Below are positions 1 through 64,000 of a DNA stretch of 64,000 nucleotides, in pieces. The notes beneath the pieces are model-generated. The model worked only from the letters and a program-made list of their open reading frames with translations, searched no databases and was not told where the DNA came from. Numbering within the stretch: the stretch's first letter is position 1; each line of letters opens with the position of its first letter. The position numbers and the translations under genes are program-made. Origin of the DNA: Prevotella fusca JCM 17724 (GTDB lineage Bacteria; Bacteroidota; Bacteroidia; Bacteroidales; Bacteroidaceae); NCBI RefSeq assembly GCF_001262015.1, contig NZ_CP012074.1, positions 1,012,501 through 1,076,500 on the forward strand, written 5' to 3'.

Positions 1-1343
1 GCTTCATCGCCCTTCTCACCCCATGTGTATGGCCGATCATCCCAATGACGGTCAGCTTCTTCCTCAAGCGTGCCAAGGACGACCGCAAGAAGGGAATCCG
101 TGATGCAGTGACATACGGCTTGTCTATCATCGTCATCTATATGGCTTTGGCAACGCTTGTTACCTGGGCATTTGGTCCACAGAAGTTAAACGAGCTGGCA
201 ACCAATGCGCCGTTCAATGTCTTCTTCTTCCTTTTGCTGGTGGTTTTTGCCTTCAGTTTCTTCGGATGGTTTGAACTCCGCCTGCCTTCATCATGGGGTA
301 ATGCAGTCGACAATAAGGCTTCTGCCACTACAGGATTGCTCTCAATCTTCCTGATGGCATTCACTTTGGCTCTGGTAAGTTTCTCTTGTACAGCACCTGT
401 CGTTGGTCTTCTCCTTGTTCAGGCAGCCACAAGTGGTGACTGGGTAGCACCGGCTGTAGGAATGTTCGGCTTTGCCTTGGCACTTGCCCTGCCTTTCACA
501 TTCTTTGCACTCTTCCCAACTTTGCTCAAAAAAGCACCGAAGTCTGGTTCATGGATGAATATGATTAAGGTCGTATTAGGCTTCATTGAGTTGGCATTCT
601 CGCTGAAGTTCCTTTCTGTTGCTGACCTCGCATACGGCTGGCACATTCTTGACCGTGAGACATTCCTCTCTATTTGGATAGTCCTCTTCGGTCTGCTGGG
701 ACTTTATCTCATTGGCAAACTCAAGTTCCCACACGACGACCTGGAACAGAAAGCTATGCCTGTACCTGCCATCATGCTGGGTCTTTGCTCACTGGCATTC
801 TCTGTTTATATGCTTCCAGGACTATGGGGTGCACCTTGTAAGGCTGTCAGTGCCTTCGCACCACCTATCAACACACAGGATTTCAACCTTGCTCCACAGA
901 CCGTACATGCTGATTATACCGATTATGATGAGGGTATGCGTGCTGCAGCTGCAGCGGGCAAACCGGTATTGGTTGACTTCACTGGCTTCGGTTGTGTCAA
1001 CTGTCGTAAGATGGAGGCATCCGTATGGACCGACTCACGTGTAGCTGACAAACTGAAGAAAGATTACATCCTCATCTCGCTCTATGTGGATGACAAGACA
1101 CCATTGAAGGAACAGGTAGAGGTGAAACTGCCTGATGGAACATCCCGCACACTCCGTACAGTGGGTGACAAGTGGAGCTATCTGGAGCAGACGAAGTTCG
1201 GTTATCTCGCTCAGCCTTTCTATGTTCCATTAGACAATGCAGGCAAGCCGTTGAATGGCAGCTTCAGTTTCAAGGAGGATGTACCGGCTTATCTTAAATT
1301 CCTTGATAAGGGATTGGAGAATTACCGTGCCCAACAGCAGTAA
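1..1343 (+). CDS. DsbD-like thiol:disulfide reductase, 5' truncated
   Basis: The reading frame is open from base 3 and runs in from the left edge. The ATG at 45 is internal, because the residues before it (LLTPCVWPIIPMTVSFF) form the first cysteine-bearing membrane helix of DsbD/CcdA proteins. The partner cysteine is in VSFSCTAPVVG, about residue 115 counted from base 45. Several hydrophobic helices follow, then a periplasmic thioredoxin-like domain with GFGCVNCRK (CxxC near residues 317-320). The family passes electrons from cytoplasmic thioredoxin across the inner membrane to periplasmic thiol proteins. The usual N-terminal periplasmic domain must lie outside the window. A strong hairpin follows the stop codon. 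Confidence 0.9.
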   Translation, partial: FIALLTPCVWPIIPMTVSFFLKRAKDDRKKGIRDAVTYGLSIIVIYMALATLVTWAFGPQKLNELATNAPFNVFFFLLLVVFAFSFFGWFELRLPSSWGNAVDNKASATTGLLSIFLMAFTLALVSFSCTAPVVGLLLVQAATSGDWVAPAVGMFGFALALALPFTFFALFPTLLKKAPKSGSWMNMIKVVLGFIELAFSLKFLSVADLAYGWHILDRETFLSIWIVLFGLLGLYLIGKLKFPHDDLEQKAMPVPAIMLGLCSLAFSVYMLPGLWGAPCKAVSAFAPPINTQDFNLAPQTVHADYTDYDEGMRAAAAAGKPVLVDFTGFGCVNCRKMEASVWTDSRVADKLKKDYILISLYVDDKTPLKEQVEVKLPDGTSRTLRTVGDKWSYLEQTKFGYLAQPFYVPLDNAGKPLNGSFSFKEDVPAYLKFLDKGLENYRAQQQ

Positions 1344-1412
1344 AAATAATACGTAATAACATTGTTTTTGGCTACTTATAGCATAGCACAAAGTCGATAG
1401 TTATAAATTCTA

Positions 1413-1471
1413 AAGAGGGGTTGTTTCAAAGAAATCATTAATGGTTTCAATTTGATACAACCCCCTTTTCA
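1413..1471 (+). terminator. Terminator after dsbD-like gene
   Basis: A long hairpin (GGGGTTGT pairing with ACAACCCC, extended by a second paired segment) is followed by CCTTTT, about 70 bases after the stop codon. Confidence 0.75.
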
Positions 1472-1631
1472 TGTTCAAACACATACCCTTCTGCTTTTGA
1501 ATTATCCCCATGCAAAACATTGTAAACGACAAGGAAGATTTCATCTACCAGTTGATTGTATCAATAAAAACAAAGAAATATAGCCAATCAAAGGAATCCT
1601 TTTCTCATAATCCATGATGAAAACTGATTTA

Positions 1632-1692
1632 TCTTCGTGAAAAGAAACAATGATTTTCACGACCAAAGATATTTTTCTTTATGAAAAGAAAT
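1632..1692. repeat. 22-bp phased palindrome array, copy 1 (3 units)
   Basis: Hexamer centres TCGTGA (1635), TCACGA (1657) and TTATGA (1679) are spaced exactly 22 bases apart. Each is flanked by T-rich sequence on the left and A-rich sequence on the right, giving TTTTCRYGAAAA-like dyads. Confidence 0.8.
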
Positions 1693-1950
1693 CAGAGGAA
1701 ATGGTTTATAAGGAGAAAGAAAGTTCAAGGTTAAAAGTCCTGATTCCATAGACATGATTACCAAGAACCGCTAATCATCAACTATTACGGTGTCAGCTTC
1801 AGCGCATGCAGCTGCACTTTCCCTTTATATGAGTCGGTCAAACAATAAAAGAAATACTGTGACAAAGAGGATAGAAAGCCCTCTCCCCACCCCTTCATCC
1901 CATGCACAAGTCTGTTCGGAAAGAACTCACCGTCATCTCACAAACCGTCA

Positions 1951-2045
1951 TCTCCGAATTATTTTCATGAAAAAAAATATTTCTTTTCATGAAGAAAAAT
2001 ATTAATTTACGTGAAAATAAATTCTTATCTTCACGAAGATAATTC
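1951..2045. repeat. 22-bp phased palindrome array, copy 2 (4 units)
   Basis: Palindromic centres TCATGA (1965), TCATGA (1987), an ACGTGA-type unit (about 2009) and TCACGA (2031) recur every 22 bases. The array opens with TCCGAATTATTTTCATGAA, almost identical to the opening of the array at 62782. Confidence 0.85.
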
Positions 2046-2219
2046 ATTTTTCCGCCCTTATCCGCCACTTCTGCATGTATCCTTTCACCTCTCGAATACC
2101 TACTTTTATAGCCAACTACAGGCCAGACAGCCTCATGTTCACGCTTTCTCATACTGTTCACAGCCTTTCTTCAGAGAGGAAAGGAGATGAAACCATAGTA
2201 TAGATAAGAGGCGGGGGTC

Positions 2220-4529
2220 TTACAATCGCTTCTTCTCAGCCTGCCCGGCACCAGTCCCCTTGTATTTGCTTCGTGAAGTATTGAACTTATAGGTAACAGT
2301 GAGAACCAGCTGACGGCTGTCATACGTGCTGACTTGTTTTGTTTCCATCGACTCCGTATAACCGATTCCTCCACCTTTCTGGGTATGGAACAAGTCCGTT
2401 CCTCCAATGCGGAAAGCCAGCCTGTCCTTCAGGAATGACTTGGTCAGGTTGATGTCAAGTGACCCTGTGTTACATGCTAATGCCCCAATCTCATCATCAC
2501 CTTTCCTGACGAGGTATGACTCCATCGACAACAGCCAGCCTTGCCCGAAGTTGAACGTATTATTGAAGCTGAAGTGAAAAATAGGCTTGTTCAGTTTGTA
2601 GGTCTTCATCCTTGTCTGCAAGGTGAGCCACTGCTTCTTCATTGCTGCGCTGAATTCGGGAGTCCAGATGCCTATTGTCGGAGCAAAGGAAAGCTGGGCA
2701 GACAATATCTTGATGCTCGGAAGGTTCGTATAGGTAATGCGTGAGACGGAGGAGTTGTGGTTGTCCTGCTCGCTCCAGAACACAATGGCATGGCGGCGGT
2801 CTCTATAGGAAACACCGAACTGGATGAACTTCCACATTGCTCCCAAGGATATTTCGTGGATGTATTCGTGCTGTAGCAGCGGATTACCCGACTGCATCAG
2901 AAAGCGGTTACCGTAGGTAACGTTGTTGCTTAACTGACGGTAAGAGGGGCGACGTGTCTTTGCTGCATAGCTCAACTGCATCTGTAGATCTCCAATCTGT
3001 GTGGCAGCGGAGATGCTTGGGAACAGGTTGCTGAACGAACGGCTCTGATTTGCAATGTGCTGTCCGTTCTCATAGTAGTTGAAGCGTACAGCTTCCCACC
3101 GCAATCCTACTGTCAGCTGGCAGATAGGAAGCATGTGTTTGTATTCCATAAAAGGAGCTATATTCGATTCTTTCAGCTGTGCGTATGAGGTTGGGACATA
3201 GTTCTCGGGATTGATGTATGCATCATTGCGGTTCGTGTTGGTATATTCTGCACCCACAGACAGATTACCTCCTAAAACGGGATAACCCAAGGTCAGTTTG
3301 GAAGCGAAGAGCCTGTTCCGCTCCTGGTTGTCAGAAGTAACCGTGCGGCTGGTCTTGTTGCTGCTTTCTTCCTTATAGGTCGTATGGTCACGTTTCTTGT
3401 TATAAACGTAGTCTGCATTGAAGTCTATGTCCATTTTCCCTATCTTTCCTACATAATAGATATTAAGGAAATGGGGAGGACGGTATGTTTCCTTGCGCAT
3501 GGCAAAGGTGTTGATATGATCATAGAAAGCTCCGTCAGCTGTTACATCACTGCTGAGTTTAAAAGGCAGGGGAGACTCGTGGAGGAAGTTGAGGGTATAT
3601 TGGATACCGACGGAGTTGCTGTCATTCAGCTGGTAGTCTGCTCCTATCGTATTCTTGAAATTGGATGATTTCTCTGTAACCTCCTGTGTAAATTCCTGAC
3701 GCCAAAGCGTGTCAGCGTGGACTATCGTAGTCGTGGTGCTTGGATAGCTTCCATTATCAAGGGAATAGCTATGCCCGCCAAAGATTTCCAGACGGTTATG
3801 ACGGTACTTCCAGTTGAGTCGTTCCGAAAGGTCCACATTCTCCGACTGGTAGTAAGAAGAGCGTACATCGAAACCGAATCCGTCACCTGCAGCTTTCTTT
3901 GTACGTATCTTTACTACTGCTTTTACCGTTGCATCGTATCTGGCACCGGGGTTGGTAATCACTTCAATGCTCTTGATTTCGCTCGACTTCAGGCGTTCAA
4001 GTTCTGTAGCTTCCCGCATCTGCCGCCCGTTGATGTAAATAACAGGTGCGCCCTTGCCGAAGACTTCGTAGCCATCTTTCTTCTTTGTCAGTCCCGGGAT
4101 ATGTGAAAGGACATCCTCGCAGGTTCCGAGCTTGCTCAGTACGGTGTTCTCAATATTCGTCTGCATACCCTCTGCCGTCAGCTTATGCAGGGGAACACTG
4201 CCCTTTACAACCACCTCTTTCATCATCTGCGCATCCTCTTTCAGGATAACCGTCAGTACTTCCTGTCCAGAAAGAACCGTGAAATACGGCTCAAAGCCTA
4301 TGAAGGATGCCTTGAGGATACTGCCTGGAGCCGCATCTTTAAGGCTGAAACTACCGTCTTCAAGGGTTGTCGTACCGGCAATGAAGGCAGAGTCCCTGGC
4401 TGAAAGAATAACGACATTTGCATAGGGAACAGGCTTCTTGTTTTCGTCAAGAACCTTTCCGGAAACTGATTGTGCGCTGGCACGAAGTCCTGTACAGAAC
4501 AGGAGGAGGATGACTAAAAATCTTTCCAT
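2220..4529 (-). CDS. TonB-dependent-receptor-like outer-membrane barrel protein
   Basis: The 769-residue protein begins MERFLVILLLFCTGLRASAQS, a clear signal peptide, which is why the start is placed at 4529 rather than at 4631. A promoter ending just inside 4601 also supports this start. Residues 20-105 form a CarboxypepD_reg-like beta-sandwich (VSGKVLDENKKPVPYANVV). A plug-like domain follows (DVLSHIPGL, PVIYINGRQ, IKSIEVITNPGARYDAT), then a long barrel ending in TVTYKFN. This architecture matches the outer-membrane beta-barrel family of Bacteroidetes whose ligands are mostly unknown. No SusD partner is adjacent, so a glycan-import role is not supported. Confidence 0.85.
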   Translation of the reverse strand: MERFLVILLLFCTGLRASAQSVSGKVLDENKKPVPYANVVILSARDSAFIAGTTTLEDGSFSLKDAAPGSILKASFIGFEPYFTVLSGQEVLTVILKEDAQMMKEVVVKGSVPLHKLTAEGMQTNIENTVLSKLGTCEDVLSHIPGLTKKKDGYEVFGKGAPVIYINGRQMREATELERLKSSEIKSIEVITNPGARYDATVKAVVKIRTKKAAGDGFGFDVRSSYYQSENVDLSERLNWKYRHNRLEIFGGHSYSLDNGSYPSTTTTIVHADTLWRQEFTQEVTEKSSNFKNTIGADYQLNDSNSVGIQYTLNFLHESPLPFKLSSDVTADGAFYDHINTFAMRKETYRPPHFLNIYYVGKIGKMDIDFNADYVYNKKRDHTTYKEESSNKTSRTVTSDNQERNRLFASKLTLGYPVLGGNLSVGAEYTNTNRNDAYINPENYVPTSYAQLKESNIAPFMEYKHMLPICQLTVGLRWEAVRFNYYENGQHIANQSRSFSNLFPSISAATQIGDLQMQLSYAAKTRRPSYRQLSNNVTYGNRFLMQSGNPLLQHEYIHEISLGAMWKFIQFGVSYRDRRHAIVFWSEQDNHNSSVSRITYTNLPSIKILSAQLSFAPTIGIWTPEFSAAMKKQWLTLQTRMKTYKLNKPIFHFSFNNTFNFGQGWLLSMESYLVRKGDDEIGALACNTGSLDINLTKSFLKDRLAFRIGGTDLFHTQKGGGIGYTESMETKQVSTYDSRQLVLTVTYKFNTSRSKYKGTGAGQAEKKRL

Positions 4530-4600
4530 ATCTGATAAAGTTAACTGGAACGATAGTTCCAATCTCAGTTGCATTTTCTTGGCACTATAAGTGTCTGCTG

Positions 4601-4632
4601 CAAATATATATAAAAAAGTGGACTCACACAAA
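4601..4632 (-). promoter_or_regulatory. Promoter of TonB-family barrel gene
   Basis: On the minus strand TTTG (4632-4629), a 20-base spacer and TATATTTG (4608-4601) match the Bacteroidetes promoter form exactly. The predicted transcript would begin near 4596, giving a leader of about 65 bases. Confidence 0.75.
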
Positions 4633-4854
4633 GAAAAGAAAAGAAACTTTCAGTCAGTTATCTTCGATAAATGCGTGGAGATCATATGCACATCTCCTGT
4701 ATTATTCATCATTACACTTGTGCCCTGACATGTCAAAGAGGCTGATACTGGAACGCATCCTGCATATTCTTTCTTTATGTCATTCTGTCTTCAATGCCCT
4801 ACCCCCGCTCATCCTGTCCTCCTGTCACTCTGTCTTCACCGTATTGAAATACAA

Positions 4855-4890
4855 CGAAAAAGGGCACATCAACATTGATGCACCCTTAAT
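4855..4890 (-). terminator. Terminator of psd-pssA-DUF4834 operon
   Basis: On the minus strand AAGGGTGCATCAA and TTGATGTGCCCTT form a stem followed by TTTTCGTTG, about 35 bases past the last stop codon of the operon. Confidence 0.7.
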
Positions 4891-4921
4891 TTTCTATATA
4901 TGTAACATGTGTTATGTCTCT

Positions 4922-5191
4922 TTATGACTCTGAGTCATCAGCCTCAGTGAAGTCAACATACTCACCTTCGCTGTCAGGGATAACCTGCTTGCGGCGTTCC
5001 TCCATTGGTCGGTTGTCGATAATGGTATTCTCTGTCGAGTTTGTCTCTTGCTGCTGGTAGTCGTAAGGATTAAACTGACGGCGTGTGCGTGTCAGCTGTT
5101 TATAGAATGAGTAAACCGTCCATAAGATGATTATCAGGAAAGCAACGAAGATGAAAATCGCAAACTTCAGAATGAAAGCAAAAAATGTCAT
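4922..5191 (-). CDS. DUF4834 family small membrane protein
   Basis: This is an 89-residue protein with one strongly hydrophobic N-terminal helix (FAFILKFAIFIFVAFLIIILW). An Arg-rich juxtamembrane stretch follows, then an acidic tail with EGEYVDFTEAD. The shape and the place directly after pssA match the DUF4834 family of Bacteroidales. Its function is unknown. It is the last gene of the psd-pssA operon, 19 bases after pssA, so a link to membrane biogenesis is plausible but inferred only from position. Confidence 0.75.
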   Translation of the reverse strand: MTFFAFILKFAIFIFVAFLIIILWTVYSFYKQLTRTRRQFNPYDYQQQETNSTENTIIDNRPMEERRKQVIPDSEGEYVDFTEADDSES

Positions 5192-5210
5192 AGCCTTGAT
5201 GTTGTGTCCC

Positions 5211-5915
5211 TTACTTCTGTACAGGAGACTGTTTTACAATAGCCGATAGTATCACATACCATGCGATGATGATAGCAAATGACGAGATACCGAAAATAAC
5301 AATCAGAGGAATACAAGTGAGGAGGAAGATATACTTTACCTCATTGCCCTTCCAGCCCCATTGCTTGAACTTCAGTGCAAACATCGGAATCTCTGACACA
5401 AGCAGCCATGAACTGATAAGAATTCCTGCCAATATGAGGTATAATCCCCAAGAGTACCCTTGCAGTTCTTTACCGAATCCCACAAGAAGTGATCCCCAGA
5501 AAAGTGCATTGGCTGGAGTTGGCAAGCCAATGAAACCCAATGCCTGTCGCTCGTCAAGGTTGAACTTGGCAAGACGAAGTGCCGAAAATGCAGCCATAAT
5601 GAATGCTGCAAATGGCAGATAGCCGCACAAAGGCTCCAAGAATGTGGGATAAGCCATATTCTGCAGCTGTGAAAAAATGATGGTTGAAGGTGCCACTCCG
5701 AAAGTAATATCATCCGCCAGAGAGTCAAGCTCCTTACCGATAGGTGAGCTGACGTGCAGCAGTCGTGCTATCATTCCATCAAAGAAGTCGAACACGGCTC
5801 CTATGACAATCCACAGCAATGCCATCTCCGCTTTACCGTTAAAGGCAAAGTAAGTAGCGATGCAGCCCGAAATGAGGTTGCAACAGGTGATGCTGTTAGG
5901 GATATGTTTCTTCAT
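5211..5915 (-). CDS. pssA: CDP-diacylglycerol-serine O-phosphatidyltransferase
   Basis: The 234-residue multi-pass membrane protein carries the CDP-alcohol phosphotransferase signature, read here as DFFDGMIAR then a Gly and DSLADD (about residues 43-67). It condenses CDP-diacylglycerol with serine to make phosphatidylserine. That product is the substrate of Psd, encoded immediately upstream in the same operon (9 bases apart). Length and helix pattern are typical for the Bacteroidetes type. Confidence 0.93.
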   Translation of the reverse strand: MKKHIPNSITCCNLISGCIATYFAFNGKAEMALLWIVIGAVFDFFDGMIARLLHVSSPIGKELDSLADDITFGVAPSTIIFSQLQNMAYPTFLEPLCGYLPFAAFIMAAFSALRLAKFNLDERQALGFIGLPTPANALFWGSLLVGFGKELQGYSWGLYLILAGILISSWLLVSEIPMFALKFKQWGWKGNEVKYIFLLTCIPLIVIFGISSFAIIIAWYVILSAIVKQSPVQK

Positions 5916-5924
5916 CTTTACAGT

Positions 5925-6626
5925 TTAATTATCAGGCTTCAGCTTGGCAATGACGGTCTGGTCACCTGTAGTTGACTGCCCCATCTTGACACAGACCTCA
6001 GAACCTACAGGAAGGAAGATGTCCACACGACTTCCCAACTTGATAAAGCCAAGGTGCTCATCAATATAACAATCCTCACCTTCCTTGGCGTATGTCACGA
6101 TACGACGTGCCATTGCACCTGCAATCTGACGGCAGAGAATGTCTGTACCGTCAGGAGTTGTGATTATCGTGTCAGCATGTTCGTTCTCCTCACTGGCTTT
6201 AGGAAGCCACGCCTTATGGAAGTTTCCGTCGAAATGCTTCACTGACTTTACTACACCATCAATAGGGAACCAGTTGGCATGAACGTTCCACAGACTCATG
6301 AAGATGGAAATCATCAACCGGCGATCGTGGAAATAGTCGTTTTCGTCCACTTCTTCTATCACGACGACATGCCCGTCAGCTGGGGCCACGACAATGCCGT
6401 CAGTATCCTCACTGCCAAAATAGCGGATAGGACACCGATAGAAGTTAAGCACTATACCATAGACGGTACCGAATACAACTGCAAAAATCCAAAATGGTAT
6501 CTTTGACGGAACTGCAAACCAAAGAATCAAAGCGATAAGACCAAGACAAATACCTCCGTAGAGCAACGTGTTCGTACCTTCGCGATGAATTCTAATCTTT
6601 TTGAGTTTCTTTTTTATTTTTCCCAT
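5925..6626 (-). CDS. psd: Phosphatidylserine decarboxylase
   Basis: The 233-residue protein belongs to the short Psd type. It has an N-terminal basic segment ([15 protein letters not shown]), two hydrophobic helices and a decarboxylase core with [18 protein letters not shown] and, near residue 195, [11 protein letters not shown]. The Gly-Ser of LGS is the self-cleavage site that yields the pyruvoyl cofactor in this family. It converts phosphatidylserine to phosphatidylethanolamine at the inner membrane. First gene of the operon; its promoter faces that of dnaE. Confidence 0.93.
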
Positions 6627-6655
6627 GGTCGATAAACGACGTGTTTGTTTTGTTG

Positions 6656-6687
6656 CAAAGGTACTCCTTTTTTGTCATTTCCACAAA
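6656..6687 (-). promoter_or_regulatory. Promoter of psd operon
   Basis: Minus-strand TTTG (6687-6684), a 20-base spacer and TACCTTTG (6663-6656) match the consensus. The predicted leader before psd is about 25 bases. Confidence 0.8.
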
Positions 6688-6703
6688 TTTTCACTCTCAT
6701 TCT

Positions 6704-6734
6704 TTTGTCATGTCGCCTTTTCATAGTAACTTTA
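6704..6734 (+). promoter_or_regulatory. Promoter of dnaE
   Basis: Plus-strand TTTG (6704-6707), a 19-base spacer and TAACTTTA (6727-6734) match the consensus with one change. Transcription would start near 6739, which rules out the upstream in-frame ATG at 6641 and places the dnaE start at 6758. Confidence 0.7.
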
Positions 6735-6757
6735 CAGCTCAAAAACGCATAAGTTCA

Positions 6758-9700
6758 ATGGAAGATTACGTACATTTACATGTCCACACCAATTATTCTA
6801 TTCTTGATGGTCAATCGAAGGTTACCCGTCTGGTTGACAAGGCTGTTGCTGACGGAATGAGGGGTATGGCTATCACTGACCATGGTGTGATGTTCGGCAT
6901 AAAGGAGTTCTCTGACTATTGTGCCAAGGTCAACAAGGGCAGAAAAGAGAAAGGCGAAGAGCCTTTCAAACCTATATTTGGCTGCGAGATGTACGTAGCT
7001 CGTCGCACAATGCACGACAAAGACAAGAGCATGCGGGATAATTCAGGCTACCACCTTATAGTATTAGCGAAGAATTATCAAGGATATAAGAACCTCATCA
7101 AACTTGTTTCCAACGCATGGGTGGACGGTTATTACTATCGTCCCCGTACGGACCGTGAACAGCTTGAGAAGTATCATGAAGGACTGATCGTGTGCACGGC
7201 TTGTATTGCAGGAGAGGTTCCGAACAAGATTATCCACGATGACATTGAAGGTGCAAGGGAGGCTTGCGAATGGTATCACCGTGTATTCGGGGATGATTAC
7301 TATCTTGAACTGCAACGCCATGAGGTGAAGGACCCGACACTGATGGCAAACCGTGAGGCTTATCCCTTGCAGCAGAAAGCCAACAAGGTACTGCTTCAGT
7401 TTGCCAAGGAATACGGTATCAAGGTAGTTTGTACCAATGACTGTCACTTTGAAGACAAGGAAACTGCCGAGGCACATGACCACTTACTCTGCCTCTCAAC
7501 GAATGAAGACTTGGATGACCCGAAGCGTATGCGCTACTCCAAGCAGGAGTGGTTCAAGACGCAAGCAGAGATGAATGAAATCTTCTCGGACATCCCAGAG
7601 GCAATGACGAACACATTGGAGATTCTTGACAAGGTGGAAACCTACAGTATTGACCATGGTCCTATCATGCCTTTCTTCCCCATTCCAGAGGACTTCGGAA
7701 CGGAAGAAGAGTGGGAAAAGAAGTTCAGCGAGGAGGATTTATACAAGGAATTCACGACCGACGAGAACGGTGAGAACCCGCTTTCTAACGAAGAGGGGAA
7801 GAAAGTTATCGAACGTCTGGGCGGCTATGAGAAGATATATCGCATCAAGTTCGAGGCTGATTACCTTGCTAAATTAGCCTATGACGGTGCTAAAAAGCTG
7901 TATGGTGAGCCACTGTCGGATGAGGTTGAAAGCCGCATCCGCTTTGAGTTGCACGTAATGAAGACGATGGGTTTCCCCGGTTACTTCCTTATAGTACAGG
8001 ACTTTATCAATGCAGCAAGAGAGGAATTAGGCGTAATGGTGGGTCCGGGTCGCGGATCTGCAGCGGGCTCTGTTGTGGCTTATTGCCTTGGAATCACGCT
8101 GATTGACCCCTTGAAGTATGACCTGCTTTTTGAGCGTTTCCTTAACCCCGACCGTGTCAATCTCCCTGATATTGATACCGACTTCGATGATGACGGACGC
8201 GGACGGGTGCTGCAGTGGGTAATGGATAAGTACGGACACGAGAACTGTGCACATATCATTACCTATTCAACCATGGCAACGAAGAATTCCATCAAGGATG
8301 TTGCCCGTGTGGAAAAACTGCCTCTGGACGTATCAAACGCCCTTTGCAAGGCTATTCCAGAACGCCTTCCTGACGGCATGAAGATGAACCTGACAAATGC
8401 CATCAAGTGTACACCACAGCTGCAGGATGCTGAGGTAAGCGAGGACATAAGGGAACGTAACACGATTAAATATGCCAAGATGCTGGAGGGGACGGTGCGT
8501 GGAACGGGTATCCATGCCTGTGGATTCATCATCTGCCGTAACCCAATTGACGACTGGGTGCCGGTTTCTACGGCAACTGACCCGGACTTCCCGGAAAAGA
8601 AAGTGCCTGTCACGCAGTATGACGGACACGTGATCGAGTCGACTGGTCTTATCAAGATGGACTTCCTCGGATTGAAGACTCTCTCCGAGTTGAAGGAGGC
8701 CTGCAAAGTTGTTAAGCAGACAAGAGGCGACATTATTGACCTTGAGAAAATCCCTATTGATGACGAACTGACTTATCAGCTCTATCAACGTGGGCAGACT
8801 GTCGGTACGTTCCAGTTTGAATCGGCTGGTATGCAGAAGTACCTGCGTGAGCTTCATCCAACTGTGTTTGAAGACCTCATTGCCATGAATGCGCTCTATC
8901 GTCCGGGACCGATGGACTACATTCCCGACTTTATCAAGCGTAAGCACGACCCAGCACTGGTGAAGTATGACATCCCTTGCATGGAGAAATACCTCAAGGA
9001 TACATACGGAATCACCGTCTATCAGGAGCAGGTGATGCTCTTGAGCCGACAGCTGGCGAACTTCACCCGCGGCGAGAGTGATGCACTTCGTAAGGCGATG
9101 GGTAAGAAGAAGAAAGCCATCGTTGACAAGATGAAGCCTAAGTTCATCAAGCAGGGACAGGAAAACGGACACGACCCGCAGATTCTTGAGAAGATATGGA
9201 GCGACTGGGAGAAGTTCGCCAGCTATGCTTTCAACAAGTCGCATGCCACCTGCTACTCATGGGTGGCTTACCAGACGGCTTACATGAAGGCGCATTATCC
9301 TGCCGAATACATGGCTGCCTTGATGACACGACGCTTCAGTCAGATTACCGAAATCACGAAGCTGATGGAGGAGTGTAAGGCACTGAAGATTGCAACCCTC
9401 GGTCCTGATGTCAACGAGAGTCAGATAGGCTTTGGTGTGAACAAGAACGGTGAAATCCGCTTCGGACTCTCTGCTATCAAGGGAATGGGTGCCAGTGCGG
9501 CAGAAAGCATTGTGCGTGAACGCGAGGAGAACGGTCCTTACAAGGATATATATGACTTTGCCGAACGTGTCGACCTCAGCAACGTGAACCGCAAGGCATT
9601 TGAAAGTCTGGCTTACAGTGGCGGTTTCGACAGCTTCGGTCTGCAGCGTGAACAGTACTTTGCTGTCACTGGAAAGGGCGACTTGTTCCTGGACACCATC

Positions 9701-10477
9701 GTCCGTTATGGTCAGCTTTTCCAGTCGGAGAAAGCACAACTGCAGAACTCTCTCTTCGGAGGCATGGATGCTGTCGATGTAGTTCATCCTGTTGCACCGA
9801 AGGCTGAGAAGTGGCCGGCAATAGAGAAACTGAACAAAGAGCGTGAACTGGTAGGTATCTATCTGTCTGCCCATCCGCTTGACGAATACAGTATTGTGCT
9901 GAACAACATGTGCAATACCCATTGTTCCAATATTGGGCGCAACACTGACATGACAGAACTGTCAAAGATTGACGAAGTAACATTCGGCGGTATCGTCACC
10001 GCTGTCAACGAGCGTTTCTCGCAGAAGACAGGAAAACCGTTTGGCTTTGTCACGATAGAAGACTTTGAAGGAACTGGCGAGCTTGCACTCTTCGGTGACG
10101 ACTGGGCACGATGGAACAACCTCTTGAAGATGAACTATACCATATATATAACGGCAAAGTGCCAGCCCCGTTACCGCAACAACCCAACGATGCTGGAGCT
10201 GAAGGTGCAGAATGTTGAACAGCTCTACGACGTGAAGGCACACCGTCTGGAGAAGTTCACCATATCAGTCGACGCCTCAGCGATGGACGAGGCTTTGGTA
10301 TCAGAGTTGTCAACGGTCGTGGAAGAACATGAAGGAAACACGCAGCTCTATATACAGCTGCGCACACCTGACAACACGACAGTGATGCTGAGAAGCCGTA
10401 ACAGAGGTGTGAACGTTGACCGCAAACTGATTGACTTCATCACAGCCAATGAGAAGATGGAGTTCCATATCAATTAA
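6758..10477 (+). CDS. dnaE: DNA polymerase III subunit alpha
   Basis: The 1,239-residue replicative polymerase begins MEDYVHLHVHTNYSILDG, the start of the PHP domain (metal-binding HxH, then ITDHG). The palm carries the catalytic aspartates in PDIDTDFDDDGR near residue 471, and the third acidic site is in YRPGPMDYIPDFIKRKHD near residue 722. The GPGRGSAAGS loop, FNKSHATCYSWVAYQTAYMK and a C-terminal OB fold (VTFGGIVTAVNERFSQK) follow in family order. The longer ORF from 6641 is rejected because it starts before the promoter and adds nothing conserved. It synthesises the leading and lagging strands at the fork. Confidence 0.96.
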   Translation: MEDYVHLHVHTNYSILDGQSKVTRLVDKAVADGMRGMAITDHGVMFGIKEFSDYCAKVNKGRKEKGEEPFKPIFGCEMYVARRTMHDKDKSMRDNSGYHLIVLAKNYQGYKNLIKLVSNAWVDGYYYRPRTDREQLEKYHEGLIVCTACIAGEVPNKIIHDDIEGAREACEWYHRVFGDDYYLELQRHEVKDPTLMANREAYPLQQKANKVLLQFAKEYGIKVVCTNDCHFEDKETAEAHDHLLCLSTNEDLDDPKRMRYSKQEWFKTQAEMNEIFSDIPEAMTNTLEILDKVETYSIDHGPIMPFFPIPEDFGTEEEWEKKFSEEDLYKEFTTDENGENPLSNEEGKKVIERLGGYEKIYRIKFEADYLAKLAYDGAKKLYGEPLSDEVESRIRFELHVMKTMGFPGYFLIVQDFINAAREELGVMVGPGRGSAAGSVVAYCLGITLIDPLKYDLLFERFLNPDRVNLPDIDTDFDDDGRGRVLQWVMDKYGHENCAHIITYSTMATKNSIKDVARVEKLPLDVSNALCKAIPERLPDGMKMNLTNAIKCTPQLQDAEVSEDIRERNTIKYAKMLEGTVRGTGIHACGFIICRNPIDDWVPVSTATDPDFPEKKVPVTQYDGHVIESTGLIKMDFLGLKTLSELKEACKVVKQTRGDIIDLEKIPIDDELTYQLYQRGQTVGTFQFESAGMQKYLRELHPTVFEDLIAMNALYRPGPMDYIPDFIKRKHDPALVKYDIPCMEKYLKDTYGITVYQEQVMLLSRQLANFTRGESDALRKAMGKKKKAIVDKMKPKFIKQGQENGHDPQILEKIWSDWEKFASYAFNKSHATCYSWVAYQTAYMKAHYPAEYMAALMTRRFSQITEITKLMEECKALKIATLGPDVNESQIGFGVNKNGEIRFGLSAIKGMGASAAESIVREREENGPYKDIYDFAERVDLSNVNRKAFESLAYSGGFDSFGLQREQYFAVTGKGDLFLDTIVRYGQLFQSEKAQLQNSLFGGMDAVDVVHPVAPKAEKWPAIEKLNKERELVGIYLSAHPLDEYSIVLNNMCNTHCSNIGRNTDMTELSKIDEVTFGGIVTAVNERFSQKTGKPFGFVTIEDFEGTGELALFGDDWARWNNLLKMNYTIYITAKCQPRYRNNPTMLELKVQNVEQLYDVKAHRLEKFTISVDASAMDEALVSELSTVVEEHEGNTQLYIQLRTPDNTTVMLRSRNRGVNVDRKLIDFITANEKMEFHIN

Positions 10478-10553
10478 TCAGAAAGTGGCACAGTGTTTGT
10501 CATTAGTACAAGAACAGAAGTAACATTAAACAGAATCATAAAAACAAACAGAC

Positions 10554-10868
10554 ATGGAAGTAGTAATTACAACCGAGAATTTAGAGACTTACAAGAATGG
10601 CGAGTTGCCATTGGTAGTTGATTTGTGGGCAACATGGTGCGGTCCTTGCAAAATGATCGGTCCTATCATCTCAGAACTTGCTGAGGAATATGACGGCAAG
10701 ATAGTTGTTGGTAAGTGTGATGTTGAGGAGAATGACGATGTAGCCATCGACTTCGGCGTGCGCAACATTCCGACTATCCTCTTCTTCAAGAACGGCGAAC
10801 TGGTCGACAAGTTTGTTGGTGCAGCGTCAAAGGAGGTTCTCAACGAGAAGTTCAAGGCATTGCTGTAA
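10554..10868 (+). CDS. trxA: Thioredoxin
   Basis: The 104-residue thioredoxin has the active site WCGPC (residues 28-32) and the cis-proline loop RNIPTILFF. It is a cytoplasmic disulfide reductase supplying electrons to, among others, ribonucleotide reductase and DsbD-type membrane proteins. It lies 76 bases after dnaE and ends before a strong terminator. Confidence 0.95.
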   Translation: MEVVITTENLETYKNGELPLVVDLWATWCGPCKMIGPIISELAEEYDGKIVVGKCDVEENDDVAIDFGVRNIPTILFFKNGELVDKFVGAASKEVLNEKFKALL

Positions 10869-10887
10869 ACCTGCCCTTGACATAAAC

Positions 10888-10934
10888 AAAGCCATATCAG
10901 ACAGTCCTCCAACAGGACTTCTGATATGGCTTTT
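10888..10934 (+). terminator. Terminator after trxA
   Basis: AAAGCCATATCAGA pairs with TCTGATATGGCTTTT around an inner AGTCCT/AGGACT stem, 20 bases after the trxA stop codon. Confidence 0.85.
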
Positions 10935-10984
10935 GTCGTATATTTTCATCTCAAGAAAACTCATCAGACGATGAATTGCACTCT

Positions 10985-11067
10985 AATCAGGCACTGATTG
11001 ACATCCAAAAGGTGCTTAATTGGAGTCTGACTAAGGCTTAACTGAAACCCAACTAAGCACCTTTTTC
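10985..11067. repeat. AGGTGCTTA palindromic repeat family, copy 1
   Basis: AAAAGGTGCTTAATTGG pairs with CCAACTAAGCACCTTTTT, with TAAGGCTTAACTG between the arms. A related half (AATCAGGCACTGATTGACATCC) precedes it. Copies occur at 16889, 22428 and 42390. Confidence 0.8.
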
Positions 11068-11316
11068 TACACACCCTTACAACCAACTGATTTCATGACA
11101 GTTACCAACTCGAATACAAAAGCTGTTTTATCCCTGTTTCAAACAAGAAAAGTACAGAAAAATGTAAGGATATTTCAGAAGACACAAACGGTTATACAGT
11201 CCTCGCTCCTATTGATAAAGAAAGAAATAGTAGCGATTCCATTATATGCTTATAAGCACCATATCAATCCTGACAGGTATCAGGCATATCACATAGTTTT
11301 GGCTTTACAAGACATG

Positions 11317-11352
11317 AAAAAAGGCATTCTCGCTATGAGAATGCCTTTTTAG
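11317..11352 (-). terminator. Terminator of coiled-coil lipoprotein gene
   Basis: AAAAAGGCATTCTC and GAGAATGCCTTTTT form a near-perfect stem with U tracts on both strands, 17 bases past the stop codon of the minus-strand gene. Confidence 0.85.
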
Positions 11353-11368
11353 ATTTCGCGTCTGATGA

Positions 11369-12283
11369 TTATCGAACCTGGATAACCAGATATTTGCTTG
11401 TGCTCCAGAAGGTCTGCGGATCTGTGATACGGAGGACATACTGTCCGTTTGTATCAGTTGACAGCGTGTAACTGTTGCCCGGATGAGCCGTCAACAGATG
11501 AGCACTCTTGCTGTAGAGCTTGATTTCCTTGCTGACACGAATATCAATCTTGGTGAAGTAACCCTTGTTGAAAGCTCCCTGCAAAACCTTTCCGTTCTCA
11601 AGGATACGCTGTGCCTTCAGCTCGCTCTTTGTACCGAACACATACCATCCGGTATTCAACTGCTTGTCCTGCGTATTGATGGTTTCAGTCTTCTGGACGT
11701 TCTCCGTCTGGAGATTCTCTTTCTCTTTGGTAAGATTTTCCTTCTCTGTAGTAAGTTTCTCCTTGTCAGTCTTCAGATTGACAACATCCGTATTCAGTCC
11801 GGAGATGGTCTCATCAAGCTCCTTGATATGGATATTCTTCGACTCCAGTTCAGCACGCAACTGCTTCAATTCTGACTCCTTGATCCTCAATTGAGTGGTC
11901 AGTCTGCCGAGAGTCTCCTTCATTGCATCACCCTTGAAGCCCGTCTCGCGCAACTGCTGCTGCAGTTTCTTGATGAGTTCACGGTTTTCCTGCATGCGCT
12001 GGGCAATAAACTGGATATTCTCCTTGACCTGTTCTGCCTTGTTAGTACGCTCACCATCCTTCGCAATGGTCACACGGTTCTCTGCCTCATTGATGGCAGC
12101 AAATCCCTGCTGAATATCGTTCAGCGTACCCATCAGGTCATTAATCTCATTATCTCGGGCACTGATGATATTGCGCAATGAATCACTTTTTATCTCGTCT
12201 GGATTAAGAGCCGATTTCTTGTCTTGATTGCAGGATGCCAGTGTAAGTACTCCACATACTGCGATTAATAATAGTTTCTTCAT
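11369..12283 (-). CDS. Coiled-coil lipoprotein of unknown function
   Basis: The 304-residue protein starts MKKLLLIAVCGVLTLASC, a lipoprotein signal with the acylated cysteine at residue 18. Residues 35-205 are rich in Glu, Lys, Leu and Asn, with heptad-like spacing (LRAELESKNIHIKELDE, then repeated LTTEKENL/LTKEKENL units), so a long coiled coil is likely. The C-terminal 100 residues look like a compact beta-rich domain (WYVFGTKSELKAQRILENG...LVIQV). I recognise no named family. It would sit on the periplasmic or outer-membrane face as an envelope spacer or scaffold; that role is inferred from shape only. The stop is 4 bases from the rsmI start side of the next gene on the same strand. Confidence 0.8.
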   Translation of the reverse strand: MKKLLLIAVCGVLTLASCNQDKKSALNPDEIKSDSLRNIISARDNEINDLMGTLNDIQQGFAAINEAENRVTIAKDGERTNKAEQVKENIQFIAQRMQENRELIKKLQQQLRETGFKGDAMKETLGRLTTQLRIKESELKQLRAELESKNIHIKELDETISGLNTDVVNLKTDKEKLTTEKENLTKEKENLQTENVQKTETINTQDKQLNTGWYVFGTKSELKAQRILENGKVLQGAFNKGYFTKIDIRVSKEIKLYSKSAHLLTAHPGNSYTLSTDTNGQYVLRITDPQTFWSTSKYLVIQVR

Positions 12284-12286
12284 ACG

Positions 12287-13003
12287 TTATAAATTTTTAT
12301 CTGTTTGTTTCTTCCTGTCGGAAGACTTAACTCTTTCCTTTCCAGCTACCACAATGACGAACTCGCCGCGTGGCTCTGTCTCTTTGAAATGGGCTATTAC
12401 CTCCGTCAGCGTTCCCCGGACACTCTCCTCATGCAGCTTTGAAATCTCACGGCAACAGCTTACCTGTCGGTCGGCACCGAACACTTCTGCGAACTGTTCC
12501 AATGTCTTCACTACCCTGTAAGGCGATTCGTAGAAGACCATTGTACGTGTTTCCTCGGCTAAACTTTCCAGATGAGTCTTGCGTCCTTTCTTCTGAGGCA
12601 GGAAACCTTCAAAGCAGAAACGGTCGCAAGGCAAGCCACTCGACACGAGTGCAGGCACGAAAGCCGTTGCTCCGGGAAGAGTCTGGACGGTTATTCCGTT
12701 AGCTGCAGCCTCACGGGCGAGGAAGAAACCAGGGTCGCTGATACCCGGTGTTCCCGCATCTGAGATAAGAGCAACCGTCTCTCCAGCCTTCAGTCTGTTG
12801 ACAATGCCAGCAGAGCTTGCATGCTCATTGAACTTATGATGAGACATAAGTCGGTTCTTAATCTCAAAATGTTTCAACAGAATACCCGATGTCCGGGTAT
12901 CTTCACACAAAATCAAATCAGCCTCCTTGAGGATTCTGATGGCACGGAGCGTCATGTCCTCCATGTTTCCAACTGGTGTCGGTACGAGATATAGTATTCC
13001 CAT
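12287..13003 (-). CDS. rsmI: 16S rRNA C1402 ribose 2'-O-methyltransferase
   Basis: The 238-residue protein starts MGILYLVPTPVGN, the standard beginning of RsmI. A longer frame from 13042 is rejected because the promoter box lies at 13013-13020. Family motifs include LCEDTRTSGILLKHF, ISDAGTPGISDPG (SAM binding, near residues 78-90) and FYESPYR. It methylates the ribose of cytidine 1402 in the 30S decoding centre using SAM. The next gene on the strand is the coiled-coil lipoprotein, 3 bases away, so both are probably co-transcribed. Confidence 0.94.
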   Translation of the reverse strand: MGILYLVPTPVGNMEDMTLRAIRILKEADLILCEDTRTSGILLKHFEIKNRLMSHHKFNEHASSAGIVNRLKAGETVALISDAGTPGISDPGFFLAREAAANGITVQTLPGATAFVPALVSSGLPCDRFCFEGFLPQKKGRKTHLESLAEETRTMVFYESPYRVVKTLEQFAEVFGADRQVSCCREISKLHEESVRGTLTEVIAHFKETEPRGEFVIVVAGKERVKSSDRKKQTDKNL

Positions 13004-13012
13004 TATAGGTTG

Positions 13013-13043
13013 CAAATGTAAAGTAAATGAACAGAAAGACAAA
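13013..13043 (-). promoter_or_regulatory. Promoter of rsmI, very short leader
   Basis: Minus-strand TTTG (13043-13040), 19-base spacer and TACATTTG (13020-13013) match the consensus perfectly. The box ends only 9 bases before the ATG at 13003, predicting a leader of about 5 bases. Confidence 0.8.
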
Positions 13044-13304
13044 ATAAATTAGCTTTTTTTACATAACAATCATTTCCGTTTGCAAGGAAAAAGGGACATC
13101 GTGTTTAGGAGCTTACATGAAGTCAAGAGAAGTTATAGAAGCTAAGCAAGTTATAAAGAAAAGGGGATTTCACCCCACCCTATGGACAAGCAGAAAGCTA
13201 AGACGCAGCACTTCTGAATGATATTTCTCACTGGCATTTGCCATACCGTCACTCTTCAGATTTCCACCAAATGCCTTATAAACACCAACTAAACTCCTAT
13301 TAAA

Positions 13305-13436
13305 TCCCCATTGACAGTCTTTAGTTTCCTACAGAACACCCGCAAAAACCCAACTGACGGTCTTTAGTCCTCAAATAAAAACAAGTTTAAAGACTATTGA
13401 CAGCCTTTAACTCCCCACTAACTTCCTACGGAACAC
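13305..13436. repeat. 43-bp-period repeat upstream of tdk
   Basis: TGACAGTCTTTAGT, TGACGGTCTTTAGT and TGACAGCCTTTAAC begin at 13312, 13355 and 13398, exactly 43 bases apart. TTCCTACAGAACAC near 13326 recurs as TTCCTACGGAACAC near 13422. Confidence 0.7.
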
Positions 13437-13465
13437 ACTCCCTCAATAACTTTTAACGCTTAACG

Positions 13466-13497
13466 TTTACCTATTCTTCCTAAAATATATATCTTTG
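13466..13497 (+). promoter_or_regulatory. Promoter of tdk, overlapping the start
   Basis: TTTA (13466-13469), 20-base spacer and TATCTTTG (13490-13497) match the consensus. The box ends 2 bases before the ATG at 13500, so the transcript probably begins within or just before the coding start. Confidence 0.7.
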
Positions 13498-13499
13498 CA

Positions 13500-14105
13500 A
13501 TGATTATGACAAAGATAGACAATCTTAACGGTGAAAGACGTCGACAAGGACGCATTGAGGTAATTTGTGGAAGTATGTTCTCTGGCAAGACCGAAGAACT
13601 CATCCGACGTATGAAACGAGCAAAGTTTGCAAAACAGAAGGTGGAGATATTCAAACCTTCCATTGACACACGCTACTCGGATGAGGATGTAGTCAGCCAT
13701 GACCAGAACACTATTCATTCCACACCTATTGACTCGTCCGGCAACATCCTTCTTCTTGCATCCGACATTGATGTCGTGGGCATTGACGAGGCACAGTTTC
13801 TGGACGAAGGACTTACTGCCGTCTGCAACCAGCTGGCTAACAACGGCATCCGTGTCATCATTGCCGGACTTGACATGGACTACAAAGGCGTTCCTTTCGG
13901 ACCTATTCCTGCCCTCTGTGCCATTGCCGACGAGGTGACAAAGGTACATGCCATCTGCGTGAAGTGCGGCTCATTGGCTTACGTGAGCCATCGCCTCATT
14001 GACGACGAACGCCGTGTCATGCTCGGCGAACAGCAGGAATACGAACCTTTATGCCGTGAATGCTACCAGAAGGCAACACAGAAAGAAGAAAACAACAAAG
14101 ATTAA
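13500..14105 (+). CDS. tdk: Thymidine kinase
   Basis: The protein of 199-201 residues has the P-loop GSMFSGKT (near residues 26-33), the acidic motif [13 protein letters not shown], the lasso-domain glycines ([13 protein letters not shown]) and four zinc-type cysteines (CVKCG and CRECY). It phosphorylates thymidine with ATP in the salvage pathway. ATG at 13500 and at 13506 are both possible. The -7 promoter box ends at 13497, so the start at 13506 on a leaderless or nearly leaderless message is more likely. Confidence 0.95.
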
Positions 14106-14112
14106 TACGCTT

Positions 14113-15237
14113 ATGCGCCAGACAATTACTTTCGACAAGTTCATACGCTGGACATTGATTGCACTTGCCGTCATAACAGTCGGCTTTATCATCAATGCTC
14201 TCTCGGGGGTGCTTTTACCTTTCTTTATAGCATGGCTGCTTGCCTACCTCCTCTATCCTATCGTGAAATTCGTACAATACAAACTTCACGTACCAGGCAG
14301 GGCGTTGAGCATTATCATTACCCTTGTATTTGTCACTGCCATCTTCGCCGGCATCTTCTACTTCATCGTTCCGCCAATGATAAACCAGGTTGACAGGTTC
14401 ATGTATATCGTCAACCGTTATCTACATGAGACCACTCACTCCAACAACATTGCGACAATGATACAGAAATGGATAATGGAGAACCGCACGGAGATTGAGA
14501 AATTCCTGAAAAGTCCTGACTTCACCGATGCCATCAAGACTGCCATGCCGAAACTTTTCTCAGTAATCGGACAGACGGCAAGCATCGTCATCTCGGTCAT
14601 TGCCTCATGTATCACCTTATTATATATGTTCTTTATCCTGCTTGACTACGAGATACTGACACAGAACTGGATAAAGATTTTCCCGAAGAGGGCACGTCCT
14701 TTCTGGGCAGAACTGGCACAGGACGTAGAGCGTGAGCTGAACAACTATATCCGCGGACAAGGATTGGTTTCACTCTGCATGGGCATACTCTTCTGTATCG
14801 GCTTTACCATCATCGACTTCCCAATGGCTATCGGTATGGGAATCCTTATCGGAATTCTCAACCTTGTGCCTTACCTCCACACCTTTGCACTCATCCCAGC
14901 AGCTTTCCTCTCACTGCTCAAGGCAGCTGATACGGGAGAGAACTTCTGGATAATCTTCGGTATTGCATTGGCTGTATTTGCCATCGTACAGGTGCTTATG
15001 GATATGGTAATAACACCAAAAATCATGGGAAAGGCAATGGGACTGAACCCAGCCATCCTGCTCCTCTCCCTCTCCGTATGGGGTGCTTTGCTGGGCTTCA
15101 TCGGGCTTATCATTGCCTTACCGCTCACCACCCTCATCATAGCTTACTGGCAACGATATGTCACCAAGGAGGGCGACACGGCTGGAGCAGAAGCCATTGC
15201 AGCAGTCACCGGGGAAAAGAAAGAGGATGAAAAATAA
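14113..15237 (+). CDS. AI-2E family transporter (PerM-like permease)
   Basis: The 374-residue membrane protein starts MRQTITFDKFIRW, 7 bases after the tdk stop codon. The longer frame overlapping tdk from 13999 is unconserved. Hydrophobic segments cluster at the N-terminus (ALAVITVGFIINALSGVLLPFFIAWLLAYLLYP) and in the second half. A soluble helical segment lies near residues 95-160, and the conserved DxxxTPKIMGKAMGLNP stretch sits near residue 300. This is the PerM/YdiK/YhhT fold. Members are implicated in AI-2 export or Na+/H+ exchange, so the substrate is not assignable here. Confidence 0.85.
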   Translation: MRQTITFDKFIRWTLIALAVITVGFIINALSGVLLPFFIAWLLAYLLYPIVKFVQYKLHVPGRALSIIITLVFVTAIFAGIFYFIVPPMINQVDRFMYIVNRYLHETTHSNNIATMIQKWIMENRTEIEKFLKSPDFTDAIKTAMPKLFSVIGQTASIVISVIASCITLLYMFFILLDYEILTQNWIKIFPKRARPFWAELAQDVERELNNYIRGQGLVSLCMGILFCIGFTIIDFPMAIGMGILIGILNLVPYLHTFALIPAAFLSLLKAADTGENFWIIFGIALAVFAIVQVLMDMVITPKIMGKAMGLNPAILLLSLSVWGALLGFIGLIIALPLTTLIIAYWQRYVTKEGDTAGAEAIAAVTGEKKEDEK

Positions 15238-15263
15238 ACTAAGACACTATCTATAAAACAAGA

Positions 15264-15304
15264 ACAGGTCACCTTTTCACATGAAAAGGTGACCTGTTTT
15301 TTAT
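15264..15304 (+). terminator. Terminator of tdk-permease operon
   Basis: ACAGGTCACCTTTTCA and TGAAAAGGTGACCTGT form a perfect stem followed by TTTTTT. Confidence 0.93.
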
Positions 15305-15316
15305 GCAATCTACCAC

Positions 15317-15408
15317 TGACACCAGTGGTGTTTACCATGAGCACCATGTGTGTTAAGCCTTAGCACCATGTGTGCTTGACCTTAACACATCGACTGAAGA
15401 TAGAAAAC
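15317..15408. repeat. CACCATTGGTG repeat family, divergent copy
   Basis: CTGACACCAGTGGTGTTTAC is followed by two GCACCATGTGTG units and AACACATCGACTGAA. The order and spacing match the copies at 34450, 42580 (reversed) and 46640, but with more changes. Confidence 0.6.
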
Positions 15409-15500
15409 AGGGGCATTAAGGTCACTATAATAAAGATAGTAAGGCGTTAATGACTAACTAATAGGAGGAAAGGAATTGCCAGACAGCACTTCTATAAAAC

Positions 15501-15544
15501 AAAAAGAGCTCTCCTTTTCTTGTGAAGAGGAGAGCTCTTTTTTA
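15501..15544 (-). terminator. Terminator of manA
   Basis: AAAGAGCTCTCCTTTTC pairs with GAAGAGGAGAGCTCTTT, with T tracts on both sides; it lies 72 bases past the manA stop codon. Confidence 0.9.
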
Positions 15545-15615
15545 TACAACCTGCCACTATTAGCATTTTATCAACACCGTGATAACTCAGCTAAAGCAAT
15601 CTTTAACGTGCCTAT

Positions 15616-16578
15616 TTAAACGTAAGACTCTAAGAACTTAACTGTTCCTGAAACCTTAACAGTTGTTGCTGTAGCTGGAAGGAGTACACTCTCACCTGCA
15701 CGGAAAGAGATTGTATTGCCCTCAGCGTCGGTAATCTCACCCTCACCCTTGAGTCCAACGAAGATAACGAAAGAGTCCAAATCGCTGTAATCAAGTGTCA
15801 TCGTCTCTGTAAGGTCATAGACAGACGTTGTGAAATATGGACAGCTGACAAGCTCTACAGGCTCATTCTGACGTGCCACATACTGTGTGCGATAGTCTGG
15901 ATAGACAGTATAATCAATACACTCAGCCGCTTCCTTCGTATGCAACTGGCGATAATTGCCCTCAGCATCCTGACGCTTGAAGTCGTAGATACGATAGGTC
16001 ACGTCGCTTGTCTCCTGAATCTCTGCCAGGAAACAGCCTGCACCGATAGAATGAATGCGACCTGCTGGCAAGAAGAACACGTCACCTTCCTTTACTGGAT
16101 ACTCAGACAAAGCCTCAGTGATAGTATCATTTTCAACCATCTCCTTGTACTGCTCCGGTGTAATCTGCTGCTTCAAACCGCTGCGAAGAGAAGCATCAGC
16201 ATCACTTTCCATCACATACCACATCTCTGTCTTGCCACGACCCAAGCCCTGTGCCTGTGCCTGCTCGTCAGTTGGATGAACCTGAATAGAAAGCTGCTCA
16301 CGTGCGTCAATAAACTTAACGAGCAGTGGGAACTCATTGCCGAAGCGTGCATAGTTCTCCTTACCTACCAGCTTATCCTTCAACGTGTCAACAAGTTTAT
16401 TCAGCGTCCAGCCTTTGTACTCGCCGTCAGACACAACACTTTCGTTGTCCTTCACACCGGATATTTCCCAGCTTTCGCCCACCTGCTGCTGATCAGAGGT
16501 CAGATGCTTGAAAGGTACTATCTTTTCTCCACCCCAGAGAATTGATTTTAAAAGAGGATTGAACTTGAACATTTCCAT
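15616..16578 (-). CDS. manA: Mannose-6-phosphate isomerase, class I
   Basis: The 320-residue cupin-fold isomerase has the zinc-binding residues in SIQVHPTDEQ, GKTEMWYVM and PAGRIHSIGAG, and an N-terminal LKSILWGG. It interconverts mannose-6-phosphate and fructose-6-phosphate. I start it at MEMFKF (16578); the second Met six bases on is equally possible, and the longer frame from 16650 lacks conservation. A secreted GH5 enzyme with mannanase features is encoded upstream on the same strand, which may point to mannan use, although about 550 bases separate them. Confidence 0.92.
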   Translation of the reverse strand: MEMFKFNPLLKSILWGGEKIVPFKHLTSDQQQVGESWEISGVKDNESVVSDGEYKGWTLNKLVDTLKDKLVGKENYARFGNEFPLLVKFIDAREQLSIQVHPTDEQAQAQGLGRGKTEMWYVMESDADASLRSGLKQQITPEQYKEMVENDTITEALSEYPVKEGDVFFLPAGRIHSIGAGCFLAEIQETSDVTYRIYDFKRQDAEGNYRQLHTKEAAECIDYTVYPDYRTQYVARQNEPVELVSCPYFTTSVYDLTETMTLDYSDLDSFVIFVGLKGEGEITDAEGNTISFRAGESVLLPATATTVKVSGTVKFLESYV

Positions 16579-17133
16579 TTCTTTATTGCTTTTTTGATGT
16601 TTCAAACTTATCGATGATGAAGCCAACACATGACTCCATCCATGCTGCAAAGTTACACTTTATTCCGTACATGACCAAAGATTATAGGGGAAGAAGAAAG
16701 AAGTATCACCCACCTCCTTCCAAAAACGGGGAAAGACATTCCGCCATCTATTGTCGTATCATGTAAAAACAGACTGCGAAATATACTTACAAAAAAAATA
16801 AAGTAACCAAATTTGTAAACCTCAAAAACAGGCTTTCAGACCGGCATCACAACCAACAGGAAATCAAGTGATTACAAAATGGCAAAAGAAAAGGTGCTTA
16901 ATTGCATTGCAACTAAGCACCTTTAAGGCTTCAATTAAGCACTGATTGAACATCAATTAAGGCTTAATCAGGACGCTATTAAGCGTCAGTAAAATTATAA
17001 CCGAGGAATTATCTTTACATAACGGCATCGCTGTCCCGACATTCAGAGCCACAAGAAGCTATTGGCAAGGACAGGTTCATGAAACATAATCCATAGCTTT
17101 GCAGCAGAAAAACGACAGCTCCCAGACACAACG
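16579..17133. other. Intergenic region manA / GH5
   Basis: No gene is visible. The middle holds an AGGTGCTTA-family repeat; the rest is unremarkable. Confidence 0.6.
16889..16990. repeat. AGGTGCTTA palindromic repeat family, copy 2
   Basis: AAAAGGTGCTTAATTGC pairs with GCAACTAAGCACCTTT. It is followed by TCAATTAAGCACTGATTGA, CATCAATTAAGGCTTAATC and a small CGCTATTAAGCG palindrome. The loop is shorter than in copy 1 but the flanking half-unit is the same type. Confidence 0.8.
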
Positions 17134-18411
17134 TTACTTGATTTCGGACATACGTTTCACCTGCTTCTGAATAATCTTCAGTGTTGACTTGTCTGATGCA
17201 AACACACTGTAGAAGCCCTGCGGCTCATGTGCCGGGTCGCACATAAAGTCGTCTCCTGCCTGCCAACGTTCGTGACTGGGCTTTGCAAAGCCACCCCAGC
17301 CCCAGAAGTTGCAACCTACAAGGAATCCGCCTTTCGCTGCATTCTCTGCCACAGCATCCATGACATACTTATAATAAGCATCGCGCGCCTTCGTTGTACT
17401 CTTCAATGAGAATGAGAAACCATCACGGGGATAGCCGAATTCCTCAAGCACAAGCGGCTTTCCGACACGCTTGCAGACTGCAAGGTGACGGTTTATGTAG
17501 TCTTGGGTGTGCTCACAACTTGCCTTGATGTCTTCCTTCAGATGCGTCTTTCTTGCCCACTGCCAGTTATAGGGCCATATATGAATATTGCAATAATCAA
17601 CATTCTTGTCCGCACAGATACGCTCGAAGCTGCCAAAATCACGCTCACAACCGAACGCACCTTCACTTCCAAGGCTGACCAGATGGTTCTGGTCAAGGCT
17701 TCGGACAAGTGCCGTCGCCTCTGAAAGCCACTTCTCAAACTCCGGCAAAGCCTCAACTGAGAAGGCACGCGGTTCATTGCAGATCTGCCATGACATGATG
17801 GTCGGGTCGTCAACATACTTCATCCCCGTGTATCTGTTTGTACGACTGAGGATGAAACGTATATGCTCATAGAACATCAAATGTGCCTTCTGACAGGAAG
17901 CAAACTTGCTTGCATACTTCGTATAAGCACCATATCCGTCCCTGCGGGGTATCAAAGCCGGACCTTCATCCGCCCATTCCAGATAAGCACCATAGCCCCC
18001 ACTCCACTCCCAGGAGTTGGTAAGATAGAGCACGGCAAGCATCTTCCTCTTGCTCATCTCCGTCAGCAGATAGTCTAATCCTGCGAGGATTGAGTCATTA
18101 TACACACCCGGACGAGGCTGCAAAACAGGTTCAACCTTGTCCTCAACACCCGGCAAACCATCCGCACCGACCAAGATACGGAGATTGTCTATACCCAGCT
18201 GTTGCAGCGCATCAAGTTCACGACGAAGTCGGGCACGGTTCCCACCCGGTCCCTCTGAGCCAAGTATGGCTCCATACCAGAAGTTTGCTCCCACATAATA
18301 GTAGGGTTTTCCATCACGGACAAAGCGTCCGTCCTTCACTTTCACGAAGCCGCCAGCCATCAGATTTACAGCCATTGTCAAGGCAATAACAGCCATAAAG
18401 ATTCTTTTCAT
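17134..18411 (-). CDS. Secreted GH5-family glycosidase, mannanase-like
   Basis: The 425-residue protein begins with a signal peptide (MKRIFMAVIALTMAVNLMAG). A TIM-barrel glycosidase follows, with PYYYVGANFWYG, WQICNEPRAF (acid/base Glu in NEP, near residue 213), HIWPYNW and VLEEFGYPRDG (nucleophile Glu, near residue 324). These are hallmarks of GH5 enzymes of the beta-mannanase subgroup. It probably cleaves beta-1,4-mannan or mannobiose outside the cytoplasm. The exact bond is not certain from sequence alone. Confidence 0.85.
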   Translation of the reverse strand: MKRIFMAVIALTMAVNLMAGGFVKVKDGRFVRDGKPYYYVGANFWYGAILGSEGPGGNRARLRRELDALQQLGIDNLRILVGADGLPGVEDKVEPVLQPRPGVYNDSILAGLDYLLTEMSKRKMLAVLYLTNSWEWSGGYGAYLEWADEGPALIPRRDGYGAYTKYASKFASCQKAHLMFYEHIRFILSRTNRYTGMKYVDDPTIMSWQICNEPRAFSVEALPEFEKWLSEATALVRSLDQNHLVSLGSEGAFGCERDFGSFERICADKNVDYCNIHIWPYNWQWARKTHLKEDIKASCEHTQDYINRHLAVCKRVGKPLVLEEFGYPRDGFSFSLKSTTKARDAYYKYVMDAVAENAAKGGFLVGCNFWGWGGFAKPSHERWQAGDDFMCDPAHEPQGFYSVFASDKSTLKIIQKQVKRMSEIK

Positions 18412-18616
18412 ATTAATTAGTAGTAAATCAAAATATTATCAACTCTACATGCAATATACCCCTTTCATGGGACATACATCTACTTAATAATACACTTGAA
18501 CACACCTATTCCCTTACTCACATTACTACTTTATGCAGGGACACAAGGGCATTTTCTTTTTTATTTTCTAACGCTTTTTACTTTTCAAGAAGTCTGCTTT
18601 TCTCACATTTATTTAC

Positions 18617-18624
18617 TAACTTTG
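18617..18624 (+). promoter_or_regulatory. -7 promoter box before MetF-fragment region
   Basis: TAACTTTG lies 7 bases before an ATG at 18632. The -33 element is weak (TCTG at 18593-18596). Transcription would begin near 18629. Confidence 0.5.
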
Positions 18625-18631
18625 TAGCCAA

Positions 18632-18983
18632 ATGCACAACAACATAACAGATATAAAGCAACTGCTGAACAATGAAACGGGCGAGAAGCATTCCGAACAG
18701 GTCAACCATATTCAACAAAGGAACCTTTACTGACGAACCCGTCAAGCCTTTTGCCAAGCAGGCACAGCTGAATGTTATTCCAAAGACATTCCGCTGCAAC
18801 ACCTCGGAAGTACTTGCAGAAATGACGCATCAGTGCAAGTTGGACGAAGAGGCACGTCTGTCGGGCACAGTATGGGGTGCAAAGCAGGTGAAAGACCTCT
18901 GTGCACATGGTTTCAACAATGTACATTTCCATACCGTTTCAGCTGTAAGCAGTGTACATGAAGCAATGAGACAACTGATGTAG
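18632..18983 (+). pseudogene. MetF C-terminal fragment
   Basis: The frame 18672-18983 (103 residues) contains PVKPFAKQAQLNVIPKTF, then KLDEEARLSGTVWGAKQVKDL and GFNNVHFHTVSAV. These resemble the last third of methylenetetrahydrofolate reductase, where the family has KxQLxVxPKxF and an HFYTM-like final strand. The FAD barrel that makes up most of MetF is missing. The -7 promoter box at 18617 is followed by ATG 18632, which opens a different 33-codon frame (MHNNITDIKQLLNNETGEK...) overlapping the fragment. This could be a deletion and frameshift remnant or a short stand-alone protein starting at 18672. No other MetF is in the window. Confidence 0.55.
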
Positions 18984-19032
18984 AAACGCTTTCCACAAGC
19001 AGTACAACAACTTAAATACAGAACAAGAGAAG

Positions 19033-20172
19033 ATGAACTTTTCAGAAGTTATAGGACAGGAAGCTGCCAAGGAACGGCTCATGCAGATGGTGAAGGAAGA
19101 CCGTCTGCCCCATGCTTTGCTCTTCTGCGGTCCTGAGGGGACTGGTAAAATGGCACTTGCAATGGCTTTTGCCAGCTATCTGCTTGCTGGTGATGAAGCG
19201 GAAGAAGCTGCTTCGCCAGCCGTTTCCAATGCCCGTGCCATGATTCGGAACTGGGAACATCCCGACCTTCACTTCTCTTACCCCACCATCAAGCTCCCAA
19301 GTATGAGCAGTGAGCACCAGCCCCTGAGCAGCGATTTTGCAAAGGAATGGCACGAACTCATCATGAAAGGGTCTTATTTCACCATGAACCAATGGATGAA
19401 ACAGATGGGAGCTACCACGCAGCAGGCTATCATCACGGGTGCAGAGAGCGACGAGTTGTCACGTGTACTGGCTTTGAAATCAAGTCAGGGAGGCTATAAG
19501 GTATCCATTATCTGGCTGCCGGAACGAATGAATCTCACCTCTGCCAACAAGCTGTTGAAGCTATTGGAGGAGCCACCGCAGGGCACTGTATTCCTCATGG
19601 TGTGCGAAGAGCCAGAGAAACTGCTTGAAACCATCATCAGCCGTACACAGCGCATTGACGTGAAACGCATCGAAGATGAAGCCATTGAGCAAGCACTCAT
19701 CAGTCGGAGAGGCATTGACACTGATGCGGCACATCGCATTGCCCGCATTGCTCACGGCAGTTGGTTGAAGGCATTGGAATCGTTAGACTCTGGCAATGAA
19801 AACCGTGAATTCCTCAACATGTTCCAAATGCTCATGCGCCTTTGTTACCTCCGTAACGTGAAAGATCTTAAACGTTGGAGTGAGGTTGTAGCTGGATATG
19901 GACGTGAAAAAGAGCGCCGCATGCTCACTTATTTCCAACAGCAGGTGCGTGAAAACTTCATGTTCAACTTCCGAACCCCCGAACTCAACTACATGACTTT
20001 GGAGGAAGAGAACTTTGCGAAGAACTTTGCACGCTTCATCAACGAGGCAAACGTCATTGAAATAAACGAGCTTTTCCAGCATGCAAGTCGTGACATCGGG
20101 CAGAATGCAAACGCTAAGATTGTCTTTTATGACATGGCATTGAAGCTCATCGTACTGCTGCTGAAGAAGTAA
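19033..20172 (+). CDS. holB: DNA polymerase III subunit delta' (HolB-like)
   Basis: The 379-residue AAA+ clamp-loader protein starts MNFSEVIGQEAAKERL. Its Walker A region is GPEGTGKMALA (near residue 35), with the sensor and arginine-finger region in KLLKLLEEPPQGTVFLMVCEEPEKLLETIISRTQ. The four zinc cysteines of gamma/tau are absent, as expected for delta'. It helps load the sliding clamp for DnaE. Confidence 0.88.
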   Translation: MNFSEVIGQEAAKERLMQMVKEDRLPHALLFCGPEGTGKMALAMAFASYLLAGDEAEEAASPAVSNARAMIRNWEHPDLHFSYPTIKLPSMSSEHQPLSSDFAKEWHELIMKGSYFTMNQWMKQMGATTQQAIITGAESDELSRVLALKSSQGGYKVSIIWLPERMNLTSANKLLKLLEEPPQGTVFLMVCEEPEKLLETIISRTQRIDVKRIEDEAIEQALISRRGIDTDAAHRIARIAHGSWLKALESLDSGNENREFLNMFQMLMRLCYLRNVKDLKRWSEVVAGYGREKERRMLTYFQQQVRENFMFNFRTPELNYMTLEEENFAKNFARFINEANVIEINELFQHASRDIGQNANAKIVFYDMALKLIVLLLKK

Positions 20173-20176
20173 ACGA

Positions 20177-20204
20177 GTTGACAAGTTAACAAGTTGACAA
20201 GTTA
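20177..20204. repeat. Short direct repeat after holB
   Basis: GTTGACAAGTTA occurs at 20177 and 20193, a 16-base period, right after the holB stop codon. Confidence 0.7.
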
Positions 20205-20318
20205 TATGTATGAACCTATATAATATAACTTATCATTGCTTATCACAGCCTACCCCTTCCTCTCTCAGAGGAAACCAGGAGGCTGCCAATATATATATAA
20301 ACAAAAAGAATACAATCA

Positions 20319-21644
20319 ATGGATTACAAAGATATGAAATTCAAGGTCTGGCATGGTTGCGACCGAGGCTTATGCCACAAAGGCAGTGGCAGACAAGACC
20401 GCCAGCTGAACACCTTTGACTGGCTGGCTGACGTGCCAGATAATGACCAGACAACCGACCTTGTCGAAGTTCAGTTCAAGAATACACGTAAGGGATACTA
20501 TCACAATGTCAATAACCTTGACTTGAAGAAAGGTGATGTCGTGGCAGTAGAAGCTAACCCCGGACATGACATCGGAGTAGTCACTCTGACCGGACGACTC
20601 GTCAAGTTGCAGATAAAGAAATCGTCATGTGTAAAGTCACCGGACGACATCAAACGTGTCTACCGCCTTGCAAAGGAAGTTGACATGCAGAAGTATCACG
20701 AGGCAAAGGCACGTGAACACGCCACGATGATTGAGAGCCGACAGATTGCAAAGGGCTTAGGTCTGAAGATGAAGATTGGCGACGTGGAGTATCAGGGCGA
20801 TGGAAACAAAGCCATCTTTTACTACATTGCCGACGAGCGTGTCGACTTCCGTCAGCTCATCAAGGACCTCGCTGCAGCCTTCCACGTGCGAATTGAAATG
20901 AAACAGATTGGTGCACGACAGGAAGCAGGACGCATTGGCGGTACTGGTCCATGTGGTAGGGAACTCTGCTGTGCCACATGGATGAAGAACTTTTCAAGTG
21001 TTTCAACCACTGCTGCCCGTATTCAGGACATCTCACTCAATCCAACTAAACTGGCAGGTATGTGTGCCAAGCTGAAGTGCTGTCTTAACTACGAGGTCGA
21101 TGACTACATGGAGGCTGGACGGAAACTGCCGAGCAAGGAGGTCCTGCTGGAGACAATGGATGGCGAATACCATCTCTTCAAGACCGACATTCTCAGTGGT
21201 CAGTGCACCTACTCCACTGACAAGAATCTCGCAGCGAACCTCGAGACAATCAGTGCTGAGCGTGCAAAGGAGATTATCGAACTGAACCGACGTGGGGAAA
21301 AGCCGCTTTCACTCCTCGAAGATGGCAAAGCAAAACCTGCCAAGAAGCCTGTCGACCTGCTTGCTGGAGCTGACCTCAGCCGCTTTGACAAGGCAAAGAA
21401 GCGCAGGAAGAACAACCAGCCACGCAACAACAACGGACAGCAAGGTGGCAGACCACAGCGTGACAACCGTCGCAACCAGCGTGACGGACAGGACAACTAC
21501 CGACAGCCAAACGACAACCGTCGCCCACAGAATGGCAATCGTCGTCCTTACAACGGTCCTCGTCCGGCACAACAACAGAACGAAGGAGAAAATCCAAACA
21601 GACGAAACGAAGGCAGACAGCCTCAGCAAACAGAAAGAACATAA
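20319..21644 (+). CDS. PSP1-domain RicT/YaaT-like protein
   Basis: The 441-residue protein has a PSP1 domain with the paired cysteine clusters GPCGRELCCATW (near residue 208) and GMCAKLKCCLNYE (near residue 246). These match RicT/YaaT, a subunit of the Fe-S Ric complex known in Bacillus to stimulate RNase Y. The tail from about residue 345 is Asn/Gln/Arg/Pro-rich low complexity (NNNGQQGG, DNRRPQNGNRRP) and probably disordered and RNA-binding; it is not part of the Bacillus protein. The stop is 2 bases before gldH, a pairing common in Bacteroidetes. Confidence 0.88.
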   Translation: MDYKDMKFKVWHGCDRGLCHKGSGRQDRQLNTFDWLADVPDNDQTTDLVEVQFKNTRKGYYHNVNNLDLKKGDVVAVEANPGHDIGVVTLTGRLVKLQIKKSSCVKSPDDIKRVYRLAKEVDMQKYHEAKAREHATMIESRQIAKGLGLKMKIGDVEYQGDGNKAIFYYIADERVDFRQLIKDLAAAFHVRIEMKQIGARQEAGRIGGTGPCGRELCCATWMKNFSSVSTTAARIQDISLNPTKLAGMCAKLKCCLNYEVDDYMEAGRKLPSKEVLLETMDGEYHLFKTDILSGQCTYSTDKNLAANLETISAERAKEIIELNRRGEKPLSLLEDGKAKPAKKPVDLLAGADLSRFDKAKKRRKNNQPRNNNGQQGGRPQRDNRRNQRDGQDNYRQPNDNRRPQNGNRRPYNGPRPAQQQNEGENPNRRNEGRQPQQTERT

Positions 21645-21646
21645 GA

Positions 21647-22141
21647 ATGAAACATAAGGTTTCCACCTTATTTTATATCATAACACTCATGGTCATCGCC
21701 ATGGGTGTTGCTTCATGTAGTGATCCTCGCACTTACGACCAATATAAAAGTGTGTCACTACAAGGTTGGTCACGTAAAGATACGCTTACTTTTGATGTTC
21801 CTCGTCAGTGGGAAGGCAGCTATCAGTTAGACCTCTGCCTGCGTGCTGCACAGACTTATCCTTACCGCAATATAAGTATGATTATTGAGCGGAAAGTCAT
21901 CTTTTATAGACAACGTAAAAAGCGAGAAAAGACTTATAATGACACCGTTAATTGCGAGATTATTAACGACAAGGGGATATTGGTAGGACAGAAAGGTATT
22001 ACAAGCACTGAAATACGTCAAGCGATAACGTCTTTCCATCTTAATCGAAATGACTCTATGCAGGTTAAGATACATCATATCATGAGCCGTGAGTCACTCC
22101 CTGGTATCAGTGACATCGGTGTCAGACTTCTCAAGAAGTAA
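21647..22141 (+). CDS. gldH: Gliding motility lipoprotein GldH
   Basis: The 164-residue lipoprotein has the signal MKHKVSTLFYIITLMVIAMGVASC with the acylated Cys at 24. It is followed by the GldH beta-rich domain (YDQYKSVSLQGWSRKDTLTFDVP, YPYRNISMIIERKV, LLVGQKGI-type strand, SLPGISDIGVRL). GldH is needed for gliding in Flavobacterium and is kept in non-gliding Bacteroidetes. It immediately follows the RicT-like gene. Confidence 0.9.
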   Translation: MKHKVSTLFYIITLMVIAMGVASCSDPRTYDQYKSVSLQGWSRKDTLTFDVPRQWEGSYQLDLCLRAAQTYPYRNISMIIERKVIFYRQRKKREKTYNDTVNCEIINDKGILVGQKGITSTEIRQAITSFHLNRNDSMQVKIHHIMSRESLPGISDIGVRLLKK

Positions 22142-22176
22142 ATATATCTGATTTTCATAAGTAGTAAATACTCCTA

Positions 22177-22226
22177 AAGAAGGCTACTTCAACCTCTATA
22201 TACAGGAGTCTTGAAGTAGCCTTCAT
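22177..22226 (+). terminator. Terminator of holB-ricT-gldH cluster
   Basis: AAGGCTACTTCAA pairs with TTGAAGTAGCCTT, flanked by ACTCCT/AGGAGT, 35 bases after the gldH stop codon. Confidence 0.75.
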
Positions 22227-22427
22227 ACTAATTACGACAAAGATTTGTTCTAACGGGAGAAATCGCAACTCCAAACTTATGCAACACTATATTTACAACT
22301 GAAGCACCGACATTGGGTTCTAACCGCTCTACTACACTTTGCTATTTCCCTTCTGCAAATCTCCACTTTTGAAGAATACAAGCGGTAACTTTGTTGGGAA
22401 ATTTTACTTATCAAGACCGTATTGATA

Positions 22428-22527
22428 CTTAATTAGACTTCAATTAAGTCTTAATTGAGGTGCAAAAGAGCCTTAGTTGCATCCTAACTAAGGCTTAGTT
22501 GAAGCCTAACTAAGCACCTATTCCTGC
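22428..22527. repeat. AGGTGCTTA palindromic repeat family, copy 3
   Basis: Arms ACTTAATTAGACTTCAATTAAGT, GAGGTGCAAAAGAGCCTTAG and CTAAGGCTTAGTTGAAGCC, then TAACTAAGCACCT, repeat the family vocabulary with the order of half-units rearranged relative to copy 1. Confidence 0.75.
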
Positions 22528-22766
22528 ATAATTCTATAACATACTGATTATACGAGAGTTGCAAATGCGACAAAAAAGACTGTTTACCCCCATACTTTAG
22601 GCTGAATAGAAAGAATTTATGTAAGGATTTTTCCAACTTACAAAGTATAGGAAAACGCCACCAGTTATTGAAATAAAAAAGGAAACAGTCAGATACTTCA
22701 CGACATAAAAACTTTTATAAAAAACATTCTTATAAAAGGGAAACATGGCAAGCGTAATCTTATTCC

Positions 22767-24242
22767 CTACTGACGAATAAGATTACGTCCAGCATCAATG
22801 CGGAGGAAGATAAAGAGGAGCAAGGTAAAGCCCCAAAGGGAGGAACCTCCGTAACTGAAGAAAGGTAACGGAATACCGATAACAGGTGTCAGACCAAGTA
22901 CCATTCCGACGTTAATAAAGACGTGGAATAGGAAGATTCCCGCAACACAATACCCATAGACTCGCCCGAACTTAAAGGGTTGCCGGTCAGCAAGGTACAT
23001 CAGTCGGAGAATAAGAAAGAGGAAGAGTACAAGAACCGAAGCTGAACCGAGGAAGCCCTCCTCCTCGCCTACGGTGCAGAAGATAAAGTCGGTATCCTGT
23101 TCAGGCACAAACTTCAGTTTGGTCTGCGTACCATTCAGAAACCCTTTACCCTGCAATCCACCTGAGCCGATGGCAATCTCACTCTGATGCACATTATAAC
23201 CTGCGCCGGCAAGATCTTCATCCAATCCTAAAAGAACGTTGATACGCACACGCTGGTGTGGCTGCATAACATCGTTCAGCACATAGTCTGCCGAATAGAA
23301 AAAGGCAATTGAGCCCAAGGCAAACAATGCTATATAAAAGTAGTTGGCAAAGCGAGTATTCATCGCATTATAAACCAAGTAGCCTATGACACATGCCGAC
23401 AAAACCAACTGAACCCAGACTATATCAAACGGGATGACAAACTCGGAAAAAAGAAGGGCAAGCGCAGTAAAGCCAAAGACGTAGGCAAGCAGCAGGCGTG
23501 TCTTCGACTTATCGCCCACATACACCCACACCATTGCCGATGAGAATATCTGAACCAGCAAAAGGACGACAAACTTACCCAAGGACGTGGGTGTGTCCCA
23601 CAGCAATACTTCCTCATACTTGATTCCGACTACGAAATAAACGACCATTGCCAATCCTGTGAAAAGGAATGCACCTGACATTCCCTCACGATAAAGCATG
23701 AGGAAGAAAGAGAAGTAGACCAAAGCCGAACCTGTCTCGCGCTGTCCGACAATGCACAGCATCGGCAGGAAAATGATTCCACAGGCACCTGCAAAATGCT
23801 TCCAGTTCTTGATGGTGAAACCGTATGCCGACATAAACTTGGCTATCGCCAGTGCTGTTGCAAACTTGGCAAACTCGGCAGGCTGCAGGCGCAAGGGACC
23901 CAGCACAAGCCACGACCGTGAACCCTTAATCGTATGCGGATTGAAGATGGTGGCGAAGAGCAGCAGCACCAGGAGTCCATAGATGACGTAAGCAAAGGTG
24001 TCATAGAAACGGTCGTCCATCATCAGCAGTACGAAGCCCAGACAGATGGAGGTACCAATCCAGACAATCTGCATACCCGAACGGGTTGAAAGCGAGAAGA
24101 TTTCAGTGTCACCGTAAGTGTAACTTGCACCGCAGACGCTCACCCACCCGAAGGTGAGCAGCGCAATATAAATACCTATCGTCCACCAGTCCAATGAACG
24201 AAGTACACCCGGCTGTTTGTCTGCTGTATAGTTACTTGGCAC
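22767..24242 (-). CDS. rodA: Rod-shape SEDS glycosyltransferase RodA
   Basis: The 491-residue polytopic protein belongs to the SEDS family (FtsW/RodA/SpoVE). Key segments are RSWLVLGPLRLQPAEFAK (substrate-binding region near residue 110) and TPVIGIPLPFFSYGGSS near the C-terminus. It polymerises lipid II for lateral wall growth in the elongasome. It is the last gene of the shape operon and overlaps mrdA by 11 bases, fitting the RodA-PBP2 working pair. Confidence 0.95.
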   Translation of the reverse strand: MPSNYTADKQPGVLRSLDWWTIGIYIALLTFGWVSVCGASYTYGDTEIFSLSTRSGMQIVWIGTSICLGFVLLMMDDRFYDTFAYVIYGLLVLLLFATIFNPHTIKGSRSWLVLGPLRLQPAEFAKFATALAIAKFMSAYGFTIKNWKHFAGACGIIFLPMLCIVGQRETGSALVYFSFFLMLYREGMSGAFLFTGLAMVVYFVVGIKYEEVLLWDTPTSLGKFVVLLLVQIFSSAMVWVYVGDKSKTRLLLAYVFGFTALALLFSEFVIPFDIVWVQLVLSACVIGYLVYNAMNTRFANYFYIALFALGSIAFFYSADYVLNDVMQPHQRVRINVLLGLDEDLAGAGYNVHQSEIAIGSGGLQGKGFLNGTQTKLKFVPEQDTDFIFCTVGEEEGFLGSASVLVLFLFLILRLMYLADRQPFKFGRVYGYCVAGIFLFHVFINVGMVLGLTPVIGIPLPFFSYGGSSLWGFTLLLFIFLRIDAGRNLIRQ

Positions 24243-26598
24243 GCTTTACTGTCTCCTTGCTTTTTTGTTTGTCTTTTGTTTGAACCTTTGATTTCTCTTT
24301 GGGTTGTTCCTTTGGTTTATTTTTTACTTGCTCCTTAGGTTTAACCTTTGGTTGCTCCTTGGGCTTTTCCTTCACCTGCTCTTTAGGCTTTGCTTTGGGT
24401 TGTTCCTTTGGTTTGCCCTTAGGCTGCTCCTTAGGTTTTTCCTTAACCTTAGGTTTTTCTTTATTTTCCTTACGTGTATCTTTGTTCTTTTCTTTCTCTT
24501 TTTCCTTCTTGTCGCCTCCCTTATCCTTTGCTTTCTTCTCCGGCTTGATTAGTTTCTCCGGTTCCACACGGATGGCAGGCTCGTTCTGAGGCTGCCTCTT
24601 CTTTTCCTTTTCTTCAGCATCCTTCCTTGCCTGCGCCTCCTTCACACGCTCAGCTTCAGCCTGGTCCTGCTTCTCTCTGACCTTCTTCAGCGAGTCTCTG
24701 ATGATATTCACACGCTTGATAGAATCGAGACGGAGGGAGTCTGTGCGAGACATCGGACGCTTGAACGGATAAGAAATATGGCGTTTCTGAATGGCTGTAG
24801 CCCTGGCAGCGTCGCCATCTGTCAGCATTCCATTGATATACTGCTCTATCATCAACGAGCCGATAGGCACACCAAATTCAGCACCAAAACCACCGTTCTC
24901 AACATAGACGGCAATGGCAATCTTGGGAGTATCGACAGGAGCGAAGCCCATAAACACAGAGTGGTCCTTACCGCGGTTCTGTGCTGTACCCGTCTTACCA
25001 GCCAGTGAATAACCTGGGTGTACAGCATGCGCACATGTTCCACCACGCACTGACGACACCATACCGGCTACAACCTCCTGATAAGACCTGACACTTCCCT
25101 TTGTACGGTGCTGCTCCAGATACTTCTTATCGAGTTTCTTTCCCTGAACATGACGCACCACATGCGGTGTTATATAATAACCACGATTGGCAATCGTAGC
25201 ACCGAGGTTGGCAATCTGCAACGGTGTAAGGTTCACCTCACCCTGTCCGATAGAAATGGAAATGACCGATAACGGGTTCCATTTCTTGAAAGCATTGTCA
25301 TAGAACTTTGCATTTGGAATCATACCACGCTTCTCGCCTGGCAGGTCAATACCCAGTTTATAACCAAATCCCATTGACACCATGTAGTCACGCCATACGT
25401 CCATCGCATCCTCCAAAGTCTTATACTTCTTACGATTGGAAAGCATGTGATAAAGTCCCCAACAGAAGTAACTGTTACAAGAGGTACTGATTGATGGCAC
25501 CAGGGCGATAGGAGCGCCATGTGAGTGACAACCTACATGAAGCCCCTTGAAGTTGAATCCATGATGACAGGGGTAACGCGTAGAGTCAGAGACTATTCCT
25601 TCAGTGTAATAAGTTACAGCCTGTCCTGTCTTGAAGGTTGAACCCGGAGGGTACTGTCCCATAATGGCACGATTGAGCAAAGGCTTGGCTGGGTCAAGCG
25701 TCATGTCATGCTGGTACTTCCCACGCATCTTTCCAATCATGGAGCGGGGGTCGAAAGTAGGTGAAGAAACCATCGCCAGAACCTGTCCTGTCTTAGGTTC
25801 GATGGCAACGACCGCACCGAGTTTACCTTCCATCAACCGTTCACCAAGTTCCTGAAGGTCGGCATCAATACCGAGCTGGACGTCACGTCCGGGATGTGGA
25901 CGCTGGTCATACTTACCATTCTGGTAGCGACCCTGTATCTGTCCGTGGGCATCACGCAGAAGAATCTGCACGCCCTTTACCCCACGCAAGTCCTTCTCAT
26001 ACTCACGCTCAACGCCCATCTTTCCGATATAATCACCCGGCTGATAGTAGTCATCCTCCTCAACATCGCTCTGACTCACCTCAGCCACATCTCCAAGGAC
26101 ATGTGCTGCGATAGGTCGCTGATACTGGCGGACACTTCGTTTCTGTATATAAAAGCCAGGAAAACGATAGAGTTTCTCCTGGAAAGCACTGAAATCCTTG
26201 TCGCTCAACTGGCTCAGGAATAGCTGTTGTGTAAACCGGGAATAACCTGGATTCTTGTTCCTGTCCTTGAGATTGACCATTCGGTTGATGAAGTCAGCCT
26301 TGGTTATGTTCAGAGCCTTGCAGAACTCAAGCGTGTCAAGATGCCCAGCCATCTCGTTGGTTACGACCATGATGTCATAAGCCGGCTGGTTATAAACCAA
26401 CAGCTTGCCCTTCCTGTCCGTGATACTTCCACGTGACGGGAACTCAATTTTCTTCAAAAAAGCATTAGAGTCTGCACTCTTCCGATAGTCGTCACTGGCT
26501 ATCTGAAGAGCAAAAAGACGTATGATGTATATCACCACGATACCTATTGCAACCGCACTAAGCACGAGGCGACGTTTTTCCAAATCGTAATTCTTCAT
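24232..26598 (-). CDS. mrdA: Penicillin-binding protein 2 with long basic tail
   Basis: The 788-residue class B PBP has an N-terminal anchor helix, a pedestal (QNGRYD-like loop) and a transpeptidase domain. Its motifs are PGSTFKTG (Ser nucleophile near residue 325), SxN in ISTSCNSYF and KTGTAQN near residue 546. It crosslinks the glycan made by RodA. After about residue 630 comes a roughly 160-residue Lys/Glu/Pro/Gln-rich tail, in which KPKEQPK-type heptads repeat at least eight times. Such a tail is not part of the PBP2 fold and should be disordered and cationic. Confidence 0.94.
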   Translation of the reverse strand: MKNYDLEKRRLVLSAVAIGIVVIYIIRLFALQIASDDYRKSADSNAFLKKIEFPSRGSITDRKGKLLVYNQPAYDIMVVTNEMAGHLDTLEFCKALNITKADFINRMVNLKDRNKNPGYSRFTQQLFLSQLSDKDFSAFQEKLYRFPGFYIQKRSVRQYQRPIAAHVLGDVAEVSQSDVEEDDYYQPGDYIGKMGVEREYEKDLRGVKGVQILLRDAHGQIQGRYQNGKYDQRPHPGRDVQLGIDADLQELGERLMEGKLGAVVAIEPKTGQVLAMVSSPTFDPRSMIGKMRGKYQHDMTLDPAKPLLNRAIMGQYPPGSTFKTGQAVTYYTEGIVSDSTRYPCHHGFNFKGLHVGCHSHGAPIALVPSISTSCNSYFCWGLYHMLSNRKKYKTLEDAMDVWRDYMVSMGFGYKLGIDLPGEKRGMIPNAKFYDNAFKKWNPLSVISISIGQGEVNLTPLQIANLGATIANRGYYITPHVVRHVQGKKLDKKYLEQHRTKGSVRSYQEVVAGMVSSVRGGTCAHAVHPGYSLAGKTGTAQNRGKDHSVFMGFAPVDTPKIAIAVYVENGGFGAEFGVPIGSLMIEQYINGMLTDGDAARATAIQKRHISYPFKRPMSRTDSLRLDSIKRVNIIRDSLKKVREKQDQAEAERVKEAQARKDAEEKEKKRQPQNEPAIRVEPEKLIKPEKKAKDKGGDKKEKEKEKNKDTRKENKEKPKVKEKPKEQPKGKPKEQPKAKPKEQVKEKPKEQPKVKPKEQVKNKPKEQPKEKSKVQTKDKQKSKETVKRAK

Positions 26599-26601
26599 TT
26601 C

Positions 26602-27102
26602 CTATCGCCTCCTTACGTTCTCAACAACAAGAATGAGAATGAACGTGAGCAACGAACTACCACCGACACACTGCAGCCATTCCAACACATTGAAGAAGCT
26701 GAACATCTCCAAGGAGAAGAAAACCACATTGTATGTCAGAGTAAGAATTGCCGCATACCACGTGTATTGCGGTATGCTGAGTGTATCCATACCCGCCTGA
26801 AAGTTCTCACTGCTGTCACGGGGAATGAAAGGTTGCAGCACGAAAGGCTGCAAGGCTGCTAACAATGTCAGTGAACCGGCAGCCACACCCGGCGTATTTG
26901 AGAAAGTATCAATGATAAGCCCCATCACAAAGCCCCATAACAGAATAGCCCACTGGGGATAGTTACGAGGGAAGAGAAGAATGAAATAGACATAAAGCAA
27001 TGGCGTGGCAACAGCAAACAGATGGATGTGATTGAGTACAAACACCTGTGCTACTGTCAAGACAGCAAACCAAAGCAAACGTTTAAGAAAATCTACATTC
27101 AT
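26602..27102 (-). CDS. mreD: Rod shape-determining protein MreD
   Basis: The 166-residue protein has four to five hydrophobic helices and little else (LWFAVLTVAQVFVLNHIHLF, YVYFILLFPR, WGFVMGLIIDTFSNTPGVAAG). It matches MreD of the elongasome and sits between mreC and mrdA, 3 bases from the latter. It is thought to link MreC to PBP2 and RodA. Confidence 0.88.
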   Translation of the reverse strand: MNVDFLKRLLWFAVLTVAQVFVLNHIHLFAVATPLLYVYFILLFPRNYPQWAILLWGFVMGLIIDTFSNTPGVAAGSLTLLAALQPFVLQPFIPRDSSENFQAGMDTLSIPQYTWYAAILTLTYNVVFFSLEMFSFFNVLEWLQCVGGSSLLTFILILVVENVRRR

Positions 27103-27215
27103 TCTTTCAATTCGTAATTCAAAGGAAACTAATAGCTCACGCTAATTCAAAGAACCTGCCATAAAGCGCTACAGCTGCGCTTTACCAAAGCTGAACAATG
27201 CGGTCAGAGGCGTCT

Positions 27216-28100
27216 TTACTGTCCTCTGTTAACCATCGGACTTTCAAGTGGTTTAATAGAATCCTGCGCCGCCTTGATAACCTGTCGCTGCTCTCTGATG
27301 GAAGCATCGTCAATAACACAGACATCACGAAGGTTGCCGAAGTCAGTTGAGAGTTTTATCTGCAGACGATAAGAGAGACCATCCTCTGAGTTATATACGT
27401 GCTTGATCTTACCAACCAACACTCCTGCGGGGAACACAGAAGAGTAACCACTCGTCACAACTCGGTCGCCTAACTTGAACTTGGCATGACGGGGAACATC
27501 ATCAAGATAAGCCACATCACTCGCACCACCGTTCCAGTGGAGATAACCGAAGTAATCACGTCCCTGAATAGAGCAACTGATATTCGACTTCGAGTTCAGT
27601 ACCGGGATAACCACAGCATAGTGGATGCCAGCCATATAAACAATACCGACAACACCATTACCGCAGGCTACACCCATATCTTTCCGCACTCCATCCCACG
27701 TTCCCTTATTGATTGTAATAAAGTTATCAGGCTTGTCGAGCGAGTTGGCAACGACCTTTGCCTGTATCAAACGGAACTTTGAAAAGAAACGATACTGCCC
27801 CTTATGAAGGAAAGTTGAATCCTTTGTCTTGTCATACAGCTGTGCTGACAATTCTTTCACCTGACGTTCCAGTTCAAGATTGCGCTTGGTCAGCTCCTCA
27901 TTCACCTCACCCATTGTCAGATAAGATGTAACCTTTGAGCTTGCCTCATACACCGATCCAGCAACATAGTTCGCAGATGTGAACCACACACTGCCCTGAT
28001 AGTCATTGAATCGGAACAGAAGAACCATACTCAAGACTTCCAGGGCAACGAACAAGAACCAATGCTTGTATTTAGCAAGGAACTCTGTCAGATTGTGCAT
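27216..28100 (-). CDS. mreC: Rod shape-determining protein MreC
   Basis: The 294-residue bitopic protein has an N-terminal helix (WFLFVALEVLSMVLLFRF), a coiled coil near residues 65-95 (EELTKRNLELERQVKELSAQLYD) and two beta-barrel domains with GNGVVGIVYMAG and GDRVVTSGYSSVFPAGVLVGKI. It is the periplasmic scaffold of the elongasome. It lies 12 bases after mreB. Confidence 0.93.
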   Translation of the reverse strand: MHNLTEFLAKYKHWFLFVALEVLSMVLLFRFNDYQGSVWFTSANYVAGSVYEASSKVTSYLTMGEVNEELTKRNLELERQVKELSAQLYDKTKDSTFLHKGQYRFFSKFRLIQAKVVANSLDKPDNFITINKGTWDGVRKDMGVACGNGVVGIVYMAGIHYAVVIPVLNSKSNISCSIQGRDYFGYLHWNGGASDVAYLDDVPRHAKFKLGDRVVTSGYSSVFPAGVLVGKIKHVYNSEDGLSYRLQIKLSTDFGNLRDVCVIDDASIREQRQVIKAAQDSIKPLESPMVNRGQ

Positions 28101-28112
28101 GAACGTTAGTTG

Positions 28113-29135
28113 TTATCTCATCAAGAACGAGAAACGGTCTACGTTCTTCAATGCAATGCCTGCACCCTTGGCAACACTGTGCAATGGGTCTTCGGCAATA
28201 TGGAACGGAATATTAATCTTATCAGTCAGGCGCTTGTCGATACCACGGAGCAAAGCACCACCACCACTGAGGTAAATACCATTCTTTACAATATCTGCAT
28301 AAAGCTCAGGTGGAGTATTCTCCAATGCAGAAAGCACGGCATTCTCAATCTTAGCAACAGTCTTATCAAGACAATGAGCAATCTCCTGATAGCATACAGG
28401 CACCTCCATAGGGAGAGCTGTTATACGGTTAGGACCATGTACAATGTAATCCTCTGGTGCTTCCTCACCAAGATCAGTCAATGCCGAACCAACATGGAGC
28501 TTGATACGCTCAGCCATACGCTCGCTGACCTTTACATTGTGCTGACGGCTCATATATTCCTGAATATCCGCAGTGAGGTCATCACCTGCAACACGGATAG
28601 AGTTATTGCATACGATACCACCCAGAGAAATCACAGCAATCTCAGTGCTACCACCACCGATATCAACAATCATGTTACCTTCCGGAGCCTCTACATCAAG
28701 ACCCATACCAAGAGCAGCTGCCATTGGCTCGAAGATAAGATAGACGTCACGACCATCAGCATGCTCTGCTGAGTCACGAACAGCACGAAGCTCAACCTCA
28801 GTAGAACCAGATGGAACGCCGATTACCATACGCAGTGAAGGAGAGAAGAAGCGATTACCGCTGTGAACCATCTTGATAAGTCCACGCATCATCTGCTCAC
28901 AAGCTGTAAAGTCAGCGATAACTCCGTCGCGCAAAGGGCGGATTGTACGAATATTGGGATGTTCCTTCTCGTACATCATCTTTGCATCACCACCCACGGC
29001 AATCATCTTGTCCGTGCGACGGTCCAGTGCTACTACTGACGGCTCATCAACAACAATCTTATCATCACTGATAATAATCGTGTTTGCCGTTCCCAGATCC
29101 ATAGCAATTTCCTGGATAAATGAAAATAATCCCAT
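28113..29135 (-). CDS. mreB: Actin-like protein MreB
   Basis: The 340-residue actin homologue has the phosphate-1 loop MDLGTANTII, the phosphate-2 loop VDIGGGSTEIAVISLGG (near residue 155) and the adenosine loop YLSGGGALLRGID. It forms membrane-bound filaments that direct wall synthesis. Its start is 46 bases from the IMP cyclohydrolase stop, so both are probably on one transcript. Confidence 0.96.
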   Translation of the reverse strand: MGLFSFIQEIAMDLGTANTIIISDDKIVVDEPSVVALDRRTDKMIAVGGDAKMMYEKEHPNIRTIRPLRDGVIADFTACEQMMRGLIKMVHSGNRFFSPSLRMVIGVPSGSTEVELRAVRDSAEHADGRDVYLIFEPMAAALGMGLDVEAPEGNMIVDIGGGSTEIAVISLGGIVCNNSIRVAGDDLTADIQEYMSRQHNVKVSERMAERIKLHVGSALTDLGEEAPEDYIVHGPNRITALPMEVPVCYQEIAHCLDKTVAKIENAVLSALENTPPELYADIVKNGIYLSGGGALLRGIDKRLTDKINIPFHIAEDPLHSVAKGAGIALKNVDRFSFLMR

Positions 29136-29181
29136 TAATTATATATAATTTGTAAGTGTATATTTCTTTTCTAAAGCATGC

Positions 29182-29778
29182 TTATTCTGCTGCAAACCAG
29201 CTGTGAATAGCACTGTCATAATGGCTGCTGACACCGAAGGCACGCTCCGCAAACATCTTTCGGTCTTCAATTTCAGTCTGTGCACCCTTTGTGTTGAGAA
29301 TCTGTAGCAGCACAGGATATTCAGCCTTACTTGGAATGATAACCACATCCTTGAAGTTCTTGGCTCCGGCACGTATCAGCGAGATACCGCCTATATCAAT
29401 CTTCTCAATAATATCCTCTGCGCTGGCACCACTGGCAACCGTCTGCTCGAAAGGATAAAGGTCTACAATAACGAGGTCAATGAATGGAATATCATACTCC
29501 TGCATCTGCGCCTGGTCGCCTTCGTTATCACGACGGGCAAGAATACCTCCGAAAACCTTTGGGTGTAGTGTTTTCACACGACCGCCGAGGATAGAAGGGT
29601 AAGACGTAAGGTCCTCCACCTTCTGACATTCGTATCCTAATGATTCAATGAACTCCTGTGTACCGCCTGTACTGAGGAATTTCACATCTTCTTCGTCTAA
29701 CTTCTTGAGCAGATCCTCAAGTCCATCCTTGTGAAAGACCGAAATAAGGGCGGTCTTAATTTGCTTTGTACCAGCCAT
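29182..29778 (-). CDS. IMP cyclohydrolase (PurH N-terminal domain only)
   Basis: The 198-residue protein starts MAGTKQIKTALISVFHK and has the MGS-fold motifs LSTGGTQEFIE, GRVKTLHPKVFGGILARR and FIDLVIVDLYPFE. These mark the IMP cyclohydrolase half of PurH, which closes FAICAR to IMP. The AICAR formyltransferase half (about 300 residues) is absent: the stop is followed within 46 bases by mreB, with no remnant in any frame. A separate formyltransferase must be supplied elsewhere. The start at 29778 is favoured over 29808 because the promoter box spans 29806-29813. Confidence 0.9.
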   Translation of the reverse strand: MAGTKQIKTALISVFHKDGLEDLLKKLDEEDVKFLSTGGTQEFIESLGYECQKVEDLTSYPSILGGRVKTLHPKVFGGILARRDNEGDQAQMQEYDIPFIDLVIVDLYPFEQTVASGASAEDIIEKIDIGGISLIRAGAKNFKDVVIIPSKAEYPVLLQILNTKGAQTEIEDRKMFAERAFGVSSHYDSAIHSWFAAE

Positions 29779-29805
29779 TGTAAAACATTTTATGGATTTG
29801 ATTTG

Positions 29806-29836
29806 CAAAGTTACTAATTATAAGCGACTAAACAAT
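29806..29836 (-). promoter_or_regulatory. Promoter of IMP cyclohydrolase-mre operon
   Basis: Minus-strand ATTG (29836-29833), 19-base spacer and TAACTTTG (29813-29806). Transcription would start near 29801, about 23 bases before the start codon. Confidence 0.7.
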
Positions 29837-30072
29837 ACTTTAAATCAAAAAAAAACAAAAGGCTGGCAACTATTTGCTAAAAGTCAAAAAGTTGCCAGCT
29901 TTTCATTTTCTCCGACCATGCACCGTTCTGCTTTCACAGGACATACCGCACCTCCTTACTGCCTGCAAAGACTTCCTGGAACTACGACTAACGCCCTGCA
30001 ATACATTTCCCTATGCCTGGGGCTGTGAAAAAGCAGTCTGAAACTACAATGTTTGAAGAACAGTCTGAAACA

Positions 30073-30444
30073 TTATTCCCTGTTCTTGCCACCGATAGCA
30101 TCTAAAATGCCTTGTAACTCACTGCCGAGACCGAAGACACTGTTTATCACACCGTCCTTTGCACCACGCACCATATAGCGGGCACAATCGCCTTCAAGTC
30201 TGCCAATACGCTGACGTTCAGCAACGGTATAGTCATGGCGTGCAATCTCACGACGAATCATACCGAACTTATTGAAAGCTCTTTCCCATTCGCTGGCTGT
30301 GTAGTACTGGCTGTTGTCACGCAGCTCATATGAAAATTTCTGCAGGTCATTGACAGCTGACTCACGTGTGGCACATGAACTGACAGAAAGGGTTGCCACG
30401 ACGAGGGCAAGCCCCATAAGCGTTTTCTTCACCTTGTTTCTCAT
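30073..30444 (-). CDS. Small lipoprotein, unknown function
   Basis: The 123-residue protein has a lipoprotein signal (MRNKVKKTLMGLALVVATLSVSSC, Cys at 24). It is followed by a largely helical, charged domain (QKFSYELRDNSQYYTASEWERAFNKFGMIRREIARHDYTVAERQRIGRLEG) and a glycine-containing C-terminal segment. I do not recognise a named family. It stands alone between the purH-mre operon and the divergent mutY. Confidence 0.75.
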   Translation of the reverse strand: MRNKVKKTLMGLALVVATLSVSSCATRESAVNDLQKFSYELRDNSQYYTASEWERAFNKFGMIRREIARHDYTVAERQRIGRLEGDCARYMVRGAKDGVINSVFGLGSELQGILDAIGGKNRE

Positions 30445-30729
30445 CTTTTATAACTTCTAATTTTATAATCGTCACCTTTGTATTGAACTGTCTTACCGTG
30501 CTTTGATGCAGGAAACTGTATAAAACATCTCTGTAACGAACTGTGATGCAAGAACACTTAGACAGTTGCCTCACTGGCTGACAAGAGTGCCTGTCCTCAC
30601 AGCCTGCCAGTCTTTCGGCACATGCCTATCGTACTCTCAGAGAGTAATAATCTGGACAAAATTAGCAAATAATAATGATTTTAGCAACAAATCCTGCTCT
30701 AACTTTTCATTCTTTTTCTACTTTTTAAC

Positions 30730-30737
30730 TACCTTTG
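30730..30737 (+). promoter_or_regulatory. -7 box abutting mutY start
   Basis: TACCTTTG ends 4 bases before the ATG at 30742; the upstream -33 element is weak. The spacing is the same as at araC (53053-53060) and predicts a leaderless message. Confidence 0.6.
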
Positions 30738-30741
30738 CTGC

Positions 30742-31746
30742 ATGGATTTTGCAGCAATACTACTTCAATGGTTCAAAAAAAACGGACGTTCTCTACCTTG
30801 GCGAGAAACAAATGACCCATACGCCATTTGGCTCAGTGAGGTCATCCTACAACAAACACGCATCACACAGGGAACGAGTTACTGGGAACGTTTCATGGCA
30901 CAATGGCCTACTGTAAACGACCTTGCAGCTGCTACGGAAGACGAAGTGCTAAAGGCTTGGCAGGGACTGGGCTATTATTCCCGTGCAAGAAACCTTCATA
31001 CTGCTGCACAGCAAGTGGTTGAATTAGGAGGATTTCCACAAACTTTCAAAGATTTAAAGACACTGAAAGGTGTGGGCGACTACACGGCTGCAGCCATTGC
31101 CTCCATCGCCTTTAGTGAACCAGCAGCCGTAGTAGATGGTAATGTCTATCGTGTTCTTTCTCGTTATTACAGCATTGACACACCTGTTGACAGTACCAAA
31201 GGGAAAAAGGAGTTTCAAGCACTTGCCCAATCACTTTTACCAACAAACGAACCAGCTGACTACAACGAAGCGATAATGGACTTTGGCGCCGTTCAGTGCA
31301 CGCCCACTTCCCCACGCTGCAACACTTGTCCGCTATGCGAAACTTGCATTGCTTTCCGCGAACAGCGCATCAACGAACTGCCTGTAAAAAGCAAAAAGGT
31401 GAAACAACGTAAACGTCATTTCACCTATCTGTATATTGAATATGAAGGGAAAATAGCAATCCATCAACGTGGTGCAGGTGATATTTGGCAAGGATTGTGG
31501 GAACTTCCACAAGCAGAACAGCTTACATCAGCTACCGACAATGTGTGGAAAACAGAAGCGCAACCACTACAAAAAGGCGTGAAGCACCTACTTACCCACC
31601 AAATTCTCCTTGCAGACTTCTACCTCTGGCATCCTAAGGTGCACCCACAACTACCCTCAGATTTCATCTGGATAAAAAGGCAGAACCTTGATAACTACGC
31701 TTTACCTCGCCTAATTGAGATTCTGATAAAAGAAATCCCGACCTAA
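30742..31746 (+). CDS. mutY: A/G-specific adenine glycosylase
   Basis: The 334-residue enzyme has RSLPWRETNDPYAIWLSEVILQQTRI (catalytic Glu near residue 36) and the helix-hairpin-helix LKGVGDYTAAAI. The catalytic Asp lies in VVDGNVYRVLSR (near residue 131). The 4Fe-4S cluster pattern is C-x6-C-x2-C-x5-C (CTPTSPRCNTCPLCETC). The C-terminal NUDIX-like domain reads 8-oxoG. It removes A mispaired with 8-oxoguanine. Confidence 0.95.
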   Translation: MDFAAILLQWFKKNGRSLPWRETNDPYAIWLSEVILQQTRITQGTSYWERFMAQWPTVNDLAAATEDEVLKAWQGLGYYSRARNLHTAAQQVVELGGFPQTFKDLKTLKGVGDYTAAAIASIAFSEPAAVVDGNVYRVLSRYYSIDTPVDSTKGKKEFQALAQSLLPTNEPADYNEAIMDFGAVQCTPTSPRCNTCPLCETCIAFREQRINELPVKSKKVKQRKRHFTYLYIEYEGKIAIHQRGAGDIWQGLWELPQAEQLTSATDNVWKTEAQPLQKGVKHLLTHQILLADFYLWHPKVHPQLPSDFIWIKRQNLDNYALPRLIEILIKEIPT

Positions 31747-31857
31747 GGTACTCCCTTCCCTCCCAGCCTTCTCTCCCCTTTCCATCAACTCCCCTATAGT
31801 TCACTCCTACGAGGCATTGCCTCGTAGCCTTCCTCCTTTCGCGTTAATCCCCAGCCG

Positions 31858-33126
31858 CTACTTCTTTCCAAAGTTCTCATCAATACGCAGCTGATGAGCT
31901 ACGATGAATGGAAAGACGCAAACTATCATCACGATAACAAAGAACCATTTATAGCCTACTACCTGTGCCAATGCACCTGCAAAAAGTCCCGGAATCATCA
32001 TTGACAACGCCATGAAACCCGTACAGAGGGCATAATGACTGGTCTTGTGTTCTCCCTGACTGAAATAAATCATAAAGAGCATATAAGCACTAAAACCAAA
32101 GCCGTAACCGAAATTCTCAATAAATACTGCTGTACTGATTGCTATCACATTATCAGGAAGCACATAAGCCAAATAGACGTATGCTAAGTTAGGCAATGTA
32201 ATAGCTGCGGTCATTGGCCATACCCAGCGCTTCAAGCCATCACGACTAATCATCATTCCACCGATAATACCACCTATCAAGAGTCCTACGACACCCACAA
32301 CACCGTTCACCGTACCATATTCTATTTCTGAAAGAGCCAATCCTCCCTTTACCTTCGGTGCTTGAAGGAAAAGTTGGGAAATAGGAATAATCAACGCTTC
32401 TGGCAAACGGAAGAGCAAGAGAAAGCAGATAGTGGTCAATGCTTGTTCTTTCTTGAAGAAGGAGATAAAAGTCTGACCAAAGCTGCGAAGCAAATGACCA
32501 GCCGACACCTGTGTCTTCTCTGCATCTTCGGACGGACGGGGAAGAATAAAACGATGATAAAGAGCAAGACCCATAAAGAGCGCCATCAGACCATAGAACA
32601 CCAGTGACCACGTCCATTGCACATCAAACTTCTTATGCAAAAAGCCTGCAAGCGCAATCAAACCACCCTTACCAACAACCATCGAAATACGATAGAACGT
32701 AGAGCGGATGCCCACGAAGAATGCCTGATCGTGTTGGTTGAGTCCCATCATGTAGAACCCGTCAGCACCGACATCGTGAGTGGCACTGCTGAATGCCAGC
32801 AGCCAGAAGAAACAGATTGTACCTTGAAGCCAGAATGAAGTATTGACAGTAAAAGCCACACCCGCAAAGGCTGCGCCAAGGAGCATCTGCATGACGACAA
32901 TCCACCATCGCTTCGTCTTCACCAAGTCAAGGAACGGACTCCACAATGGTTTGATAACCCAAGGCAGATAAAGCCAGGAAGTATAAAAAGTAACTTCGGC
33001 ATCTGACAGTCCCATCTGCATATAAACCTGAAGGGACAATACGGTTACGGCAATATAAGGCAGACCTTCAGCAAAATATAGTGAAGGTATCCATGCCCAT
33101 GGGCTTATCTTTTTTTCAGTTTTCAA
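31858..33126 (-). CDS. AmpG-like MFS permease
   Basis: The 422-residue protein has about 12 hydrophobic helices and an AmpG-type opening (WIPSLYFAEGLPYIAVTVLSLQVYMQMGLSDAEVTFYTSWLYLPWVIKPLWSPFLD). AmpG proteins import anhydro-muropeptides for wall recycling; Bacteroidetes have several members, some of which are thought to take up sugars. No recycling hydrolase is adjacent, so the substrate is left open. Confidence 0.82.
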   Translation of the reverse strand: MKTEKKISPWAWIPSLYFAEGLPYIAVTVLSLQVYMQMGLSDAEVTFYTSWLYLPWVIKPLWSPFLDLVKTKRWWIVVMQMLLGAAFAGVAFTVNTSFWLQGTICFFWLLAFSSATHDVGADGFYMMGLNQHDQAFFVGIRSTFYRISMVVGKGGLIALAGFLHKKFDVQWTWSLVFYGLMALFMGLALYHRFILPRPSEDAEKTQVSAGHLLRSFGQTFISFFKKEQALTTICFLLLFRLPEALIIPISQLFLQAPKVKGGLALSEIEYGTVNGVVGVVGLLIGGIIGGMMISRDGLKRWVWPMTAAITLPNLAYVYLAYVLPDNVIAISTAVFIENFGYGFGFSAYMLFMIYFSQGEHKTSHYALCTGFMALSMMIPGLFAGALAQVVGYKWFFVIVMIVCVFPFIVAHQLRIDENFGKK

Positions 33127-33765
33127 TGCTTATTGCGTTTTTGAATTCTGTTATTATCATTATTATCTGCAAGGTATCTGTTTTCCACAACCAATTATCA
33201 GCAAAGCTATAAGAGACAAACCAATCGTGTAACCAAAAGGAACAGATAGGATGAAGTTGGTAAGTCGGATGCCACTGCAGACTTCGTTTTGTGTCTTTTC
33301 AAACGATGACAAAGATACATAAATTTAACGAGAAAAAGATAGGAATGCTGTCGTGAAAAAGAATAAAAAGATAATTTATACATTATAAACCAATGATTTT
33401 CGCTTTTCTTGAAAACTATATTAAAAAAATAGATTATCTTTGTGAAAGATAAATGTGGTATATCTATTTATCTGTTTGCTCTCTTTCAAACAAAGAGAAA
33501 TGAACTATAAAGAAGTAAATTCGAAAACAAATACGCTGATATAGATAATTTGAAAAATATTCTTTTAAACGCAAACAAATAGCCGTTTAGAATACCTTTC
33601 ATTCTGTTAAGAGTTTTTTTCGAGGAAAAAATTGCTATTTATCTACAACGAAGTAACTTTGCAATAGAAATAAAAAATATAGATTAACAGGGGAATAACC
33701 CATTTAAAAATTACAAATATAGATACAAAGAAATCTATTCAGACATTACAGTTTTTGCAACAGGA
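33127..33765. other. AT-rich intergenic region AmpG-like / ferritin-like
   Basis: It is divergent and AT-rich. It contains TATCTTTG on the minus strand at 33310-33317, a possible distant promoter for the permease, and a good plus-strand promoter at 33631-33661. No gene or repeat family member is seen. Confidence 0.5.
33631..33661 (+). promoter_or_regulatory. Promoter of ferritin-like gene
   Basis: ATTG (33631-33634), 19-base spacer and TAACTTTG (33654-33661). Transcription would begin near 33666, leaving about 100 bases before the first called codon. Confidence 0.7.
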
Positions 33766-34173
33766 TTGACAAATGGAGCTTTTGCACATCTTGTACAGGG
33801 CAAATATTTTGAGTCAATGGGCTTAACAGTCCTTGCAAAGAAGTACACTGGTCACTACACAGAGGAAATGGAATGGGTAGAGAAGTTCATCAGTCGTATT
33901 AATGACCTTGGGGGCGAGTTTAAAATTGAGGACCAGAAGGGAAGAGAATTGGTGAAAGATCCTGAGGAATACATCAAGGCAGACCTTGCAATTCAAGAAA
34001 AGGGTGTTGAGATTCTCTACAACTGCATGGCAGAATTGAAAGACGACCTTACAACATACGATATTTTGAAAGCATATCTTGCTGATGAAGAGGAAGACCT
34101 CTACTGGAGTCAAGGTGCCCTTGACCTCATCCAGCTCATTGGCCGTGAGAACTGGCTGGCAAAACAACTCTGA
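33766..34173 (+). CDS. Ferritin-like protein, N-terminus uncertain
   Basis: The called 135 residues resemble a ferritin-like four-helix bundle: HYTEEMEWVEKFISRINDLGG carries a helix with an E-x2-E pattern, and a later helix reads LADEEEDLYWSQGALDLI. The first helix, which in the family brings a metal-binding Glu, is not present. The frame is open back to 33688 with no ATG, and TTG at 33766 is the first usual start. Either initiation is at TTG/ATT or the gene has lost its 5' end. The promoter upstream and clean frame argue it is still expressed. Confidence 0.65.
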   Translation: MTNGAFAHLVQGKYFESMGLTVLAKKYTGHYTEEMEWVEKFISRINDLGGEFKIEDQKGRELVKDPEEYIKADLAIQEKGVEILYNCMAELKDDLTTYDILKAYLADEEEDLYWSQGALDLIQLIGRENWLAKQL

Positions 34174-34431
34174 TACACTCTACCCTCTTTATTGAACATA
34201 GAGAACTATAGAGTAACACGATAAGGAAGCATAAAACCAACAAATGTAAAAATACATTTCAAGGTGATATACTTCCTTCTTTATATAGAATAATACTTAT
34301 ACACGCAATTGAATATCAATTACAATAAAACGCACAACTTCTCATGTAAAATCAGATAAAGACAATTATAAACACATCTAAGCACCTTAATTATCTGTAC
34401 GTATAACGAGTTTATTAATCTGACACAACTT

Positions 34432-34545
34432 TTTAGAATGATACTAATACCCAACACCATTGGTGCTTACTAACAACACCACTCGTGCTGAGCAACAGCA
34501 CAACAATTGAAAACGGTAAAAAGAATTTATTATAACACACAACAA
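34432..34545. repeat. CACCATTGGTG repeat family, copy at 34450
   Basis: CCAACACCATTGGTGCTTAC is followed by AACACCAC, a GTG-half and GCAACAGCACA, then TTATAACACACAACAAGC. It aligns along about 100 bases with the copies at 46640 and (reversed) 42580. Confidence 0.8.
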
Positions 34546-34683
34546 GCTACCAAAAAAGGAATACTTATAGTGCAACATAATACAATTGTGTTTCAATCAA
34601 CAACAAATAAGTAAGCAAGATATAAAAAAAATAGAAATAAGATCAAAGCATTATCCTAAAACACCACATAACATCAAAAAAAG

Positions 34684-34716
34684 AAAAGGGCAACAGTCAT
34701 TACGACCGTCGCCCTC
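34684..34716 (-). terminator. Terminator of exbB-tonB-TPR operon
   Basis: On the minus strand AGGGCGACGGT pairs with ACTGTTGCCCT (with G-U pairs), followed by TTTTCTTTTTTT, 25 bases past the TPR stop codon. Confidence 0.8.
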
Positions 34717-34740
34717 ATATCTAATGATTGTTTCAGATGA

Positions 34741-36156
34741 TTACATACCCAAAGCCTTCTTAGCATCTTCGTTGTTAGGGTTAACCTTCAGCACCTTGTT
34801 GAAGTACTCATCAGCAAGTGGCTTGTTACCCTTCTTTGAATGATAGTAGCCGAGACCATAGTAAACGTTCTCCAAATAGCTTCTGCTGTCCTCATCGAGA
34901 GTTGGCTTTGCCTCTTCGTATGCAGCAACTTTCTGATAGATTTCAGCAACCTTGTCGGGATCGTTCATCATCTGAGCTACATTCGCCTGATTCAGCCATA
35001 CCCAGTCAGAGATTGTCGGGAACTTAGAAACCATCTGCTCATAAACATCAAGTGCCTTTGCCAAAACTTCGTTCTTAGCTGCACGATCCGTCAGAGTCTC
35101 TGCCTTGGCAACGTATGTATTAGCAAGTGTTGCCCAGTCATTATTGGTAGCCTTCTTAGACTTAGAAAGATACTCCTGCTGAACCTCAAGTGCCTTATCT
35201 TCATTACCCTGTGCAGAGTAAATGGCTGCCAGTGTCTTCAAAGGCTCAACGCTGTTCTTGTCAGCCTCAAGTGCTTTGTTTACACTGCTGACAGCCTCAT
35301 CATACTGCTGAGCACCACAGAGTGCCTTTGCATATACATCATAGTCGTTGGCAACCTTCTTACCAGAACCGGCAAACACAGCCTTACCGTAGTTGACAGC
35401 TGAAGTATAATCCTTCAGCTCAACAGATGCCATCATGGCGATACGGCTCAGATACTCACTGTTAGAGAACTTCTGCAAGCCCTGCTTAACAACATCCAAA
35501 GCTCTCTGATAGTCCTTTGTGATATAAGCAGCAAAACCATAGTTATAGAAGTTGTCCTCTGACATGTTAGCAGGATTAGCCTTAGCATACCATGACAACG
35601 CATCCTTGTACTTACCATCGTTCAACATAATCTCAGCTGCAGTTGCCTCAACAGGATAGTCAGGCTTAACCTTGCGGAGTTCCTCAAGTTTCTCGACAGC
35701 AACCTTAGAATTCACATGACGGTAAACCTTTGCAAAACGCTCGTATGCTGTTACGTTCTGTGGATCAAGACTGATAGCAGTCTGATACTGACCAGCCGCA
35801 GCACCAGCGTTTCCGATTGAATCCTGAAGAGCTGCAATGTCGCCCAAAAGAACATAACCCAGACTACCATTGAACTTCTTGTTGTTCACAACGCTGTTAG
35901 CAATCTCAGTTGCTACAGAATAGTTGTGCTGCAAGAGGTAAACATTACCTAATGCGACCATAGCTTCCTCACTCTTCTTGAAGTTTTTCTGATACTCCTT
36001 GATGAGATCCTTAGCTGCCTTGGGGTCATTCGGTGCAGCCTCAATAGCAGCTGTAATTGGTTTCAAAGCCTCAGCGTAGCTTACTCCCTGTGCCATTGCC
36101 GGAGTTGACATTGCCAACATCAATGCTCCAGCTATCAAATATTTCTTTGTTTTCAT
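34741..36156 (-). CDS. Secreted TPR-repeat protein
   Basis: The 471-residue protein has a signal peptide (MKTKKYLIAGALMLAMSTPAMAQG). It is followed by at least eight tetratricopeptide-like helical hairpins (AMVALGNVYLLQHNYSVATEIANSVV, AAAGQYQTAISLDPQNVTAYERFAKVYR, YYHSKKGNKPLADEYFNKVLKVNPNNEDAKKAL). It is probably a periplasmic interaction scaffold. It closes the exbB-exbD-exbD-tonB-pstS-like cluster, a recurring Bacteroidales arrangement, so a link to the TonB machine is likely but not shown. Confidence 0.88.
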   Translation of the reverse strand: MKTKKYLIAGALMLAMSTPAMAQGVSYAEALKPITAAIEAAPNDPKAAKDLIKEYQKNFKKSEEAMVALGNVYLLQHNYSVATEIANSVVNNKKFNGSLGYVLLGDIAALQDSIGNAGAAAGQYQTAISLDPQNVTAYERFAKVYRHVNSKVAVEKLEELRKVKPDYPVEATAAEIMLNDGKYKDALSWYAKANPANMSEDNFYNYGFAAYITKDYQRALDVVKQGLQKFSNSEYLSRIAMMASVELKDYTSAVNYGKAVFAGSGKKVANDYDVYAKALCGAQQYDEAVSSVNKALEADKNSVEPLKTLAAIYSAQGNEDKALEVQQEYLSKSKKATNNDWATLANTYVAKAETLTDRAAKNEVLAKALDVYEQMVSKFPTISDWVWLNQANVAQMMNDPDKVAEIYQKVAAYEEAKPTLDEDSRSYLENVYYGLGYYHSKKGNKPLADEYFNKVLKVNPNNEDAKKALGM

Positions 36157-36341
36157 AATTCTTTCCCTTTAGTTTTTAATTTGAGTGAACTGTACTATTC
36201 ATTAAGACGCCTGTATAGGCTCATGGTTTAAACCAGGCAAGCTGTCAATTATATAGGCAGCTATAGACAAATGACTACCATTACTCATGCTTACCAGCTC
36301 CTAATCAGATCTATTAACGCTTATCAGCTTATAATCACCGT

Positions 36342-37307
36342 CTATTCACGCTTCACCTCAACCTCACGGATATTGATTTCACCGCGATAAGGCAAAAGAC
36401 CCGCCTTGAAGATAATCTTCTGACCGATCGGATTGGTAACAAAGTTTGCAAACGCCCAAGGCAATGCCTTATGTGGGTCGGCTACTATAGCATAGATGGT
36501 TCTCACAAATGGATATCTTCCGTCCAACAGGTAAGCCTGGTAAGGCTGCCAGCTGTTCTCTGGCTGAGCAACTGTCGTCTTTGAAAGACCAACCACTCTA
36601 ATATCTTTCTTAAAAGTAGTGTTCGTTGAGTCACGGTGGTCATTCAACCAGTTTGACCCAATGACACCTATAGCGTTGGGAGTCTTATGAACGTAGTCAA
36701 TAACCGACTTACTGTTGCTTGCTGCAACAACGTTCGCACTCTTGATGTTCTTTCCGCCTAAGATGGAGTCGACTACGTAATGCAGCGTCGCTGAAGCCTT
36801 GTTATCAAAGACAACCTCAATGTCGCCTTTATCATTCTTTGGATTCAGCTGGTTCCATTTTGCTATCTGTCCGCTGAGAATCTTCTTAACATCGTTGACC
36901 GTAATACATGAGTCAGCATTACTATTGTTAACGATGAAAGCAATTCCATCATACCCTATCGGGAAAACCGCCGGGATAGGACCTTTCCCTCGTAATATGG
37001 CATCCTCTCCCTTCGTCAGCGCATGAGAAGTAAAGAAAAGATTAACCTTCTGTTCGAGGATCAGTTTCATACCTTTGTTGTCATCTGTATAGATGGGCAA
37101 CAAATGAGTCTGTGGATAACGGAACTGATAATTCTGTAACAGTTCCTCAATAATAGGACTAAAACTTTCGTCAGAGGCGAACTTAATCGTCCCTGACGTC
37201 GGTGTATCTGTTCTGCCGTCCTTGCGTTTTTTCTGTCCGCAAGCAGACAGAAGAAAAACAAGGGATAGCATCAATCCTACTGTTATGTAGAATCTGGATC
37301 TTTTCAT
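36342..37307 (-). CDS. PstS-like substrate-binding lipoprotein
   Basis: The 321-residue protein starts MKRSRFYITVGLMLSLVFLLSACG (lipobox Cys), 13 bases after tonB; the longer frame from 37376 overlaps tonB and is unconserved. The fold is that of PstS/SphX phosphate-binding proteins (GTIKFASDESFSPIIEELLQNYQ, GKGPIPAVFPIGYDGIAFIVN, LDGRYPFVRTIYAIV). No PstABC permease genes are near. Its place in the TonB operon suggests it works with outer-membrane transport or signalling rather than a classical phosphate ABC importer. Confidence 0.85.
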   Translation of the reverse strand: MKRSRFYITVGLMLSLVFLLSACGQKKRKDGRTDTPTSGTIKFASDESFSPIIEELLQNYQFRYPQTHLLPIYTDDNKGMKLILEQKVNLFFTSHALTKGEDAILRGKGPIPAVFPIGYDGIAFIVNNSNADSCITVNDVKKILSGQIAKWNQLNPKNDKGDIEVVFDNKASATLHYVVDSILGGKNIKSANVVAASNSKSVIDYVHKTPNAIGVIGSNWLNDHRDSTNTTFKKDIRVVGLSKTTVAQPENSWQPYQAYLLDGRYPFVRTIYAIVADPHKALPWAFANFVTNPIGQKIIFKAGLLPYRGEINIREVEVKRE

Positions 37308-37320
37308 ATAAATATTGCTT

Positions 37321-38205
37321 TTACTGCAGTTTGAAGGTGATAGGCAGAGTGAACCAAACGTTTGCAGCCTGGCCATTGTTCATACCTGGATTCCACTTCG
37401 GCATGCTGTTAACAACACGAAGAGCCTCACGGTCAAGTGATGGGTCTACACCACGAACAATCTGTGCCTGGCTTACGCTACCGTCACGTCCAACAACGAA
37501 CTTAACGATAACTCGTCCCTGAACACCGTTCTCAGCTGCAACAGCTGGGTACTGGATGTGAGAAGACAACCAAGCATTTACATTGCCCTTGAATGTAGGC
37601 ATCTGCTCTGCCACAGTAAAGATTTTGTTCTCAACCTCTTCCTTTGGCTCCGGCTTTGGTGCCTCAACAACAGGCTTCTCTATCTTTGGTACAACCTGTT
37701 CAGGAGTAGCAACGGTGCTACGAGCAGCAGTTTCAGTACGGTCCTCCGTACCTTCCTTGTTCTCAACACCGACAGCCTTGGTCTCCTTGTTCATCTTGAC
37801 CATTGGTGGCATTTCTTCCTTCACATCCTTATCATCCTTGATGACAGGAGCTGTAAACTTAACAGTTGCACGAGTCTCTGGAACAATCTTTTCAGGTTCA
37901 ATCTTCTTAGGTTCTTCCTTCTTCTGTTGCTTCTTACGCTCAGCCTGTTCCTTCTTAGCCTGCTCAAGAGCTGCTAACTCCATCTTGGCTGCATAAGCCT
38001 CCTGGGCCGCCAAGTCATCGTTGTGCTTCTTGATCTGATAAGCTAAGTAACCACCACCGAGGAATGCAGCACAAAGCAGAATAGCTAATGCTTTGATGTT
38101 ACGCTGAGAAACAGACTTACGAAGCTTGTATGCACCGTATTCCTTGTTTTTACCAGCGAACACCATGTCGACCCATTTAGGATCGTATAGATCTATTTTT
38201 GCCAT
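37321..38205 (-). CDS. tonB: Energy transducer TonB
   Basis: The 294-residue protein has a cytoplasmic start (KWVDMVFAGKNKEYGAYKLRKSVSQ), one membrane helix near residue 40, a Lys/Glu/Pro-rich periplasmic span and a C-terminal TonB domain (YPAVAAENGVQGRVIVKFVV...MPKWNPGMNNGQAANVWFTLPITFKL). It carries inner-membrane proton-motive force to outer-membrane receptors such as the one at 2220-4529. Confidence 0.94.
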   Translation of the reverse strand: MAKIDLYDPKWVDMVFAGKNKEYGAYKLRKSVSQRNIKALAILLCAAFLGGGYLAYQIKKHNDDLAAQEAYAAKMELAALEQAKKEQAERKKQQKKEEPKKIEPEKIVPETRATVKFTAPVIKDDKDVKEEMPPMVKMNKETKAVGVENKEGTEDRTETAARSTVATPEQVVPKIEKPVVEAPKPEPKEEVENKIFTVAEQMPTFKGNVNAWLSSHIQYPAVAAENGVQGRVIVKFVVGRDGSVSQAQIVRGVDPSLDREALRVVNSMPKWNPGMNNGQAANVWFTLPITFKLQ

Positions 38206-38239
38206 TGTTTTCTTTCTTTAATTGTTTACGAATCAGTGA

Positions 38240-38926
38240 TTAAGCCTTGACACCTTTCTTGGCTAAGAGAGCCTTGTCCTGGTCTGTCAGCTTGTCAATG
38301 ACGTAAGTTCCAATATATGAAATCTGCATTTCATCGAGGATGTCTACCAAGTGACGGTAAGAAGCCTGGTCTGTCGGCTTGATAATGACAGTCATGGTCG
38401 AAACCTTTTTGCCATTAATCGTACCACTCTTGATACCAGCTATCTCAGCCTGATAGATGCTATCAGGATAAGCGGCTGGGTTAGCCTGCTTCTTACGATT
38501 CAGTTCCTTCACAGCGATATCCATGTCCTGGTATGGGACAGAGATAGCCTCGCCTGTAGAAGGGTCACCCACCTGCTTGTGCTGAAGAACGTAGCGGATA
38601 CCGCTTGGATTGTTACTCCAATCAGCAGGCTTCAGCCAATTAGCGTTATCATACTCTGGTTTACCGTTACCGTAGAACATTTTGTCTCCCTCGGCAATGT
38701 AAATCGTAATAGAGTGTGACTCCTTAGCCTCGTTCTTCTGGTTCTCATTCTGAGTCTTATCATTACTTGGCATGGTCAACTCCATAGTTGAAGGCTTGCT
38801 AAGTGAGGTACAAAGCATGAAGAAGGTAATCAGCAACATAAGCATATCCACCATCGGCGTAAAGTCTACGCGAACGGTCATCTTCTTCTGCTTACCGCCT
38901 CCTTTTCCTGTGTCCATCATATCCAT
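38240..38926 (-). CDS. ExbD-family protein, second copy
   Basis: The 228-residue protein has the ExbD signature VRVDFTPMVDMLMLLITFFMLCTSL (Asp in the single membrane helix, near residue 28) and a periplasmic domain ending VDILDEMQISYIGTYVIDKLT. It is a stator component of the Exb-TonB complex. It lies 12 bases after the first exbD; the two differ enough to form a heteromeric pair. Confidence 0.92.
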   Translation of the reverse strand: MDMMDTGKGGGKQKKMTVRVDFTPMVDMLMLLITFFMLCTSLSKPSTMELTMPSNDKTQNENQKNEAKESHSITIYIAEGDKMFYGNGKPEYDNANWLKPADWSNNPSGIRYVLQHKQVGDPSTGEAISVPYQDMDIAVKELNRKKQANPAAYPDSIYQAEIAGIKSGTINGKKVSTMTVIIKPTDQASYRHLVDILDEMQISYIGTYVIDKLTDQDKALLAKKGVKA

Positions 38927-38938
38927 ACTTTGATCTCC

Positions 38939-39589
38939 TTATTTACGAGCTGCCTGAGCAGCCTTTTTAGCGTCCAACTGTGTGATCATGTAGTAATGGC
39001 TCTCATCCATATCCTGGAGTTCGCTCATTACTTTCTTAACGGTTCCATAAGGAGAATCAGCATCTGACTTGATAGCCAGTCTTACCTTAGGGTTCACCTG
39101 GCGGGCTGCGTTGACCCACTGCTGGAACTCTGTCATCTCCTGTCCCTGGATACTATCGAGAGGAATACCCATCTTTGGGAGTTCTTTGCCTCGCTCTGCA
39201 GCCGGCTTAGACAAATAAGCAGCCAGCTTGTCGAGTGGAGCACCAAATGTAGACTCAGCGACAAAAGTTTTCTTCTGTGCAGGAGTCAAGGTTACGCCCA
39301 TATTGTCTACGATCTGACTCAACTCATTGGTATTGTCGTAACTCATAAACACCTGGCCTTCACCAGTAGGCTTACCATTAGGTCCTTTTTCAGGACTAAC
39401 GAGAATTGTCAGGACACCGTTCTCAGGCACCTTCATTTCAGACACTGATCCTGGAGTGTTTACCTTCACCGGCTCGTTCTTTACGAACGTTGAAGTCAGC
39501 ATGAAAAAGGTCAACAGCAGGGTCATAACGTCTGACATAGGCGTCATATCGATCCAAGTGTCACTCTTCTTAACTTTTACTTTACCCAT
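38939..39589 (-). CDS. ExbD-family protein, first copy
   Basis: The 216-residue protein has KKSDTWIDMTPMSDVMTLLLTFFMLTSTF near the start, the ExbD proton-conducting helix. A periplasmic domain follows, with VMSELQDMDESHYYMITQLD. It partners the ExbB/MotA protein encoded 30 bases upstream. Confidence 0.92.
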   Translation of the reverse strand: MGKVKVKKSDTWIDMTPMSDVMTLLLTFFMLTSTFVKNEPVKVNTPGSVSEMKVPENGVLTILVSPEKGPNGKPTGEGQVFMSYDNTNELSQIVDNMGVTLTPAQKKTFVAESTFGAPLDKLAAYLSKPAAERGKELPKMGIPLDSIQGQEMTEFQQWVNAARQVNPKVRLAIKSDADSPYGTVKKVMSELQDMDESHYYMITQLDAKKAAQAARK

Positions 39590-39619
39590 AGCGATAAAAT
39601 TTTAAAGGGTTAGCAAAAA

Positions 39620-40459
39620 TTAAGCCTCTTCTGTGTGGTTTACTTCGTATGTCTGAGCGATAGAATAACCAACCTCGTCGAGGGCGAAAGTCAACTTATC
39701 AACCTTGTTTGAGTAGTAACCGTAAGAAACCACTGCACACCAAGATGTTGCGATACCGAATGCGGTGTTGATCAACGCCTCAGAAATACCAGCAGAAAGT
39801 GCAGCAGAGTCAGCACCACCACCTGCAGACAAAGCAGAGAACGACTTGATCATACCCGTTACAGTACCGAGAAGACCGGTAAGAGTACCGAGAGTTACAA
39901 GAGTAGCAATGATTGGGAGGTTCATTGTCAGAGTAGGCATCTCAAGCTGAGTAGCCTCCTCATGAGCCTGCTGAATCTTAGCTACCTTCTGAGCCTTCTT
40001 CAGGTTTGCATTAGCACCAGTCTCCATATCCTTGTAAGCATTCAAAGAAGCCTTTACAACGTTTGCTACAGAACCCTTCTGCTGGTCGCAGAGCTGGTTA
40101 GCCTTAGCAAGGTCGTTAGCATTGAGAGCGTTCTTGATGTTTGCAACGAACTTTGGAAGAGCACCCTTACCGAAAGCGGTCTTCAGAGCCAACCAACGCT
40201 CGATAGACATAGCAAGCACAGTAAGCAAGAGAGTGTGGATAACAGGAACGACAATACCACCCTTGAAGATAGTACCCCAAACGTCTGCTGGATTCTCACG
40301 TGCAGCTGCATCCTGGAAGTGCATCTCATGACCGAACCATGTAAAGAACAATGTGAACGCAACGATACCGCAAACGACGATAATCCAGAATGCGCCTCTA
40401 ACTCCTGTGAAGCCCTCAGACTTTTTCTGTGGGGCTGGCTTTTGTTGTGTAGTTGCCAT
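39620..40459 (-). CDS. exbB: MotA/TolQ/ExbB proton channel protein
   Basis: The 279-residue protein has three main hydrophobic helices (FWIIVVCGIVAFTLFFTWF, GGIVVPVIHTLLLTVLAMSIERWLAL, LPIIATLVTLGTLTGLLGTVTGMIKSF) and the GLLGTVxGM signature. It forms the pentameric stator channel around ExbD. First gene of the TonB operon, read from the promoter at 40582. Confidence 0.93.
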   Translation of the reverse strand: MATTQQKPAPQKKSEGFTGVRGAFWIIVVCGIVAFTLFFTWFGHEMHFQDAAARENPADVWGTIFKGGIVVPVIHTLLLTVLAMSIERWLALKTAFGKGALPKFVANIKNALNANDLAKANQLCDQQKGSVANVVKASLNAYKDMETGANANLKKAQKVAKIQQAHEEATQLEMPTLTMNLPIIATLVTLGTLTGLLGTVTGMIKSFSALSAGGGADSAALSAGISEALINTAFGIATSWCAVVSYGYYSNKVDKLTFALDEVGYSIAQTYEVNHTEEA

Positions 40460-40581
40460 AATTTGATGAAATTTTAATTTTAGGTTATTAATGAATTAAT
40501 TTGTTAATATCTTTCTGATTTCTAAGCATTTGTATGTCACTCTTCCTGTAACAGACAGCACAGCACAGCTTCTTATCTCCG

Positions 40582-40589
40582 CAAAGATA
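40582..40589 (-). promoter_or_regulatory. -7 box of exbB-tonB operon
   Basis: Minus-strand TATCTTTG lies about 120 bases before the exbB start; the -33 region is AT-rich but not a good TTTG. The long leader could hold regulation. Confidence 0.55.
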
Positions 40590-40686
40590 GCAATTAAAAG
40601 AAAATTAAAGCTACGATTAATAACATTTAACAGTCGGAATATCATAGATTCTGCCTGAACTTTCTTACAATTTGCTTTCTCTTCCC

Positions 40687-41880
40687 TTACTTTAACTTTG
40701 AAAGTACTTCCTTGATACGTCGGAGTGCCTCTTTGATATTGTCGTCACTTGTTGCATAGCTCATCCGGAAGCAATCAGGAGAACCAAAAGCATCGCCACC
40801 TACCGTAGCCACACGACCTTCCTCAAGAAGATACATTGCAAAGTCTGAAGAGTTATTGATAACATGCTTGCCGTCTGACTTGCCAAAGAAGCTGGAACAC
40901 TTCGGGAAAAGATAGAATGCACCCTGCGGTACGTTTACCTCCAGCCCGGGAATGTCTTTCGCCAGACTGACTATCAAGTCACGACGACGACGGAAAGCCT
41001 CACGGAACTCTGCCACACTGCTTTGGTCTTCCCCGTATGCCGCAACAGCAGCCATCTGACTGACGCTGCTTGTGCCAGACGTGTACTGCCCCTGCAGCTT
41101 ATTAAGTCCTTTGACAATCCACTCCGGCGCAGCCACCCAGCCGAGTCGCCAACCTGTCATGGCATAAGCCTTGCTGACGCCATTACAGATAATCGTACGT
41201 TCTTTCATGCCCGGACAGGCTGCAATACTACTATGACCACCTATATAATTAATGTGTTCATAGATTTCATCCGAAAGGACATACAGCTCCTCATGCGACA
41301 TAACCACTTTTGCCAAGGCATCCAGTTCCTCCTTTGAATAGACACTACCAGTAGGATTACTTGGAGAACAGAGTATAATCATCTTTGTTTTTGGCGTAAC
41401 CGCTGCCTCCAACTGCTCTGCAGTAATCTTAAAGTCCTGCTCAATACCTGCAGACACAACAACAGGAACACCACCAGCAAGTTTCACCATCTGCGGATAG
41501 CTAACCCAGTAAGGTGCGGGGATGACAACCTCATCGTCTGGATTCACCAAAGCCAGGATGGCATTGCACACGCCCTGCTTGCCGCCTGTACCAACGATAA
41601 TCTCCGAAGGAGCATAATCAAGATTGTTCTCTTCCTTCAACTTACGTGAAATAGCATCTCTCAGAACGGGATATCCGGGCACAGGAGAATATTTTGAGAA
41701 GTTATCGTCAATAGCTTTCTTGCCTGCCTCCTTGACATGGTCAGGGGTCATGAAGTCTGGTTCTCCCACACTCATATTGATGACGTCAATGCCCTGCGCT
41801 TTCATTTCACTACTCTTCTGCGACATTGCTAATGTTGCAGAAGGTGCCAGTCGGTTCAGACGATCTGATAGTTGTGCCAT
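40687..41880 (-). CDS. aspC: Aspartate aminotransferase, class I/II
   Basis: The 397-residue PLP enzyme starts MAQLSDRLNRLAPSATLAMS (the frame from 41919 crosses the promoter). It has NMSVGEPDF, the PLP-ring pocket (DEIYEHINYIGG) and the Schiff-base lysine in NGVSKAYAMTGWRLGW. It transfers the amino group between aspartate and 2-oxoglutarate. Substrate specificity within subgroup I-beta is inferred. Confidence 0.9.
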   Translation of the reverse strand: MAQLSDRLNRLAPSATLAMSQKSSEMKAQGIDVINMSVGEPDFMTPDHVKEAGKKAIDDNFSKYSPVPGYPVLRDAISRKLKEENNLDYAPSEIIVGTGGKQGVCNAILALVNPDDEVVIPAPYWVSYPQMVKLAGGVPVVVSAGIEQDFKITAEQLEAAVTPKTKMIILCSPSNPTGSVYSKEELDALAKVVMSHEELYVLSDEIYEHINYIGGHSSIAACPGMKERTIICNGVSKAYAMTGWRLGWVAAPEWIVKGLNKLQGQYTSGTSSVSQMAAVAAYGEDQSSVAEFREAFRRRRDLIVSLAKDIPGLEVNVPQGAFYLFPKCSSFFGKSDGKHVINNSSDFAMYLLEEGRVATVGGDAFGSPDCFRMSYATSDDNIKEALRRIKEVLSKLK

Positions 41881-41916
41881 TTTAAACTGTATCTTTCTTT
41901 GTGAATAATATAAATA

Positions 41917-41924
41917 CAAAAGTA
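41917..41924 (-). promoter_or_regulatory. -7 box of aspC
   Basis: Minus-strand TACTTTTG, 36 bases before the aspC start; TTGC on the minus strand near 41945-41948 could serve as the -33 element. Confidence 0.55.
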
Positions 41925-42389
41925 CGTAAATTCATTTTAATAACGCAATATTTCTTTCTTTATTTTATCCTATCATCATTTTTACTGCCGATTTGTCAAC
42001 TGGAACTCAAAAAGAAAATACCAAAGGGAATGCCTTATTATCCCCAAAAGATAACTCTTAAGCCCTAACTCATCTGAGAGCTTTCAAGTTTCTGCGAAGA
42101 GACCCATTTAACCCAAAGGAAATCCGAAAGAGGACAAACATCCCCTGCGACTTGCAGACGATCTCTCACTGACAAACAGATTGTACAGAACTGAATAACA
42201 CAAAGACCTCTAAGTCGACGATTCCACAGAGGCTCACGTCGTGAGAATAGTTCATTTCTCATCGGATGATTTCACATACTTACACTGCCGAAAAATAAAC
42301 ACATAATCCATTGACACACTCGAAGAAAAATAGTTTTCATATCTGCACCCATAACTACCAGACAATCATACCATTGCAAAACTCTGTAA

Positions 42390-42474
42390 GAAAAGGTGCT
42401 TAATTGGACTTCAATTAAGCATCTTTTGAACCTTAAGTCAGGGTTAACCGGGATACAAATAAGCATCCATAGAT
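42390..42474. repeat. AGGTGCTTA palindromic repeat family, copy 4
   Basis: AAAAGGTGCTTAATTGG and CAATTAAGCATCTTTT form the stem; CTTAAGTCAGGGTTAACC and AATAAGCATCC follow as degraded half-units. Confidence 0.75.
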
Positions 42475-42574
42475 AAACAGGAATAGTGCTGCACAGAGGC
42501 ATTTCACGCACAAGTTTTCCTTTGGGGTAGTATTAGATATCGTATTAGGCAATGACAATAGTGAATCTCTCTTG

Positions 42575-42675
42575 CCGTTTTCAACCGATGTGTTGTAGCC
42601 TGACACATGTTGTGTCATTGGTAAACACCAATGGTGTTGGGTGCTAATCACTTTGCAATATGTTACCGGTATGGG
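42575..42675. repeat. CACCATTGGTG repeat family, inverted copy
   Basis: Read on the minus strand it gives ACATATTGCAAA, then CAACACCATTGGTGTTTACC, CACAACATGTGTCAGGC and ACACATCGGTTGAAAA. The element at 46640 has the same blocks on the plus strand. Confidence 0.85.
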
Positions 42676-42727
42676 AGCAACTTGTTGCCAGAAAAGAGCA
42701 GTACTACCAAAAGCAAACAAAAAACAA

Positions 42728-42768
42728 TTCCCACTATAGAAAACATCTCTGCTTTCCATAGTGGGAAC
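42728..42768 (-). terminator. Terminator of ribBA
   Basis: On the minus strand GTTCCCACTATGGAAA pairs with TTTCTATAGTGGGAA, followed by TTGTTTTTTG, about 180 bases past the stop codon. Confidence 0.75.
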
Positions 42769-42945
42769 TATTAACAAGGTTCATCAAGGAGCCTTTTGTT
42801 TCATTTGAGGCTTGAAAGTTCTTCCTGTCATCATGCAAGACGCTATTCCTCGCGAATCATCATCATGAAAGAAATTTACCCATAAGTCTTTTGCTATGAA
42901 TAACACAAGACAAACATCCGAAACCACAGTATCTGACAAGTCATC

Positions 42946-44151
42946 TTAAAGGTGCAAATCGTGCCCCATACGGTCACGTTTAGTCTTCAGATAACGGTAG
43001 TCAAACTTGTTCGGGCTAATCTCAATGGGCACGTTTTCCTCTATCTCCAAACCGTAAGCCTCCAAACCGACACGCTTGGTAGGGTTATTAGTCATCAGAC
43101 GCATCTTATGAACGCCAAGATGGCGCAGCATCTGTGCACCACAACCATAATCACGTTCGTCAGGACGGAAGCCAAGATGAATGTTTGCCTCAACCGTATC
43201 GAGTCCCTGATCCTGCAACTTATACGCCGCAATCTTATTCATCAAGCCGATACCACGTCCTTCCTGCTGCATATAGATGATGACACCCTTGCCTTCCTTC
43301 TCAATCATTTCCATTGCCTTGCGAAGCTGCTCGCCACAGTCGCAACGCTGGCTGCCAAGGATGTCACCCGTTGCACAGGATGAATGTACACGCACAAGTA
43401 CAGGCTCGTCATCCTTCCATGTACCCTTGATGAGTGCCATGTTTTCCAGACCATTTGCCTGACGGAATGGAATCAAGTGAAACATACCATATTGTGTAGG
43501 GAGTTCTACTTCCTCACCAACGACAATACTTGACTCCTTCTTCAGGCGGTAGGCAATGATATCCTTGATACTGATAATCTTCATATCCCACTCCTTTGCA
43601 CGCTTCTGCAAGTCGGGCATACGTGCCATAGTACCATCCTCGTTCATGATTTCCATCAGCACACCAGCTGGGAAACAACCTGAAAGTTTGCAGAGGTCGA
43701 CTGCCGCCTCGGTATGACCCGAACGACGGAGCACGCCATTGTCCTGTGCATAAAGCGGATTGATATGCCCCGGACGCCCAAAGGTCTGAGGGGTAGAGTT
43801 TGGATCGGCAAGTGCTTTAATGGTTGCAGCACGATCATGAGCAGACACACCAGTCGAGCAGCCTTCCAACTTATCAACCGTAACCGTGAATGGTGTCCCA
43901 AGCATTGATGTATTGTCTGACACCTGATGAGGCAAGTCCAGTTCATCAGCACGTGAGAGCGTGATGGGTACGCAAAGTACACCACGGGCATTCTTCAGCA
44001 TGAAGTTCACCTTCTCCGGCGTAATCATCTCCGCAGCCATGATGAGGTCGCCCTCATTCTCACGGTCTTCATCATCCACTACGATGACAAATTTCCCTTC
44101 CCGAAAGTCCTTCAGTGCATCTTCGATGCTATCGAGTTTAAATTCTTCCAT
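42946..44151 (-). CDS. ribBA: Bifunctional DHBP synthase / GTP cyclohydrolase II
   Basis: The 401-residue fusion has an N-terminal DHBP synthase ([18 protein letters not shown], then [12 protein letters not shown]). A C-terminal GTP cyclohydrolase II follows, with zinc ligands in [18 protein letters not shown] (C-x10-C-x-C, near residues 255-267) and the catalytic region QQEGRGIGL. It makes both precursors of riboflavin. No FMN riboswitch-like fold is apparent upstream. It follows the LptF/G gene by 16 bases, so the two are likely co-transcribed. Confidence 0.96.
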
Positions 44152-44167
44152 ATATTGTTACTGATTA

Positions 44168-46105
44168 TTACTTTTCTAAAAATATCGTCCCTGTGATACG
44201 TTCTCTTTCCTCCATATGCTTTATCTCCGCAATGATTATGTCATTGCAGCTGACGATTGTACGAAGATCACGGTAGAGACGCAGACGGAAACGCCACATA
44301 CGGAAATAGAAGAAGATACCTGCCGGGACAATAACGGCTGCAAGGATGTTCAGCCATCTGCGGTCGAACGGTCTCGTATGTGCCTTCACTGCCAGCACAG
44401 GATACTTGCCCAATTCTGTCAGGATAATCTTGTTACGTGTATTACCCAGGTCCTCTATGACATTCTCCAGTCTGTCATTTATGTTTTCTATGACGTGATC
44501 TGTGTGATAACGGAAGAACACCTTTATTATATTAGGTGGTGACTTGAGCCTGCGTGACTTTGAGTAATCAGCAATTCTTCCGTTCAAATCCTTTAGTTGT
44601 TCTGCCACCTTGCTGTAATCCGGGTCATTCAGAATAACCTCCTTGCTGGCAATGCTGCGCTTGATACGCAGACCTATCATCTTCATCAGCATGTTCTTAT
44701 ACACATCTGCATTGAACACAGCTGAGTCGTTGTTTGCCTTATAAGTGAAGAAAATTGCCAGCGGTATGAGTACAGCCATTGACAAACCTTTACCAAACCA
44801 TATAGCCCAGTCGCCCTGACGTGACATTCGATAGCCGGTATTGTCAAGGATATAATAAATAATGAACACGGCAACACTGGTGATAATTGGAAAGCCCAAT
44901 CCTCCCTTACGGGTAATGGCACCGAACGGTGCACCGATAAAGAAGAAGATGATACATATCAACGACAACGTGAACTTGTTGATAGTCTCAATATCATGCA
45001 GTCGAATCAGCCTGTCACCGTCCTTGGTTATCATACTCTTGAAATCAAGGTCGCTGACTTCCTGCTGGACGTTTGACAGAGCCATATTGACAACAAAACG
45101 ACGCTGATCTACAGGTAGCTTGTTGAACGCCGAATCCACATTAAAGTCTTTTCTTCCAGCCAGCTTGACAGCCTGTTTCTTCTCTGAAGACCGTAGCTTG
45201 GGCTCATGGTAGTAAATCGTCTGTGCTTCCTTATAGAAGGATTCACCCACACTGTCGTAAACATGAACCAAGGAGTCCTTGTCTCGCCGAATCCTGGCAA
45301 TGCTCTTCGTACGGGCATCATTCGAGATTCCCGCCATATCCGTAAGATTGAAATCACCGTCAAAGTCCAGGACAATATGCTTATGAGCGAAGGTCTCACG
45401 ACGGTAAGGCACGCTGGCACTGCTGCCCATTTCCTGCGAACGCATGTTCTCAAACCATTCCCCGCTCCACAGGTTAAGCACGAGATGCTTCTTGTCAGCA
45501 GTCGACTGCAACATTCCAGAGTCTGCAAGAATAATCGCCTGGTCTTCATAGCTGTCAGTCATTCGGTACACCATTATATTATACAGGTGACCGGTCTTGA
45601 GGTCTTTCTTCTCCACATAGAGATTAGTCTGCGGAATACCGTCATAGAAGATGCCCTCTGGTATCTCCAGTTCCGGACTCTTCTGCTTCATAGAAACAAG
45701 CAGTTGGGCAATATGCTTATTTGCACTCGGACCGACATTGTTCTGGAAATAGAAAGAAGCGAGAGCTATCATTATGCTGACTACTATCAGTCCTCTGAAT
45801 GACTGAACCAGCGAAATACCTGCCGACTTGATAGCCGTCAGTTCTGAACTCTCACCAAGATTACCAAACGAAATAAGCGAAGAAAGGAGAATTGCCAATG
45901 GGAGTGCCTGTGGCACCATCATCAGACTCATATACCAGAAGAATTGTCCAAGAACTTCCATTGACAATCCCTTACCAATCAAGTCATCAACATATCGCCA
46001 AAGGAACTGCATCATCAGCACGAACAGACTGATAAAGAATGTTCCTGCGAAGAGCATACCAAACTGTTTGGCTATGAATATATCTAACTTCTTGATTCGA
46101 AACAT
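44168..46105 (-). CDS. LptF/LptG-family permease (YjgP/YjgQ)
   Basis: The 645-residue protein has N-terminal helices with the family stretch LDIFIAKQFGMLFAGTFFISLFVLMMQFLWRYVDDLIGKG. A large periplasmic beta-jellyroll domain follows (residues about 120-350), then further helices (GAPFGAITRKGGLGFPIITSVAVFIIYYI). It belongs to the LptB2FG lipopolysaccharide extractor. It is far longer than the roughly 360-residue proteobacterial proteins because of an extra C-terminal region of about 200 residues with one more hydrophobic helix; this long form is usual in Bacteroidetes. Confidence 0.88.
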   Translation of the reverse strand: MFRIKKLDIFIAKQFGMLFAGTFFISLFVLMMQFLWRYVDDLIGKGLSMEVLGQFFWYMSLMMVPQALPLAILLSSLISFGNLGESSELTAIKSAGISLVQSFRGLIVVSIMIALASFYFQNNVGPSANKHIAQLLVSMKQKSPELEIPEGIFYDGIPQTNLYVEKKDLKTGHLYNIMVYRMTDSYEDQAIILADSGMLQSTADKKHLVLNLWSGEWFENMRSQEMGSSASVPYRRETFAHKHIVLDFDGDFNLTDMAGISNDARTKSIARIRRDKDSLVHVYDSVGESFYKEAQTIYYHEPKLRSSEKKQAVKLAGRKDFNVDSAFNKLPVDQRRFVVNMALSNVQQEVSDLDFKSMITKDGDRLIRLHDIETINKFTLSLICIIFFFIGAPFGAITRKGGLGFPIITSVAVFIIYYILDNTGYRMSRQGDWAIWFGKGLSMAVLIPLAIFFTYKANNDSAVFNADVYKNMLMKMIGLRIKRSIASKEVILNDPDYSKVAEQLKDLNGRIADYSKSRRLKSPPNIIKVFFRYHTDHVIENINDRLENVIEDLGNTRNKIILTELGKYPVLAVKAHTRPFDRRWLNILAAVIVPAGIFFYFRMWRFRLRLYRDLRTIVSCNDIIIAEIKHMEERERITGTIFLEK

Positions 46106-46171
46106 GATATAACGACGAGGTATCTATCTTCCTTTTTTATACGCTACACCCTTATCTAATGAGAGTAAAGA

Positions 46172-46425
46172 AGGCTTACTTTCATTTTGCCGAGTGCAGC
46201 TTACTTTCTGCAAAAGTAATGCAAACGAGAGCAAAAGAAAACTTGTTTTCACTTTGCCGAGTGCAGCTTACTTTCTGCAAAAGTAATGCAAACGAGAGCA
46301 AAAGAAAACTTGTTTTCACTTTGCCGAGTGCAGCTTACTTTCTGCAAAAGTAATGCAAACGAGAGCAAAAGAAAACTTGTTTTCATTTTGCCGAGTGCAG
46401 CTTACTTTCTGCAAAATTACATAAA
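46172..46425 (-). repeat. 67-bp tandem repeat, promoter-like, upstream of lptF/G
   Basis: GCCGAGTGCAGCTTACTTTC recurs at 46189, 46256, 46323 and 46390, a period of exactly 67 bases, with almost no changes. On the minus strand each full unit contains TTTTC, 19-20 bases and TACTTTTGCAG, the arrangement of a Bacteroidetes promoter pointing at the lptF/G gene that starts 67 bases away. Confidence 0.85.
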
Positions 46426-46635
46426 AATATCAGAGTAATTGTCTTTTTTAGCATTTTTATTCTTTACCCCTTTCTTTCCCATCGCATAGGGCACTGCACT
46501 CCATCACTCAATTCCTACTTCATGCTGCAGATTTATAAGGAGTTATGGATCTAAACAAATAAAAGGAAAACAAGCTGTTACAACTATTTTCACAACAACA
46601 GGCAGCATAAGAAACTATCTATCGCAATCATTCCA

Positions 46636-46765
46636 GCAACATATTGCAAAACATTTAGTACTCAGCACCATTGGTGCTTACCTGCAACACCACATGTGAC
46701 GGGCAACAGCACATCGGTAGGAAAAGGGAAGTAAGGTTCATTATTGCCATTATAACACACAGCAA
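46636..46765. repeat. CACCATTGGTG repeat family, copy at 46640
   Basis: ACATATTGCAAA, AGCACCATTGGTGCTTACC, ACACCACATGTGACGGGC, ACAGCACATCGGTAGG and TTATAACACACAGCAAAC occur in order over about 130 bases, the fullest copy in the window. Confidence 0.85.
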
Positions 46766-46866
46766 ACACTTATGACTAAGTTATACGGAAAATGTTTGTC
46801 GGACGGTATTATTTCCTAATCACACTATAAGACAAGCCCCCTTTTACCGCCCCAACGTTCCAATCC

Positions 46867-47259
46867 TTAAACGCCCGTTATGCAATGCAAGCGTTCAATA
46901 TTCTGATTCCATATCTGCACCAGCCCTTCATGGTCATCATCTTCAGCAAAGTCAGTGATTGCCAAGTGATAGTTGCCGGCAATCTCACTATGGAACATTC
47001 TTATTTCCCAATATGAATCAACGTCTGAAGAGTCCCAACGCAATCGTATGTGACTATTCTTCTCCATCTCAACAACCGTTGCCGTATGTGTATCATGTTC
47101 ACGAAGCGGATCACCCCAGATGAAGGTCGCCGTGCTCCCATCCATCATGACGTCATCAGCCAACCATTTCTTCAACCCGACAGGCGTACTGATCAGTGTC
47201 CACACGGCACTACCCGACCGTGTTTTCAACTCATATTCCAGTTCTATCTTCCGGCTCAT
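46867..47259 (-). CDS. START-like domain protein
   Basis: The 130-residue protein starts MSRKIELEYELKTRSGSAVW. It has the helix-grip pattern of small SRPBCC/START-like proteins in Bacteroidetes (STPVGLKKWLADDVMMDGSTATFIWGD, IRLRWDSSDVDSYWEIRMFHSEIAG). The role is unknown; the fold suggests binding of a hydrophobic ligand. The mobile element begins about 120 bases upstream of its start, so its native promoter may have been separated from it. Confidence 0.75.
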   Translation of the reverse strand: MSRKIELEYELKTRSGSAVWTLISTPVGLKKWLADDVMMDGSTATFIWGDPLREHDTHTATVVEMEKNSHIRLRWDSSDVDSYWEIRMFHSEIAGNYHLAITDFAEDDDHEGLVQIWNQNIERLHCITGV

Positions 47260-47265
47260 ATTCAA

Positions 47266-47689
47266 ATTCTACCTTTTCTTTAATACTATTATTAACTCTC
47301 TTTTGCCTTGCCATCAACCTGCCTCGCCTTGTCATTGACACCCTATAGTCTTGCAAGCAAACATTAATTACGATGCAAGTAGCCGTTAGTTACGATGTAA
47401 CTAATCAATGAAAAAAAAGAAATATCGAAATTGATGTAAACTAACTGATAATGAGGAGGAAATGCTCTGATTTGCATGATGCTGCATTGTTTGTAAAAGG
47501 CAGGAAAGTGCAGATTTAGGCAGAAGTTCAGTTACCAGAGTGTTACCTTGTTTTGATGTAGGTAACGATGGTGCAGTATTCGGTAACTGAATTATTTCCA
47601 CTCGTGTGGCTGTTGCTTTGGTCGGCAGTTTTCTGCGTAAGTGAGGAACGCTTTAATTCGGGTAACTTTACCCACAAATATTAAAGCGT
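47266..47689. other. Leader region of the mobile element
   Basis: No gene. It contains the candidate att core and several GGTAAC/GTTACC-type half-sites (CAGTTACCAGAGTGTTACC, GTAGGTAACG, TCGGTAACTGAA) between 47538 and 47595 that could be arm sites for the recombinases. Confidence 0.4.
47376..47395. other. Candidate left attachment site
   Basis: CAAGTAGCCGTTAGTTACGA matches the right-end sequence at 60254-60273 in 17 of 20 positions, including 12 consecutive (TAGCCGTTAGTT, 47380-47391). It lies about 300 bases before the first recombinase gene. Confidence 0.55.
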
Positions 47690-48919
47690 ATGAAAACAGA
47701 GAAAATGAAGGTGTTGCTCTACCTTAAAAAGAGCGGTCTGGACAAGTCGGGCAAGGCTCCGATTATGGGACGTATTACCATTGGGCGTTCCATTGCCCAA
47801 TTTAGTTGTAAACTATCTTGTAATCCCGATTTGTGGAATCCCCGTGAGAGCAGGATGAACGGTAAGAGTCGTGAGGCAGTGGAGATTAACGGAAAGTTGG
47901 AGAATTTGTTACTTTCCATTCAATCGGCTTACCAATCATTGATTACCAAAGGTTGCCCATTTGATGCAACCGATGTAAAGGAGCAGTTTCAAGGCAGCGG
48001 GCAGGCAAGATGTATGCTCATCGAGAGATTGGATATGCTCATCAAGGAGAAAGAAAGTCATATCGGTATAGACATCAAGAAAGAGTCTATGTCCACCTAT
48101 TATTCCACTCGAAAACGATTACAGGAGTTTATTCTGAAGAAGTATAATGTTTCAGACATGGCGTTCTCCCAATTGACCGAGAACTTCATATATGAGTTCC
48201 GCCAATACTACTTGGGGGTATGTGGCTTCCAAGAAAGTTCTTTCTTCGCAGTGGCATCACATTTGAAAACGGTTTGCAGGTTGGCTTACCGTGAGGGAAT
48301 AGCCGATACACTGATGTTTGACAAAGCCCACATAGAAAGAGGAGATAAGAAAACGCCGAAGGCACTCAACAGGGAAGCCTTGGAGAAGTTAAAGGTTCTC
48401 CGCTTTGATGATTTGGAGGAGGAAATGGAAACGGCAAGGGATATTTTTCTCTTTGCCTGTTATACCGGTGCTGCGTATTGCGATTTGATGAAACTAAGCA
48501 AATCTTATCTTGTCCGTGATGACGAGGGAAATTTATGGCTGAAGTTCTATCGTCAGAAGACAGGGGTACTATGCCGCATCAAATTGCTGCCCGAAGCCAT
48601 CAGGTTGATAAAAAAGTTTCACAGCGATGAAAGGGAAACATTGCTCCCCTATGTCAAGTACAAGAACTATCAGACCTGCCTGAAAGCCCTACGGCTACGT
48701 GCAGGTATCCCGTTTCTCTTTACCACGCATACAGCAAGGCACACCTTTGCCACCCTTATTACTTTAGAACAGGGCGTACCGATTGAAACGGTGAGTAAGA
48801 TGCTCGGGCATACCAATGTAAGCATGACCGAACGTTATGCAAAGGTAACACCACAGAAACTCTTTGAGGAGTTTAACTGTTTCCTTTCTTTCACAGAAGA
48901 TTTACGTTTAACCATTTAA
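47690..48919 (+). CDS. Tyrosine recombinase, first of a tandem pair
   Basis: The 409-residue integrase has an Arm-DNA-binding N-terminus (KVLLYLKKSGLDKSGKAPIMGRITIG), a SAM-like core-binding domain and a C-terminal catalytic domain. That domain shows HTARHTFATL (H-x-x-R), LGHTNVSMTERYAKV (His and Tyr nucleophile near residue 390). The usual first catalytic arginine (TGLR) is replaced: the segment reads ACYTGAAYCDLMKLS. Such loss of the first arginine is known for Bacteroides integrases such as IntDOT. It probably integrates and excises the element together with the gene 12 bases downstream. Confidence 0.93.
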   Translation: MKTEKMKVLLYLKKSGLDKSGKAPIMGRITIGRSIAQFSCKLSCNPDLWNPRESRMNGKSREAVEINGKLENLLLSIQSAYQSLITKGCPFDATDVKEQFQGSGQARCMLIERLDMLIKEKESHIGIDIKKESMSTYYSTRKRLQEFILKKYNVSDMAFSQLTENFIYEFRQYYLGVCGFQESSFFAVASHLKTVCRLAYREGIADTLMFDKAHIERGDKKTPKALNREALEKLKVLRFDDLEEEMETARDIFLFACYTGAAYCDLMKLSKSYLVRDDEGNLWLKFYRQKTGVLCRIKLLPEAIRLIKKFHSDERETLLPYVKYKNYQTCLKALRLRAGIPFLFTTHTARHTFATLITLEQGVPIETVSKMLGHTNVSMTERYAKVTPQKLFEEFNCFLSFTEDLRLTI

Positions 48920-48931
48920 CCAAGATTTTTT

Positions 48932-50176
48932 ATGAGAAGTACATTCAAGATATTGTTTTACATCAACAGACAGAAAATAAAGGCAGACGGCAAGACCGCC
49001 ATTCTCTGCCGTATCACCATAGACGGAAAGAGTACCGCCATTACCACAGGCGAGCAGTGCAAATCCTCCGAGTGGAACAGCAGGAAAGGACTGACAACCG
49101 ACAAGAAGACCAATCAAAGAATTGGCGAGTTTAAGGAACTTGTAGAAAAGACCTATCAGGATATTCTGATAAATGACGGGGTGGTAAGTGTGGAAGTGCT
49201 CAAGAACCGTTTGCAGGGAGTAGCCGCTACGCCGACAACACTTCTTGCCATGAGCAAAGCCGCACTGCAATCCGTTAAAGAGTGCGTGGGCAAATCGAGA
49301 GCTGAGGGAACCTATCAGAATCTTCTCTATTCAGATAAGTTACTTACGGAGTTTGTAAAGGATAAGGGAATGACGGATATAGTCATAGCCACTATACAGG
49401 AAGACTTGTTTGAAGAATACCGTTTCTATCTGAAAAAACGAGGCTTGGCAACAGCAACCATGAATCGCTATCTTTGTTGGTTGAGTAGGCTGATGTACCA
49501 TGCGGTCAGTCAAAGAATCATCCGTTGCAATCCCTTTGAGAATGCCAAGTATGAGAAAGGGGAACAGAAGATACGCTTTTTGCAAAAGAGCGAAGTATCT
49601 AAACTTATGGCATTGAGAGTACTTGATAAGGAAGCAGAACAAGCAAGACGGCTGTTTGTCTTTGCCTGTTTTACAGGTTTGGCTATTGCTGATATGGAAC
49701 ATTTGCAATTTGGACATATCCAAATGTCAGCAGACGGACAGAAATATATTAGAAAGGAACGGCAGAAAACAAAGATGGAGTTTATTGTGCCCCTGCACCC
49801 GATAGCAGAGACCATCATCAATCAATGCAAGAAAGAACGACCGAGCATGAAAGAAATACAGACGGTGAAAGGAAAAGGCGACGACTTTATCTTTCACTGT
49901 GCTTGCAGCCGTAGCGTGATGAGTGCAAAGCTGAGCATCGTGGGCAAGGCTTGCGGTATCAGAGAACGGTTGTCCTACCACATGGCAAGGCACACGTTCG
50001 GCACGATGAGTTTAAGTGCAGGAATACCTATCGAAAGCATTGCCAAGATGATGGGGCACGCCTCTATATCAAGCACACAGATATATGCGCAGGTGACGGA
50101 CAATAAGATTTCGGAGGATATGGACAGACTGATAAGGAAACATCAAAAGGAGGAAACAATGGGGGAAACCGTATGA
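48932..50176 (+). CDS. Tyrosine recombinase, second of a tandem pair
   Basis: The 414-residue recombinase has the Bacteroidetes Arm domain (KILFYINRQKIKADGKTAILCRITID) and a catalytic domain with ACFTGLAIADMEHLQ (first Arg again absent), HMARHTFGTM and MGHASISSTQIYAQV (Tyr near residue 396). It is clearly related to, but diverged from, the first recombinase. Its end overlaps the next gene by 4 bases. Confidence 0.93.
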   Translation: MRSTFKILFYINRQKIKADGKTAILCRITIDGKSTAITTGEQCKSSEWNSRKGLTTDKKTNQRIGEFKELVEKTYQDILINDGVVSVEVLKNRLQGVAATPTTLLAMSKAALQSVKECVGKSRAEGTYQNLLYSDKLLTEFVKDKGMTDIVIATIQEDLFEEYRFYLKKRGLATATMNRYLCWLSRLMYHAVSQRIIRCNPFENAKYEKGEQKIRFLQKSEVSKLMALRVLDKEAEQARRLFVFACFTGLAIADMEHLQFGHIQMSADGQKYIRKERQKTKMEFIVPLHPIAETIINQCKKERPSMKEIQTVKGKGDDFIFHCACSRSVMSAKLSIVGKACGIRERLSYHMARHTFGTMSLSAGIPIESIAKMMGHASISSTQIYAQVTDNKISEDMDRLIRKHQKEETMGETV

Positions 50177-50577
50177 AAGTCAATTACCATCAAACAAAAG
50201 GAGACCGCAGTTATTTCGAGTGGGGCGACAATATGCAAATCATTCGCAAAGGCAAAGGCGAAATCGCCATGACAGAGAGCGAATTGGTAGAATTCTTCTG
50301 TGTAACATGGAGGAAACTCAATTATCGTCTGCAGCAACTACTAAAAGTATCTTCCCTACGTCCCGATGAAAGGGATACAGGAGAGTTGGAAGTATTCGTG
50401 AACGGACGGCTACAAGGTTATGCTCCGCTTTATCCGCTTTCAATCATCATCGCTTTGTCTTATCAATTGGACAGCATGGAAGCATACTTCTTCAGGAAAT
50501 ACATCTGCCAAGAGTTACAACGTCCTGCATCTGTGATGGAGCAGATATTCCTATATGGAAGTGGCTGTATCAATTGA
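50173..50577 (+). CDS. Small protein translationally coupled to recombinase
   Basis: The 134-residue protein overlaps the second recombinase stop by 4 bases (ATGA), implying coupled translation. It lacks a signal peptide. The middle (ESELVEFFCVTWRKLNYRLQQLL) and the end (GYAPLYPLSIIIALSYQLDSMEAYFFRKYICQEL) look helical. The latter loosely resembles the N-terminal part of RhuM-like proteins, where 'II(A/S)xxYRxxSxxAxxFRxW' recurs. That likeness is weak. A role as recombination accessory factor is inferred from position. Confidence 0.65.
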   Translation: MKVNYHQTKGDRSYFEWGDNMQIIRKGKGEIAMTESELVEFFCVTWRKLNYRLQQLLKVSSLRPDERDTGELEVFVNGRLQGYAPLYPLSIIIALSYQLDSMEAYFFRKYICQELQRPASVMEQIFLYGSGCIN

Positions 50578-50795
50578 TATGCTTTTCTCTTTCACCGATA
50601 TTATCTTACTACATAACTACAAGGAAAGGTAATACGGTGAAAGGAAAGGGTTGGTATTGTAGTCAGAAAGTAGGAATGGTTATTACTATCGTCTAACTAC
50701 ACACAACTATGTTTTTGAGGCCTTCAAGTATACCGAAAGCCTTATAAGTAGTTATTCTCCAAGTAGTCTATCAACAGTAGAGATACGCATCTGTT

Positions 50796-51698
50796 TTATT
50801 GCATAACATTCCTTTTACCCGTATTTCCTGACCCTCTGATTTCTTCGTGATAAAGATAATTCACTATCGAGGGATGTCCTTTGGGACTTCGTTCGTAAGG
50901 CAATTCATTATCCACATACTTACATTGAGCCTCCTGCGCCATTTCCGCGGCCTCTTGCTCTAATTGCTTCCAATATGTTCGGTCTTTATGCAAATAGATT
51001 TCTTCATAAAGTGGGAACAAATGGGGATAGTATGATTTGATATAACCCATAATGTTAGCCTTAAAACCACCCCGCAGATTGAGGTTCTCAAGCCAAAAGA
51101 GGTCGCAAATATCTTTCACTTCATGAAAAATAGCTTTGAAATTGGTGATGCCAGGGAAGATGGGCGACACAAAACAAATGGTTCGGATGCCCGCCTCGTA
51201 GACCTTTCGCATGGCTGCGATGCGCCGCTCTATGCTCACGGCCTTGTCCATGTCGGCACGAAATGTCTCATCAAGCGTGTTGACTGACCACGATACGGTG
51301 ACTTTCTTCATTTGCCGGAGCAGGTCAAGGTCGCGCAACACGAGGTCGCTCTTTGTACAAATGAGTATTTCTGCATCGCTGTCTTTGAGCTCTTCAAGCA
51401 GTTTACGTGTCCTGCGGAACGTTGCTTCTTCGGGATTATACCCATCGGTCACTGATCCAATAACCACGCGTTGTCCGGCATATTTCTTCGGATTCTTGAT
51501 TGCAGGCCAATGCTTCACGTCTAAGAAAGTGCCCCATTCTTCTTTATGTCCTGTGAAGCGCTTCATGAATGAGGCGTAACAATACTTGCAAGCATGGGTG
51601 CACCCCACGTATGGATTCACCGAATAGCCACCAACAGGGAGGTTGGACTTGGTCATGATACCACGCACCTCTTTCGTTCCAATGAGTGTTTTTGCCAT
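50796..51698 (-). CDS. SplB-like radical SAM protein
   Basis: The 300-residue protein begins MAKTLIGTKEVRGIMTKSN. The 4Fe-4S motif is CTHACKYCY (C-x3-C-x2-C, near residue 33), then a radical-SAM barrel follows (VVIGSVTDGYNPEEATFRRTRKLLEEL, VTVSWSVNTLDETFRADMDKAVSIERR, GIRTICFVSPIFPGITN). It belongs to the 'DNA repair photolyase-like' subgroup, related to but shorter than spore photoproduct lyase; the true substrate of most members is unknown. It is the last gene of the cargo operon. Confidence 0.82.
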   Translation of the reverse strand: MAKTLIGTKEVRGIMTKSNLPVGGYSVNPYVGCTHACKYCYASFMKRFTGHKEEWGTFLDVKHWPAIKNPKKYAGQRVVIGSVTDGYNPEEATFRRTRKLLEELKDSDAEILICTKSDLVLRDLDLLRQMKKVTVSWSVNTLDETFRADMDKAVSIERRIAAMRKVYEAGIRTICFVSPIFPGITNFKAIFHEVKDICDLFWLENLNLRGGFKANIMGYIKSYYPHLFPLYEEIYLHKDRTYWKQLEQEAAEMAQEAQCKYVDNELPYERSPKGHPSIVNYLYHEEIRGSGNTGKRNVMQ

Positions 51699-51715
51699 AT
51701 ATCTTCCTTTATTCT

Positions 51716-52480
51716 TTATAAATCCTCTACCGTTTCACCGTCTTCAGGAATAAAGACGCGGTCTAAAATTCCTGCCACTTCCGCACGCTTTCTCACCATT
51801 TCACGCGTCACGCTATTGTGGTTCACGCCTTCAAGATGCGTCACAAATAACTTTGCATCAGGTGCAGCTGCAGCAACTTTTACCACATCTTCATCGTTCA
51901 TAATAACGCGTCCACCCAAGCGAAAGCCATTGCCACCAGCATTAAGGGTGATAACCTCGGGGCGAAAACGCTTCAAATTGCGCTTCACACCAGCATACCA
52001 GATGGTATCTCCGGCGTGATAGAGCGTCTTTTCTTGTGGATGAGTGAATACATAACCCGCTGTATGTCCGGCAGGATACTTCATGATGAAATTACCATGC
52101 TGGCTTTCGGCCTTTTGTATGCTCACTTCCCCAATCCTTGTATTGTCGCCGACAACTTCCACATGATTAAATCCATGCGACATCACCACCTGCCGATTGT
52201 TTTCGTCTTGCACAAAAAATCGCATATCTTTAGGCATCATTTCATAGGCCGCCTCATCGATATGGTCATCGTGTAGATGGGTAAGCAACACCGCATCTAC
52301 ACCTTTTAGCATCTCTTCTACAGGAAAAGGTAGTTCATGAAGTGGGTTGCGCAGATGTTGATTTCTACTAAAGGGGAAAGGAGGCATGCAGCCTTTCTTT
52401 CCCAACATGGGGTCGATCAGAATTTTCTTTCCCCCATATTCAACGATTATCGTTGCGTTTCTTACTTGTTGGATATTCAT
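51716..52480 (-). CDS. Metallo-beta-lactamase-fold hydrolase, UlaG-like
   Basis: The 254-residue protein has MNIQQVRNATIIVEYGGKKILIDPML and the metal motif LLTHLHDDHID (near residue 62). Further ligands lie in GHTAGYVFTHP and YHAGDTIWY. This is the UlaG/ComA-like branch of the MBL fold, which includes lactonases and phosphodiesterases. The substrate cannot be told. It is 17 bases upstream of the radical SAM gene and 12 bases after the cupin gene. Confidence 0.85.
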   Translation of the reverse strand: MNIQQVRNATIIVEYGGKKILIDPMLGKKGCMPPFPFSRNQHLRNPLHELPFPVEEMLKGVDAVLLTHLHDDHIDEAAYEMMPKDMRFFVQDENNRQVVMSHGFNHVEVVGDNTRIGEVSIQKAESQHGNFIMKYPAGHTAGYVFTHPQEKTLYHAGDTIWYAGVKRNLKRFRPEVITLNAGGNGFRLGGRVIMNDEDVVKVAAAAPDAKLFVTHLEGVNHNSVTREMVRKRAEVAGILDRVFIPEDGETVEDL

Positions 52481-52492
52481 TGTTTATTAAAA

Positions 52493-52945
52493 TTAAAGTT
52501 TAACATTGGCTTCCAGCATAATACCATCCTTCAGTGGTTCATCATCATCAGAGAACGAATTTGCCTTATATTGTACGCAAAGCACGAGCATTTCGCTGCT
52601 GCCTGTGTTCTTGAAAGCACGTTTGCCATTGGGCGCAATTCTCACGATGCTTCCTTCTGAAACGGGAAATCGTTTGCCGTCTACATCGAAAATGCCTTCA
52701 CCTTTAAGAATGAAATAAAGCTCTTCGTGGGTTTTATGGGTATGGCGTGTGCCATAATCCTGCCCAGCTGCAAGACTTTGGAAAGACAATTCTGCGCCTG
52801 TTGCTTGTAGTGCATGTCCGGCAAACATCTTTCCCGGGATAGAGAAATTGCCCATAGCCAACTCATATTCCTTAATTTCATTCAACTTACCTACGTTCAC
52901 CGTGGTGAAGTTCTCACCTTTTTCTACAATTTTAATTTCTTTCAT
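52493..52945 (-). CDS. Cupin-domain protein
   Basis: The 150-residue protein starts MKEIKIVEKGENFTTVNVG; the longer frame from 53029 runs into the araC promoter and is rejected. The cupin motif 1 is GxxYGTRHTHKTHEELYFILKGEG and motif 2 is PVSEGSIVRIAPNGKRAFKNTG, with His and Glu as likely metal ligands. It could be an isomerase, dioxygenase or small-molecule sensor. It is the first gene of the cargo operon. Confidence 0.83.
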   Translation of the reverse strand: MKEIKIVEKGENFTTVNVGKLNEIKEYELAMGNFSIPGKMFAGHALQATGAELSFQSLAAGQDYGTRHTHKTHEELYFILKGEGIFDVDGKRFPVSEGSIVRIAPNGKRAFKNTGSSEMLVLCVQYKANSFSDDDEPLKDGIMLEANVKL

Positions 52946-52971
52946 AATGCTATTTGTTTTGATTACGAGTG

Positions 52972-52979
52972 CAAAGGTA
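52972..52979 (-). promoter_or_regulatory. -7 box of cargo operon
   Basis: Minus-strand TACCTTTG, 26 bases before the cupin start. The -33 element is not clear; activation by the divergent AraC-type regulator would fit a weak -33. Confidence 0.55.
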
Positions 52980-53029
52980 GTGCATAAAACAAAGACACAT
53001 TCTACCATTAATAATATATGCTCTACCAT

Positions 53030-53060
53030 TTTGATAAGCCATTAATTATTCGTACATTTG
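53030..53060 (+). promoter_or_regulatory. Promoter of araC-type gene, leaderless
   Basis: TTTG (53030-53033), exactly 19 bases, TACATTTG (53053-53060), then 4 bases to ATG at 53065. A perfect consensus match placed so that the message should begin at or next to the start codon. Confidence 0.8.
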
Positions 53061-53064
53061 TTGC

Positions 53065-53970
53065 ATGAAATTAGAGAGTCATCCCCAAGAACTTACACAA
53101 GTTCCTTTCTGCAAAACGGAATGTGGTGTAGACTTCAACATCAATACCGATACGCACGAGCGTTTGCGGGGCGTATTGATGGAGTATCCGTCTTTCAAAA
53201 CCAACTTCTTCGAGTTGTTTTTCTTCAGGAAAGCATCCGGGTGGCTGCGTTATGGCTTTCAACATATCGCGTTGAAAGACAATACGGTGCTGATACTTTC
53301 GCCGCACATCCATCAGGAGTGGCACATTGATGAAAGCCAAACGGATTATCGTTTCCTTATTTTCCGTGATGATTTTCTTTCAACTTATCTTGCCGATCCT
53401 TTCTTTACTTATCGTTTGCTTTATTGCTACCAAACAGATTTCCCACCCTATCTGTCGGCTACAGCTATGGAACAACAAGAATACGAGCGTTTGCTTGTGC
53501 GGATAAAAGAAGAACTCAACCATCCTCTTGCCGACAGCTATCACATCATCGTATCCTTGCTTCATTATCTGCTCATGACCCTTAATCGTAGGTATTCTGC
53601 TCAATACCATCTGCCTTTTGATGCCCCCAAGAACCACCATGCCTTTGAGTTCAAACAACTCTTAGAGAAGCATATTCGCCAATACCAGCAAGTGGCCGAC
53701 TATGCAGCCATGCTGAACATCAGCCGCATCACATTGAATGCTTCTGTACAGGCACAATATGGGCAAACGGCCGTACATCTGCTGAAACAACGTCTGCTTG
53801 CAGAAATCAAGAATGAAATACTATTCACTGATAAAACTACCAGTGAATTGGCATACGAATTCAATTTCTCGGAGCCGGGACATTTAATGCGTTTCTTCAA
53901 AAAACAAACAGGACAGACGGTTACGGAGTTTAAAGAAGAATATAAAGGACAACAGTTTACCGCAGAATAG
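53065..53970 (+). CDS. AraC-family transcription regulator of the cargo
   Basis: The 301-residue regulator has an N-terminal cupin-like ligand domain (TVLILSPHIHQEWHIDESQTDYRFLIF). Two C-terminal helix-turn-helix units follow (VADYAAMLNISRITLNASVQAQYG and TTSELAYEFNFSEPGHLMRFFKKQTGQTVTEFKEEY). It is divergent from the cupin operon with 119 bases between starts, so it most likely controls that operon and itself. Confidence 0.88.
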   Translation: MKLESHPQELTQVPFCKTECGVDFNINTDTHERLRGVLMEYPSFKTNFFELFFFRKASGWLRYGFQHIALKDNTVLILSPHIHQEWHIDESQTDYRFLIFRDDFLSTYLADPFFTYRLLYCYQTDFPPYLSATAMEQQEYERLLVRIKEELNHPLADSYHIIVSLLHYLLMTLNRRYSAQYHLPFDAPKNHHAFEFKQLLEKHIRQYQQVADYAAMLNISRITLNASVQAQYGQTAVHLLKQRLLAEIKNEILFTDKTTSELAYEFNFSEPGHLMRFFKKQTGQTVTEFKEEYKGQQFTAE

Positions 53971-54074
53971 AAAAATGATTAAACGAAGAACTTACCAATA
54001 AACGAACGGCACTTGAAACAGATATATCTCTGCTCAAGTGCCGTTGTCCATTCACCAATATACGCTTATTGCCT

Positions 54075-54380
54075 TTATCCTGTCTGACTACCCTGATAAT
54101 TCTCCTCCAGCATCTTCTCCAAGTCCGAAGCCTTGTAGAGTATCTTTCCTGCAAACTGCGTGTAGGGAATGATTCTCCTATCGCGGTAGTCCTGCAAGGT
54201 ACGAGGACTGATATACAGCCGCTCGCACACTTCCTTTCCTGTGAGGAAAAGTTCGCCTGCAAAGAGTGGTTTGTGCGTCTGCGCCACTTCCACAATCCGT
54301 TTTCCTACACCTCTCAACGCTGAGACAACCAGCTGCATCTCGTCCGTCTCCATGTTCAAGTCTCTTGCTGTTTCCATCAT
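54075..54380 (-). CDS. Helix-turn-helix (excisionase-like) protein 2
   Basis: The 101-residue protein carries a MerR/excisionase-type HTH (LTGKEVCERLYISPRTLQDYRDRRIIPYTQFAGKILYKASDLEKMLEE). Its start overlaps the stop of the upstream HTH gene by 4 bases, so the two are translated together. Such tandem HTH genes act as recombination directionality factors or regulators in Bacteroides elements. Confidence 0.82.
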   Translation of the reverse strand: MMETARDLNMETDEMQLVVSALRGVGKRIVEVAQTHKPLFAGELFLTGKEVCERLYISPRTLQDYRDRRIIPYTQFAGKILYKASDLEKMLEENYQGSQTG

Positions 54381-54667
54381 ATCTGTCTGTTTTTAGGTTT
54401 GTCCGATTTCGTAAGAAGCAATGCTTCCACATCCTCGCGCTTGTAATAGCACTTGTGTCCGATTTGCGTAAACGGCAGCACACGCGTATCACGATAATGC
54501 TGCAAGGTGCGTTTGCTGATGTTCAGCAGTCGGCACACATCCCCGTTGTGCAGCCAGTCCGTGTGCTTACTCTTCTCTCCGAATGCCTTGTGGCAGCATT
54601 CTGCAAGGCTCAAGATTTCATCCCGAAGCTTTGCCCAATTAGTTTCTGTAATGATGTAATAGTTCAT
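54377..54667 (-). CDS. Helix-turn-helix (excisionase-like) protein 1
   Basis: The 96-residue protein has the HTH LHNGDVCRLLNISKRTLQHYRDTRVLPFTQIGHKCYYKREDVEALL. It is clearly a paralogue of the overlapping gene downstream. Its promoter may be provided by the repeat remnant at 54845-54930. Confidence 0.82.
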   Translation of the reverse strand: MNYYIITETNWAKLRDEILSLAECCHKAFGEKSKHTDWLHNGDVCRLLNISKRTLQHYRDTRVLPFTQIGHKCYYKREDVEALLLTKSDKPKNRQI

Positions 54668-55279
54668 AATTTTATATTGTTATTGTTTGTTGTTTCAGGT
54701 CTTTCCAGTTTCCATCGGCAAAGATAATGGCGTACGTACATCTCTCAAAGCCGTGGGGAACAGCAGGGAAGTATCGGGAACAATCGGGAAAAGAGCAATC
54801 CGTTTCATCGGTTCGCATTTGCGTTTTCCTGCCCCGTCTTTTTTCTTTTATTGCAAAGACAATCCAAGCGAGTGCAGAGGAAAGTTCACTTATCCTTTGC
54901 CGAGCGCAGCTTGTCTTATGCAAAATTAATATCGGGCATTTCTTATTCCATCACTTTTCATTCAAGTGGCAGCTTGTGGCACTATGACAAGGACAAAAGA
55001 GACAGATTGATACTTTTGCCACTATACAAATAAGGCTAATAAGACAATCAAAGCAAAAGAGTGCATCTGAGAGCAAACAACGACATCCGTATTTCTGCTA
55101 ACCTATCTTTCCTGTCATCCATTTTTTGCTTAATGAGGCTATAAATACCCTTCTTGACAGCCTGTTCTCCTAAGAATTTTGCAGCGGACGAGCGCAACAT
55201 TATGCAAGAAGGCTCTGAATGCTTGGAAGTTACGCATTCTCACCCTAACTTCACTCTTGGAAACCAATTCAAGGGAATA
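54668..55279. other. Divergent region between HTH pair and vapE
   Basis: It contains the decayed 67-bp-type repeat (54845-54930) whose minus-strand promoter form faces the HTH pair. Frames from several short ATGs are not supported. The vapE start is placed at 55280; a run-in frame from 55154 is open but unconserved. Confidence 0.5.
54845..54930 (-). repeat. Diverged copy of the 67-bp promoter-like repeat
   Basis: TTTGCCGAGCGCAGCTTGTC, ATGCAAAATTAAT and CGAGTGCAGAGGAAAG reproduce blocks of the 67-bp unit at 46172-46425 in the same orientation relative to a minus-strand gene. A TNNNCTTTGCA -7-like box lies on the minus strand near 54852. Confidence 0.6.
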
Positions 55280-56581
55280 ATGAAAAAGAACGCAGATGCA
55301 GGCAACATAGACAACAGAAGAAATCCTCATCGCAGGGGTAGCTCATCCAAGAACGCAGAGATAGAAAACTACCTCTCCACACACTACGAGTTCAGATACA
55401 ATACAGTATTGGGTAGAACCGAATACCGAAGTAGGAACAGCGGCATATTTACAAAAGTCGGTCGTTATGAAATCAATACGCTCCGCAGGGAACTTGATTG
55501 CGATGAAGGCATCGTAACTTCTTCCGATAATCTCTACTCTATCATCGAGAGCAGTTTTTCTCCGCGCATCAATCCTGTGCAGGAGTATTTAAAAGGGTTG
55601 CCATTGATAGATATAGGTGATAGCAGTAGCTGTGATGATGCTGGTTGTAGGGATAGTAATGTGCCTTCTTTTTCACCGAAAGCAATTTCCGATTTGGCAA
55701 GCTGCGTTGTTGTCCGTAATTCTAACAAATGGTTGCCGTATCTTACCAAATGGCTTGTGGCGGTCGTCGCCAACGCAATGGACGACCGTGAGTGCCGTAA
55801 CCACACCTGCCTTGTGCTGACGGGCGAGCAGGGCAAGTTCAAAACTACATTCTTGGATTTGCTCTGCCCACCTGCATTGCATGGCTATAGCTACACAGGC
55901 AAGATATATCCGCAGGAGAAGGACACGCTCACCTATATAGGACAGAACCTCATAGTGAACATCGACGACCAGCTCAAAGCCCTCAACAAACGGGATGAGA
56001 ACGAACTAAAGAACCTTATTACCTGCCCGATGGTCAAGTACCGCATGCCCTACGACAAGTATGTAGAAGAGCATCCCCACTTGGCAAGCTTTGTGGCATC
56101 AGTGAACGGCAATGACTTTCTTACAGACCCTACAGGAAGCAGACGCTTCCTGCCCTTTGAAGTGCTTTCCATAGATATTGAGAGAGCAAAAGCGATCTCG
56201 ATGAACAATGTTTATGCGGAAGCCAAAGCCCTGTTAAAGTCAGGTTTTCGCTATTGGTTTGATGATGATGAGATTGCCGAACTATACAGAGAGAGTGAGG
56301 ACTTTCAAGTACAGACTGCAGAGATGGAGCTTTTGTTGCGTTGTTTTGAAAAGCCAACGGAGAATGAAAGTTATTCGTTAATGACCACTACGGAGATACT
56401 CACTTATTTGGGTATTTATACTCACCAGCTACTTGTTGCCAAGCGTATGGGTGAAGCCTTGAAGAAAGCAGGATACATAAAGGTGAGCAAACGAAGAAAC
56501 GGTGGTAGCCCCATCTATGTCTACAAGATTAGGAAAATCTTGCCCTGCCCGCTCCTTCAAACTTGTAGTAGCCAAATGTAG
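55280..56581 (+). CDS. VapE/D5-like ATPase of mobile element
   Basis: The 433-residue protein from MKKNADAGNIDN contains the VapE-type P-loop LTGEQGKFKTTFLDLL (near residue 185). It is followed by NLIVNIDDQLKALNKRDENELKNLI (Walker B region) and SVNGNDFLTDPTGSRRFLPFEV. Family members are superfamily-3-like helicases of phage and integrative elements. AAGGGAATA sits just upstream of ATG 55280, which supports this start over 55154 or 55202. It may help replicate the excised circle. Confidence 0.85.
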   Translation: MKKNADAGNIDNRRNPHRRGSSSKNAEIENYLSTHYEFRYNTVLGRTEYRSRNSGIFTKVGRYEINTLRRELDCDEGIVTSSDNLYSIIESSFSPRINPVQEYLKGLPLIDIGDSSSCDDAGCRDSNVPSFSPKAISDLASCVVVRNSNKWLPYLTKWLVAVVANAMDDRECRNHTCLVLTGEQGKFKTTFLDLLCPPALHGYSYTGKIYPQEKDTLTYIGQNLIVNIDDQLKALNKRDENELKNLITCPMVKYRMPYDKYVEEHPHLASFVASVNGNDFLTDPTGSRRFLPFEVLSIDIERAKAISMNNVYAEAKALLKSGFRYWFDDDEIAELYRESEDFQVQTAEMELLLRCFEKPTENESYSLMTTTEILTYLGIYTHQLLVAKRMGEALKKAGYIKVSKRRNGGSPIYVYKIRKILPCPLLQTCSSQM

Positions 56582-56763
56582 TAGAATGTGTAGTATTGTC
56601 TTATACTACAAAGTAATACTGATTATCAATCACTTATCACAAAATAGTATGTAGTAAGAAGAAAGATGAAAAAGTTTGGAGGGGGAAAACTTTGGAAAAG
56701 GTAAAACCATAAAAACAGACAAACATAAATAATTATCATTCAACCCATTAAAGTATCAAAGCA

Positions 56764-57720
56764 ATGAAAGAAGAAGATTTATCGGCAATCAAGCGATACC
56801 CCATCGTAGAGTATCTTGAAAGGAAAGGCATTAGGCCTGTCCGTAAAACATCTACCTATGTCATGTATCGCTCACCACTCAGGGAGGAAACTCATCCGAG
56901 TTTCAAGGTGGACACGGAAAAGAACCTTTGGATAGACTATGCCGAAGGCAGGGGCGGAAGCATTATTGACCTTTGTATGCACTTGGAAGGCTGCACGCTC
57001 TCGGAAGCCATCTGCCGTTTGGGACAGAACGCTTTAGAGCATACAGCGTACAGCTCCAATTCTCCAAAAAGAGAAATATCCATTAGTCCAAATCAAAGAG
57101 AGGATGTAACGGCAAGCGGAACAAGGAGACTGATATGCCTATCAGACACCTTGCCACCGCATTTGCAGGAGTATCTCAAAAAGGAACGCTGCATTGATTT
57201 GGAAAAGGCAACACCCTTTCTTAAATGTATCAGTTACGAGGTAAGGGGAAGAAGATATGAAGCCATCGGCTTTGCCAATTCTTCGGGTGGTTATGAACTT
57301 CGGGACAACAATACGTTCAAGGGAACGATTGCTCCGAAAGACATCACTCCGATATTTGAGGACATGGAACAGCCTGTCTGTTTGTTCGAGGGATTTATGG
57401 ACTTTCTCTCTTTTCTTTCAATGAAAGAGGAAGTAACCAACCAATGCCTTGTGATGAATTCCGTAAGTAATGTAGCAAGAAGTATTCACTACCTGAACAA
57501 AAGAGATATAACCTCAGTTCGTACTTTTCTTGACAATGACGATGCAGGGCGAAAAGCTGTGCAGGAATTTGTAAACACAGGTTTTAAGGTAGAAGATATG
57601 GCTGTGTATTATGGAGACTTCAAAGATCTCAACGATTTTCACGTCAGACGTGTCCGTGGGCAGGAGAAATCTCAAAATACAAGCAACAAAATAAAACAAG
57701 TCAAACTTAAAATAAGATAG
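56764..57720 (+). CDS. TOPRIM-containing primase of mobile element
   Basis: The 318-residue protein has an N-terminal primase-like zinc-finger fold (YRSPLREETHPSFKVDTEKNLWIDYAEGRGGSIIDLC). The metal-binding cysteines of the usual CHC2 domain are absent. A TOPRIM domain follows, with VCLFEGFMDFLSF (Glu near residue 212) and TFLDNDDAGRKA (DxD). It would make primers for the excised element. It follows vapE by 182 bases. Confidence 0.85.
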   Translation: MKEEDLSAIKRYPIVEYLERKGIRPVRKTSTYVMYRSPLREETHPSFKVDTEKNLWIDYAEGRGGSIIDLCMHLEGCTLSEAICRLGQNALEHTAYSSNSPKREISISPNQREDVTASGTRRLICLSDTLPPHLQEYLKKERCIDLEKATPFLKCISYEVRGRRYEAIGFANSSGGYELRDNNTFKGTIAPKDITPIFEDMEQPVCLFEGFMDFLSFLSMKEEVTNQCLVMNSVSNVARSIHYLNKRDITSVRTFLDNDDAGRKAVQEFVNTGFKVEDMAVYYGDFKDLNDFHVRRVRGQEKSQNTSNKIKQVKLKIR

Positions 57721-57724
57721 AGTG

Positions 57725-58186
57725 ATGAAAAAGGAAAGAAGAAACATGGAAGAAATAGATCGTTTCATAGGAGAAACTTTTGGCGTAAGCCCGGCTAAAA
57801 GTTCAAACGAACAAACCGCCGCTAAATTTCGGGCGAGGGGAATGAAAAATATTCAAGAGCAAAAACAACAAGAAACAGGACATGCCATAGAGCATGCCAC
57901 GCCATCCGAGCCTGTACTGCATACAGAGCATGCAACTATTCAACGACGCATCAGTGCCAAGATGAGAAAAGAGACACTTGACGCATACAGGCAGGCGTTC
58001 CTTGTTCCAACAAAGCTAAGTGAGAGAAAGGCGGTCTATCTGAGCAGGGAAACACAGGAACGTGCGGACTTCATTGTCCGTAGATTGGGAGATAAAGGAG
58101 CCAATGTCTCGAGCTTCATCGAAAACCTTGTGCGTATCCATTTGGAGGAATACGGTGAGGATATAGAAAAATGGAGGAAGCTGTAA
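57725..58186 (+). CDS. DUF3408 family protein
   Basis: The 153-residue protein starts at ATG 57725, 4 bases after the primase stop; GTG at 57722 is an in-frame alternative. The C-terminal half (RKAVYLSRETQERADFIVRRLGDKGANVSSFIENLVRIHLEEYGEDI) matches DUF3408, found in Bacteroidetes mobilization and conjugation loci. A ribbon-helix-helix-like DNA-binding role is plausible. Confidence 0.8.
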   Translation: MKKERRNMEEIDRFIGETFGVSPAKSSNEQTAAKFRARGMKNIQEQKQQETGHAIEHATPSEPVLHTEHATIQRRISAKMRKETLDAYRQAFLVPTKLSERKAVYLSRETQERADFIVRRLGDKGANVSSFIENLVRIHLEEYGEDIEKWRKL

Positions 58187-58194
58187 ACAACAGA

Positions 58195-58256
58195 AAAACG
58201 GTCAAGGACTATCGAGTAAAAGGATGTCCCTTTCACTCAAAATCCTCGACCGTTTT
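58195..58256 (+). terminator. Terminator of primase-DUF3408 operon
   Basis: AAAACGGTC-AGGA pairs with TCCTCGACCGTTTT, starting 9 bases after the DUF3408 stop codon, around a 35-base loop. Confidence 0.65.
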
Positions 58257-58384
58257 AGGGTAGTACCAACAACAGATTTTTACTGAACACATTGAACGGT
58301 GGGAATGCCACGAACACAGTTAATCTTCTGAATGCATAGCATTCATTTTTGGACGGCAAAACGCTTTATGCGTAAACGGAACGT

Positions 58385-58460
58385 TAGCTGACATTGCAAG
58401 ACGTCAGTTTGTACCCACAAACTGCGCTTGCTCCCCTCGTTCGGTTATCGGGGAGATTAG
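58385..58460 (+). other. Candidate origin of transfer (oriT)
   Basis: GCAAG-N5-AGTTTGT-ACCC-ACAAACT-N3-CTTGC (58396-58431) forms a compound hairpin. It is followed by a second one, CTCCCC/GGGGAG (58431-58455). This 270-base gap before mobC and the relaxase gene is where oriT usually lies in mobilizable elements. Confidence 0.55.
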
Positions 58461-58528
58461 ACCGTAATCACTCCGTTCTCATCGGTCAGCCATCAGAAAT
58501 TAAGCAATAACGAAAAGAGGACTTTTAT

Positions 58529-58960
58529 ATGAACAGATACAATAGCAAGACTGCCCGATGGCAGCAGCAGGAGAAGAAAGAACAGCTGATGAAAAAGACT
58601 GAGTTCATCAAGGTAAGGTGTACCTTAGAGGAAAAGCAACGCATCAAGTCAAAGGCGGAAAGTACAGGAAGAAAGTTCTCAGACTACTGTCGTGAGATAC
58701 TTCTTAATGGAGAAGTGAGAGCTGTCCCTAAGATGACCGACAATGAAAGGGAAGCCATCGAACTACTCAGACGAACGGCCTACTTCTTCTCACATATTTC
58801 CAATCTTATCAAGGTAAAGGATGATGCATGGGTACTGATTACTCAAAGTCTTTCCTATCTGGCAAGGGAGGCATTTAAGCGTTTCTTCAATCCCAAATAC
58901 CACATTGAGGAAAGGGCAATTAAACTCTTAAATTTGATGGAGAATGATAGGAAAGTGTAA
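58529..58960 (+). CDS. MobC-like relaxosome protein
   Basis: The 143-residue basic protein has a ribbon-helix-helix-like N-terminus (KTEFIKVRCTLEEKQRIKSKAESTGRKFSDYCREILLNG) typical of MobC/MobA accessory proteins that bind oriT. It overlaps the relaxase gene by 17 bases, so both are probably translated together. Confidence 0.85.
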   Translation: MNRYNSKTARWQQQEKKEQLMKKTEFIKVRCTLEEKQRIKSKAESTGRKFSDYCREILLNGEVRAVPKMTDNEREAIELLRRTAYFFSHISNLIKVKDDAWVLITQSLSYLAREAFKRFFNPKYHIEERAIKLLNLMENDRKV

Positions 58961-60005
58961 GGCGATAGCGCACGGAAGCACGGCTTTAGACTATATTTTC
59001 AGAGAGGGCAAGCTCGGTAGTCGGCTTGCCTTTCACAATCTTTGCAGCAGGGAACCGAAGGCTATCTACGAGGAAATGAAAGTGGTCAGCGATTACAACA
59101 CACGATGCAGAAACAAGTTCCTCCGCATTGAAATCGGTATAGCACCTCAGGATGAGAAGAAACTACCCGTATCTGAACTCATGCGGATAGCCCATCTGTT
59201 TGCCAAACAAATGGGACTTGACAACCACCAATGGGTAGCAGTAACGCACAAGGACACCGATAACAGGCATATCCATATCATTGCCAACCGCATCAGCCTG
59301 TATGGGGAGGTCTATGACACCACTTTTGTAAGCAACAGGGCAGCAAGAGTGGCGGAGGAAATAAGTCGCTCGAAAGGCTTGACCATTGCAAAGGAGGTCA
59401 GGGCGGAAAGGAAGCATCAGAAAGCAAAAGCCAATCCTAAGAGAGAGCAAACAAAGAAAGAAGTACAGCAAATCTGTTATGCCTTGTTGGATAAATATAA
59501 AGGCGGTGGCATATCAGGGCACTCCATGTTTCTCTACGAATTGAACAAGAACAACATTATCATAGAGCGCATGAAGAACAAACAGGGAAAAGTCTATGGT
59601 TTGAAGTTCTCCTACTGTGGCCAGACATTCAAAGCTTCCGAAATCGGCAGAGAGTTCGGCTACCGTTCCCTGCAGAAAAACTTTGAACCAACCAACAGGA
59701 AAGAACCAAAGAAACCACACCAAGCAATGCAGGAGGCAACTGAAAAGAAAGAACAGCCTGATACAGGTTATCAGCTTGTACCCAAAAGCCGTTTCACTGT
59801 CTTACGAGACAATGATACTCCACGAGCGCAGAACTCCATTGGTGCAGTGGCAGACACCATTGTTAGTGCAGCCGATGAAGTTGTGGAAGGGTTAGGCGAT
59901 TTGATTACACCATCCACACAGGGCAATGACTATGCTGAAACAGCGTGGCAGCGCAAGCTCAGGAACCAAGCCAACAGAAAGAAAAAACGTGGAAGAGGAT
60001 TATAA
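58944..60005 (+). CDS. Relaxase / mobilization nuclease
   Basis: The 353-residue relaxase starts MIGKCKAIAHGSTALDYIFREGKLG and has the metal-binding motif HKDTDNRHIHIIANR (HxDxxxxHxHxxxN, near residue 105). The likely catalytic Tyr is near the N-terminus (TALDYIF). The C-terminal third is charged (KKEQPDTGYQ, RKLRNQANRKKKRGRGL). It nicks oriT to start mobilization. Confidence 0.9.
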   Translation: MIGKCKAIAHGSTALDYIFREGKLGSRLAFHNLCSREPKAIYEEMKVVSDYNTRCRNKFLRIEIGIAPQDEKKLPVSELMRIAHLFAKQMGLDNHQWVAVTHKDTDNRHIHIIANRISLYGEVYDTTFVSNRAARVAEEISRSKGLTIAKEVRAERKHQKAKANPKREQTKKEVQQICYALLDKYKGGGISGHSMFLYELNKNNIIIERMKNKQGKVYGLKFSYCGQTFKASEIGREFGYRSLQKNFEPTNRKEPKKPHQAMQEATEKKEQPDTGYQLVPKSRFTVLRDNDTPRAQNSIGAVADTIVSAADEVVEGLGDLITPSTQGNDYAETAWQRKLRNQANRKKKRGRGL

Positions 60006-60046
60006 CTCACGCCTAAGAAAAAATGCAGAAAGAAGGATATCTCATC

Positions 60047-60107
60047 AAGAACGCTTGTTATTCGGTAACAAAGTATTATCTTTGCAAACAGAATAACAAG
60101 CGTTCTT
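60047..60107. repeat. Perfect 17-bp inverted repeat around promoter-like core
   Basis: AAGAACGCTTGTTATTC and GAATAACAAGCGTTCTT are exact reverse complements, 27 bases apart. The 27 bases contain TATCTTTG (60077-60084). CTTG at 60054-60057 lies 19 bases upstream, inside the left arm, so a Bacteroidetes-type promoter spans arm and core. Confidence 0.75.
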
Positions 60108-60253
60108 TGTTAGGCAGAAAACAGCGAAGCCAAGTAGCTCGCTCGTTTCTAAATCGTTACCAGCTTAGTTGCACAAATAACGCAACTTCTTTATTTTCAA
60201 TTAGATACATTTTAATAATTATCTTGCATTGTAAACAGGCATAAGCTACCATA

Positions 60254-60273
60254 CAAATAGCCGTTAGTTGCAA
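60254..60273. other. Candidate right attachment site
   Basis: CAAATAGCCGTTAGTTGCAA shares 17 of 20 positions with the sequence at 47376-47395, including TAGCCGTTAGTT (60258-60269). Confidence 0.55.
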
Positions 60274-60590
60274 TTCTGCCAAGCCCGTTTAGCGTAGCCA
60301 TTCCCCATTGCATAATACCGACAGAAGGCATCAATTGTTTCAGAAAGGAGCAGCGTTCTGCATCAGCCTTCTTCCGCTTAGCTTAAACAGGATGATACAT
60401 CTAAAACGGGTATAGCCCCCGTTTTATTGTCTCCACCGTTTTGTTTTGCACAAACAGGAAGTTCCCACCAAGGCTCAGAAAGCCATCTGCCATGCGGTTC
60501 TACAGCTTGTACAACAGCCTCTTCTCCCCCTTCTAACGGATGCAAATATAAAACTTTTTATTGAATATCCGTTAAAAAAGTGACTTAATA

Positions 60591-60622
60591 TTTGCGAGTA
60601 TGACTTTTTCTTCATACCTTTG
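60591..60622 (+). promoter_or_regulatory. Promoter of tRNA-Met
   Basis: TTTG (60591-60594), 20-base spacer and TACCTTTG (60615-60622): an exact consensus, 33 bases before the mature tRNA. Confidence 0.85.
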
Positions 60623-60654
60623 CACCCGCTTTCAAGAACGAAAGTCAGACGGAT

Positions 60655-60728
60655 GGCGGGATAGCTCAGTTGGTTAGAGCGTCGGATTCATAATCCGGAG
60701 GTCCGGGGATCGTAGCCCCGTCCCGCTA
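60655..60728 (+). tRNA. tRNA-Met (CAT anticodon)
   Basis: The cloverleaf folds fully: acceptor GGCGGGA/TCCCGCT, D arm GCTCAGTTGGTTAGAGC, anticodon arm TCGGA-TTCATAA-TCCGG with CAT, and T arm CGGGG-ATCGTAG-CCCCG. CCA is not encoded. The loop fits elongator Met best; an Ile2 (lysidine-modified CAT) tRNA cannot be excluded. The T loop is unusual (see findings). Confidence 0.9.
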
Positions 60729-60738
60729 CATTTAAATT

Positions 60739-60780
60739 AAAAGGAGTTGTGGTTTTACCGCAACTCCTTTTTTTCTTTTT
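60739..60780 (+). terminator. Terminator after tRNA-Met
   Basis: AAAGGAGTTG(C) stem around TGGTTTTACC, then CTCCTTTTTTTC. Confidence 0.85.
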
Positions 60781-60862
60781 CCAAAAACAACACGTGGCTC
60801 TGCCACTATCACCCCCCTTCCCCGTGAGCATACGACCTGACTAAAGCCACCTGTCAGCCAAA

Positions 60863-60890
60863 CAAAAAGGCGAGTCTCTCGACTCGCCTC
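60863..60890 (-). terminator. Terminator of ferredoxin gene
   Basis: AGGCGAGTC and GACTCGCCT form the stem; on the minus strand it is followed by TTTTTG. About 30 bases past the stop codon. Confidence 0.85.
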
Positions 60891-60919
60891 GTGAATTTAA
60901 TCAGTAACAGGTTTGAACC

Positions 60920-61087
60920 TTATGGGAGGCTGATAGCCTCGTTAGGACAAACTGATGCACAAGTACCACACTCTGTGCATGCATCTGCATCAATCTTATA
61001 GATGTCGCCCTCAGAGATTGCCTCTACTGGACACTCATCGATACATGTACCGCAAGCGATACAGTCATTGCTAATTACGTAAGCCAT
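60920..61087 (-). CDS. 2[4Fe-4S] ferredoxin
   Basis: The 55-residue protein was read directly from the minus strand: MAYVISNDCIACGTCIDECP, then CTECGTCASVCP near the end. Two C-x2-C-x2-C-x3-CP motifs bind two 4Fe-4S clusters, the clostridial-type ferredoxin layout. It is a low-potential electron carrier for anaerobic metabolism such as pyruvate:ferredoxin oxidoreductase. It stands alone between a promoter at 61159 and a terminator. Confidence 0.95.
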   Translation of the reverse strand: MAYVISNDCIACGTCIDECPVEAISEGDIYKIDADACTECGTCASVCPNEAISLP

Positions 61088-61442
61088 AATATAAATAATT
61101 TATAATGTTAATAATGTTCTTGTACTACAAACAGGCTTGATACCTAAATTTGATGATGCAAAGTTAGAAATAATTTCTTGAATACCTAAACTTAATAATA
61201 AAAATTACAAATATTTAGACGGCATAAAAATAAAAAAAACGAATCAAAAAGCAATATAAAAGACAGACAGCTTGTCAATTACACAAACAATGCCCTTACT
61301 AAGAGAAAGCTATTTATCCTCTATTTTAAATAAAAAATTTCTAATTAACGCCTACCTAAAAAGAATGATAAGCCTAAAAAGATAGACGACAACTTCAATA
61401 ATATAAACAATAAAACCAGGAGAAATACGTTTGAAGAATGAT
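61088..61442. other. Divergent region ferredoxin / porT
   Basis: It is AT-rich, with the ferredoxin promoter near its left end; no clear promoter was found for porT and no gene is seen. Confidence 0.5.
61160..61190 (-). promoter_or_regulatory. Promoter of ferredoxin gene
   Basis: Minus-strand TAACTTTG (61167-61160) with TTTA about 20 bases upstream; the leader is about 65 bases. Confidence 0.7.
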
Positions 61443-62189
61443 ATGAAAAGAATATTAATCTCCCTCACCCTATTGACTGCCGTACTTTCATGCCACGCAC
61501 AGGAGCGAAGAGTACAGAACCGCCCCTACACGGATTTGCGTGAGTTTCATTTCGGTGTACTCGTCGGTACACATCTGCAAGACATGGAACTCAACAACGT
61601 AGGACCACAGATAATCGACCTTGATGATGGTAACGGACCGGTTCAGAAAGTCGTTTCTGCCGACCAAGACCGTTGGGATGCAGGATTTACTGTAGGTGTA
61701 TTGGGTGAATTGCGCCTCAATTCAACCTTTCAGTTGCGCATGGCTCCAGCCATGTACTTCGGCACACGCCACCTTACTTTCCACAATCTGACTGACCGCA
61801 CAATACAAGGAGAACCTACCGAACAGGTACAGGAACTGAAAACGGCATACGTTTCCTGCGCCTTCGACCTCATTGCTGCTGCCCCACGCTTCAACAACCA
61901 TCGTCCTTATGTGATGCTGGGCATCAACCCTATGCTCAACCTTTCGGGCAAGGATAATGATTACATCAAGCTGAAGCGGAGTGATGTGTTCTTAGAGGTG
62001 GGACTCGGATGCGACTTCTACCTCCCTTATTTCAAACTGCGTCCAGAGCTGAAGTTCATGTATAGCCTTACTAACAGCCTCGACAAGAACCACGCCAAGA
62101 ACCTTCGTGACAAGAACATGCTTATGTACACCAACTCTGTCAACGAAACACGTGCAAAGATGATTGCCCTCACTTTCTACTTTGAATAA
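61443..62189 (+). CDS. PorT-like outer-membrane protein (type IX secretion)
   Basis: The 248-residue protein starts MKRILISLTLLTAVLSCHAQ (signal peptide); the TTG at 61431 is an in-frame alternative rejected for that reason. It has an eight-strand-type barrel with PYTDLREFHFGVLVGTHLQDMELNN, the GELRLNSTFQLRMAPAMYFGTRHLTFHN stretch and LGLGCDFYLPYFKLRPELKFMYSLTN-like strands, as in PorT/porin-family proteins of Bacteroidetes. PorT is needed for type IX secretion in Porphyromonas. This fits with gldH elsewhere in the window. Confidence 0.85.
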   Translation: MKRILISLTLLTAVLSCHAQERRVQNRPYTDLREFHFGVLVGTHLQDMELNNVGPQIIDLDDGNGPVQKVVSADQDRWDAGFTVGVLGELRLNSTFQLRMAPAMYFGTRHLTFHNLTDRTIQGEPTEQVQELKTAYVSCAFDLIAAAPRFNNHRPYVMLGINPMLNLSGKDNDYIKLKRSDVFLEVGLGCDFYLPYFKLRPELKFMYSLTNSLDKNHAKNLRDKNMLMYTNSVNETRAKMIALTFYFE

Positions 62190-62249
62190 CCCTTAAAACA
62201 ACAACCACAGACTAAGGAAAGACCAAGGAAAGTATTTACAGAAACAACT

Positions 62250-62296
62250 AAAATCCATGTGAATTTGAAGTTGAACTCCAAGCTCACATGGATTTT
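62250..62296 (+). terminator. Terminator after porT
   Basis: AAAATCCATGTGA pairs with TCACATGGATTTT around a 20-base loop, about 60 bases after the stop codon. Confidence 0.75.
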
Positions 62297-62348
62297 AAGA
62301 TAAAATTAGTATCTTTGCAGCATTACAAAACCAAAAACTACACAACGC

Positions 62349-62681
62349 ATGAGAAAATCTATCATCCTAATCATCGCACTGGCAGCAAGTTTGAATATGA
62401 GTGCACAAACAGAAGAAAAGCAAGATAGCCTGAACATTCCTGTATATCTTGTAGATGGTGTTGAGGTTCAGAGTATCAATGATATTGACCAGAAGGACAT
62501 CATCAGTGTAGATGTAATCAAGAACAGTGACCTCACAAGGCTGTTCTATCCACGTACCGGTGGTATCGTCAGAATTACAACCAAATCAAAGAAGTACTTG
62601 AAGCCTATCGTTCAAAAACATCAGGAAGAGACGAAGAAGGCGAAGGACAACAAGAAGTCTGGACAGATTTACATAAGATAA
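62349..62681 (+). CDS. Small secreted plug-domain-like protein
   Basis: The 110-residue protein has a signal peptide (MRKSIILIIALAASLNMSAQ). It is followed by PVYLVDGVEVQSINDIDQKDIISVDVIKNSDLTRLFYPRTGGIVRITTK, which closely follows the plug-domain segment of SusC-type receptors (...YVIDGVP...I..IEVLKD...YG.RG..GVI.ITTK). It ends in a Lys-rich tail. There is no barrel. It might be a degenerate receptor piece or a free periplasmic protein that uses the plug fold. A TATCTTTG -7-like box lies upstream near 62311. Confidence 0.7.
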   Translation: MRKSIILIIALAASLNMSAQTEEKQDSLNIPVYLVDGVEVQSINDIDQKDIISVDVIKNSDLTRLFYPRTGGIVRITTKSKKYLKPIVQKHQEETKKAKDNKKSGQIYIR

Positions 62682-62779
62682 AGGTCATCACAACCATCTT
62701 TAATGACATCCAATAGTAGTTGTAAAAACCACATTTTACAACTATTGGAATTGCTTCTTATACATCAAAAAGCCTGTAG

Positions 62780-62876
62780 TTCCGAATTATTTTCACGAAT
62801 AAAAGAATTTATTTTCATGAAAAGAAATATTTATTTTCATGAAAAGAAATATTTATTTTCATGAAAATAATTTGAA
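62780..62876. repeat. 22-bp phased palindrome array, copy 3 (4 units)
   Basis: Centres TCACGA (62793) and TCATGA (62815, 62837, 62859) are exactly 22 bases apart; the last two full units are identical. The array opens TCCGAATTATTTTCACGAA, as the one at 1951 does. Confidence 0.9.
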
Positions 62877-62995
62877 AAGAACTGCTTTCAATCTCTTCTA
62901 TCATCCTCAAGCAGGTTGCATTACAAGTATGAGAACGCTGTACAATACGTATATTCGTATTCCCCAGCAACCTGTCAAAGGACATAAAAGACTGT

Positions 62996-63044
62996 GGGCT
63001 GCATCAATAAGATTGCCACTGACAACCTTATTGATGCAGCCCAC
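62996..63044 (-). terminator. Terminator after 5'-nucleotidase
   Basis: GGGCTGCATCAATAAG pairs with CTTATTGATGCAGCCC, 34 bases past the minus-strand stop codon; usable in both directions. Confidence 0.8.
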
Positions 63045-63077
63045 ATTAATTCTATATTGGTCTGTCGAACGAAAGAC

Positions 63078-63917
63078 TTACTTTTTCTTCTTTAAATCAA
63101 GCACCAACTTACCTACGAAAATGGCATGCTTGCCGTTCTGGTCATTACCAATCATCTTGCCGTCAAGGTTTTTCACATACTCAAGTTTATTGAAGTAGGT
63201 GTGTGAATGACCGCCAAGAATAAGGTCAAGACCACGCGTGCCTGCCATAACTTCCTCATCGCTGACCCCTTCTATATTCCATCCAAGGTGAGAGATACAA
63301 ATTATAAGGTCACACTTCTTTGCTTTCAGCTCGTTGATAACCTTCTGCGCACAAGCTACAGGGTCGTTATAAACAATAGGACCGTAGTTCTTCTTCACAA
63401 CCAGACCGTCCAACTTTGGACCAAGCCCGAAGACACCGATTTTCAGTCCGTTGCGTTTCAAGATGATGTAGGGTTTAACCAGTTTCTCCAATTCTGTACC
63501 CTTGAAGTCATAATTGGCACAGACAATTGGGAAGTTAGCCTTCTTGAAAAGGCGTACCATATTGTCCAGGCCGAAGTCGAACTCATGATTACCAATCGTA
63601 ACAGCATCATAGTGCATCTGATTCATCAGTCCCACCTCGACATCACCCTTGAACATTGTATAATAAGGTGAGCCCTGCGAGAAGTCGCCACTATCAAAGA
63701 GCAGCAGGTCAGGTTGCTTTGCACGCTCTTCCTTGAGCATGGCAATTCGACGCACAAAACCACCACGACCAGCCTTCATCGTATCGGCAAGGTTAGGATT
63801 GAGCGGATAAATCTGACTATGCGTATCATTGGTATGAAGGATTGTCAGCTGCTTATTCTGTCCGAAAGCGACTACTGCCAAGAGACAGAAAGTAATCAAT
63901 AATATATTTCTTTTCAT
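63078..63917 (-). CDS. Metallophosphatase / 5'-nucleotidase catalytic domain
   Basis: The 279-residue protein has a signal peptide (MKRNILLITFCLLAVVAFGQ) and the calcineurin-type metal motifs TILHTNDTHSQI, LLFDSGDFSQGSPYY, TIGNHEFDFG and LILGGHSHTYF. This is the N-terminal catalytic domain of UshA-like 5'-nucleotidases. The C-terminal nucleotide-binding domain is not in this protein and is probably encoded by the gene upstream (63938 onwards). Likely periplasmic release of phosphate from nucleotides. Confidence 0.9.
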   Translation of the reverse strand: MKRNILLITFCLLAVVAFGQNKQLTILHTNDTHSQIYPLNPNLADTMKAGRGGFVRRIAMLKEERAKQPDLLLFDSGDFSQGSPYYTMFKGDVEVGLMNQMHYDAVTIGNHEFDFGLDNMVRLFKKANFPIVCANYDFKGTELEKLVKPYIILKRNGLKIGVFGLGPKLDGLVVKKNYGPIVYNDPVACAQKVINELKAKKCDLIICISHLGWNIEGVSDEEVMAGTRGLDLILGGHSHTYFNKLEYVKNLDGKMIGNDQNGKHAIFVGKLVLDLKKKK

Positions 63918-63937
63918 TTTTCTAAGTCGTTAAATGT

Positions 63938-64000
63938 TTATTCCACACGGATACGTCCCTCTTTATGTGCATTGACTATCTTGCCTTGAGCCGTCTGTTC
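63938..64000 (-). CDS. C-terminal end of upstream gene, partial
   Basis: The frame is open from the right edge; the last 20 residues read EQTAQGKIVNAHKEGRIRVE then a stop, 20 bases before the metallophosphatase start. Bacteroidetes often place a 5'-nucleotidase C-terminal-domain gene directly before the metallophosphatase gene, which is the likely identity, but 20 residues cannot prove it. Confidence 0.5.
   Translation of the reverse strand, partial: EQTAQGKIVNAHKEGRIRVE

What the first reader, a model, noticed from the sequence alone, without database searches (positions are those of the whole stretch)
50796..53970. Cargo cassette: radical SAM, MBL-fold hydrolase and cupin under a divergent AraC regulator
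Sequence: three genes 12-17 bases apart on one strand, and a ligand-sensing AraC gene on the other with a perfect promoter. None encodes a known resistance or restriction function. Established: the radical SAM belongs to the SplB-like 'photolyase-like' group of mostly unknown substrate; cupins and UlaG-like hydrolases act on small metabolites. Inference: an inducible small-molecule modification or detoxification pathway carried as accessory DNA, and the best candidate here for an undescribed system.
Basis: partly seen in the sequence, partly recalled or inferred. Interest (0 to 1): 0.7.

Follow-up and report, generated by a model that had tools for sequence, protein, structure and literature searches.

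The report
Portable stress-response cassette with radical-SAM enzyme
A four-gene, switchable cassette in the cargo slot of a Prevotella-type mobile element is a new variant of a widespread but unstudied radical-SAM gene system, and its recurring neighbours suggest it protects bacteria against reactive, thiol-attacking chemicals.

Summary
Cupin, metallo-hydrolase (MBL) and radical SAM genes lie 12 and 17 bp apart, facing a divergent AraC gene, in the cargo slot of a 12.8-kb mobilizable element. The radical SAM gene is NCBIfam TIGR04470, protein B of the named but apparently unpublished 'radical SAM mobile pair system'. Its usual partner A is missing here. Gut Bacteroidales plasmids of pMMCAT type carry AraC-MBL-A-B.

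New here: (1) a conserved AraC operator, two half-sites 21 bp apart, 62-64 bp before the TTTGC of the promoter, in six divergent cassettes; (2) the MBL's closest solved relative is SaxA, an isothiocyanate hydrolase; (3) the cupin's chromosomal relatives mostly sit by HxlR-type regulators; (4) in other phyla B lies near SirTM/Zn-macrodomain ADP-ribosylation genes more often than chance, or after nitroreductases.

Best reading: an inducible defence against thiol-reactive electrophiles; the hydrolase destroys the chemical and B, with the spore-photoproduct-lyase fold, reverses or processes damage. Mobility is well supported and AraC control likely; the stressor and B's substrate are inferred.

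The parts
50796..51698 (-). Radical SAM protein B (TIGR04470), 300 aa, CX3CX2C cluster motif at residues 33-40; SPL fold predicted
   Evidence: (547 bits, cut-off 410)
51716..52480 (-). SaxA-like metallo-beta-lactamase-fold hydrolase, 254 aa; HLHDDH (68), GDT (157), HLEGVNH (215) motifs
   Evidence: (PDB 6brm, 212.8 bits, residues 1-251)
52493..52945 (-). Cupin_2 protein, 150 aa from the likely start
   Evidence: (PDB 3cew, E 1.2e-16)
53065..53970 (+). AraC-family regulator, 301 aa; Cys20 and Cys121 conserved in 8 of 8 aligned sequences (window included), Cys16 in 1 of 8
53001..53037 (-). AraC operator: TTATCAAAATGGyAkA with a second TGGyAkA half-site 21 bp on
   Evidence: (1 match in window at up to 3 mismatches, 0 in 100 shuffles)
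52972..52979 (-). Cassette promoter -7 box TACCTTTG; no TTTG at the -33 position, near which the second half-site ends
53030..53060 (+). AraC promoter TTTG-N19-TACATTTG; its -33 box lies inside the operator
50622..54097 (.). Cargo slot of the element, filled by other genes in three related elements
47397..60228 (.). Mobilizable element carrying the cassette; ends set by alignment to other copies
47690..48919 (+). Tyrosine recombinase 1
48932..50176 (+). Tyrosine recombinase 2
54075..54667 (-). Two HTH_17 genes, excisionase-like
58944..60005 (+). MobA/VirD2-like relaxase

Best explanation
An AraC-switched, horizontally moving stress cassette against thiol-reactive electrophiles. Shown by sequence: one operator of two half-sites 21 bp apart sits at near-fixed distance before a promoter box, and the window's promoter lacks a -33 TTTG. 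Inferred from that: AraC activates cupin-MBL-B transcription and may repress its own gene, whose -33 box lies in the operator. Inferred further: AraC senses the chemical through conserved Cys20/Cys121; the SaxA-like hydrolase destroys the electrophile (isothiocyanate-like or a related host or diet thiocyanate product); the cupin handles a related small molecule; B, a [4Fe-4S]-SAM enzyme with the spore-photoproduct-lyase fold, uses a 5'-deoxyadenosyl radical to reverse or process an adduct on a nucleic acid, cofactor or protein. Partner A appears dispensable, so B is the likely core.
Against: No inducer, substrate or phenotype is known. 961 proteins match the MBL at E<=1e-30; of the 120 listed, those with names are called MBL-fold or UlaG-type, none SaxA, and the pMMCAT MBL is only about 31% identical to the window's, so SaxA activity is not implied. 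MBL is absent (E<=1e-10) from all 19 non-Bacteroidota genomes searched, and no SirTM, macrodomain or ADP-ribosylglycohydrolase match lies in window 44500-63000 (L177), so partner links come from relatives. The SirTM link was found and counted in the same loci, with queries taken from five of them, and L037 and L076 share one layout, so about five cases are independent and the p-value is too small. The 17 include a 39% macrodomain match 2.6 kb off (L064). SPL's catalytic Cys could not be placed. In two of six cassettes the promoter box is GAACTTTG or GAATTTTG, not TAnnTTTG. The L022 operator scored 13.7 when left out of the matrix, below the best chance site in the window, 14.2. Off-target pattern hits at up to 3 mismatches exceed the reversed-pattern control, 81 to 35, and were mostly not examined.
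Confidence: 0.5

Rival explanations
1. Resistance to one specific drug or antiseptic: the hydrolase and radical SAM modify that compound or its target.
For: Same cargo slot holds ABC and MMPL transporter genes in G012 (Pfam) and look-alikes with TetR in G016, and TetR plus TonB receptor in G003. Cassette DNA is 97.5-99.6% identical across four elements whose recombinase 1 is 79-82% and recombinase 2 about 91% identical, as recent strong selection would give. MarR-A-B lies before a chloramphenicol acetyltransferase gene on pSRC6.
Against: No resistance family among the Pfam and NCBIfam matches (no dedicated resistance library was searched). Several sensor families (AraC, MarR, Rrf2, HxlR) fit general stress better than one drug (inference).
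Confidence: 0.17
2. Small-molecule tailoring or catabolic pathway: cupin, hydrolase and radical SAM act in sequence on one metabolite.
For: All three folds act on small molecules in known cases; AraC sensors often bind metabolites (general knowledge).
Against: No transporter or further enzyme between the slot borders; MBL, cupin and A are each missing from many loci that keep B, unlike steps of a pathway.
Confidence: 0.15
3. Anti-phage or nucleic-acid defence: A (DUF5131) and B modify invading DNA/RNA or repair attack on it.
For: Three A-type proteins match PADLOC candidates PDC-M30B/M41B at 90-106 bits; SPL fold; B in 8 viral-contig loci; ADP-ribosylation neighbours.
Against: Window lacks A; B's own PADLOC match is 20 bits; hydrolase, cupin and redox-type regulators do not fit defence (inference).
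Confidence: 0.1
4. Chance assembly of unrelated genes in a cargo slot.
For: The slot does take unrelated cargo.
Against: Same genes recur in different orders with one shared operator.
Confidence: 0.03

Closest known systems
NCBIfam 'radical SAM mobile pair system' (TIGR04470 B, TIGR04471 A, TIGR04472 MarR)
   Same: B is a full member; mobile context; short operon with its own regulator
   Different: No A, AraC in place of MarR, plus cupin and MBL; known to me only as three HMMs, no paper found in the held library
AraC-MBL-A-B operon of pMMCAT-type plasmids (L148, L149, L151, L227)
   Same: AraC 58% identical, MBL, B 70%; operator of L148 with the same spacing
   Different: Keeps A, no cupin; MBL about 31% identical; promoter box GAACTTTG
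SaxA isothiocyanate hydrolase (PDB 6brm)
   Same: Full-length similarity, metal-binding motifs
   Different: Activity untested here
Spore photoproduct lyase (PDB 4fhc and variants)
   Different: 18% identity; catalytic Cys not placed
RclR, AraC-family regulator of HOCl/HOSCN response in Pseudomonas aeruginosa (PMC7950407, passages)
   Same: AraC-family regulator next to the protective gene it induces
   Different: Not aligned here; that RclR senses through Cys is recalled; inducer of the window's AraC unknown

Membership tests
Radical SAM mobile pair system (NCBIfam) | Protein B, TIGR04470 over cut-off | tested here: met
   547.2 bits, cut-off 410
Radical SAM mobile pair system (NCBIfam) | Protein A, TIGR04471, next to B | tested here: not met
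   17-bp gap to MBL; best match in own genome 35.2 bits against 355, elsewhere
Radical SAM mobile pair system (NCBIfam) | MarR regulator TIGR04472 | tested here: not met
   Regulator is AraC; no TIGR04472 match
Radical SAM mobile pair system (NCBIfam) | Carried on mobile DNA | tested here: met
   Cargo slot of mobilizable element
SaxA isothiocyanate hydrolases | Full-length similarity and metal motifs | tested here: met
   212.8 bits over residues 1-251; HxHxDH, GDT and HxExxNH aligned
SaxA isothiocyanate hydrolases | Hydrolyses isothiocyanates | not testable with these tools
   needs enzyme assay
Spore photoproduct lyase | Radical SAM motif and SPL fold | tested here: met
Spore photoproduct lyase | Catalytic Cys (Cys140 in the solved enzyme) | tested here: inconclusive
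   Profile alignment did not reach it; no coordinates available
RclR-type AraC redox sensors | Redox-active Cys in the regulator | tested here: inconclusive
   Cys20 and Cys121 conserved in 8 of 8; RclR itself not aligned
SirTM/Zn-macrodomain operon | SirTM or Zn-macrodomain near B in this window | tested here: not met
   No match at E<=1e-4 in L177, window 44500-63000

The most novel reading that the evidence does not exclude
B is the core of a previously unrecognised, portable electrophile-damage response, interchangeable in sensors (AraC, MarR, Rrf2, HxlR) and detox partners (SaxA-like hydrolase, cupin, nitroreductase), that works with SirTM/Zn-macrodomain ADP-ribosylation in other phyla; B reverses a chemical adduct by radical chemistry, a new substrate class for the SPL fold.
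Probability: 0.25. Interest if true: 0.85.

Novelty: new variant of a known kind. Interest (0 to 1): 0.6.

Why it matters
A gene family found in 13 of 290 sampled Clostridia-class genomes (centre genome left out) and on pMMCAT-type plasmids has names but no known function. PMC12056005 (passages) calls pMMCAT globally present and says that only 6 of the 104 proteins of one copy could be assigned to a functional category. The operator, the SaxA-like hydrolase, the HxlR-linked cupin and the SirTM link turn 'unknown mobile radical SAM' into a short list of testable stressors. They would also add a radical enzyme to bacterial reversible ADP-ribosylation, for which GcvH-L is the only known SirTM target (PMC11490716, passage).

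Full report
Observation. Gaps are 17 bp (radical SAM to MBL) and 12 bp (MBL to cupin). The cupin most likely starts at 52945, not 53029, because the -7 box TACCTTTG lies at 52979-52972 on the minus strand.

Where it sits. Window 47397-60228 is a mobilizable element with two tyrosine recombinases, two HTH_17 genes, VapE-like, Toprim and relaxase genes. Its left end was set by alignment to seven other copies with different flanks, its right end by two. Three related elements without the cassette (G003, G012, G016) keep the backbone at 82-98% identity but hold other cargo between window positions 50622 (50650 in G003) and 54097: TetR plus TonB receptor in G003; ABC and MMPL transporters in G012 by Pfam; in G016 genes of the same starts plus a Pfam-confirmed TetR. 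So this is a cargo slot. The cassette genes are 97.5-99.6% identical at DNA level in L018, L019, L020 and L112 (94-97% in L023), while recombinase 1 is 79-82%, recombinase 2 about 91% (no match in L019) and the VapE-like gene 86-93% where present. The cassette seems to have moved more recently than its carriers.

What the radical SAM is. It scores 547 bits on TIGR04470, 'radical SAM mobile pair protein B' (cut-off 410). NCBIfam also holds A (TIGR04471, a DUF5131 protein) and a MarR regulator (TIGR04472). In the window A is absent, and the own genome has only a 35-bit match elsewhere. Within 4 kb of B in those 80: A in 65, MarR in 49, Rrf2 in 14, cupin in 16, AraC in 6, MBL in 4, SirTM-like in 13, macrodomain in 5, ADP-ribosylglycohydrolase in 2 (three loci have under 900 bases upstream, and diverged A genes could be missed). 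These 80 are the closest, not a random sample. In 291 genomes of the class of L038's genome (G503, itself a carrier), 14 hold B at E<=1e-80, so 13 of 290 besides the centre; 12 of the 14 are over cut-off. In 395 Bacteroidota genomes only the window's own has B at E<=1e-60, against 7 of 100 close relatives over cut-off.

Bacteroidota layouts. AraC divergent to MBL-A-B in G032 (L109) and to A-B in G080 (L110); AraC then B in L022; AraC, cupin, MBL, B in the window type. In G038 (L108) MBL-cupin faces a truncated AraC, and B lies about 4.6 kb away on the same contig. Among plasmids, 27 records match B at E<=1e-60, 24 of them Bacteroidales; all four I opened (L148, L149, L151, L227) show AraC, MBL, A, B in that order, one titled pMMCAT.

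Operator. Aligning the divergent promoters of the window, L148, L109, L110, L001 and L022 shows TTATCAAAATGGyAkA (one or two differences in L001 and L022) and a second half-site near TGGyAkA exactly 21 bp later in all six. The promoter's TTTGC lies 62 bp from the operator start in five and 64 in L001; the box is TACCTTTG in four, GAACTTTG in L148 and GAATTTTG in L110. The window's match is unique at up to 3 mismatches, with none in 100 shuffles. In 19 genomes, exact matches occur once each in eight, all at the cassette promoter; two sites with one mismatch lie beside AraC genes in G038 and G104. In total 81 hits at up to 3 mismatches stand against 35 for the reversed pattern, and most were not examined. 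Leave-one-out scores range from 13.7 to 38.4, and the lowest (L022) is not above chance. The AraC -33 box overlaps the operator, which would allow autoregulation (inference).

Partners point to thiol-reactive stress. MBL: closest solved relative SaxA, 212.8 bits; SaxA-type enzymes turn isothiocyanates into amine and carbonyl sulfide (PMC7303113, passages). Among 100 relatives, own genome included, four carry this MBL at E<=1e-20 and all four carry B. Cupin: 27 of 100 relatives carry a homologue, and in 8 of 10 contexts opened an HxlR-looking gene is next to it, three verified by Pfam. L187 joins the two: cupin divergent from HxlR-A-B. In B. subtilis, thiol-stress regulons include OhrR, YodB, HypR and HxlR (PMC6943732, abstract). 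The Rrf2 regulator's best NCBIfam match is HypR at 63 bits, below its cut-off of 180; the MarR regulator, after its own family, is nearest OhrR at 57 bits, cut-off 200. L185 and L188 have a nitroreductase immediately before B.

ADP-ribosylation link. B is followed by a macrodomain match 12-33 bp later in L026, L050, L089 and L093, with a Sir2-like gene next in three of them; Sir2-like genes lie upstream of B in others. The Sir2-like protein of L079 best matches PDB 5a3a, listed as a SIR2 family protein (E 8e-40), which I recall as the S. pyogenes SirTM. The L093 macrodomain matches protein-ADP-ribose hydrolases. In 32 genomes (96.1 Mb from rounded sizes, 47 SirTM matches, 24 of 32 genomes positive), 6 of 33 B loci have one within 5 kb, expected 0.19, Poisson p 6e-8. 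The link was noticed in the same loci and some share ancestry, so this p is too small. No such gene lies near B in the window.

Conclusion. Shown: cassette, mobility, slot, conserved operator-like site, recurring partners. Inferred: AraC action on that site, the stressor class (thiol-reactive electrophiles) and B's role as damage-processing radical enzyme. Membership: B belongs to TIGR04470; the cassette is a variant and not a canonical member of the pair system, because A and the MarR regulator were tested and are absent.

Noticed in passing
L038:8751-10897 and many Firmicutes loci: MarR-A-B travels as a ~2.1-kb unit, 93-98% identical across different genera with different flanks and no transposase inside; a TTCCAGTTTG-like motif lies at both ends in 4 of 9 loci checked. 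How it moves is unknown.
   Followed up: partly
L059:9896-10888: B's reading frame begins with the start of A, as if A had been lost by an in-frame deletion; A also not found in L051, L061, L069, L091.
   Followed up: partly
L082:13515-18121: A nitroreductase, macrodomain, SirTM-like gene and a DUF5131 radical SAM lie in one run, about 5 kb from MarR-A-B.
   Followed up: partly
L022:8359-9904 and L021:1343-1823: Weaker copies of the operator (2-3 mismatches) lie upstream of a Fur-like gene; in L022 that gene is divergent from an AraC relative and followed by a TonB-receptor-looking gene.
   Followed up: partly
window 47340-47397 and 60228-60300: The element sits in DNA that looks like short tandem repeats by eye; flanks of other copies look repetitive too, with different sequence.
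   Followed up: no
L150 (Selenomonas plasmid pSRC6): The next gene after MarR-A-B is a chloramphenicol acetyltransferase.
   Followed up: no
L176:4603-7094: Both recombinase genes of this related element are interrupted.
   Followed up: no
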